A model generated the notes under the pieces. It saw only the letters and a list, made by a program, of their open reading frames with translations. It did no database searches and was not told the origin of the DNA. A program made the translations under genes and the position numbers. A stretch of 35,940 bases of DNA from Candidatus Nitrotoga sp. 1052 (lineage in GTDB: Bacteria > Pseudomonadota > Gammaproteobacteria > Burkholderiales > Gallionellaceae): NCBI RefSeq assembly GCF_927312905.1, contig NZ_CAKMHQ010000060.1, forward strand, positions 1-35,940. The letters are read 5' to 3'. Positions 1 through 35,940 of the stretch are shown here, piece by piece (position 1 is the first letter of the stretch; every line of letters starts with the position of its first letter).

Positions 1-492
1 CTACGCGGATAAATTAAAGTCGATTTGATCTAGATCAAGATTGTGCTATTTTTTTGCATGCTTATCCCGACTGAAGATTTCATCAATTGGCGCGCACCTC
101 ACTGATCTTGGACAAATTGATGCAAAAAAATCACTCCGCCGGATACCTGGCAACCATACTGAAACTTATAAAAATACATATAAATCAAAATGATGGGTGG
201 CGGCAATATAAGTTTAGACAGCATCAAGACTTATTCGCCTTATATACAATCTCTTATCCGCAGGCATAGCGCCTTCCTTCACCATGAAATTTTTTTCATC
301 ATTGAAACATTTAGTTATGTGCGTTACCGTACCGACAAACTTTATATTTCATCGCTTGTCTCATTAGTCTGATATTAAGCATAAATATAGAGCATCTTCC
401 GATAACACATGAAGCTTGGAGACAGCCATATTTCTAATGAGAAGTGATCCTGAACGACTTGTGACCAAGTCGTCACCCTTAAGGGGCTGACC
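1..492. other. AT-rich stretch without a recognisable gene
   Basis: This left edge is clearly poorer in GC than the rest of the window. Its only open frames are short, start at TTG or lack a ribosome binding site, and show no familiar motif. I see no tRNA, CRISPR array or convincing terminator in it. It probably holds intergenic DNA and degraded sequence next to the possible transposase remnant that follows. Confidence 0.5.
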
Positions 493-636
493 ATGAGAAA
501 GTTGAAAAATGGACCCCCATTGTTTACAGACGACAGCAAGCGGGTTCAGCTCGATTATCTGTCGCCCGCTGCATTTGAGCGCCAGTCCTACGAAAAAGAT
601 TGGCGGCATCATCGGTGTCCATTATTGACAACCTAT
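493..636 (+). pseudogene. possible C-terminal remnant of an IS3-type transposase
   Basis: The frame contains LDYLSPAAFERQ, which resembles the end of IS3-family transposases, where an LGYLSPxxFE motif follows the last catalytic glutamate. Nothing upstream looks like the rest of the integrase core: there is no DDE region and no OrfA. The frame then runs without a break into the antisense of cysK, so its apparent 122-residue length is an artefact. I read it as a decayed tail of an insertion sequence. The evidence is one short motif, so the call is weak. Confidence 0.3.
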
Positions 637-670
637 TTCAGTGTACTGCTGCACTCTACACAACAGCTGG

Positions 671-1606
671 TTAATCCACATCCAGGTCAGCAAACAATTG
701 AGTGGACAAATAACGTTCACCAAATGATGGGATCATCACGACGATCATCTTGCCAGCATTTAACGGACGCTTGGCGATTTCAAGGGCAGCCCAAACTGCC
801 GCACCGGAGGAAATTCCGACCAGCAGGCCTTCCTCCTTTGCCAGGCGCCGTGCCATATTGAATGCATCTTCATCTTTAACACGTACTGCCTCGTGGAATA
901 TATTTTTGTTGAGTATTTCAGGTATAAAACCTGGCCCAATACCTTGAATAGCATGAGGGCCACGCTGGCCACCGGAAAGTACGGGCGAGGCATCGGGTTC
1001 CACGGCAATTATTTGTACGCCCGAATAAATTTCTCTCAATGCTTCCCCTACACCAGTGATAGTGCCCCCAGTTCCCACACCCGCAACAAAGATATCTATC
1101 ATGCCGTCGGTGTCGCGCATGATTTCTTCGGCGGTGGTGGTACGATGGATGGCAGGATTAGCGCGATTAGCGAATTGCTGTAATACGAGGTAGCGCGGAT
1201 CGGCTAAAGCCATTTCCTTCGCCCTCTTCATTGCCCCGGGCATACCGTCCGTGCTTGGAGTTAGAATGAGTTCCGCGCCATAAGCCTTCATCAACAGGCG
1301 GCGCTCACGGCTCATGCTGTCCGGCATAATGAAAGCGCACTTATAACCGCGAGCTGCACAAACCATAGCAAGGCCAATGCCGGTATTGCCAGACGTTGGC
1401 TCCAGGATAATTGTGTCTGGTTTTATTTTGCCTTCTTTTTCAGCAGCTTCGATCATTGAAGCGGCGATACGATCCTTGACGCTGAGCGCGGGGCTGAAGA
1501 ATTCCAACTTGGCGAGGATAGTGGCATCTATGCCTTGACTCACACGGTTTAATTGCACCAATGGTGTGTTGCCTATCAGTTCCAAAACATTTTTTGCAAT
1601 CTTCAT
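671..1606 (-). CDS. cysK: cysteine synthase A (O-acetylserine sulfhydrylase)
   Basis: This PLP enzyme makes L-cysteine from O-acetyl-L-serine and sulfide in the cytoplasm. The 311-residue product is the usual family length. The PLP lysine is Lys44 in LSVKDR, the substrate-binding loop TSGNTG is at 71-76, the phosphate-cradle glycine loop GTGGTITG is at 178-185, and the serine that contacts the PLP ring nitrogen lies in GISSG near 264-268. An open frame extends 23 codons further upstream, but I chose the ATG at 1606 because GGGAG lies five bases before it and [16 protein letters not shown] is the normal N-terminus. It is transcribed in the same direction as the eCIS genes but is separated from them by 336 bp, so it probably has its own promoter. 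CysK is more likely than CysM from the motifs. It is a housekeeping gene marking the edge of the eCIS locus. Confidence 0.95.
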
Positions 1607-1942
1607 CTGTACTCCCTCTCTTCTATTCATATTCATATTGCTGCATACAGAGCCGGATGAGTCCGTGTGCTGCATCTAATCAAATAATACCTTACGAGAG
1701 GTTTTCCAGTCCAAGCATTTTCGGTTAAGCAATCGTTGAGCGTAAAGGATGTCGCGCGTGACTTGACGTGGCACGGTTAACAATGGAAAGTTCTTGGGCC
1801 GTCATTTTTTTCGTGCGAGGCTGGATAAGATCCGTTGGCAGTTGGTGCATCGCCTGATTCGGCCAGTTTCCTGGTTGCACACAAAGCGCCATCCCGAGCC
1901 AACATTTCGTTCGCAGCCAACAAACAAAACGTCTGTTTCTGG
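1607..1942. other. spacer between the eCIS locus and cysK
   Basis: This 336-bp gap holds the candidate cysK promoter. I looked for a terminator after the last eCIS gene and found only weak, short dyads, none followed by a clean T run on the minus strand. No other gene is evident, and the long plus-strand frame crossing it is antisense noise. Confidence 0.5.
1684..1714 (-). promoter_or_regulatory. candidate promoter for cysK
   Basis: On the minus strand TATTAT (1684-1689) is a good -10 box, and TTGGAC (1709-1714) could be a -35 box. The spacer of 19 bases is longer than ideal. The predicted transcript would start about 70 bases before the cysK ATG. I see no clear regulator site. Confidence 0.3.
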
Positions 1943-2296
1943 TTACCGAGATTTTTTGCTGCGCACTTCTTTTTTCAAATTCCCAGCTTTCCTATCTTTG
2001 GATGGGTCTTTTCGTTCCGCAAGTTGTTCTTTGAGGTCATTTAATTCCTTTTGCAGTTTGACGACGCTCGCTTTGCGTTGCGCGACGCGCTCATCCCAAC
2101 GGCTTACGGCTATATCACGCTCCTTGATGGCAGTTTCCACTTCAGCCTGGGCGCGCGCAATCGACTGTTCCTTTTCCTTGACCAACACCTCAATGGGCGG
2201 CACTTTGCCAGCGGTTCCCGATACTAGGCTGTGCGTGAGCCGGGTGGCAAGGTCATTTTGCAGTTTGAGCGCTTGCTCCAGTGTCTTGATGTTCAT
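1943..2296 (-). CDS. short coiled-coil protein, last gene of the eCIS locus
   Basis: The 117-residue product is rich in Glu, Lys, Gln and Ala, with heptad-like spacing from about residue 40 to 105, so it is probably a long alpha-helical coiled coil. The C-terminus is strongly basic (ending near KKEVRSKKSR). There is no signal peptide or membrane segment. A strong ribosome binding site, AAGGAG, sits eight bases before the ATG, and the gene starts 12 bases after the stop of the beta-helix protein gene, so the two are co-transcribed. I do not recognise a family. It could be a structural helper, a trimerisation partner or a chaperone for the neighbouring surface protein; this is inference from position only. 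Confidence 0.75.
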   Translation of the reverse strand: MNIKTLEQALKLQNDLATRLTHSLVSGTAGKVPPIEVLVKEKEQSIARAQAEVETAIKERDIAVSRWDERVAQRKASVVKLQKELNDLKEQLAERKDPSKDRKAGNLKKEVRSKKSR

Positions 2297-2308
2297 GTTG
2301 TACGCTCC

Positions 2309-5300
2309 TTAAATTTTGACGTTGAAATTGGCGATCGGTAGCGGCGTGACCATGCCAGTCTGGATGTAATCCCCGGTGGTGATGTTGCCCATCAGCGCGA
2401 TTTTGTTGCGGTTGGACAGCGACATGGCGTTGACGTTGGCGGCAGCCTTGACGTGATTCCCCATGGCGATCAGGTGCCCACCCCACAGGCGCACGGTAGC
2501 GCCCAGGTCACTCGCCTCGGCGCTGAGGTGGTCGCAGACATTATTATTAAAGGTCACCTTCTCGAAACGCAGATCGATGTTGTCGGTGTACTGAATGCGC
2601 CTGAATTCCACCAGCTGACTGCGGCCCGGGCCGCGGAAGTGATTATCGTCCACCTGCGCGCTGCCGAACATGTAGGTGATCTCGCCCGCGCCGCCAATGA
2701 AACGCAGTGCCAGCGGCCCGATCAGCAGCAATGCACGATGTTCGTTCACTGGTTCGAGCATGGCGGGCTGGGTATAACCGACACGGTTACCACTGATCTG
2801 GCAGACGGGTATCCAGCCGCCGATGCCGATGGCACTGACGGTCGTGACCTGTTTGCCGTCGGCAGAGATGCCGGTGTCGACCACCTCGCAGTCTTCGATG
2901 CGCAGATGTGCGCCAGTAGGCGTCAACACCTCTTCAGCGTACACGCCGATGCCTATTGAGAAATTTGGGGCGTAGCCGCAGTTGCGTACCCGGTTTCCGA
3001 GTAATGCAGTATTGCCGCGCACGAATAGCGCCATCCCCAGCAGCAAACAGGATTGCAGCGTGTTGCCGCTGACCTCCAGATCCGCTTCCTGCGTGGAGGT
3101 GATGCCGGTGCCGGCCTGGTCGATGCGATTGCCTGCCACGCGGTTGCGTTCGCCCTCGCTGAGGTGTACGGCGAAAAACACCTCGCGCAGATCGTTGTCG
3201 TCAATGCGGCAGTCGGTGCAATCATCCACCCGCACACCGTACCATCCGCCGCCTCCGCCATCGAGGTGATTGCCGCTGACAGCCGCGCCGCCGATGCGCG
3301 AAATTACGATCCCCGATTGCGGGCCCAGCAATTGATTGTTGCGCACCGCGGCATGATCGGCGGCACGGCCGTTTTTCGCATCGGCCACACAATAGATGCT
3401 AGCAGGCACCGTAACTTGACCTTCCTGTGCGATCGCCCCCACGATGTTGCCGGCGATGGTTGCATGGGCGCCGCTGACACGGATGCCACCCCACGCAGCA
3501 GAGAGCAGGTCGATCTGGTTGCGGCGCACCTCGCATAGCGCGGCTTCGATATCGATCGCATAGAGGCGGGCGTCCAGATAGTTTCGCAATTGCACGGCAT
3601 TACCGGGAAATGTGTCTTGCGTGATGCCGGCGCTGCGGCTGATGCGGTTGTCGGCGACGAGCGAACCCACGGTCTGATGGCGTAGTGAGATACCGACCCA
3701 GAAATGGCGGATGCGGTTGTTCTCGATGCGGCAAGGCTGCGTGTGATCGGTGTCGATGAGTATGCCGTACTGGCCGAGAGAGCTGCCGGGCTGATTGAGG
3801 AACAGGCCAGTGATACCGCCGATGGCGTTGTCCGCGATGCGCAGACCGCCCTGATAATCGCTGCTCAGGATGCCGATGAGAAAATTGTCCAGGCGATTGG
3901 CGATTAGCTCGACATCGGTCACGCCGCTCAAATTGATGCCAATGTAGGAGGGCGGCGTTTGCGTCACAGGAACCACGACGGCGAGCGCACAGTGTTCCAC
4001 CCGCACCCGCGTGCAATTTTCCAGATACAGCAGCGCACCGATGTTGTTATTGGTGGCGGCAGCCGTCGCTTCGAAGCGTATGCTTTCTACGACGATGTCG
4101 CTGACCAGCGCGTTGGCGCCGCCGATCTGCAAGGTTCGGTCCAACCTCGCTCCGCGCACAATGGCGCCGGGACTTTCGCCGCGCAGGATGATGCGCGAGG
4201 AGAGTATCTGTATGGTGGCGCTGATGTCGTGCACACCCGTTTTCAGGCACACGCAGCCGCCCTCGTCCGGCAGCGAATCGATCGCAGCCTGAATGTTTTC
4301 GCCGGGCGCAACGTTAACGGTGCAGCAGCCGCCGCATTCTGGCGGCCAAGGCACACGGCAATCGGTCTCGTCGTCGGGAAAGGTGACGATGGCCAGCCGC
4401 GCATAATGGCGATGGATGCCGCGCGGTGGCGCTTGAGTGAAAGTCTCCACCGATGTGTCGGCGGTGCGTGCCGCGGAAACCCAATAGTCGCCGCAGTGGA
4501 ATCCGCCGCCGGAGGGGTCGAGACCGAATTGAATTTGTATGCCGTTTTCCAGCACCACCCACACGCCTGCTGCCGGCACCGGGATCAGGCCAGTGCTGGC
4601 TGCCGCGTCGAGATTGACGATGATATTGTTGTTCGCGTCGCGCACCGTGCCCTTTTGATCCCAGCGCCGAACACGGGTGTGGCGCGCATCCAGCGTGTCG
4701 GCTCCGCCGCCGGGAATCAGATTCGCCGGCAACGCGGGTGAAAAACTGATGGTCTGCTTGGCGTCATCGACGGTGATCTTGCGCATCACGCCGCGGCGCA
4801 GCGCGGGGTCGCCGTTTTCGCCGCTGAGCTCGCGCCGGTCATCGAGTATCTCCACCCAGTTACCGGTGTTGAAACGCAGCACCGCGTCACGGCCCAGGCT
4901 GGCCAATTTAAGTTCGGTGCTGGTCGCGGTCTGAGAGACAATTTCTACTACATTGCTCGCCACGCTCGCGTTGTCGCGCGACCACTTGAAGGTTGCTGCG
5001 CCCACGGCGCCGCCGTCGTGGATCTCGATGCGATAGAGCTGATTCTCGAGTCCACGATAGCCGCCGCTGGGCGGCAGTTCGCACGGATCGAGATCGGGCG
5101 GCACGCCCTCCGCTTTTATCGACATGCGCCCGGCCGATGGAGCAATGAGCGCTTGCCAGCCCGCCACCGCGCTGTCGGGTGTGATGCAATCGGCGCCGCC
5201 GATATTGGCCAGCATCCGCACCTGCCACACGGTCTGCATACGTGTGGTGGTGTCCACCCCCACGGCGCTTTCCACCAGATTGGGTTGCTGGAGATGGGTC

Positions 5301-5749
5301 AGCTCGCGCTGCCAAACCTCGAGATAGGCGAGGTGTGGCCCGCCGCTGGGCAGGGCAGGCGGCGCCGGAAAATACGGTTGCTGATTGTACGCTAGCTCAG
5401 ATTTACCGCGCAGCTCGGCCAGCACCGGATCGAACTCCGGCGTGCCGCCGCCGTGATTTTCCGCGAGTAACCCATCCACATACATGCGGCCGCGGCCGAT
5501 GGTGATGTTGCCGCCGGCGGCCACGATCGTGAAGGCATCCGGCGTCTGCGGCGAGACCACCGCCACGCCGGTGATGCCCGGCGTCGGATGCACGCCGAAG
5601 GTATCCACGCTCTCGGCGCGCAAACGCCTGTCCAGCACCGCCACCCACTCGTTCCAATCCGAGTCCAGTTGCACGCGCCCTTGCTGCATCAGCACGCCGG
5701 ACAGGTCGATGCGGGGATCGAATCGAACCCGGCTGTAATCTCCACTCAT
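2309..5749 (-). CDS. DUF6519 / right-handed beta-helix surface protein of the eCIS
   Basis: The 1146-residue protein opens with a segment typical of DUF6519 proteins encoded in phage-tail-like loci (MSGDYSRVRFDPRIDLSGVL, about residues 1-430). From about residue 480 to 1110 it consists of repeating short strands with many NRI, GN and IxxN motifs, the look of a NosD-type right-handed parallel beta-helix. Such folds are common in phage tail spikes that bind or cut surface sugars. I see no catalytic residues I can name. AAAGGAG lies seven bases before the ATG. It follows the gpI-like gene by 12 bp, at the distal end of the baseplate operon, where PVC and Afp loci carry tail fibre genes. I infer that it is a fibre- or spike-like host-contact part, but a decoration of the baseplate is also possible. 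Confidence 0.8.
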   Translation of the reverse strand: MSGDYSRVRFDPRIDLSGVLMQQGRVQLDSDWNEWVAVLDRRLRAESVDTFGVHPTPGITGVAVVSPQTPDAFTIVAAGGNITIGRGRMYVDGLLAENHGGGTPEFDPVLAELRGKSELAYNQQPYFPAPPALPSGGPHLAYLEVWQRELTHLQQPNLVESAVGVDTTTRMQTVWQVRMLANIGGADCITPDSAVAGWQALIAPSAGRMSIKAEGVPPDLDPCELPPSGGYRGLENQLYRIEIHDGGAVGAATFKWSRDNASVASNVVEIVSQTATSTELKLASLGRDAVLRFNTGNWVEILDDRRELSGENGDPALRRGVMRKITVDDAKQTISFSPALPANLIPGGGADTLDARHTRVRRWDQKGTVRDANNNIIVNLDAAASTGLIPVPAAGVWVVLENGIQIQFGLDPSGGGFHCGDYWVSAARTADTSVETFTQAPPRGIHRHYARLAIVTFPDDETDCRVPWPPECGGCCTVNVAPGENIQAAIDSLPDEGGCVCLKTGVHDISATIQILSSRIILRGESPGAIVRGARLDRTLQIGGANALVSDIVVESIRFEATAAATNNNIGALLYLENCTRVRVEHCALAVVVPVTQTPPSYIGINLSGVTDVELIANRLDNFLIGILSSDYQGGLRIADNAIGGITGLFLNQPGSSLGQYGILIDTDHTQPCRIENNRIRHFWVGISLRHQTVGSLVADNRISRSAGITQDTFPGNAVQLRNYLDARLYAIDIEAALCEVRRNQIDLLSAAWGGIRVSGAHATIAGNIVGAIAQEGQVTVPASIYCVADAKNGRAADHAAVRNNQLLGPQSGIVISRIGGAAVSGNHLDGGGGGWYGVRVDDCTDCRIDDNDLREVFFAVHLSEGERNRVAGNRIDQAGTGITSTQEADLEVSGNTLQSCLLLGMALFVRGNTALLGNRVRNCGYAPNFSIGIGVYAEEVLTPTGAHLRIEDCEVVDTGISADGKQVTTVSAIGIGGWIPVCQISGNRVGYTQPAMLEPVNEHRALLLIGPLALRFIGGAGEITYMFGSAQVDDNHFRGPGRSQLVEFRRIQYTDNIDLRFEKVTFNNNVCDHLSAEASDLGATVRLWGGHLIAMGNHVKAAANVNAMSLSNRNKIALMGNITTGDYIQTGMVTPLPIANFNVKI

Positions 5750-5761
5750 AACTATTCTCCT

Positions 5762-7795
5762 TTAACTTCCGTAAATCAATCCCGCTTCCAGACCAAAACG
5801 TAGATATTCTTCCAGCCGCACGCGCAGATTAGTCTCGCGTTGCGGCTGATACAAACCATGCAGCACGCCCATTTCGCTCTCGTCGTGCGCACCGCGGCGG
5901 ATTTTGTCCGAGGTGCTCTGCCGCAACTGGCAATAACCCGGGTCACCGTAACGCAGCGAGGTAAAGTGCGGCCTTGTTTCCTGGTCGCCTTCCCCCGGCT
6001 GGCAATGATAGCGGCGCGGTGTGCGCGAGCCGGGTGGCACCCAGGAAAAGCGCACGCAGCCTTGCTGGCGGCGCTCGGCCCACAGCGGAGCCTTCCATGT
6101 GTCGCCTCCGCTGGTGAGCGCGGCGACGAGAAGGCAATCGCTGGCCAGCGTCAGTTGCTGGGTGTGAACCTTGCCGATGACGGTGCAACTCTCCAACGTG
6201 AGTGCGCCGCCGGGCGCGAGCGTATCGGCCCCGGGGCCGCGGTAGGCGATGAGGTTTTGCGCAGTTGCATCCACGATGCATTCGTTCAGCGAGACTTCGG
6301 CATCGGCCGCGATGTGCAGCGGCGCGGTGATGCAGCGTTCCAGCACCACCTTGGCGAAGGCATGGCTGACCACTAGGCCGGGGGCATCGGCCGCGCCGAA
6401 CGTTCCCGGCACCAGCGTGCAATCGCGCAGCACGAGATAGCGCGCTTGCGTATCGGCAAAGGCGGCCATCGTCAACGTGCCGCCACTGATCACCCAGCCG
6501 TCGAGAATCAACGTCGCCTCTGCGCCGATATTGAGCGCGATATCGCCGCTCGCGGCCAGCAGCGGGCGCGCGCCATTGACCGCGCGCAGCACGACCGTCT
6601 TGCCGGCGTTCACGGTAATGCTGGGCGTTTCCACATAGCGGCTGCTGTCAAGTACTTCCACCGTGCCGCCGCTCTGCACCGCGTTGAGCGCCGGTTGCAG
6701 CGCTGCGCCGCCCTGCACGGTTTGCACCGGCATGACCGGCACGGCGGGATCGCCGCGCTCGTATTCGCCGCCACCGATAGCGATGGTGAAGCCGTAATGA
6801 AAGCTTACCAGCGGAGTCGAGGCTGGCGCATCGGCGAACGCGATGCGGCCCAGCACCGGATCGATGGCCACCAGCCCGGAGCCGGCAGTGGGCTGGTGCG
6901 CCCACGCGATGACATTGCCGCCGCCGTCCTTGATGTCGCTGAGATCGCAGATGCGGATGTTGTTGCGCGCAATCAGTTGCGGCGGGTTGCCATCCAGTTC
7001 TAGCCACAGACTCTTGCCGGGGCCATAGTAGTCGTCGAGGTGTGCCTTGAGCCAGCGGCGTGCGAGCGGCATGGGCACATTGCGGGGCTCGGCCAGATGA
7101 CTGATCTCTTCTTCCGTCTCCGGCGTGTTATACAGCGCCATGTCAACGCCCAGCGGATTGTAACGGAAGCGCAGGCCACCGCCGATCAGGGGGTCGGCCA
7201 CGGCCTGAGAACGCGTCAGTGGAAACGCGCGTACGCGCCACAGATACAGGCCGATGTTGGGGATGTTGTGACGCGGGGCGCCGGTGCTGATGCGCCGCAC
7301 GTCCACGGTGTGCGCAATCGTGTCAAAGGCAGTGTCGCGCCACTGCAGTTTTTCCCAGTTGCGCAGATTCGGCGCATAGTGCGCGCCTGTGCGCAGATGA
7401 TTCATGTGTTGCGTCCAGCCCAGCAACTGGAAAAACTCCACCGCCCGCACCGGCCAGCCGGTGACATCACGCGCCAGCTGCTCGAGCATGGATGCCGTGC
7501 CCTTGCGGCGGCGGTAGCGGATGGTGTTGGCCACATCAGCGCGCGGCGAGGCCACATTGGGCACCACGCCGTGCAAGGTGCGATAGCCGATGAGGTCGCC
7601 GATGTAGGGCGCCACCCACGGTGCGCAGGTTTCGATGAACTGGTCGTCGTAGAGCTGTTCGAGGTTTTCCTGCATGGCTGCCACCTGCTCGCCAATGACG
7701 GCGAGCAGCTCGCGCAGCGGATAGCCTTGCTCCGCGTCGCGGATACGGTGGATCGCGGGCAGCAGCTCGTAGAGGCGGTCGGCGGTCGTGTTCAC
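5762..7795 (-). CDS. phage tail protein I-like baseplate protein
   Basis: The N-terminal ~130 residues match the gpI-like region of phage-tail-like loci (TIGR02242 type): a helical start containing RLYELLPAIHRIRDAEQG, then APWVAPYIGDLIGYRTL. The middle (about 360-560) is a string of short beta strands with alternating Val, Leu and Gly, like a small beta-solenoid. The C-terminus, with RRGAHDESEMG and EYLRFGLEAGLIYGS, has the conserved closing segment of this family. The start codon is GTG at 7795, overlapping the upstream stop as GTGA, with GGAGGAG close before it. In contractile tails gpI-type proteins join the wedge to the fibres, which fits the neighbours: a wedge protein before it and a beta-helix protein after it. 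Length is 677 residues. Confidence 0.85.
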   Translation of the reverse strand: MNTTADRLYELLPAIHRIRDAEQGYPLRELLAVIGEQVAAMQENLEQLYDDQFIETCAPWVAPYIGDLIGYRTLHGVVPNVASPRADVANTIRYRRRKGTASMLEQLARDVTGWPVRAVEFFQLLGWTQHMNHLRTGAHYAPNLRNWEKLQWRDTAFDTIAHTVDVRRISTGAPRHNIPNIGLYLWRVRAFPLTRSQAVADPLIGGGLRFRYNPLGVDMALYNTPETEEEISHLAEPRNVPMPLARRWLKAHLDDYYGPGKSLWLELDGNPPQLIARNNIRICDLSDIKDGGGNVIAWAHQPTAGSGLVAIDPVLGRIAFADAPASTPLVSFHYGFTIAIGGGEYERGDPAVPVMPVQTVQGGAALQPALNAVQSGGTVEVLDSSRYVETPSITVNAGKTVVLRAVNGARPLLAASGDIALNIGAEATLILDGWVISGGTLTMAAFADTQARYLVLRDCTLVPGTFGAADAPGLVVSHAFAKVVLERCITAPLHIAADAEVSLNECIVDATAQNLIAYRGPGADTLAPGGALTLESCTVIGKVHTQQLTLASDCLLVAALTSGGDTWKAPLWAERRQQGCVRFSWVPPGSRTPRRYHCQPGEGDQETRPHFTSLRYGDPGYCQLRQSTSDKIRRGAHDESEMGVLHGLYQPQRETNLRVRLEEYLRFGLEAGLIYGS

Positions 7796-10700
7796 GTCAT
7801 CTCCTCCAGATAATCGAATGGGCCGTTGTCGAGCAGCAATATCTCGGCGGCTACGCCGTTGCCTTGCGCATCGGTCGTCGCGGCGGCGGGCGTCAGGCGC
7901 TCTTCCAGGGTAATGGCAGTGCCACGGTAGAAACGATCCAGGTCCACGCCCAGCACGCCGTCAACCTCCTGCGCCACCGCGATGATTTCGGAGCGCGAGA
8001 CAATCTGCCCGAAGTCGCGCGCATCGAAAGAGAAGGCGGCGCGCAGCGCGGCCTCGACGTCGGCCAGCACCTTCTTGGCGTCGTGATCCGGATCGCGTTT
8101 GATGCGCAGCGCGATATGGAACGTCGCCTGGTTGTAAGCCGCAGTTTCGCAGTGCACCAGCGGGTCGCCGTTCTGTTTAAGGGAGTCGAGTAGCTTGTCC
8201 AGCGTCGAATCCGGCGGCTGACCGCCGTCATCGCCGGTGATGCTGATGAACACAGTGCGCCCGGCGCGCGTGTTGAGCACGGCAGCTTGGGCCTTGGCGA
8301 TGCCGGTGTAGGCGCGCGCGTAATCTTCGTAATCCTGTACCGAGACCACACGTCCGAGCGTGCGCACGCCCAGCGGCATGTTGCGCCGTGCATCGGCCGC
8401 ACTATCCGCATCCACTCCGCCCGCGGCGGGCAGCGGGTTGCTCACTGCTTTCAAACCCAATGGACGCGAGAGCAGTTGTGCGAGCTGGCCGGCTTGCAGG
8501 TTACCCGCTGTGCCGATACCCTTGCGATAAACGACGCGCAGGTTATCCTGACCAGTGGGCAGGCGCGCGCCGTGGTGGCCATCGCCGAACTGGATGGTCC
8601 CCGCACCGTCCTCTTCCACGTGCAGCACGTAGGAGCGGTCATCGGCGCCGGCCTTGTAGAGGGTGGGCGTCTCGTGCCAGAGGATATCGTTGACCCGCAC
8701 CTCCAATGCCGCTTCGGCACCGGTCTCGTTCTCGGCGCCAACGAAGGTGAGCGGTGTGTGTTTGAGGGTGTAGCGTTGATGGCTCTGGCGCGCCGCACCG
8801 CTGCCTATGGTTTCCTGCGTGGTCTCACCGTGGGTGGCACGGGCGACGTTGGCGTATATCGCCACAGTGTCACGTAAATAACTGTGGTCGAGAGTTTTAT
8901 CAAGTGTTATTACAGTAAAACCAGCCTCGACGACGATATCCTTCAGCTGTACCGTCTCACTTTCAACGACGCCCGTCAGATCACTGCGTTCTCCGGTAAG
9001 GATTATTCTGCGCCCTTTTTTTAATCCAAGATATATTCGGTCAAGGGAGATGGTGTCACCCTGCACCAGGTCCTCGATAGGTACATCCGCAAGTGCAATT
9101 CGCTCGCTCTGAGCGTGCACCGTAATATCACGAAGAGCATCAAGTTTAACCGGCTTATCATCAAACAGACCGTCGAACCATTTATGCCACAGGGCGTTGT
9201 CGGCACCTCGGACAAAGACATCCAGGCGACCAGCGGCCCAGGAAGAAACATCGGGACCGGAGCTCAGAGTCCCACCTAGTGACTCCCAGCCTGACCATAC
9301 ACCATCGAACCATTTATGCCACAGCGCATTGTCGGTGCCCCGAACAAAAACATCGATTCTGCCATCGCCCCAAGAAACGGCCGCTGGATCTGAGGTCAGT
9401 ACGCCGCCTAGTGACTCCCAGCCTGACCATGTGCCATTGAACCATTTATGCCACAGGGCGTTGTCGGCACCCCGGACAAAGACATCCAGGCGACCAGCGG
9501 CCCAGGAAGAAACATCGGGACCGGAGCTCAGAGTCCCACCTAGTGACTCCCAGCCTGACCATACACCATCGAACCATTTATGCCACAGCGCATTGTCGGT
9601 GCCCCGAACAAAAACATCGATTCTGCCATCGCCCCAAGAAACGGCCGCTGGATCTGAGGTCAGTACGCCGCCTAGTGACTCCCAGCCTGACCATGTGCCA
9701 TTGAACCATTTATGCCACAGGGCGTTGTCGGCACCCCGGACAAAGACATCCAGGCGACCAGCGGCCCAGGAAGACACATCGGGGCCGGAGCTCAGCACTC
9801 CGCCGAGCGACTCCCAGCCTGACCATGTGCCATTGAACCATTTATGCCACAGTGCATTGTCGGTGCCCCGAACAAAAACATCGATTCTGCCGTCGCCCCA
9901 TGAAACAGTTGCCGGGTCTGAGGTCAGTACGCCGCCCAAGGACTGCCAATTCGACCATATATCCCACCAGGATTGCGCTAAGGAAATTCGGGTTGTTTTC
10001 GAACTGACTCCGTAGGCGGTTCGGGTATAAAGCATCACCTGCTCAGCAGAAAGGATTTTGGGTATCCTGCCGGGCTTTTCAATGGCGATATAGCCTCCTG
10101 GTAATACAGAGCCATAAGCACTATCGAGAAATAGTTTGGTTTCACCCTCGTCGTTCGCCAACGGCCATTCGTCCCAATCCGATGCAGGTTTGGGGTTGTG
10201 CGTTGTCGCGTCATAGGTGACCATTTTGGGCGCGTTACAACCAAAAATGGAAGCGTGTTGATGGAAGATGAAGATGCCCTCATCCAGGGTAACAGACTGT
10301 TTCGCCGACAGTGTCCTGATACCGCTCACCAAGGCGTCAACCGACCACCCCTGAATTTTTACTAAAGAAGAGAGGTCTTCTTCGCTCCAGGTTTTGCTGA
10401 TTATATTTTTGAGAACATTTTCGTCCAGAGCAATCGTTGTCGGAAAATCACTGACATTACCCTTTGGCAGCAAAGGCCTGTTATATACCGCTGGTGACAA
10501 CAAAGGATTCACGGAAGTGAAATCAATGCGCGTTGTTTTTGTCTTATCATTGGTGTTAATACTCATGATGCGCACGAGTGTTTTAGTACCACTGACAATC
10601 AGCAAACTTTCTCCCGGCTTCAGATTACTTGCAATACCCTGAAGAATGACGCTATTCATTTTTGCTGAGAGTATCTGGGGTTGCGTCAGTCGTGGCTTGA

Positions 10701-11274
10701 TGGCATTCCATTCCGGCCGCGCTTCAATACTCTCGACACTCTCGAAGGTCTGCGGCTTTTCGTCGGGGCCGGGTATGCTTTGCACCTTGATACCGATGTC
10801 CAGCTTCACTTTGTCGGGTACGCCGGTAGCCTGTTTAGGCTCGGCACTCGCGGCTTGCGGTGGTGCTTCTTGCAGTGTGAAGGCAAGATATGTCTCTGCG
10901 GCAACCCCGGGTTTGAGGCGATAGCCGATCAGCCGCGCAAGTTCGCTCAACGACAGACGCTCGCCTGCGGTGCGCAAATAGGATTCATTGGCGAGACGTT
11001 CCTGATAGAAGCTCAACACGTCGGCCATGCAGGCATAGGCATCCAGCAGCGCGATGGAAAAATCATCGCTGTCGCGGGTGCGCAATTTCGCCAGCGCCGG
11101 ATAATCCTGCGATGACAGCCGTGCCTGCAAGCTGGCCAGCACCTCGCTGTGCGTGCCGATGCGATAGGCGATGGCCGCAAGCCCCGGGCGGTTGTAGAGC
11201 AGCGCCGGTGCCTGGATGCCCACGCCCGCGCAACAACCGCATGCGTCTTGCGATGTTTGTTCTTCGCCGCTCAT
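7792..11274 (-). CDS. baseplate wedge protein with an inserted lectin-like propeller
   Basis: The 1160-residue protein belongs to the putative baseplate assembly family of phage-tail-like loci (TIGR02243 type, related to gpJ and Pvc11/Pvc12). The N-terminus (about 30-160) contains the typical DSDDFSIALLDAYACMADV and SLSELARLIGYRLKPG; the C-terminal third (about 800-1150) returns to the family with VLHVEEDGAGTIQFGDG and GTAGNLQAGQL. Residues ~440-703 are six 44-residue repeats with the pattern WSGWESLGG...GRLDVFVRG.DNALWHKWF, like the blades of PLL-type sugar-binding propellers. The middle section is visibly lower in GC than both ends, so it looks like an acquired module. The gene overlaps both neighbours by four bases (ATGA and GTGA). 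I infer a wedge component that also displays a carbohydrate-binding domain. Ring placement and sugar specificity cannot be read from the sequence. Confidence 0.85.
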   Translation of the reverse strand: MSGEEQTSQDACGCCAGVGIQAPALLYNRPGLAAIAYRIGTHSEVLASLQARLSSQDYPALAKLRTRDSDDFSIALLDAYACMADVLSFYQERLANESYLRTAGERLSLSELARLIGYRLKPGVAAETYLAFTLQEAPPQAASAEPKQATGVPDKVKLDIGIKVQSIPGPDEKPQTFESVESIEARPEWNAIKPRLTQPQILSAKMNSVILQGIASNLKPGESLLIVSGTKTLVRIMSINTNDKTKTTRIDFTSVNPLLSPAVYNRPLLPKGNVSDFPTTIALDENVLKNIISKTWSEEDLSSLVKIQGWSVDALVSGIRTLSAKQSVTLDEGIFIFHQHASIFGCNAPKMVTYDATTHNPKPASDWDEWPLANDEGETKLFLDSAYGSVLPGGYIAIEKPGRIPKILSAEQVMLYTRTAYGVSSKTTRISLAQSWWDIWSNWQSLGGVLTSDPATVSWGDGRIDVFVRGTDNALWHKWFNGTWSGWESLGGVLSSGPDVSSWAAGRLDVFVRGADNALWHKWFNGTWSGWESLGGVLTSDPAAVSWGDGRIDVFVRGTDNALWHKWFDGVWSGWESLGGTLSSGPDVSSWAAGRLDVFVRGADNALWHKWFNGTWSGWESLGGVLTSDPAAVSWGDGRIDVFVRGTDNALWHKWFDGVWSGWESLGGTLSSGPDVSSWAAGRLDVFVRGADNALWHKWFDGLFDDKPVKLDALRDITVHAQSERIALADVPIEDLVQGDTISLDRIYLGLKKGRRIILTGERSDLTGVVESETVQLKDIVVEAGFTVITLDKTLDHSYLRDTVAIYANVARATHGETTQETIGSGAARQSHQRYTLKHTPLTFVGAENETGAEAALEVRVNDILWHETPTLYKAGADDRSYVLHVEEDGAGTIQFGDGHHGARLPTGQDNLRVVYRKGIGTAGNLQAGQLAQLLSRPLGLKAVSNPLPAAGGVDADSAADARRNMPLGVRTLGRVVSVQDYEDYARAYTGIAKAQAAVLNTRAGRTVFISITGDDGGQPPDSTLDKLLDSLKQNGDPLVHCETAAYNQATFHIALRIKRDPDHDAKKVLADVEAALRAAFSFDARDFGQIVSRSEIIAVAQEVDGVLGVDLDRFYRGTAITLEERLTPAAATTDAQGNGVAAEILLLDNGPFDYLEEMT
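9166..9957 (-). repeat. six in-frame 132-bp repeats encoding propeller blades
   Basis: The string catttatgcc recurs at 9179, 9311, 9443, 9575, 9707 and 9839, exactly 132 bp apart. Each unit encodes 44 residues. Two types alternate, A (SWGDGRIDVFVRGTDNALW) and B (SWAAGRLDVFVRGADNALW), giving a 264-bp dimer. The dimers at 9181-9444 and 9445-9708 differ at one base (T versus C at 9208/9472), so that duplication is recent; the third dimer is more diverged. Confidence 0.95.
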
Positions 11275-14021
11275 TTGCCGCCTCCTATCGAGAGCTTCAA
11301 CACGCCCCGTTCGGGGAAGTTGGGATCGTTGTCCAGTCGTGCGATCTCCAAGCGTCCGACTGTCAGCACGCCGTCATCCATAGGCTTGGGCTCAGGTGGC
11401 GCACGCAGACGCTGAAAAGTGTTGATCACCACCGAGCCCACGCCTTGTATCACCTGCGCCGCTTCATAAATCGCGCTGAGATAAACCGCCTGGCCGAAGG
11501 TAAAGTTGTCGGGATGGAACAGCGCAGGCCTACCGTCGTCCAGCCAGCCCCGGCTGAATACGCGCATCAGAGCGGCGCGCACATCGGCGCGGAAATAATC
11601 CGGTTTGACGCACACTGTCATTTCCAGCAGCAGCGGCACATAACTCGGGCTGTTCACCTCAAGGTCATATCCGGCCATGCGATAACGCTCGACGTGGTCG
11701 CGGATGGTCTGCTCATAGACCGCATCCACTTCTCCGCCGCCTTTGCGATCGACGGTGAGAAACACCGTGTACCAACTGCCGGTCCAGCGGAAAGTGGCAG
11801 CAGCGCGCTGTACGCTGGGATGACGTTCGGTAACTTCGGCATAATCCGCCGGGGTGACGGCGCGTTCCTGGGTGCGAAACGCTTCCGGCGCATCGCGCCT
11901 GATGTCCTCGGCGTTTTCAGGATCGCTGCCGCCTTGCGCCGGCAGTGGATTCGACGCGCGCAACAGCCGCGCATCGTTGCTGACGATGTGCGCGATGGAC
12001 TCCAGACCGATGTTGCCTGCCACGCCATTGCCGACGCGATAGCTCGCGCTAAATGTGGTGCTGACGTCGGGACGCTTGCCGTGATAATCATCGCCGAAAC
12101 GCAGCAAGGCGCTGCCGTTATGCTCACTCTCCACCACGAATTCGCTCGCCCCGGCATCGCTAGCGAGCAGATCGGGGCGCGGCAACCAAGTATCTGGCGT
12201 ACCCTGGAAATTGCTGGCGAGAGAAATGGCGGGACGGGCACGCTGCGGCTCGGCGGTGGTGATCAATGCTGCGGCATCGGCCAGCGGCGACACCTGCACC
12301 TGCCCGCTATCCAGCCGCAGACGATAGGCGCTCACGCCGTCAGACACAGACCACATGCCATCGCCGCCTTGCACTACCACCGGTCCCGCCTGCAACAGCA
12401 CTCCTTGCGCCTGCAACGCATCGTGCAGCGCCGGTGTAAAACTGCGGGTCTGCAATGCGGTGACGATGGCCACTGTCGCAGTGAAGCTGAACAACGGCGC
12501 GGCTGTGAGCGATAAGGCATGAGTAAGTGGACGTTCCGCAAGTCGCGGCCGGAAACGTGGTGGCACGGCCTGCAAGGGCGGACGCTTGCAACTCAATATG
12601 TCGCTCTTGGATGCAAGGGTGAGTTGCGAGGCTGACACGACACCCAAATCTTCGCCAGTCAGGGTGCGACCATGATCGGCCAGCACGATATTGCCGTAAG
12701 CCGCGCTCACCTCACCGAGATAAGTCGCGCCGTGATCCAGGTCAGTGATAGTCGACAGGCATAATGGAAACGGCAGTGCGTCCTGTTCTACCCAGCGGAT
12801 CTCGGTAACATCCAGCGGATTATTGTTGGGTACTGGCAGGAAGAAACCACCGCAGGGGTCGCTATCCAAACGCACGTCGGTGAGACGCACCGCCCAGCGA
12901 TGCGCGCGGTCTGCATCAGCAGCATCTCCAGTGCGCGGGCCGAATTCTTCCGCGAACACCAACACGTCACCCGCCTTGAGATTAGGATAGTGTCCGTTGA
13001 GCGTCGCGCGCGTCGCTCCCTTGGGCAGACAGCATTCGCGCTCGCCCCAGGGATATAAACTGAAGCGTGCGTGATCCTGGTAAAGCAGGGTGTCTTCCAC
13101 CGTCTCGAACACCAGCGCACCATTTGCCAAGGCATCGCGCAGTTGGTCGCCGGACGGGGTGATGCGCTCGGGCGTGTTAGGCACGCGCGTGAGCAACGGT
13201 GTGCCGTGCGGAATATTTACACCGTCGTCGTTGACGAACAGTTGCACCCACACGCGGGCATTGCAGCCCTCGTGCACCCTATAATCCACCAGCCGCGCAT
13301 GGCGGCGCAGCGAGATGCGCTTGCGCGCGGTAGCGAGATAAGCTTCGGTGGCGACGGCGTCTTGCTGATAGGAAAGCTGATCGCCCACATAGGCCAGCAT
13401 TTCCACCAAGGTTACGCCGACATCGGCAGCGTTGCGGGTGGTCCAATCCGGCATGAGCGTGCTCATGCGGTCCAGCATCAGGCGGCGGAAGCTGGCGTAA
13501 TCCTTGGCGAGATAATCGAGGCGCGGATTCGTCGCCGGCGGCGTAGGACAGGGAGTAACGCTGGCGCAATCGAAATCCGATTCGCACTGCACCTTGAACG
13601 AGAACTGAATCTCGCTCAGGCGCGGATCGAAACCAGCCGGTGGCGTATCGCTGCCGGGACCGCTCAGCAGGCGTAGCGTATACAGCGAAAAATCACCGTA
13701 AATCTTGGTGCGGATCACCATGAATTTATTGAGAGGCACGAGGCCGTCGACCAGGCCGGGTGGCTCGCTGGCGGGCAACGCATTAGCGATCGCGACCCAC
13801 TCGATATCCACGCTCTTGATGCGCTCACCGCCTTCGATGCGGAAGTTATCCTTGGCGAGAGTGGCAGGCACTGCTCGCAGGAACTTCACGAACAGCGTGA
13901 GCTGGCGCGTGGAGTCTCCGGGAATACCACTGTCATGCACCTCCAGATATTCCAAACCGTTGAGGGTGCCGTTTAACTTTACTACTTCGCGGCGGCGCTG
14001 GTCGCAGCAGTAGTATTTCAT
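11271..14021 (-). CDS. baseplate J-like wedge protein (Pvc11-like)
   Basis: The 916-residue product is the second large protein of the putative baseplate assembly type. Hallmarks are PRLDYLAKDYASFRRLMLD, then TLVEMLAYVGDQLSYQQDAV with ARKRISLRRHARLVDYRV, and a C-terminal region with RFGDDYHGKRPD followed by RNGVAGNIGLE-like and RTQERAVTPADYAEVTERHP segments as in gpJ/gp6 wedge proteins. An open frame extends 46 codons further upstream, but it is antisense-like and Arg-rich; I chose the ATG at 14021, which overlaps the gp25 stop as ATGA. The gene also overlaps the next wedge gene by four bases. In contractile tails two such proteins build the wedge ring around the hub and trigger sheath contraction. 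Confidence 0.9.
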   Translation of the reverse strand: MKYYCCDQRRREVVKLNGTLNGLEYLEVHDSGIPGDSTRQLTLFVKFLRAVPATLAKDNFRIEGGERIKSVDIEWVAIANALPASEPPGLVDGLVPLNKFMVIRTKIYGDFSLYTLRLLSGPGSDTPPAGFDPRLSEIQFSFKVQCESDFDCASVTPCPTPPATNPRLDYLAKDYASFRRLMLDRMSTLMPDWTTRNAADVGVTLVEMLAYVGDQLSYQQDAVATEAYLATARKRISLRRHARLVDYRVHEGCNARVWVQLFVNDDGVNIPHGTPLLTRVPNTPERITPSGDQLRDALANGALVFETVEDTLLYQDHARFSLYPWGERECCLPKGATRATLNGHYPNLKAGDVLVFAEEFGPRTGDAADADRAHRWAVRLTDVRLDSDPCGGFFLPVPNNNPLDVTEIRWVEQDALPFPLCLSTITDLDHGATYLGEVSAAYGNIVLADHGRTLTGEDLGVVSASQLTLASKSDILSCKRPPLQAVPPRFRPRLAERPLTHALSLTAAPLFSFTATVAIVTALQTRSFTPALHDALQAQGVLLQAGPVVVQGGDGMWSVSDGVSAYRLRLDSGQVQVSPLADAAALITTAEPQRARPAISLASNFQGTPDTWLPRPDLLASDAGASEFVVESEHNGSALLRFGDDYHGKRPDVSTTFSASYRVGNGVAGNIGLESIAHIVSNDARLLRASNPLPAQGGSDPENAEDIRRDAPEAFRTQERAVTPADYAEVTERHPSVQRAAATFRWTGSWYTVFLTVDRKGGGEVDAVYEQTIRDHVERYRMAGYDLEVNSPSYVPLLLEMTVCVKPDYFRADVRAALMRVFSRGWLDDGRPALFHPDNFTFGQAVYLSAIYEAAQVIQGVGSVVINTFQRLRAPPEPKPMDDGVLTVGRLEIARLDNDPNFPERGVLKLSIGGGK

Positions 14022-14386
14022 AAGCCGCCTCCCGGCGCGATGATCTGCGCCACGCCGCGAGTTTGCGTGCGGCGTTCTACATATTGCACGGTGATGAGCA
14101 AGGCGCCGTCCTGCGCCTGCACATCGACGGCGTCGACGGTAATAACGTCGCTCAGCCATTGCTGCAAGGCGCCTTGAATCAGGAACTGCGTGGTCGCCGC
14201 CACTTCAGGGCTGGCGGCGGCGAACACCAATTGCATCACACCGCTGCCAAAGTTTGGCCGCATCACGCGTTCGCCCGGCGCAGTGAGCAACACTTGCTCG
14301 ATGAGGTCGCGAATGTAGCCGGACTCGTCCGTCTGCGCGGTGCGGCCGCGGCCGTCGAATTGGAAGGGATAGTCGATCTGGCGCAT
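14018..14386 (-). CDS. gp25/GPW-like baseplate protein
   Basis: The 122-residue protein is a GPW/gp25 family member, the small wedge protein that starts sheath assembly in contractile tails. The family pattern is visible: an N-terminal YPFQFDGRGRTAQTD, a helix with IRDLIEQVLLTAPGERVM, then RPNFGSGVMQLVF, and a C-terminal strand pair. Other reading starts extend upstream through a repeat element, but the ATG at 14386 gives the normal gp25 N-terminus. Its likely ribosome binding site, AGAGGT, lies inside the end of the inverted-repeat element at 14391-14563, so translation of this essential part may depend on the inserted repeat. It overlaps the following wedge gene by ATGA. Confidence 0.92.
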   Translation of the reverse strand: MRQIDYPFQFDGRGRTAQTDESGYIRDLIEQVLLTAPGERVMRPNFGSGVMQLVFAAASPEVAATTQFLIQGALQQWLSDVITVDAVDVQAQDGALLITVQYVERRTQTRGVAQIIAPGGGL

Positions 14387-14390
14387 AAGT

Positions 14391-14563
14391 ACCTCTAAAA
14401 ATTCAGAGTTCGCCCAAATGCAAGGCGCGGAAAAAATTTTGCAGCGCCGCATATTGAGCAATATGTAAGCAAGAAATTTTTTGCGAGCATCCGCTTCGCG
14501 GCTTGCCTGCATACCCCGCTACCGCAACGCAGCAGTTGGGATGAAGTATGGGTTTTTAGAGGT
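14391..14563. repeat. 173-bp inverted-repeat element (MITE-like) inside the eCIS operon
   Basis: The element is bounded by a perfect 11-bp inverted repeat, ACCTCTAAAAA at 14391-14401 and TTTTTAGAGGT at 14553-14563. Inside lies a nested dyad with outer A6/T6 tracts and an inner perfect hairpin CATATTG-AG-CAATATG. It fills nearly all of the space between the PAAR-like gene and gp25. A related copy begins at 35845, so this is a dispersed family. It encodes no transposase and would have to be moved in trans. The flanks show no clear target-site duplication. One end supplies the gp25 ribosome binding site. Confidence 0.75.
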
Positions 14564-14567
14564 GCTT

Positions 14568-14885
14568 TCATGTCGCGAGCACCCTGGGTTGTACCACCAG
14601 CGACAACAAGCCGGTGCCGGTAGGCACGCACACCGCCTGCCCCGTTTGTATCAGCACTGGCACACCGCCAGCCAGTACCCGTACTGCGCCCACCACCCAC
14701 TGCGCGGTGACGCAGGGCGGGTTGGGCGTACCGGTGAGGGCGCAGCCGGTAATCGCATAGGGCGTGGCCAGTGTGGTCACCGGCTGGCCGCTCAGCAGCA
14801 CGCGCGGAAATGGCGTGAGCGGTGTCGCCGGCCCTGCGTGCATGCAGGTTACCGTAGCGCCAAGATGAAGGACGGGTGCGGGCAT
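14568..14885 (-). CDS. PAAR-like spike tip protein (Pvc10-like)
   Basis: The 105-residue protein begins MPAPVLHLGATVTCMHAG and is rich in Pro, Gly, Thr and Val with short strands, as in the PAAR-like tip proteins encoded just after the gpV spike in eCIS loci. Conserved-looking cysteines and histidines (HLG..., CMHAG, CALTG, PPCVTAQW) could bind a metal at the tip, as in PAAR proteins. AAGGAG lies nine bases before the ATG, and the gene follows the spike gene by 13 bp. The expected job is to sharpen the spike and perhaps hold an effector. The family call is from position and pattern; I did not see a textbook PAAR repeat. Confidence 0.75.
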   Translation of the reverse strand: MPAPVLHLGATVTCMHAGPATPLTPFPRVLLSGQPVTTLATPYAITGCALTGTPNPPCVTAQWVVGAVRVLAGGVPVLIQTGQAVCVPTGTGLLSLVVQPRVLAT

Positions 14886-14898
14886 AGTGTCGTTCTCC

Positions 14899-15414
14899 TT
14901 ATATCACCGTGAGTGCCCCGAGATTGATGTCCACCGTCGGCCCGGTGAGATTGATCACCGCGCCCTTGCCGTTGGAGATCATGATGCCGACATCGGTCAC
15001 CGAGATCATGGCACCGGTCGCGGTCTGCAGCTGGATGCCACCGGTGGGGCCGGGTACGTCGCTGATAACCAGGCCATTCTTGAGCGGAGTCTGTAGCGTG
15101 ATACCAGGCACTGCAGGCGGCACCATACGCGACAGCACCGGCAGCTCTGCGGCGCTGCCCCAGAAGCAGCCGACCCATATCGGGTAATCTGGATTACCCT
15201 GTTCGAACTCTACCCACACGCCGCTGCCGATCATAGGCAACGCAAACATGCCCATATTGATCCCGGCCAGCGGCACACAGGGCATCGCCCAGGTCGCGGG
15301 GATGAGACCCGCCACATCAGGCACCTGCACCTGCAGCCGTCCCAGCTGCATCGGGTCTATGTTGTTGAGCACCATGCCGCGGTACTTGCCAAAGAAATTG
15401 CCGCTGTCGCTCAT
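14899..15414 (-). CDS. central spike protein, gpV/gp5 OB-fold
   Basis: The 171-residue protein is a baseplate assembly protein V type spike. The OB-fold is seen in KYRGMVLNNIDPMQLGRLQVQVPDV-like sequence at the start (shown here in part: LGRLQVQVPDVAG) and VWVEFEQGNPDYPIWVGCFWG. The C-terminal ~50 residues form short repeating strands (LQTATGAMISVTDVG, NGKGAVINLTGPTVDINLG), the trimeric beta-helix needle. There is no lysozyme domain as in T4 gp5. The ATG at 15414 overlaps the hub gene stop by ATGA. In PVC and Afp the hub and spike are one gene (Pvc8/Afp8); here they are split into gp27-like and gpV-like genes. Confidence 0.92.
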   Translation of the reverse strand: MSDSGNFFGKYRGMVLNNIDPMQLGRLQVQVPDVAGLIPATWAMPCVPLAGINMGMFALPMIGSGVWVEFEQGNPDYPIWVGCFWGSAAELPVLSRMVPPAVPGITLQTPLKNGLVISDVPGPTGGIQLQTATGAMISVTDVGIMISNGKGAVINLTGPTVDINLGALTVI

Positions 15415-16553
15415 ACGGGAACCCTCGGTGTGATTGAAACCAGACCGTTACGCGTCAGGTTGAAACTTTGTTTGAACTCGCCACGCTTGAGCGTGCTGGT
15501 GACACTTTTTACGAAATAGAGGCCATCGTAGGCGATGCCTGCGCCGCGCACGCCGACCAGCTGCCTGGCTTTCAGTGGTCGACCGTAGCGCAGCACATTG
15601 ATGCTGCCATTGGCGCTGACTGAATCCTGCGACTTCTTCGCTTCATTGAGCCCTCTTAAAATCGCCTGCATCGGGTTCATTTTTGCCGTGTCCTTCAGTA
15701 TTTTGAGATTGCTGATCGTTGTGGAAAGCAATCCCAGCGGTGGTTGCAGCGGGTTAATGTTGGGGATCGGGATCGGAATAGGGACGCGTGTAAGTTGGTT
15801 CTGGATGAACACGACCGGCAGCACGCCCTTTGTCGGATCGAACGAAAAATTCATATTTTCAACGTTGGTTAACGCGTCCATGTCCACGTTGAGTGCCGGT
15901 TGCGGTACGCCCACTTTGATCTCGGGCCCGAAATAGGCGATGTTGGTGCCCGCCACTGGTCCGGGCTCGATGTAAAAAATGTAGCCGGCCTCCTCAGCGA
16001 GCTGCTGGATATAGTTAAGGTCTGTGCCCCTATGGGCAGGAATCTTGTCCACCGGGATGGGTACATCGGGAAACAGTACTGGAATAATCAGCGGAATCAG
16101 GCCAAAGGCCGCATACTTGGCGCAAATCAGCGCCACGCGCGCCTCGATTGGCATTGCAGGATAAGGCAGGCCACTGAAATCGAGCATGTCCATGACCTTG
16201 GTAAGATCCTCCCCGGTAACCGTCACCGTGCCCGGAGAGCCGTTGCTTCCCGCCTGCACCTCTACATTTGTCATCACCCCGTCAAAAAGCGGCTGTGGCG
16301 TACCGTTGAGAGTGATGATCAGCATGACGCGCAATGGCGGCGTAGCGGGACCGCTGTTCATCGCGCCAGCGATGATGAAAAACGTGTTCAGCTCCGACTT
16401 GCTGCTGAATTGGAAGCTCATCTGGAAGCCGCTCGCCGCGCCTGCTGCAGTAGTGACCTGCACGCTGTCGAGCGCATTCATCACCATCTGCGGCACCGGC
16501 ACCGGCACGATGGGGCCGATCATCAGCGTGAGATGTATCCCCTTAGCTAGCAT
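15411..16553 (-). CDS. gp27-like hub protein (late control D type)
   Basis: The 380-residue protein is a baseplate hub of the gp27/gpD family. It has an early beta-barrel region (residues ~30-120, containing FQMSFQFSSKSELNTFF and LFDGVMTNVEVQ), the typical central HRGTDLNYIQQLAEEAGYIF segment near 180-200, and a C-terminal strand set with YDGLYFVKSVTSTLKRGEFKQSF. The N-terminal hydrophobic, Pro/Val-rich stretch is not a convincing signal peptide. Such proteins trimerise and join the inner tube to the spike. The gene overlaps the LysM-like gene by 11 bases and the spike gene by four, so the three are translationally coupled. Confidence 0.92.
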   Translation of the reverse strand: MLAKGIHLTLMIGPIVPVPVPQMVMNALDSVQVTTAAGAASGFQMSFQFSSKSELNTFFIIAGAMNSGPATPPLRVMLIITLNGTPQPLFDGVMTNVEVQAGSNGSPGTVTVTGEDLTKVMDMLDFSGLPYPAMPIEARVALICAKYAAFGLIPLIIPVLFPDVPIPVDKIPAHRGTDLNYIQQLAEEAGYIFYIEPGPVAGTNIAYFGPEIKVGVPQPALNVDMDALTNVENMNFSFDPTKGVLPVVFIQNQLTRVPIPIPIPNINPLQPPLGLLSTTISNLKILKDTAKMNPMQAILRGLNEAKKSQDSVSANGSINVLRYGRPLKARQLVGVRGAGIAYDGLYFVKSVTSTLKRGEFKQSFNLTRNGLVSITPRVPV

Positions 16554-16908
16554 CGATCACTCCCTGAACGCCTTCTGGCAAGGTGATGCTCAGGCGCTTG
16601 CCCGCAGTCTCCGTCAATTCATCCGGACGTATGGCGCCGTTGGCATCGCAGATGCGCCAGTACTGCGACGGATCGCCGATATAGCGCGCGGCAAGATTGT
16701 CCAGCCGGTCGCCCGCAGTGACCATGTGCTCCTGCAACAGCGAGAAATTCTCAGGCGGCGGCACGAATCGGCGCTTCAGGTACGCGACGACCGTGCCGTC
16801 CGGCTGAGCGGCCTGCACCGCCGCGATGCCATGGTAGCGGCTCTCGGGCGGAAACAGGGGGGTGACGAGCGAATTCGCCTGCATAAAAGCCTGGATCGGG
16901 TCTATCAT
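16543..16908 (-). CDS. LysM/gp53-like baseplate protein
   Basis: The 121-residue product has a LysM-like segment at about residues 61-108, with the sequence MVTAGDRLDNLAARYIGDP followed by QYWRICDANG and ending in a strand with KRLSITLP. The same arrangement occurs in gp53-like tail proteins and in the C-terminal part of Pvc7/Afp7, where it clamps the baseplate wedges or the hub rather than binding cell wall. A TTG three bases upstream is also in frame, but I chose the ATG at 16908 because AGGAGG is six bases before it and it overlaps the previous stop as TGATG. Together with the next gene upstream it may represent a split Pvc7. Confidence 0.88.
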   Translation of the reverse strand: MIDPIQAFMQANSLVTPLFPPESRYHGIAAVQAAQPDGTVVAYLKRRFVPPPENFSLLQEHMVTAGDRLDNLAARYIGDPSQYWRICDANGAIRPDELTETAGKRLSITLPEGVQGVIDAS

Positions 16909-17564
16909 CAAATACCTCCTATTCCCAGCGTGGAGAAAGCGCCCGCCTGGGCTTTAGCCGCAAGCCTTTCCTTGTTTTGCAAATAACTCATGAACAAACT
17001 GCCGCCCTTGTGATCGAAGCCGAGATCGTCCACGTTCAGCACCCTAAAACCGATACTTACTTTGGCGACGATCGGATTCAAGGACGGATCGAAGGCCTCC
17101 TCGGTAACGCTGAAATCCGTAATCCGCACCGGCACGATGCGATTTTTTCCCCATACAAAAAGAGCCAATGGCGCCTCCATCGGCGCGATCTCCAGCGTAC
17201 CGGACTGTGACATTGCATTGCGGTCGAGCAGCTGACCGCTGGTCGGGTTGACGAGCGATTCCAACACCGACACTTGCGGCTGGATGCCGTTTTCCACCAC
17301 GGAGCGATGTTGATCGGGAAACTCCAGTTGATCCGCCGCATCGATGTCCGCCTCCAGCTTGAACGTCTCCACCGCCGGACCCTTGAAGCGCATGGCCTCC
17401 GAGCGGTTACCGCCCTCGCCGCCGGCACCCTGTACTTGCAGGGTGCGCGTCATTTTTTCCGGGTTGTACTGCAGCGAAATGATGCGCAGCACCCGGCCCG
17501 ATTCGGCATCAATCAGCACGATGCCGCCTTTGAGAACTTTTGGGGAATTCGAATAGCCGCTCAT
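16908..17564 (-). CDS. contractile injection system tube-initiator protein (CIS_tube, Pvc7 N-terminal type)
   Basis: The 218-residue protein starts with the family segment ESGRVLRIISLQYNPEKMTRT-like sequence (in part: LRIISLQYNPEKMTRT), followed by a region containing GPAVETFKLEADIDAADQLE and, near 130-150, PLALFVWGKNRIVPVRITDF and VTEEAFDPSLNPIVAKVSIG. These mark the CIS tube domain, a tube-like barrel that links the inner tube to the baseplate hub. In several eCIS it is fused to LysM; here LysM is encoded separately in the next gene with a one-base overlap. The gene begins 130 bp after the transglutaminase-like cargo gene. That gap is AT-rich and could hold an internal promoter (TTGTTA and TTTAAT, 18 bp apart), so hub and baseplate genes may also be transcribed separately from the cargo. 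That promoter is speculative. Confidence 0.88.
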   Translation of the reverse strand: MSGYSNSPKVLKGGIVLIDAESGRVLRIISLQYNPEKMTRTLQVQGAGGEGGNRSEAMRFKGPAVETFKLEADIDAADQLEFPDQHRSVVENGIQPQVSVLESLVNPTSGQLLDRNAMSQSGTLEIAPMEAPLALFVWGKNRIVPVRITDFSVTEEAFDPSLNPIVAKVSIGFRVLNVDDLGFDHKGGSLFMSYLQNKERLAAKAQAGAFSTLGIGGI

Positions 17565-17694
17565 TTAGGTTTTCCTCGTTTTCTCATTGCTTGATTTTCT
17601 AGTACGGGCATTACAGGTTCATTATGATTAAAACTTTGGTTGTTTTTAATTAACAATGGAAACCCAGTGATTCAGATTTGGCTTAAATTTAAAC

Positions 17695-19035
17695 TTATTT
17701 GTCCATTAATCCCGTTGCTGGCAATTCGCGCTTGTCGAGCACTTTGGCACCTTTATGCCAACTATGAACTTCCTTGATCCACTCGGGAAGAGTGCGGTAA
17801 GTGTCTGTACCGGGCAAATGTCCCCAAAACTTACCGTTACCGGTGTATATAAGATTCTCCCCCAACACGCCGATGCCGCCACCGGGTGGGTAATTCGTGT
17901 TCTCGATGTAACCGGCTTCGCCGGGCACCCAGTCATTCATGTCGCTGCTGGGCTTGTCAATAATGTCCGCACCCTTGCTGCCTCCTTTCATCGTCAGGTC
18001 CGTAGCCGCCGCACAGCCGATTGCGTAAAGTTTTGCATTAACATTAAGATCGTCCCAAGCCTCTTGGCGATTCACATCGGGTTTCATCTTCCAGGTTCCT
18101 TTGCTGACATCCCACTCATAGTATTTAGGATTCATCGACCATCCGGCCAAAGCGGCGAAGCTGTATTCCTTTTGCCCTGCAAAAAAGACAATGCCAATCC
18201 GCGCTTTGATGTGGTTGTTCAGATTGGATGCTGCAACTGGGTCACTGCCGCCTTCGACGTTAAAGATGCGCGGTGAAGCCAGCATGTCGATGAGTATCTC
18301 CTGTTCGAAATTCACAGCTCCTCCTTTGGGACGTTCGTAGACTCTGTTACTTTCAGTGTAATGTTGAACCCCCTTTCCAGATAAAAATTTATTAAGCGAG
18401 GCTTGGGGATCACTCCTGATCTTGCGCTTGATCTGAGTGGGTGTCTGTTCCATCTGCACCACATGCGTCAACTCATGAGCAATCAGTCTGCGCCCCTCGT
18501 GCGACCCTGGCGCGAATCCGCCTGCCCCAAACACAATGTTGTGTCCCACCGTATAAGCATGGGCATGTAGGTCCCGCGCTGATTGCTCGGCAGCCAAGCC
18601 GGTGTGCACGCGCACCTGCGAAAAATCATGTCCGAAGCGCTGCCCCATGTCTTGCTGTAGCAACGTATCAAGCGGCCTGCCGGCACCGGCAAGCACGCGA
18701 TCGACACTGGCGGGCGCCCTATCAGCCTCACCGGAGGATTGCCCCGTTAAGCGTTGAATGCGCGGCGGTATCCCACTGACGGTGGAATGTGCCGGCGCTG
18801 CCAGTACTTGATCAGCAATCCGGTCCGCCTCCTGTTCCAGCGGATCGTTGCTTGCGCCTATGCTGAGTCTCTTTTGCAAACGTTTTTTATTGCATTCTTC
18901 ACATTCACCACTTAATGACGATGACGCCGGCCCACCACAGGCGCATTTGCGCTGCAACAGCAATCCCGCTTGAGGCGATTTACCCACGAGCAATGATTTG
19001 GCGACAGCGTTCTGTAGTGGTGCAGCGGTACTCAT
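17695..19035 (-). CDS. eCIS_core (DUF4157) cargo protein with a Tgl-like transglutaminase domain
   Basis: The 446-residue protein has three parts. Residues ~25-50 carry a four-cysteine motif (C31, C33, C45, C48), residues ~58-195 are the eCIS_core domain with DPLEQEADRIADQVL and a zincin-like HELTH at 187-191, and residues ~205-446 form the cargo domain. The last part matches Bacillus spore transglutaminase Tgl: IGCAAATDL around Cys341 (Tgl Cys116), GENLIYTGNG with Glu393 (Tgl Glu187) and FWGHLPG with His406 (Tgl His200). The Glu-to-His spacing of 13 is the same as in Tgl, and both share a preceding PGEAGYIEN / PGDVVYFKN-like strand. The glutamate before the cysteine in Tgl is Gly340 here. 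Tgl crosslinks glutamine and lysine side chains, so I infer an injected protein-crosslinking or deamidating effector. AGGAG lies upstream of the ATG. I see no obvious immunity gene beside it. Confidence 0.85.
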   Translation of the reverse strand: MSTAAPLQNAVAKSLLVGKSPQAGLLLQRKCACGGPASSSLSGECEECNKKRLQKRLSIGASNDPLEQEADRIADQVLAAPAHSTVSGIPPRIQRLTGQSSGEADRAPASVDRVLAGAGRPLDTLLQQDMGQRFGHDFSQVRVHTGLAAEQSARDLHAHAYTVGHNIVFGAGGFAPGSHEGRRLIAHELTHVVQMEQTPTQIKRKIRSDPQASLNKFLSGKGVQHYTESNRVYERPKGGAVNFEQEILIDMLASPRIFNVEGGSDPVAASNLNNHIKARIGIVFFAGQKEYSFAALAGWSMNPKYYEWDVSKGTWKMKPDVNRQEAWDDLNVNAKLYAIGCAAATDLTMKGGSKGADIIDKPSSDMNDWVPGEAGYIENTNYPPGGGIGVLGENLIYTGNGKFWGHLPGTDTYRTLPEWIKEVHSWHKGAKVLDKRELPATGLMDK

Positions 19036-19206
19036 TACTTCATCTCCTGGTTGTCGAGGTCTTTACTTTATTACTTTTATTCCGCGCAGCTAACATAAGT
19101 TCTCCCTCGTTGCAATTATAATTGTTCACTCAATCGAGGTTGATCCCATTGATTGTTGACCCTCTGTAAGTGATTGCTAGTCATTGGTTAAGGGCATTTC
19201 ACTTTT

Positions 19207-19413
19207 TCACAGGGATTGGTATTCCAGTTGGCATTGCCAGTTTTCGGCCAATAACAAGCTTCCGTTTAAACCAGCTTTATTCTTCGCACACCCCGCACAC
19301 TCCCCGCCTGCAATCATATGATTGCAGCAAGTACACTTGCGCTGAAGCAGGCCTTGAGCAGGCGGCAAAAAACTTGCCGTTTTAGCTTGTTGGGCGACAA
19401 TTACTTTATTCAT
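19207..19413 (-). pseudogene. remnant of a fourth eCIS_core cargo gene
   Basis: The frame from the ATG at 19413 encodes 68 residues with the same leader as the intact cargo proteins: GLLQRKCTCCNHMIAGGEC and CAGC, equivalent to LLQRKCACGG...GECEEC. After the cysteine cluster the similarity stops; the expected IGASNDPLEQEAD segment is missing in this frame, and a stop follows. The 171 bp to the next cargo gene contains no recognisable core or toxin domain in any frame. It looks like a deleted or decayed cargo gene that kept its N-terminal tag. A short functional zinc-finger-like protein cannot be excluded. Confidence 0.6.
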
Positions 19414-19509
19414 GACCGATGCCTCCATACACCGCTTGCGCAATTTGCAGATCACAGGCACCGCCGATCAACTCAACCAACTCATCAACTGCAAGAATTC
19501 CACTGCGCT

Positions 19510-19845
19510 TCATACATACCTCGCCATCACGGAGCAGCACCAAAGCGGACTTTGTCCACCGTACTCTAAGCCGGGACACCAAGCGCCGAGCTCTTCCGCA
19601 TCATCAAAGGGGCGTAGTCCAAGATTGAGTTTTCCACCGAAGCATTTGGCCACATCAAGAGCAGTTTGGATGGCTAAGTTGTCTGGTATGCTCCAAACGG
19701 CGAAGGCCATCACCAGCCGATTGCCCGTGTTGAGCTCGGGTTCCCGCATAGAAGGAGCAGCGGCCAATGCATGAGAATAGGGTGACTCGTCCGTTAAAGT
19801 AATTCTGGGACAATCTTCTTGATCACAAGTGACTTTGTATGACAT
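19510..19845 (-). CDS. small protein encoded directly after the methyltransferase-like cargo
   Basis: The ATG at 19845 lies two bases after the stop of the preceding cargo gene, with GGGGCC upstream; the longer frame from 19872 would overlap that gene, so I prefer 19845 (111 residues). The protein is soluble, has seven cysteines (for example CDQEDCP near the start and LWCCSV near the end) and no signal peptide. I do not recognise a family. Its tight coupling to a cargo gene and its small size fit a cognate immunity protein, a cargo chaperone or a small second cargo; the sequence does not decide between these. Confidence 0.65.
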   Translation of the reverse strand: MSYKVTCDQEDCPRITLTDESPYSHALAAAPSMREPELNTGNRLVMAFAVWSIPDNLAIQTALDVAKCFGGKLNLGLRPFDDAEELGAWCPGLEYGGQSPLWCCSVMARYV

Positions 19846-19847
19846 GG

Positions 19848-21710
19848 TTATGGCCCCGGAACGACGATCCACGTTTCTATTTTTCTTCCTGATTCTTGGT
19901 CGATATATACTTTTTTTATGGTGCCTCCCACCGCTTTGGCGACCTTGTCGTGGTCGGCTTCTTGTTTTATCGGATTGCGGAGCACGATGGTGCCTCCAGG
20001 GGCAATAATGCGGGCAATCTCTTCGGCGAGACCCGGTATACCAATGGGACCACTTTCGGAAGTGACCAAATCCGCAGCATGGTCGGCGATCGGCAGCGTG
20101 GCGTCCTTGGCGGAAAACTTGCGGTAAATCAGATTAGGCACGCGCGAGTTGCTGATGCCGGTGCTGCTGGTGCGTTCGGCCATGCCGATGTTGATCGCCC
20201 CTTTGAAGTAACCCTCGCCGAAGATGTCTACGTGATACTTGGCCGTGGTAGGAACGTTTTCGATGTGGGTCTTAAACTTTTTACTCTGATCTTTACCTTC
20301 TCCTACCGCCCAACCTGTGTAGGTTTCTTTCGCTGCATCAGGATACTTGTGCAGCGCGAGCAATTCATCAATTGCTATCCACAGTTGTTCGGCAGATGCA
20401 TAGATGCGCCGGTAGTCATCCAGATTGCGCCGTGTCAACTTGGCACCCTGCGGAGCCAGTGTTTTGCCTATGCTCTTAAGCCAATCCTTTACTTCGCTAC
20501 GCCATGCCGAGACCAGCGTAAGATTCGGACGTGTCGGATCGACTTTAGCTCGCCGGTACAACGCCCACGACCTGCTGATGCTCGAAGTAGGATCCAGCCC
20601 TAGTTCGCCCGACTCCAGCGATGGCGTTATTTCCTGGATAATCACACTGCGCCAAAAGTCCGGCGGAACGGCCCTAGACGGTTCGCCATGTTTGAATATG
20701 CCGATCACAGGGCAATCGGCTCGTAGCTTGCGCGCTATGTCGGCAATCCGGTTGGCCCGGTAGCATGACAGGTCCCTGCTGAAACCCGCATCGCCTTCTT
20801 GGCTGGCAAAACCGTGGATCATGAGTTCGCTTCCCACCTTGAGTTTGCTGATCTTGGCTTCCTCGCCCGAGAGAAGATCATCGCAACCCACCTTGAACTG
20901 AAACTGCCAACCGACTATGCCCCGTTCACTTGGCGTGCAATCAGGCTTTGGAGTTCCTAGCCCGGCGGAATAACATTTGCGCTGGATACTCGTAAACCCA
21001 TGAGCGATGGAAGGAACACTGCGCCCCTGCATGACCGCATCGGCGGCAGCGTCGGCTTCACGTTCTCCGGCCTCGCCCGGTGTACTCACCGCGAGTTTCA
21101 TCTGTGCAGCAACCTGTTGACCGCGTTGTTGCACGACATGCGTCAATTCATGGGCAAGCAATCGGCGTCCATCATTGGTGCTCGGAGCAAACTTGCCCGA
21201 ATCAAAAACTATATCGCGTCCGGCAGTGTAGGCTGGAGCATTCAATTCACGAGCCGATTGCGCGGCCGCAGAGCCAGAATGAACCCGCACCCCAGAAAAG
21301 TCGTGACCAAAACGTTGTTCCATATCCTGCCGCAGCACTGGCTCGAGCGGCCTGCCGGAACTGGCAAGGACATGCTCTACGCTAGCGGGTGCAGTATCTG
21401 TACCCTCGGTCGCTTGCCCCGAGTCACGCTGAATACGGGGAGGTATACCACTAACTGGAGAATGTAACGCTGCTGCCAATACCTGATCGGCAACCTGGTC
21501 CGCTTCCTGTTCCAGCGGATCATTGCTTGCACCTATGCTAAGTTTGGTTTGCAAACGTTCGCTCTTGCATGCCTCGCATTTACCCGTTAATGACGATGCT
21601 GCCGACCCGCCACAAGCGCATTTGCGCTGCAACAGTAATCCCGCGTGAGGCGGTTTGCTCACAATCGGTGATTTAGCAGCAATGTTCTGCAGTGGTACAG
21701 CTGAACTCAT
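19848..21710 (-). CDS. eCIS_core cargo protein with OmpA-like and methyltransferase-like domains
   Basis: From the ATG at 21710 the product is 620 residues. A TTG nine bases upstream is in frame, but GAGGG is better spaced for the ATG. In order: a four-cysteine tag (CACG...CEAC), the eCIS_core domain with DPLEQEADQVADQVL and HELTH, a second short READAAADAVMQG motif that looks like a partial core repeat, an OmpA-like segment (about 265-365, with LMIHGFASQEGD and RANRIADIARKLRAD), a helical linker, and a C-terminal part (about 490-620). The last part has YHVDIFGEGYFKGAINIG, then LPIADHAADLVTSESGP and EIARIIAPGGTIVLRNP, which follow motif I, the acidic loop and motif V of class I SAM-dependent methyltransferases. 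Motif I is not canonical, so activity is uncertain. I infer a large injected effector, with the OmpA-like part perhaps used for anchoring. Confidence 0.82.
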   Translation of the reverse strand: MSSAVPLQNIAAKSPIVSKPPHAGLLLQRKCACGGSAASSLTGKCEACKSERLQTKLSIGASNDPLEQEADQVADQVLAAALHSPVSGIPPRIQRDSGQATEGTDTAPASVEHVLASSGRPLEPVLRQDMEQRFGHDFSGVRVHSGSAAAQSARELNAPAYTAGRDIVFDSGKFAPSTNDGRRLLAHELTHVVQQRGQQVAAQMKLAVSTPGEAGEREADAAADAVMQGRSVPSIAHGFTSIQRKCYSAGLGTPKPDCTPSERGIVGWQFQFKVGCDDLLSGEEAKISKLKVGSELMIHGFASQEGDAGFSRDLSCYRANRIADIARKLRADCPVIGIFKHGEPSRAVPPDFWRSVIIQEITPSLESGELGLDPTSSISRSWALYRRAKVDPTRPNLTLVSAWRSEVKDWLKSIGKTLAPQGAKLTRRNLDDYRRIYASAEQLWIAIDELLALHKYPDAAKETYTGWAVGEGKDQSKKFKTHIENVPTTAKYHVDIFGEGYFKGAINIGMAERTSSTGISNSRVPNLIYRKFSAKDATLPIADHAADLVTSESGPIGIPGLAEEIARIIAPGGTIVLRNPIKQEADHDKVAKAVGGTIKKVYIDQESGRKIETWIVVPGP

Positions 21711-21767
21711 TAACTTCAACCCTCTTGGCGATGGTTATAATTCATCTGATCTTTATAGATGCAAATA

Positions 21768-22817
21768 TTATTTCTGTAAAAATGGTAGCGGCTTCCAATC
21801 CTTAAAATTGGCATCAAATTGGAAGATAGGTATCGGCGCTACTATTGAAGTTGTTTTTAACTCTCTGTCCGTTATTTCCCACCATTTGGGATTGCTGGCT
21901 TTTAATTGCGCATCAATGGCGAGCGGAGCGGTCAGATTGGCGGCTTTGCCTGCCCATTTATCGCTCACTCCAAAGCGTTTAAAGAAGTCCAAATTGTATT
22001 TCCATACACCAAGGGCTGAACTTGGATCCCAAAGCTGAAAAACATTACGCTCGAAAAAAGGTTGCTTGAGACTTAGAAAATCGGGTTCGGGAAGTTGGAC
22101 GGAAAGCGTTGAATCGTCGGTTTTATTTTTCTCGGGATTCGCAACAGGTTTATCTTCCTGCTTTTGTATAGTGTGTTTACTCCCCGAGGATAATGTAAGT
22201 TTTTCACCGCCTTGGCCAACATGAATCCCTGCCGCGACTGTTTGCTGCACCACATGCGTCAACTCATGGGCAATCAGTTTGCGTCCCTCGTGCGACTCTG
22301 GCGCGAATCCACCCGCACCAAACACAATGTTGTGACCCACTGTATAGGCATGGGTGTTAATATCTTGCGCCGATTGCTCCGCGACGGAGCCGGTATGCAC
22401 CCGCACCTGCGAAAAATCATGACCAAAGCGCTGCCCCATGTCTTGTTGTATTGTCGGATCAAGCGGCCTACCGGAACCAGATAGCACGCGGTCTACGCTG
22501 GCGGGTGCAGTTCCTTCATCGCCTGTTGATTGCCCGGTGAATCGCTGTATGCTCGGTGCCGCTCCGCTTACTGCGGAATGAGCGGGTGCTGCCAATACTT
22601 GATCCGCGACCCGATCTGCTTCCTGCTCCAGCGGGTCGTTGCTTGCGCCTATGGTGAGCTTGGCTTGCAAGCGTGTCTTACCCTCGTATTCGCTGGTCAG
22701 CGACGACTTTGGCAAGCCAAAAGCGTATTTACGCTGCGACAACAGTCCCGCGTTAGGCGAATTGCTCAAAGGCTGTGACTTGTCGGTAGTGCTCTCCTGC
22801 GCCGCGAAAGTGCTCAT
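21768..22817 (-). CDS. eCIS_core (DUF4157) protein with a short conserved C-terminal domain
   Basis: The 349-residue protein has the eCIS_core domain at about 52-195, with DPLEQEADRVADQVL and HELTH at 184-188. A Lys/Asp/Pro-rich linker follows (about 200-240), then a ~110-residue C-terminal part with FERNVFQLWDPSSALGVWKY, DFFKRFGVSDKWAG and NPKWWEITDRELKTTS. This ending looks like a conserved tail seen in other eCIS_core proteins, but I cannot name a function. The four cysteines present in its two paralogues are all replaced (YAFG and EYEG in place of CACG and CEEC). The ATG overlaps the upstream small gene by ATGA, so it is the cargo-region gene most tightly tied to the structural operon. 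It could be a structural or loading component rather than a toxin. Confidence 0.8.
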   Translation of the reverse strand: MSTFAAQESTTDKSQPLSNSPNAGLLSQRKYAFGLPKSSLTSEYEGKTRLQAKLTIGASNDPLEQEADRVADQVLAAPAHSAVSGAAPSIQRFTGQSTGDEGTAPASVDRVLSGSGRPLDPTIQQDMGQRFGHDFSQVRVHTGSVAEQSAQDINTHAYTVGHNIVFGAGGFAPESHEGRKLIAHELTHVVQQTVAAGIHVGQGGEKLTLSSGSKHTIQKQEDKPVANPEKNKTDDSTLSVQLPEPDFLSLKQPFFERNVFQLWDPSSALGVWKYNLDFFKRFGVSDKWAGKAANLTAPLAIDAQLKASNPKWWEITDRELKTTSIVAPIPIFQFDANFKDWKPLPFLQK

Positions 22818-23068
22818 ATCTTCATCCCCTTGCCTATACCCTGCGCCACTTGCGAGCCGACGCGCTGCGGTTTTGAATTCTGGCCGATGTGTATGCTGTC
22901 GACCCTCAGCCGCGACACATCACCATTTGCTGTCAACTGTTGGGCGGCCTGTGGATCGGCAAACAGACGGGTCAATTCCTGCTGCAGGCCCTCGGCGATG
23001 CCATGCCGGTCTTCATGCCTGAAACCTTTCAATACCAAGCTGTCGATGTGAAGGACGACGCGTTTCAT
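22814..23068 (-). CDS. small conserved eCIS-locus protein
   Basis: The product is 84 residues from the ATG at 23068, which overlaps the ATPase stop by ATGA; a GTG six bases upstream is an alternative. The sequence starts MKRVVLHIDSLVLKGFRHED and is predicted to alternate a strand, a helix with LQQELTRLFAD and a polar C-terminus. Similar small proteins sit between the ATPase and eCIS_core genes in related loci, as far as I recall, but their role is not known to me. There are no cysteines, signal peptide or membrane segment. Possible roles are an adaptor for the ATPase or a cargo loader. Confidence 0.75.
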   Translation of the reverse strand: MKRVVLHIDSLVLKGFRHEDRHGIAEGLQQELTRLFADPQAAQQLTANGDVSRLRVDSIHIGQNSKPQRVGSQVAQGIGKGMKI

Positions 23069-24996
23069 ACCCACCCCCGAGTTTCCGCGTCGGTCAAAGG
23101 GCGCTCACGCTTTGAACCCTCGCCGTGGGCGGCGTGCAGCAGATGCACCATACCGACAGCCTCGCCTGCATCGGCAGCCAGGAATGCGGCATTTAGAGCA
23201 ATGTTGCGGATGTTTCCGCCTGCCACCTGGAGCTGCGCCAGCTTGCGGTAGTCCAGGCCATGGGTCGGTGTGGCAGAGGGAAATACACTGCGCCAGATGG
23301 CCTCGCGCTGTTCGGTATCGGGGAAAGTGAATTGCACAACGAAACGCAAACGCCGCTGAAATGCTGTATCCAGCGACGTCTTCAAGTTGGTGGTCAAAAT
23401 GGCAAGGCCGGTGTAAGCCTCCATGCGTTGCAGCAAATAACTCACTTCGATGTTGGCATGGCGGTCATGGCTGTCTTTCACTTCGCTGCGCTTGCCGAAC
23501 AGGGCATCGGCCTCGTCGAATAGCAGGATTGCGCCGCTGTCCTCGGCGGCATCGAAAACCTTGCGCAGGTTCTTTTCCGTCTCGCCGATGTATTTGCTGA
23601 CCACTGAGGATAGGTCTATGCGGTAAAGATCGAGGTGCAGCTCGTTGGCCAATACTTCGGCGGCCATGGTTTTGCCGGTACCGCTTTCACCAGCGAACAG
23701 GGTGCTGAGGCCCATGCCGCGAGCACTCTTGCGGGCAAAGCCCCATTCGTCGCAAACCTTGAGCCGGTTGCGCACATGGCTGGCGACCTGGCTCAGGATC
23801 ACTTTCTGATGTTCCGGCAGGATCAGATCTTCCCAGCGGGAGGCCGGCTCAACACGCTGCGCCAAGTCATCCAGCTGTCGTCGCCCCAAAGTGCGGCATG
23901 CTCGCCACAGCAGTTCGTCCGGTTTATCGCTTGCGCTGATAGCGCCACTGATCTCGGCACCGGTGCTCAGGATCGTTTGTGCGCTCAATCTGTACTGCGA
24001 CGCGACCCCATCCAGCGAACCATTAAGCTTCTGCGCCGCTGAACCCAATGCCTGTTGCCACAAGCGTCTTTGATCCGTGGCGCCCGGTTTGTTTACGGTA
24101 AAGCGCAGGGTGCTGCGTTGCAGCTCCAGCGGATCATGGCTGGAAACAAACAGCAATCCACTTAAGTTTTCGGCGAGCCGGGTGACTGCGGCTGCATTTG
24201 CCTGATCGCGGCATTCAATCAGCAAGGCACTGGACAGCAGCGCGGATTCCCGCTGCCACAGCACGGCGAAGGCGTTACGTTCATGAATACCCGCTGGTAT
24301 GTCTTCCGCGTGCAGGATATGAAGTTGCATCCCGAGGAGTTCGGCTGCGACACTGGCGGCGATATCTGCCTGACCGTCGCGGTCATCCCCCAGCAGTTGG
24401 ATAACCGGGACAGGTGCATTGCGCTCAAACAACATCTCCAATATAGCTTGTGCAGTTTCGCGTTGAACATCCGCCATCGTCGCTGCCACGCCGCTGTTTT
24501 GCAGCAGGGGTTCCAGGCGGGTGTCGAGGTAATTCATCCCAGCCAGGAAGTGCAGCACCCGTTCGTCTATGCGTAAGCGCGCATTTGCCAGGCTGGTTTC
24601 TTCGGTAACCTCAATCAGGCGCCACCGGCGCAAGGGGCGTATCGGACTGAGCGCACTCCAATGCGGTTCTTCCAGCGTGGCCAGCGCCAAACTGAATGTC
24701 GCATAGGATCGCTGGGGATTGCTTTGCGCAGTGGCGCACAGCGAGGCAAATTTTGCGTCCAACTCCACGCCTGCACAAAGCAGGAGAACGTCTCGCTCGA
24801 AAGTGCTGAGACCGAAGCAATCCACCAGGCGATCTATGGCTGACTGTGCCGATAATACCGCGCGAATTTCGGCTGCTGTAGCCATTGCCGGTTCCTGGTC
24901 TTCACCAGCCAGGCGCGCCTTGATGCGAGCAAGTTCAGCCACCATCAGGCGTTGATTTGCATCAGTCCAGTCGTGGCGTGGGTCGGGGGCGTTCAT
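23065..24996 (-). CDS. AAA+ ATPase of the eCIS (Pvc15-like)
   Basis: The 643-residue protein has a helical N-terminal half, a first degenerate ATPase-like domain (about 195-310, without a Walker A motif) and an active C-terminal AAA+ domain. In the latter, Walker A is GESGTGKT (436-443), Walker B is LLFDEAD (491-497), sensor 1 is TTN near 535-537 and the arginine finger is R548/R549 in FQRRLRF. In PVC and Afp, Pvc15/Afp15 is required for particle production and is thought to load cargo or act on assembly, unlike ClpV, which recycles T6SS sheaths. It overlaps the DUF4255 gene and the following small gene by ATGA on both sides and lies directly before the cargo genes, which fits a loading role. 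Confidence 0.93.
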   Translation of the reverse strand: MNAPDPRHDWTDANQRLMVAELARIKARLAGEDQEPAMATAAEIRAVLSAQSAIDRLVDCFGLSTFERDVLLLCAGVELDAKFASLCATAQSNPQRSYATFSLALATLEEPHWSALSPIRPLRRWRLIEVTEETSLANARLRIDERVLHFLAGMNYLDTRLEPLLQNSGVAATMADVQRETAQAILEMLFERNAPVPVIQLLGDDRDGQADIAASVAAELLGMQLHILHAEDIPAGIHERNAFAVLWQRESALLSSALLIECRDQANAAAVTRLAENLSGLLFVSSHDPLELQRSTLRFTVNKPGATDQRRLWQQALGSAAQKLNGSLDGVASQYRLSAQTILSTGAEISGAISASDKPDELLWRACRTLGRRQLDDLAQRVEPASRWEDLILPEHQKVILSQVASHVRNRLKVCDEWGFARKSARGMGLSTLFAGESGTGKTMAAEVLANELHLDLYRIDLSSVVSKYIGETEKNLRKVFDAAEDSGAILLFDEADALFGKRSEVKDSHDRHANIEVSYLLQRMEAYTGLAILTTNLKTSLDTAFQRRLRFVVQFTFPDTEQREAIWRSVFPSATPTHGLDYRKLAQLQVAGGNIRNIALNAAFLAADAGEAVGMVHLLHAAHGEGSKRERPLTDAETRGWV

Positions 24997-26333
24997 GGTA
25001 CGGTTAACACTTGTGTGCTGTCGAATTGCGGCGGCGTAGTAAGCCGGTTCACCAGCAAGCTATCAGCGCCATCGACGCGCAAGCGCAACAGGTGGCTCCC
25101 CGCTGGCAATTGCACATACTTAAATTGAAGGGTGGCTGTCGGGACAGTAAATTTCTCTGGTGCCGCCTCATATCCGCCTGCATTGAGGCTTATTCGTTGA
25201 CCGGGCCGGGCTTGCGGAGCAAAAACAAGATTGATGGTTACACCGGAAGAGTCGCGTGTGGCACTGGAACTCACTACGTCGATGCGCGGTGCCAGGAACA
25301 GTGTAAGCGAATTGCTACTGCGTATTTCAGTCTCGCCGGGCCGTTGTAAAAGTGCAGTTACCTCCCATATACCCGCAGGCCAATCGATGTTGTCCTGAGC
25401 GGTATTAGGCAAGGTCACTGAAAAACTCTCTTCGTTTGCATTAGTACCGAAAGAGATATCAATCGGTGCCGTCAGGCTGGGATGCGCGAAACGCACGACA
25501 AGATTTGTTCCGCTGAGGTTGTAGCCTTGCAGTTTGATGGCGTCGCCGAGCCGCGCGGCTACCTGCTTGTTGGGCAGCTCTATGCCAGCGAGAATCGGGT
25601 AAGGAGGGGTAAGCCCAGCCACAGCAGTGATGCCACTTTCGTACCACGTATCTACATTTAGCGGATCGGGCTTTACCACAGGCCCCCGTGTAAGCACTGG
25701 CAGGGATGATCGTACTGATTGGGTCGATTCTATTAACACCACGCTGGCCATGTAGGCTGCGGTTGGACGCAAATGGCTTTGCGTGGCGGTCCAGAGCTTG
25801 GACATTTCTTCGGTGTTGAGATATTCCGGCGTGATTTTGATCAGCTCGATCTGGTTTTCAAGTCCAGAATCCGCCAAGGCTTTCAGCGCCGGCGGAAGCG
25901 CCGTACCACCTATCGGAGGCGATGGATCGAGTGCCTTACGAATAGCTTTGCGACTGAGTATAGGCATTTCGTGCAGAAGTTGCATGGCATAACCGAGCAA
26001 AATTTCGCCGTGCAGGTCTTCGCTGCCGTGAGCAGAAAGCAGGTAATGCAGGTTGAGAGCGAGCGGTGCGTTGAATAGTCGCTGGTTACCGGAGGTATCG
26101 AGCGTAGGAAGCCTTTCGTTGCGCCAACCACTGTTGGGCGTAACGTGGTACATGAACAGATTTAGTTGGGAGGACTCAGTGCCACCATTTGACGGTATCA
26201 CCCGGTCAGGTGGGCCAGCGGTTACCGAGACCGTAGCACCGAGAATGCCTGTTGCGTCGTTGTTGATCAGCCCGTCATTGAGCAGATCGCGCAACACTGC
26301 GGTCACCCCGGCAATGGCGAGAGCGCTGCTCAT
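24993..26333 (-). CDS. DUF4255 protein, tail terminator/cap (Pvc16-like)
   Basis: The N-terminal ~200 residues match DUF4255 (Pvc16_N): ALAIAGVTAVLRDLLNDG at the start, then LNLFMYHVTPNSGWRNE, PLALNLHYLLSAHGSEDLHG and LLGYAMQLLHEMPILSR. In Afp and PVC the corresponding protein caps the end of tube and sheath and stops growth. The C-terminal ~240 residues add beta-rich, immunoglobulin-like segments (for example NLVVRFAHPSLTAPIDISFG and IDVVSSSATRDSSGVTINL), which could decorate the cap. The 446-residue gene overlaps both neighbours by ATGA. Confidence 0.92.
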   Translation of the reverse strand: MSSALAIAGVTAVLRDLLNDGLINNDATGILGATVSVTAGPPDRVIPSNGGTESSQLNLFMYHVTPNSGWRNERLPTLDTSGNQRLFNAPLALNLHYLLSAHGSEDLHGEILLGYAMQLLHEMPILSRKAIRKALDPSPPIGGTALPPALKALADSGLENQIELIKITPEYLNTEEMSKLWTATQSHLRPTAAYMASVVLIESTQSVRSSLPVLTRGPVVKPDPLNVDTWYESGITAVAGLTPPYPILAGIELPNKQVAARLGDAIKLQGYNLSGTNLVVRFAHPSLTAPIDISFGTNANEESFSVTLPNTAQDNIDWPAGIWEVTALLQRPGETEIRSSNSLTLFLAPRIDVVSSSATRDSSGVTINLVFAPQARPGQRISLNAGGYEAAPEKFTVPTATLQFKYVQLPAGSHLLRLRVDGADSLLVNRLTTPPQFDSTQVLTVP

Positions 26334-27064
26334 GCTCCCCTCCCTCGGCGAGCAAGATATTCATCGAGCGACAACGGCTTGGCTGGCGTCGGAGCTTGGC
26401 GTTTTGGCGGTGGCGATTCATGCACGGCAGTGACTTCGATGCGGCCTATGCTCACATGCACCTCGGTGATTTCATCGACCTGACCCTGCCGACCGGAACC
26501 GCCGTGTTCGCCACGTTGCGCTGCCGCACTCGCATTCAAAGCCGAGGGACGTGCAGCATTCTTCAACGGCAAAAGTGGCGAAGGATAATTGCTGTCCGGG
26601 AGAGTTGCGGAATCATTCCCCGGGATACGCATTCCAATTCCATCTACCAAAACTGGAGGTTCGCCCGCAACCGTTTTTTCTATACTTGATTGCCGCAACA
26701 TCGCTTTCGCCGATGAGGATTGGCCACTGGGGCGGCCCGGCTTTGCATAAAACCCAGTGTCCGGTTGGACAACGACTACTTCCGGTAACAACGGTGCAAC
26801 TTCATTGTCGCGAGGTTGTGCGCCGATTTCCCTATACGTATTGACATGATGCTGTTCTTGCCTGGGCACAGGATTCCATGCCGCACCACTATTGCCCATA
26901 TGCTGTCGCTCATTACCAGCAGTATCCAATGCAGCAACTTGCCTGTCCGGTTCTGCCCTGTTTACCGGTGAAAAAGGGGGGGCGTATGGCGTGCGTGCTG
27001 CGGAACGCAGAGTATTTGTGCTTCCCATGGCCTGCGCGGCAAGCCGATGCAAAAACCCATTCAT
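26330..27064 (-). CDS. mostly disordered eCIS-locus protein
   Basis: The 244-residue protein starts with a short amphipathic segment, MNGFLHRLAAQAMG, followed by ~150 residues rich in Pro, Ser, Ala, Asn and Gln without predicted fold. It ends with a conserved-looking block containing EVHVSIGRIEVTAVHE, a proline-rich stretch and LSLDEYLARR. I recall the N- and C-terminal blocks as typical of unnamed genes next to DUF4255 genes in such loci. The function is unknown; a flexible linker with two binding ends is a reasonable reading. It overlaps both neighbours by ATGA. It is too short and lacks the helical pattern of a tape-measure protein. Confidence 0.75.
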   Translation of the reverse strand: MNGFLHRLAAQAMGSTNTLRSAARTPYAPPFSPVNRAEPDRQVAALDTAGNERQHMGNSGAAWNPVPRQEQHHVNTYREIGAQPRDNEVAPLLPEVVVVQPDTGFYAKPGRPSGQSSSAKAMLRQSSIEKTVAGEPPVLVDGIGMRIPGNDSATLPDSNYPSPLLPLKNAARPSALNASAAAQRGEHGGSGRQGQVDEITEVHVSIGRIEVTAVHESPPPKRQAPTPAKPLSLDEYLARRGRGA

Positions 27065-27801
27065 ACGCCCACCATGTCGAGATAAGCTGCACGCCGTTGG
27101 GGCGAGAGAGCGAATATTTCCGGTTCAGTCCAACCATATGCCTGGGCAAGGCTATGCACTTCGGCAAGCAAGGCTCGGGCACGCACATCGATTTCATCCC
27201 ACAACAACGTGCCGATATTGAAGTTTGCCAACCAACTGTGGCCACAATCCTCACAGCTAAGGGATAGGTTTATCTCAGCCGCAGGATCAAGTTCCTCCAT
27301 GGCCGCTTCGGCCTCGGCAAGCATATTTGCAAAAAAACCCGCATCAATTTTCTCAGGTCGGTCAAGGCAACATCTTTCCAGTAGCTTCACTGCCGCCGCA
27401 TTGATATCCTGCTCCCCGCTAACCGCCGCGAGGTCGCGGCTGCATGGTACGCGGAAGCGAAGACTGGAGACTTCAAACTCGGCTGGTGTAACTTTGAAAT
27501 CGCTGCTCGTCTCGTCCTCGTTGGTAGCAGCAAGTAGCTGCCCGGTATAGAGGGCGACTTCCATGCGTGTGCCGCAATGCTCGCAATCAATGCAGGCAAT
27601 AATGCGCGGTCCGAAGCAAGTTTCGCGCAGGCGTAATAGCACCCTGTTAATTGCTCCCAACGGCAGGTCTGGAAAACTGGAAGACGGTAAATCCGGCCGC
27701 GCCCAAGCGTAAAGCAACAATGCTCGGTCAATCGGATGCCGCGCGAGGCCGCGCTCCCACAGAGCGAGTATCTCCGCTTCGCCAGGAACTTGCATGTGCA
27801 T
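27061..27801 (-). CDS. cysteine-rich baseplate protein, T4 gp26-like
   Basis: The 246-residue protein carries two cysteine pairs that could bind zinc: CIDCEHCG near residue 73-80 and CEDCGHSW near 184-191. Between them are helices (LAEAEAAMEELDP), and the end reads YGWTEPEIFALSPQRRAAYL, the closing segment of T4 gp26-like and related baseplate or tail-assembly proteins. It lies directly after the tube gene, with its ATG overlapping the tube stop by one base (TGATG) and no good ribosome binding site, so translation is probably coupled. The family call is from pattern and place; a chaperone role in tube or baseplate assembly is the main alternative. Confidence 0.7.
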   Translation of the reverse strand: MHMQVPGEAEILALWERGLARHPIDRALLLYAWARPDLPSSSFPDLPLGAINRVLLRLRETCFGPRIIACIDCEHCGTRMEVALYTGQLLAATNEDETSSDFKVTPAEFEVSSLRFRVPCSRDLAAVSGEQDINAAAVKLLERCCLDRPEKIDAGFFANMLAEAEAAMEELDPAAEINLSLSCEDCGHSWLANFNIGTLLWDEIDVRARALLAEVHSLAQAYGWTEPEIFALSPQRRAAYLDMVGV

Positions 27802-28325
27802 CAGGCTGGTTCCGTAAAGCTGGGTTCGCTGGGCTCGGTTACATCGTAGTCGCGTTCCCAGCCCTCGTTTTCCAGCTTGATGTGCTGGATGGCCACCGCA
27901 TTCGCATTGGCATCGAGATCAGGCAAGGCCTGGTATTCGGACACCCAGCAACGATATACCTTGTAGGCAAGCGCAAGCTGGCCTGCCTCGTTATAGACCT
28001 CGATGATGAGATCCTTGCGGAAATCTTTCAGCGAGACCTCGGCGCCCAAACCGGAGCCGTAGTTCCAAACCTTGTTGGCCCACTTTTCAAATTCGGTGTC
28101 ATGGGTGACGCCGCGATCCAGCGTAATTGCCTCGAATTTGGTACGGCCGGGCGACTTGCGCGAAGTTGATGGATCGCCACCCTCCCGGTGTTCAACCAGT
28201 TCGGTGCTGCGCTTGATTGCGCCCACCTTGGAGATGCCCGCGACATAACGGCCATCCCATTTGACGCGGAATTTGAAATTTTTGTACGGATCAAAACGCT
28301 GTGCATTGACGGTGAATGTTGCCAT
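27801..28325 (-). CDS. inner tube protein (Pvc5-like, Hcp/gp19 fold)
   Basis: The 174-residue protein matches the tube family of eCIS and contractile tails: YKNFKFRVKWDGRYVAGISK at the start, RSTELVEHREGGDPSTSRKS and KFEAITLDRGVTHDTEFEKW in the middle and VEYNEAG-like, QHIKLENEGWERD near the end. These residues form the hexamer-building beta-barrel. It is encoded 22 bp after the sheath gene, with AGGAG before the ATG. PVC loci carry two or three tube genes; here I see one clear tube gene plus the initiator protein at 16908-17564. Confidence 0.95.
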   Translation of the reverse strand: MATFTVNAQRFDPYKNFKFRVKWDGRYVAGISKVGAIKRSTELVEHREGGDPSTSRKSPGRTKFEAITLDRGVTHDTEFEKWANKVWNYGSGLGAEVSLKDFRKDLIIEVYNEAGQLALAYKVYRCWVSEYQALPDLDANANAVAIQHIKLENEGWERDYDVTEPSEPSFTEPA

Positions 28326-28347
28326 GGATGTCTCCTAATTATCGGGG

Positions 28348-29931
28348 TCAGGATTGAATTTGGCCGGCGATCTGCTGCAGCTTGATCACCACGAATTCGG
28401 CAGGCTTGAGCGGCGCGAAGCCCACCACGATGTTGACGATGCCCAGATCAATGTCGTTCTGGGTGGTGGTTTCCCTGTCGCATTTGACAAAGTACGCCTC
28501 GCGCGGGCTGCGGCCCTGAAAGGCGCCTTGGCGAAACAGGTTCTGCATGAAGGCACCGAGATTGAGGCGTATCTGTGCCCAAAGCGGTTCATCGTTCGGT
28601 TCGAACACCACCCATTGCGAACCTCGGAACAGGCTTTCCTCGAGGAACAGCGCCGTGCGGCGCACCGGAAGGTATTTCCATTCCGAGGCAAGTTGGTCCG
28701 CGCCGCGCAAGGTGCGAGCACCCCATACAAGTCGGCCGGTGACCGGGAAGGAGCGCAGACAGTTGACTGCCAGTGGATTGAGTTGGCCATTTTCACCATC
28801 GGTAAGTTTTACCGTGAGTTCGACCACGCCATTAAGTGTGGCATCGTTACCGGCAGGGGCTTTCCACACGCCACGCTGGCCGTCGGTGCGCGCCATGATT
28901 CCGGCCACCGCACCGCAGGGGGCAAAGTCAGCCAAGCGGTTTTCCTGCAAAGGATCGGGCTGGCGAAGATAGGGAAAATACAGCGCCGCATTTGCGCTGC
29001 GGGCCAGGCCCCAACTGACGCTGTCCAGGCCGCTGGCGCCGGTAAGATCGGAGGGCTCGTCCCAGGCCATGAGAGGGTCGACGATGTACATGGCGCGCCG
29101 CGCAAGGCAATAGGCAGCGGCGGCGCTGCGGGTTTGAGAATTCACATCGCCGCCTGGTTCACGCGTCAGCGGCGGAACGCACAGCAAATTGAACAGGTCT
29201 GCCTTCTGCAGTGCCCATATCCCCTGTTTGGCAGCTTCCAGCGAGGCCAGTGATATCTGGTTGTCAGTGATGGCTGCCCCTTCATTGCCAGTCGCCGTGA
29301 ACGCGGTCGAGGAGGCATTGTCCAGCAGCGGATCGGCGCCGGCGGGCGGATTGCCATGAGCGGTGGGACGCAGCGCAGGCACGGTGCCGGGTGGTGTGAC
29401 GATCCGCACCAAATTGGACTCCTGTTCGAGCACCCGCGTGACAAAGCGCGCGTTATTGGGATCGGTGGAGAGGTTAAGAAAGCGCTCGGTCGTACCAGTA
29501 GCGGTGTCGCGCACCGAAAGATTGAACAAGCTGTTAGCAGGATCGGTGGGGAGATGAGGGCGGGTGTTGTAATCGATGCGAACCCGCAGCTTCTCGCCCC
29601 ACTTGCCGGGATTCGCAGCAACCAGGTTGAAGCCTACCGCCAAGGTGAGGGTGGCGGCTGCCGCGCCATTGTGAACGCGCACGATAAGGGCGTCGGTGCC
29701 GCCATTCTGGAAGAACTGTTGTAGAGCGTAGCTCAGGGTGCTGTCGCGCCACAGCCCGCCGAAACGCCGCTCAAATTCGCCAAAGCTTTGCACGCGCACC
29801 GGATCATTCACCGGGCCGCGCAGGGTGCGCCCGATGAAGGCGGTGATGGAGGTAGCCACACCGGTGACAGTGCGCACGCCACTGGGCACTTCTTCAATAT
29901 AGACGCCAGGGTAGGATAAGGTAACCGGCAT
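28348..29931 (-). CDS. contractile sheath protein (Pvc2-4-like)
   Basis: The 527-residue protein is a phage-type tail sheath. The N-terminus has the signature YPGVYIEEVPSGVRTVTGV with SITAFIGRTLRGP, and FQNGGTDALIVRV near residue 75-90. The C-terminal 130 residues form the conserved handshake domain, with WGARTLRGADQLASEWKYLP, RTALFLEESLFRGSQWVVFE and LRQGAFQGRSPREAYFVKCD-like sequence, ending in FVVIKLQQ. The middle part is the variable outer domain. AAAGGAGGAG lies just before the ATG. PVC and Afp encode three sheath paralogues, while this locus has one, as in simpler eCIS. Confidence 0.96.
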   Translation of the reverse strand: MPVTLSYPGVYIEEVPSGVRTVTGVATSITAFIGRTLRGPVNDPVRVQSFGEFERRFGGLWRDSTLSYALQQFFQNGGTDALIVRVHNGAAAATLTLAVGFNLVAANPGKWGEKLRVRIDYNTRPHLPTDPANSLFNLSVRDTATGTTERFLNLSTDPNNARFVTRVLEQESNLVRIVTPPGTVPALRPTAHGNPPAGADPLLDNASSTAFTATGNEGAAITDNQISLASLEAAKQGIWALQKADLFNLLCVPPLTREPGGDVNSQTRSAAAAYCLARRAMYIVDPLMAWDEPSDLTGASGLDSVSWGLARSANAALYFPYLRQPDPLQENRLADFAPCGAVAGIMARTDGQRGVWKAPAGNDATLNGVVELTVKLTDGENGQLNPLAVNCLRSFPVTGRLVWGARTLRGADQLASEWKYLPVRRTALFLEESLFRGSQWVVFEPNDEPLWAQIRLNLGAFMQNLFRQGAFQGRSPREAYFVKCDRETTTQNDIDLGIVNIVVGFAPLKPAEFVVIKLQQIAGQIQS

Positions 29932-29974
29932 GTTGCTCCTCCTTTAAAGTGATGGTTATGTTTATGGTACGGAT

Positions 29975-30340
29975 TTACGGCGTAGCGTCGCGTCCAAGCA
30001 GTATCTCGATGGTCGCGTCGGCGGCTGTGTTATTGGTGAAGGAAAGATTCGCCGCGCCGCCAAGCAAGCTTACTGCGCCTGCGCCGATCAACACGTGCGG
30101 GCTATCAAGCGCGACTACCTTGGCACCAACCTTATAGCTAAGATCAGCGTCCGGTACGGCCGGATTAATGACGAGCAGCGAGACAGTCCCGCTTGGCACC
30201 AGATTGACCTGCTGGGTCGCACCAGCTGTGATCGTCACCTTGATCTTGTCGTATGCTTCCACCTCCATAGTGTCTGAACCGGAGACGGACGGGCCGTTGA
30301 GTGCCTGCACTACAAAGTTCCAATTGATTTTTTCTGCCAT
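29975..30340 (-). CDS. small beta-rich protein at the head of the eCIS operon
   Basis: The 121-residue protein is predicted to be nearly all strands (for example SGSDTMEVEAYDKIKVTI, TVSLLVINPAVPDADLSYKV, AANLSFTNNTAADATIEILL) without signal peptide, cysteines or membrane segment. AGGGAGG lies before the ATG. It is the first gene of the run, 43 bp before the sheath gene. Loci of this type often begin with such a small unnamed gene. I infer a structural or decoration protein of the particle, but I do not know its function. Confidence 0.8.
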   Translation of the reverse strand: MAEKINWNFVVQALNGPSVSGSDTMEVEAYDKIKVTITAGATQQVNLVPSGTVSLLVINPAVPDADLSYKVGAKVVALDSPHVLIGAGAVSLLGGAANLSFTNNTAADATIEILLGRDATP

Positions 30341-30414
30341 GTGAACCTCCCTGAAGGTTTGGAATTGCTCATAAATTGGCTAACTTTCAGGTCTTGGGCT
30401 GATCACCCATCCTG

Positions 30415-30655
30415 TTACCAATCAAGAATCGTTGCTCGTTCTTCAGCACTCAACTGCCTGTACAGATTTTTGTTTTTACAAGCAAACACATTAATATTTT
30501 CAAGGTGTTGCGGTTGATTTTTGAGCGCACCCAGTAGATAAGTAATTCGTCATTTGCGCCGCATCCAACGTCAATTTAATAAAATCGTACATCTGCTTCA
30601 TCGCTAACTCTGTGCGGTAGCCAACATTAGAATGTGGGTCCGCGCCTGCCGCCAT
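30415..30655 (-). pseudogene. possible frameshifted small gene upstream of the eCIS operon
   Basis: Two minus-strand frames look protein-like and join near 30540. The first, from an ATG at 30655, reads GADPHSNVGYRTELAMKQMY and then TLDAAQMTNYL. The second continues with YLLGALKNQPQHLEN, then VFACKNKN, and ends with YRQLSAEERATILDW before a TAA at 30415. A one-base shift would make one ~80-residue protein. I know no family for it. The eCIS promoter must lie in or next to this stretch; TTGAAA (30498-30503) and TGTAAA (30475-30480), 17 bp apart, are a weak candidate. The rest of the gap up to 30908 shows no convincing gene. Confidence 0.3.
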
Positions 30656-30908
30656 CCGCGGCAGAACAAAGCGAATTTTTCATATCGCTACCGGAGGCCG
30701 CATGAGCTATTGGGCGCACTCGACCGCAAGAGGGTGAAATCAGGTAAAACGTATTAAGAATGGCAAGTTGAGCGGAACAGGTTGCTGCAAGGGCAACTTT
30801 TAGCGGTGGATTTTGGGTATGACGCGGAACAGGACCCGATGGCGCCGCTACGATCAGAGAGATATTTCCATAACAAGCAGATTCACAGCAGCCTCACCGG
30901 GCTTGTAA

Positions 30909-30966
30909 AACAAACGGTTCAGATTGTGGCTCGCTTCGCGATCACAATCTAACCTTATCGTTAGGT
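30909..30966 (-). other. attC-like integron recombination site
   Basis: Reading on the minus strand, directly after the stop of the membrane-protein gene, the site starts with ACCTAAC (R'' core, 30960-30966). It then forms an imperfect hairpin, GGTTAGATTGTG pairing with CACAATCTGAACC. That stem has one unpaired G, as is usual in attC sites, and a GCGAAGCG-type tip. The far end, GTTTGTT (30909-30915), departs from the GTTRRRY consensus. This is expected if the last cassette has joined non-cassette DNA or the site has drifted. Confidence 0.65.
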
Positions 30967-30977
30967 GCGATGTTCAT

Positions 30978-31436
30978 TTACCCCGCGCCGCCTGAAGGTT
31001 TGCGTGCCAGAAAAAACGCAATGACGATTCCTTCAACCAAGGAACCCAGCATCAATATAGTGAGTTCGAGGACATTCAGAAGGAGCGGCTCACCAAGCAA
31101 CGTGTTGTATATGAACCATTCCTGAAACAACCAATACATTAACCAAATCGTTAACCCCCAGAACAGTCCCTTTTTCAACCATGTTTTCCCGGGTATCGAG
31201 GGCATGAGAACGCTGAAAAGCCAAGCGTGGATGATGCTCAATATGACAAGGCCAGCGACCGAGACGGGTATGTTTCGTTTCGGGGTAATCTCTATAAAGA
31301 GCTGACTTTGCCATTCTGGGTTGTAAAGTATCGACTGGATCGGAGGGCTGGAAAATAAGGCGCCCAGCACCCCGTTACCTATAAAGCCACCCACGAGACC
31401 TGCGACCAGAATTTTCGCGACGCCGTTCTTTGTCAT
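30978..31436 (-). CDS. small integral membrane protein in an integron cassette
   Basis: From the ATG at 31436 the product is 152 residues with about four hydrophobic segments (for example ILVAGLVGGFIGNGVLGAL, VAGLVILSIIHAWLFSVLM, LFWGLTIWLMYWLF and LELTILMLGSLVEGIVIAFF) and a basic end. A longer frame reaches 31547, but the 31436 ATG overlaps the stop of the upstream TfoX-like gene by ATGA, so I chose it. The gene ends 11 bp before an attC-like site. I do not recognise a named family. With the TfoX-like gene it forms a two-gene cassette, which is less common than single-gene cassettes. Confidence 0.75.
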   Translation of the reverse strand: MTKNGVAKILVAGLVGGFIGNGVLGALFSSPPIQSILYNPEWQSQLFIEITPKRNIPVSVAGLVILSIIHAWLFSVLMPSIPGKTWLKKGLFWGLTIWLMYWLFQEWFIYNTLLGEPLLLNVLELTILMLGSLVEGIVIAFFLARKPSGGAG

Positions 31437-31789
31437 TTTTTCTTTCCTTTCGTGGTTTGTATTTGACTCACGAACTCTACAGAGGTACGGAAGATGTCTA
31501 TATCCTTTCGGTAGTCCGCCGACCTCGCACGATTTATTTGAATCCACTCACGCATTTTCGGTTTGCCAAGGGGCTGGAATGGGACAACATGTTTCTCAGA
31601 TAGAAGCTTGTTCGCGACCTCCTCAGGAACCTTGACTCCTACCCCTTGGCCGTAGATACAGGCGAATAGCTTTCCGTTTACATAGTAAGCGGCATAACCG
31701 AACATCTTTCCCTCTGCCACGCTTGGCATATTGAGCAACAAAGAATCGAGGATCGCCTTGTGACCGGATTCGACATTCGGTTTCAGCAT
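31433..31789 (-). CDS. TfoX N-terminal-like protein in an integron cassette
   Basis: The 118-residue protein has the TfoX/Sxy N-terminal pattern: VAEGKMFGYAAYYVNGKLFA, then GVGVKVPEEVANKLL and FQPLGKPKMREWIQI. Full TfoX proteins regulate competence, but short stand-alone members like this are common accessory genes with unknown roles. AAGGAG precedes the ATG. Upstream is the cassette start TTAGGTGCG, cut by the group II intron at 31813/31814. It shares an ATGA overlap with the following membrane-protein gene. Confidence 0.8.
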   Translation of the reverse strand: MLKPNVESGHKAILDSLLLNMPSVAEGKMFGYAAYYVNGKLFACIYGQGVGVKVPEEVANKLLSEKHVVPFQPLGKPKMREWIQINRARSADYRKDIDIFRTSVEFVSQIQTTKGKKK

Positions 31790-31853
31790 GCACAGAACTC
31801 CTTATCGCACCTAATCGGGATAGGAAGAAGCCTCACGACTCCTCCCTCCCACA

Positions 31854-31887
31854 CCACCGTGCGTACGGATCACGTACACGGCGGTTC
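31854..31887 (-). ncRNA. group II intron domain V
   Basis: This 34-nt hairpin on the minus strand runs from GAACCGCCGTG to CACGGTGG and has the length of a group II domain V. Its catalytic triad appears as CGC, the form known for class IIC, rather than AGC. It lies 40 bases before the intron 3' end, with the short domain VI between. It looks intact, so the ribozyme core may still fold. Confidence 0.85.
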
Positions 31888-31901
31888 GATGAATAAAATT
31901 C

Positions 31902-33242
31902 CTACTTTGCTGCAAGAGCAGGTAGCCCAATACTGCTGAAGTACCGCACCGGCAAAGCCAGCGCGAGCGCAGGGGTCTTCGATAGCCGCCAAGGCCCATG
32001 CGCAGACTTGCTGGTGTTCCATGCTTCACGCACGCTCACACCGCGTTTGCGCAGTTCCCGGTAGCCGGCTCGTCCCCATTGCTTCCAGATGTAACAGCGT
32101 AATTTGCGTCGTACCCATTTGTCTATCTCGCGCAGAGGGCTCATCACCTCGGCAATACCGAAGTACGCTTTCCATCCAAGCAGGGTTTCTCTCAGCTCTG
32201 CCACGATGTCGCTCAAACGGCGGCCTCATGTACGACGGGTCAGTTCGCGCACCCGCGCCTTGAGCTTGTCAATAGCTTTGTCCGCCACCTTGAGCAGGGC
32301 GCCATTGCGACTGACCGTAAATCCCAGAAACTTGCGTTTGGCTGGGCGGTCTACCGCGCTTTTCAGCGGATTCACTGTGAGCCGCAGTGATTTGCTGACA
32401 AAGCGACTTACGCTTGCCATGACCCGCTCTCCTGCGCGCAGGCTTTTGACCATGATGTTGCAGTCGTCAGCATAGCGCGCAAAGCGGTGGCCGCGCCGTT
32501 CCAGTTCCCAATCCAGTTCATCCAGCACGACGTTGGCTAACACCGGGGAGAGCGGTCCGCCTTGCGGTACGCCCATCGTTGTCGCTTCGGTATGTTCCCC
32601 CACGCAGACACCGGCCTTGAGGTAGCGGTTGATGAGTCGTAACAGATCGTGGTCGTGACAGCGGCTTTTGAGCCTGACCATCAACCGGTCATGATTGACT
32701 CGGTCAAAGAACGCTTGCAAGTCCATGTCCACCACCCATTTCCAGCCTTGCCGGATATGCGCTTGCACGTGACGCACGGCCTGGTGGGCCGAGCGTTGTG
32801 GGCGGAATCCGTAGCTGTGCGGGTGAAACTGGGGCTCCCATTGTGCGCTAATAATCTGCGCGATGGTTTGCTGGATGAATCGGTCTAACACCGTGGGAAT
32901 CCCCAAGGGTCGGGTTTTCCCATCTGCCTTTGGAATTTCTACGCGCCGCACTGGCTGGGGCACATAGGTGCCTGTCTTCAGTTGTGCGCGCAGCTTCGGC
33001 CAGTGGTGTCGGAGGTATTCTGGCAGGTCATCGACTGTCATGCCGTCGATGCCCAGCGCGCCTTTGTTCTGGCGTACTTGCTTGAGTGCGCGTCGCAGGT
33101 TTTCGCGTTCTAACACGCGCTCCAGCAACGCTTTGGGTTGAATCGACTCGGCATGCCCAGGCTCTCCAGAAACGGCTTCATCCTGCGCTGTACGCGCAGC
33201 CAACATAGGTTGGTTGTCAGATGCAATGCCTTCTCTCTTCAC
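31902..33242 (-). pseudogene. ltrA: group II intron reverse transcriptase/maturase with an in-frame TGA
   Basis: The frame starts at GTG 33242. It has the reverse transcriptase blocks: KADGKTRPLGIPTVLDRFIQ, HPHSYGFRPQRSAHQAV, VVDMDLQAFFDRVNHDRLM, GVPQGGPLSPVLANVVLDEL and the catalytic RYADD. At codon 339 (32226-32228) a TGA interrupts it. The same frame then continues with GRRLSDIVAELRETLLGWKAYFG, the maturase X domain, to a stop at 31902. A single C-to-T change in a CGA arginine codon explains the stop, so this is a nonsense mutation and not a frameshift. The truncated product keeps the polymerase but loses most of the maturase domain, which probably stops splicing and mobility unless help comes in trans. 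Confidence 0.85.
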
Positions 33243-33651
33243 TTGTCCGCCTTGTCATTCATCGTTCAGGCCTTCGGCGGTGCCACCCGCCTACTATGCC
33301 TTCTGCTGACTTCTCCATGGTATTCAGCGCCAATCTCTCAGCGCCCAGCTTCAATCTTCCGAAGCACCGGGGAGATCTCCCGGGGTAAGGCACGTCACTT
33401 TCGCTGCGCGAGCGCCGGATTTACAAAGTACATCCCAACCGCAGATGGAGGGCTTCGCGGTCACGTGCCCGCTCGCCCCGGATGTACCACGCCTCATATC
33501 CGGTTTTTGTTCATCGCCCCGCAGCTTTGGGTTCAGCTTCCTCCAGACCCTGCCTCGCGGCAACGCCCTTGCCGTTTCCCTAGCCTTCGGCTCTGCGAAA
33601 ACCTGGCTGGCGGACTTCCACCGCCATAGTTACGTGCCATGCCCGGCACAC

Positions 33652-33709
33652 ACGTGGAAGTAAGGGGCTGCGCGCTTCTGCGCAGTCCCGCTTGACGGTA
33701 GAGTTAGGT
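33652..33709 (-). other. left arm of an attC site split by the intron
   Basis: Directly after the stop of the cassette gene at 33711, the minus strand has ACCTAAC (R'', 33703-33709), then a stem GCGGGACTGCGC, a tip AGAA and GCGCGCAGCCCC, ending in CCACGT at the intron border. Together with TAGGTG at 31808-31813 the original site was about 64 bp with matching cores ACCTAAC and GTTAGGT. It belongs to the cassette whose gene lies at 33711-34184. Confidence 0.8.
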
Positions 33710-33710
33710 C

Positions 33711-34184
33711 TCATTTATTCGGAGCGCCTACAAGTAGCCGAAATACAGTGACAAGCACAACGAATGCGATCACCGCACTCAGCATTACAAGTGCAGACAA
33801 ACCATATTTTGCAAGCGAGCTGCGATCACTCCTAAAAATCCTGCCACTTACGTTGGCGGCAACTCCGCCGCAAAACCCCCCGATTGCGCCGCCAGTAACT
33901 ATCATCGCAATTGGCAAGGCAATCCACGTGTGCTCGTACCACTTCAGTGGGCTGGCAATTTCAATTACATCTTCGCCAATCTTGATTTTTGGAATTGGGT
34001 CTAGGTAGTTGTACTTAAGTTGGATCGAGGTCTCTGCACCAGAGTCTGCCGTAACTTTGTAGCGACCTTTCTGCTTCTTCACAACCGTACCATCGAGCAG
34101 TAATTTCGGCCCACGAAATGTCCCAGCGGTTTCAACCGTCAGTCGTTGCGACTTGAATTCTGGATGTTGGACTTCAAGTTGCAT
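33711..34184 (-). CDS. membrane-anchored protein of an integron cassette
   Basis: The 157-residue protein has a soluble, beta-rich N-terminal half (residues 1-82, with strands such as LLLDGTVVKKQKGRYKVTAD) and two membrane segments at about 85-110 (WIALPIAMIVTGGAIGGFCG) and 128-152 (LSALVMLSAVIAFVVLVTVF). GGAGGGAGT stands directly before the ATG, and the stop is two bases from an attC core, the compact layout of a gene cassette. I do not know a named family; unassigned membrane proteins are frequent in chromosomal cassette arrays. Confidence 0.8.
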   Translation of the reverse strand: MQLEVQHPEFKSQRLTVETAGTFRGPKLLLDGTVVKKQKGRYKVTADSGAETSIQLKYNYLDPIPKIKIGEDVIEIASPLKWYEHTWIALPIAMIVTGGAIGGFCGGVAANVSGRIFRSDRSSLAKYGLSALVMLSAVIAFVVLVTVFRLLVGAPNK

Positions 34185-34787
34185 ACTCCCTCCTGTCTAA
34201 TGAGACCTAAAGTAAATTAGACACCTTAAAAAATGCCGACAAAGGCACCTGTAAGGTGCATAAACAGGCGCTTATTTTATAATTCATTGTTTTAATTGAA
34301 GGCAAAACCTGCATCACACCCGAATTTAGTTGATAAATACGCCATTTCATTTTCCCCGTTCAAGTAAAACAGGGGATTATGGATACATAGAGCTGATTAT
34401 AGGCGCAATCCACTATCGTTATCATAACGGCACGGGATCAGTTCTAGCATCCCAACAAACTCTGTACCACTTCACAGATAGCTAGACCACTCAAACTGAA
34501 ATTTTCGGGTCTTTCGTGGAACAACACAAGCAATCGAAAAATTCAGAGCAGCTACGGGAGGTTTCAAACTATTGGGAGAAAATCACCCAAGAGCATCGCA
34601 ATAAAAGTTAGTGATTTGAGCTGACTAATTTTTAACCTTTTGCATTTTGCGCCGATACATATATCAAACGCACTGCAAATGGATCATGCAACATATTCCA
34701 TTACCACTGGTCCGTCTGCAGATCGAATTGGTTCTGTTTAAATTTGATACAGAAAAAGTGTCTCACTTAATAAACACGGAGGTTTTT
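34185..34787. other. gap with degenerate cassette boundary and a hairpin
   Basis: Next to the first cassette lies CTTTAGGT (minus strand, 34205-34212), close to the GTTRRRY core, inside a dyad GTCTAAT...ATTAGAC (34195-34222). This may be the remains of an attI or attC site. A short hairpin, GCACCT-GTA-AGGTGC, follows at 34245-34259 and might end transcription on either strand. There is no integrase gene in or near the gap. The remaining ~500 bp up to the ATPase gene is AT-rich and should hold its promoter, but I cannot single one out. Confidence 0.45.
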
Positions 34788-35759
34788 ATGAATATGCCCA
34801 CCCAAATCCCGCTTGCAGAATTCAAAACGATTTACAGTGTCGCGGATGTCGAACGCGCCATGGGGGATTCCTGCTCTAAGGGTAACGAAACGCTACAAGC
34901 CATGTACAAAGGCATGAAAAAGAGCGGGGGGGTGCGTTTTATTGTCAAACCTTCTTCCACAAGCGGGCTGGACGATTTGTATGAATCATCCCCTAATTTC
35001 AGCGAGGTGATAGATGCCCTCAAAAGACACATGGCGCTGGCCATCGACGGCAACGAGCCGATGCAGTTTACGCCTATGCTACTGCTGGGCGAACCCGGTT
35101 TGGGCAAAACCCACTTCGCAAAAAGTATGGCTAAAGTACTGGGAACGTCTTTTGAATTCCTCTCCATGAGTTCGCTGACTGCAGGTTGGATTCTTTCCGG
35201 TGCTTCTTCCCAGTGGAACAATGCCAAGCCTGGCAAAGTGGCCCAAGCCCTGATTAACGGCGATTTTGCCAATCCTCTGATTACACTAGACGAACTGGAC
35301 AAAGCTGGTGGCGATAGCCGATACGACCCAATGGGTTCGCTCTACGGGCTGTTGGAGCACGATACGGCGTTGCACTTCAAGGACGAATTCGTCGAGGTGA
35401 ATATTGATGCCAGCAACATTCTCTGGGTCGCCACGGCCAACAACGAAAGCAGCATTCCCGACCCAATCCTGAATCGTATGGATGTGTACGTAATCGAGCG
35501 TCCGGATCACGATGGATCCATCAAAATTGCTCTGTCTATCTATCGGGACATTCTCGAACAGCATAAATGGGTCTTTGATGTCGAGCCAAGCAACGACGTA
35601 CTGGATTGCCTGGCAGAAGATGCGCCGAGGGATATGCGGAAGGTGCTGGTTGACGCCTTTGGCAACGCCAAGCTGGATAAACGAGACCACCTGCTACCGG
35701 AAGATTTGAATAACCGTAAGATATCTTCTGGCAAAAAGAAAAAAATCGGGTTTTGCTGA
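34788..35759 (+). CDS. Lon-like AAA+ ATPase without protease domain
   Basis: From the ATG at 34788, with GGAGG five bases before it, the product is 323 residues. An upstream extension to 34647 is open but lacks a ribosome binding site. The AAA+ core is complete: Walker A GEPGLGKT (101-108), Walker B LITLDELD (164-171), sensor 1 ATANN (about 215-219) and an arginine finger at R230 in PILNRMDVY. The order resembles the ATPase part of Lon, but the N-terminal Lon domain and the Ser-Lys protease are absent. The end is Lys-rich (SSGKKKKIGFC). It is on the opposite strand to the eCIS and cassettes and is followed by a repeat element. It may be a chaperone-like ATPase or the remains of a larger system. 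Confidence 0.8.
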   Translation: MNMPTQIPLAEFKTIYSVADVERAMGDSCSKGNETLQAMYKGMKKSGGVRFIVKPSSTSGLDDLYESSPNFSEVIDALKRHMALAIDGNEPMQFTPMLLLGEPGLGKTHFAKSMAKVLGTSFEFLSMSSLTAGWILSGASSQWNNAKPGKVAQALINGDFANPLITLDELDKAGGDSRYDPMGSLYGLLEHDTALHFKDEFVEVNIDASNILWVATANNESSIPDPILNRMDVYVIERPDHDGSIKIALSIYRDILEQHKWVFDVEPSNDVLDCLAEDAPRDMRKVLVDAFGNAKLDKRDHLLPEDLNNRKISSGKKKKIGFC

Positions 35760-35844
35760 GGCGCCAGTGAGGGTAGATTTGTTAATCAGCATCGAACCAT
35801 TACCACTTTTAGTATCCATTTATATTATATGGAAGCTATAGGGC

Positions 35845-35940
35845 ACCTCTAAAAATCCAATTTTCGTCACAATACGGCGTTACTCTAAAAAATTAGAGCT
35901 TACATATCAACTATATGCAGCGCTCAAATTTTTTATTCGT
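35845..35940. repeat. second copy of the inverted-repeat element, cut by the window end
   Basis: It begins with the same 11-bp end, ACCTCTAAAAA (35845-35855). Read in the opposite sense to the 14391 copy, it shares the inner block GCTTACATAT...ATATGC.GCGCT followed by AAATTTTTT. The inner stem differs in sequence (CATAT...ATATG) but still pairs, so the hairpin is kept. The other terminal repeat would lie beyond the window. Confidence 0.65.

What the first reader, a model, noticed from the sequence alone, without database searches (positions are those of the whole stretch)
17695..19035. eCIS cargo protein with a Tgl-type transglutaminase domain
The C-terminal ~240 residues behind an eCIS_core domain carry the Tgl pattern Cys341, Glu393, His406, with the same 13-residue Glu-His spacing as Bacillus spore Tgl and matching surrounding strands. 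Tgl is known as a spore-coat crosslinker. A contractile particle carrying it would deliver protein crosslinking or deamidation into a target cell, which I do not know as a described eCIS payload. Gly340 replaces the second glutamate of Tgl, so activity may differ.
Basis: partly seen in the sequence, partly recalled or inferred. Interest (0 to 1): 0.9.

Follow-up and report, generated by a model that had tools for sequence, protein, structure and literature searches.

The report
Injection-particle cargo with Tgl-like domain
A nitrite-oxidising bacterium carries, among the genes for a phage-tail-like injection particle, a cargo protein whose business end belongs to the family of the Bacillus spore-coat crosslinking enzyme Tgl; related crosslinking cargoes are known, but this enzyme family as the payload appears to be new.

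The parts
17695..19035 (-). eCIS cargo gene, 446 aa, eCIS_core plus Tgl-like domain
18856..19035 (-). N-terminal leader (residues 1-60, QRKCxC...CxxC), shared with other cargoes of the slot; putative loading signal
   Evidence: shared residues 1-194; loading role and the limit at residue 60 inferred
18442..18675 (-). eCIS_core (DUF4157) domain, residues 121-198, with HELTH motif
17698..18429 (-). Tgl-like domain, residues 203-446
18013..18015 (-). codon of Cys341 (Tgl Cys116)
18016..18018 (-). codon of Gly340 (Tgl Glu115 position)
17857..17859 (-). codon of Glu393 (Tgl Glu187)
17818..17820 (-). codon of His406 (Tgl His200)
16908..17564 (-). CIS_tube protein, one border of the cargo slot
19848..21719 (-). 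second eCIS_core cargo, 623 aa, different C-terminus
21768..22817 (-). third eCIS_core protein, 349 aa
23065..24996 (-). AAA ATPase with winged-helix domain (Pvc15-like position), other border of the cargo slot
24993..26333 (-). Pvc16_N protein, eCIS marker
27801..28325 (-). tail tube (Phage_T4_gp19)
28348..29931 (-). contractile sheath
14899..15414 (-). spike/baseplate OB protein (Phage_base_V)
14018..14512 (-). baseplate wedge gp25
7792..14159 (-). two Baseplate_J proteins (7792-11274 and 11271-14159)

Best explanation
A cargo protein of an extracellular contractile injection system of Candidatus Nitrotoga. The shared N-terminal leader and eCIS_core domain route it into the particle; the C-terminal domain is a diverged Tgl-family (PF20085) cysteine acyltransferase. 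After injection Cys341, helped by Glu393 and His406, would form a thioester with a glutamine of a target-cell protein and pass the acyl group to a lysine (crosslink), a small amine or water (deamidation), damaging or reprogramming the target. Shown by computation: family, fold, conservation of C/E/H in the genus, eCIS locus, interchangeable cargo slot. Inferred: loading, injection, chemistry, target. With the Glu115 equivalent lost and the Q-side segment deleted, a narrow substrate range or a bias to deamidation seems more likely to me than broad Tgl-like crosslinking.
Against: Gly340 at the position of Tgl Glu115, and the Trp149 segment missing; E115A and W149A had no detectable activity in B. 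subtilis Tgl, and Glu115 is kept in four further Bacillus enzymes (PMC9689123, one passage). NCBIfam's Tgl equivalog model scores only 38.2 bits against a cut-off of 307. The model is of middling confidence (mean pLDDT 65.1, pTM 0.65; the other four models 45-62), and the other PF20085 rows in its alignment can pull it to the Tgl fold. No coordinates seen, so the pocket is unchecked. PADLOC has no match. No toxicity, loading or secretion data.
Confidence: 0.6

Rival explanations
1. The domain is a Tgl-fold cysteine hydrolase, a protease or peptidase acting on target proteins or peptidoglycan, not a glutamine acyltransferase.
Against: Foldseek below E=1 and sequence searches below E=0.1 give Tgl, not peptidases. 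Glu393 and His406 with Tgl's spacing are kept, although 10 of 10 other homologues in A2 lack both in that alignment.
Confidence: 0.2
2. A catalytically dead Tgl-like domain that works as a binding or structural part of the particle (plug, adaptor).
For: Loss of a residue that could not be spared in B. subtilis Tgl. Ten other PF20085 proteins lack E and H at these positions.
Against: C341, E393 and H406 are invariant in six genomes with low dN/dS, though the six are close (domain 93-97% identical to the window's). 5 of the 11 genomes with Pvc16_N have no such gene, so it is not an obligate structural part.
Confidence: 0.12
3. The protein acts in or on the producing cell or the particle itself, for example by crosslinking the particle or the envelope, as Tgl does with the spore coat.
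For: Tgl's known role is structural crosslinking (PMC6490927, passages). No immunity-like gene follows directly in the window: 130 bases to the CIS_tube gene.
Against: It carries the leader and eCIS_core of exchangeable cargoes, and 5 of 11 eCIS-bearing genomes of the genus lack it. Many tested eCIS toxins have no immunity gene (PMC8213781, passages).
Confidence: 0.08

Closest known systems
EAT14 of Chitinophaga rupis (Danov et al. 2024, PMC11297309)
   Same: DUF4157 at the N-terminus, transglutaminase-type C-terminus, gene downstream of an eCIS operon; Cys-Asp-His there (C298, D397, H410), Cys-Glu-His here, both with a distance of 13 from acid to His
   Different: EAT14 is Transglut_prok (PF09017) with LysM, modelled on 5m6q; the present protein hits PF20085 and not PF09017 at E up to 1. 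EAT14 was tested, this one was not
Tgl, spore-coat transglutaminase of Bacillus/Geobacillus (4p8i, 7c9j; PF20085)
   Same: Family, fold, Cys116/Glu187/His200 equivalents, Asn188 and Tyr171 equivalents by alignment
   Different: Glu115 is Gly; 19 residues fewer between Cys and Glu, with the Trp149 segment missing; fused to an eCIS_core domain; below the NCBIfam equivalog cut-off
Pnf of the Photorhabdus virulence cassette (CNF2-like)
   Same: eCIS payload that deamidates or transglutaminates small GTPases (PMC8910223 passage; PMC11495950 passages)
   Different: Different catalytic family; no DUF4157 fusion that I know of (recalled)
EAT13 of Candidatus Udaeobacter copiosus (Geller et al. 2021, PMC8213781, table passage)
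   Same: eCIS-associated toxin with predicted actin crosslinking, flanked by DUF4157 genes
   Different: Actin crosslinking domain, different family and chemistry (recalled)

Membership tests
TGL family (Pfam PF20085) | Score above the curated gathering cut-off | tested here: met
   46.6 bits against 23.7; domain alone 49.4
TGL family (Pfam PF20085) | Tgl fold | tested here: met
Spore-coat Tgl (Bacillus type) | Cys116, Glu187, His200 | tested here: met
   Aligned to C341, E393, H406 by sequence
Spore-coat Tgl (Bacillus type) | Glu115 before the cysteine | tested here: not met
   Gly340 in all six genus members
Spore-coat Tgl (Bacillus type) | Q-side Trp149 segment | tested here: not met
   C-E distance 52 against 71; the segment is a gap in the genus rows of A2
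Spore-coat Tgl (Bacillus type) | NCBIfam equivalog PRK03187.1 cut-off | tested here: not met
   38.2 bits against 307
Spore-coat Tgl (Bacillus type) | C, E and H meeting in one tunnel | not testable with these tools
   no coordinates available; only fold-level matches
Spore-coat Tgl (Bacillus type) | Glutamine-lysine crosslinking activity | not testable with these tools
   needs an assay
eCIS-associated toxins (EATs) | DUF4157/eCIS_core at the N-terminus | tested here: met
eCIS-associated toxins (EATs) | Encoded in an eCIS operon | tested here: met
   Sheath, tube, baseplate, Pvc16_N, AAA around it; 7.0-8.2 kb from Pvc16_N in six of six genomes
eCIS-associated toxins (EATs) | Toxicity on expression | not testable with these tools
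   needs an expression test
EAT14 / Transglut_prok (PF09017) | Pfam match | tested here: not met
   no match at E up to 1
NlpC/P60 peptidases | Closer to peptidases than to Tgl in fold | tested here: inconclusive

The most novel reading that the evidence does not exclude
A spore-coat-type transglutaminase fold recruited as an interchangeable injected warhead, in which the redundant Glu pair of Tgl has been reduced to the Glu187 side alone and the glutamine-substrate gate remodelled, giving a specific deamidase or crosslinker of a target-cell protein: a third, independent transglutaminase-type lineage among eCIS payloads, made by a nitrite oxidiser.
Probability: 0.35. Interest if true: 0.7.

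Novelty: new variant of a known kind. Interest (0 to 1): 0.52.

Why it matters
It would add the Tgl family to the warheads of contractile injection particles, in a nitrite oxidiser for which my searches found no report of such particles. Six orthologues with an invariant C/E/H trio but a glycine at the partner glutamate position give a natural test of what the second glutamate of Tgl does. The genus also shows a compact swap slot: same leader and eCIS_core, different warheads.

Tried and rejected
Diversity-generating retroelement beside the eCIS: rejected. The reverse transcriptase at 32226-33242 lies in a group II intron, and no template/variable repeat pair was seen; the two repeat families found are the 132-base repeats at 9169-9996 and the three eCIS_core genes.

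Relatives outside the genus: viral contigs none; plasmids and phages none at E up to 1; genome contigs 3 loci, all Candidatus Nitrotoga, with a scan that reaches close relatives; own-alignment search 1 of 398 phylum genomes, the window's own. PF20085 found 13 further genomes outside the genus in the samples (61, 369 and 398 genomes, own genome counted in each, samples overlapping). eCIS_core occurs in 2 of those 13, on another contig than the TGL gene (G025) or about 320 kb away (G700). Phyla other than the window's own were not sampled, so such fusions elsewhere are not excluded.

Homologues in A2: ten sequences from nine non-genus genomes; L016 and L068-L070 were left out. One search listed wrong open frames for two of them (L002, L003); one search gave the right ones, which A2 uses.

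Searches for papers: eCIS + contractile injection + transglutaminase, 3 papers; DUF4157 + transglutaminase, 2, both also; contractile injection + gamma-glutamyltransferase, 2, unrelated by title and start of abstract; Nitrotoga with contractile injection, eCIS or phage tail, 0 each; DUF4157 + eCIS + toxin, 15 listed, of which I opened five: PMC11297309 (outline, first part of section 11, passages), PMC8213781, PMC12210884, PMC11495950 and PMC12067865 (passages). From other listings, PMC8910223, PMC6490927 and PMC9689123 were seen in passages. The supplementary list of predicted EATs of PMC11297309 could not be opened, so a Nitrotoga entry there is not excluded.

Not done: a second structure prediction, a full-length model, the viral fold library.

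Full report
Observation. The ORF at 17695-19035 is on the minus strand and encodes 446 residues. Pfam finds eCIS_core (121-198, 3e-30) and TGL (3.4e-12, 46.6 bits, cut-off 23.7). phmmer against the PDB finds one chain at E up to 1, the Geobacillus Tgl 7c9j (4.9e-7), in two stretches that align Cys, the GEN motif and the GH motif with Tgl; the profile of the six genus members gives 7c9j at 5.8e-8 and next an unrelated chain at 0.4. A profile of 16 homologues finds 7c9j at 2e-28 and B. subtilis Tgl 4p8i at 7e-22; as ten of its 16 rows are other PF20085 proteins, this is no independent test of the window protein.

Context. The window holds sheath, tube, gp25, spike OB protein, two Baseplate_J proteins, CIS_tube, Pvc16_N and a winged-helix AAA ATPase, all on the minus strand. 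Three genes between the ATPase and CIS_tube carry eCIS_core. The genus is Candidatus Nitrotoga: three same-genus genomes have hits on contigs of the same length as those of the named records CP45, MKT and SPKER. Pvc16_N is found in 11 of 19 genus genomes, eCIS_core in 10 of 19, the Tgl-like domain in 6 of 19; all six have Pvc16_N on the same contig, 7.0-8.2 kb away. I laid out eight loci of other genus genomes, three of the five others with the Tgl-like cargo and all five with Pvc16_N but without it. Judged by gene length and order, the Tgl cargo lies between the ATPase and CIS_tube genes in the three. In the five, other genes fill the slot: eCIS_core cargoes in four, while the fifth (G014, L077) has no eCIS_core and holds a 747-aa ORF without Pfam match and a clostripain-family protein. 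By blastp at 1e-3, the cargoes that match P0001 share residues 1 to about 194-237 with 50-88% identity; only the Tgl cargoes align to the end. So leader plus eCIS_core is a common carrier and the C-terminus is exchanged.

Sequence constraint. The domain has dN/dS of 0.06-0.42 (mean 0.14) in all 15 pairs of six genes; several pairs have few differences. C341, E393, H406 and G340 are invariant among these close relatives. In ten PF20085 homologues from nine non-genus genomes the Cys is kept in ten of ten, but E and H at these positions in none, in an alignment that is gappy around the His; four of them have a Glu two residues earlier. The residue before the Cys is G in one, S in three, E in one and D in five. 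Against Bacillus Tgl, the Nitrotoga domain keeps the Glu187/His200 side and has lost the Glu115 side. This counts against simple Tgl-like activity: in B. subtilis C116A, E115A and H200A had no detectable activity, W149A and Y171A none, E187A about 60% (PMC6490927, passages). Tyr171 and Asn188 equivalents are kept by alignment; the Trp149 segment is missing.

Mechanism. I think the leader and eCIS_core load the protein, the particle injects it, and Cys341 forms a thioester with a glutamine side chain of a target protein, resolved by lysine, a small amine or water. Family, fold and locus are shown by computation; loading, injection, chemistry and target are inferred. The deamidase side gains weight from the missing Glu115 equivalent and Q-side segment.

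Known kinds. EAT14 has the same layout with another transglutaminase family (PF09017) and is toxic in E. coli and yeast, with C298, D397 and H410 needed in the E. coli test (PMC11297309, section 11). Pnf is a CNF-like deamidase/transglutaminase payload (PMC8910223 and PMC11495950, passages). Geller et al. list EAT13 as actin crosslinking (PMC8213781, passages). So a crosslinking or deamidating eCIS payload is known; a Tgl-family one did not turn up in my searches. Hence: by Pfam score and fold a member of the TGL family, not a Bacillus-type spore-coat Tgl, and a new variant of a known kind of payload.

Noticed in passing
31814-33564, minus strand: Group II intron with reverse transcriptase/maturase (32226-33242) beside the eCIS locus; not a diversity-generating retroelement.
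   Followed up: yes
9169-9996: 132-base direct repeats inside a 1160-aa Baseplate_J/TIGR02243 protein that also matches DUF346 and FG-GAP repeats.
   Followed up: partly
19207-19461, minus strand: 84-aa ORF that by eye resembles only the leader of an eCIS_core cargo such as L076:11855-13210; no blastp match to P0001 at 1e-3. Perhaps the remnant of a lost cargo gene.
   Followed up: no
19510-19872, minus strand: 120-aa ORF overlapping the end of the 623-aa cargo gene. In 4 of 8 other loci a gene of 139-144 aa lies immediately behind a cargo of 570-618 aa (L071:9826-10242, L072:7540-7971, L073:8923-9339, L076:13173-13589): possible chaperone or immunity gene. Similarity among these small proteins was not tested.
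   Followed up: no
L075:6694-8007, L074:4339-5649, L076:11855-13210: Cargoes of 437-452 aa whose C-terminus holds H...SHACVHV, like the YkuD L,D-transpeptidase motif (motif recalled); for L075 no Pfam match of the C-terminus at E up to 1 and no PDB match.
   Followed up: partly
L074:8342-9556, L077:9354-10571: Clostripain-family (Peptidase_C11) proteins in the cargo slot of two genus genomes without the Tgl cargo.
   Followed up: no
L074:5804-7936, L078:9428-11548: eCIS_core cargoes with weak, below-cut-off C-terminal similarity to ATLF and Zn_peptidase_2.
   Followed up: no
L073:4656-6404: eCIS_core cargo with an Ntox16 toxin domain (8.5e-7, above cut-off).
   Followed up: no
L016: TGL match in one open frame with a stretch that by eye looks like an ATP-binding AAA-type domain; unexplained architecture.
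   Followed up: no
L012-L015, L017: PF20085 proteins with Asp before the Cys and no Glu187/His200 in the alignment, most with long low-complexity N-termini; a Tgl branch I know nothing about.
   Followed up: partly
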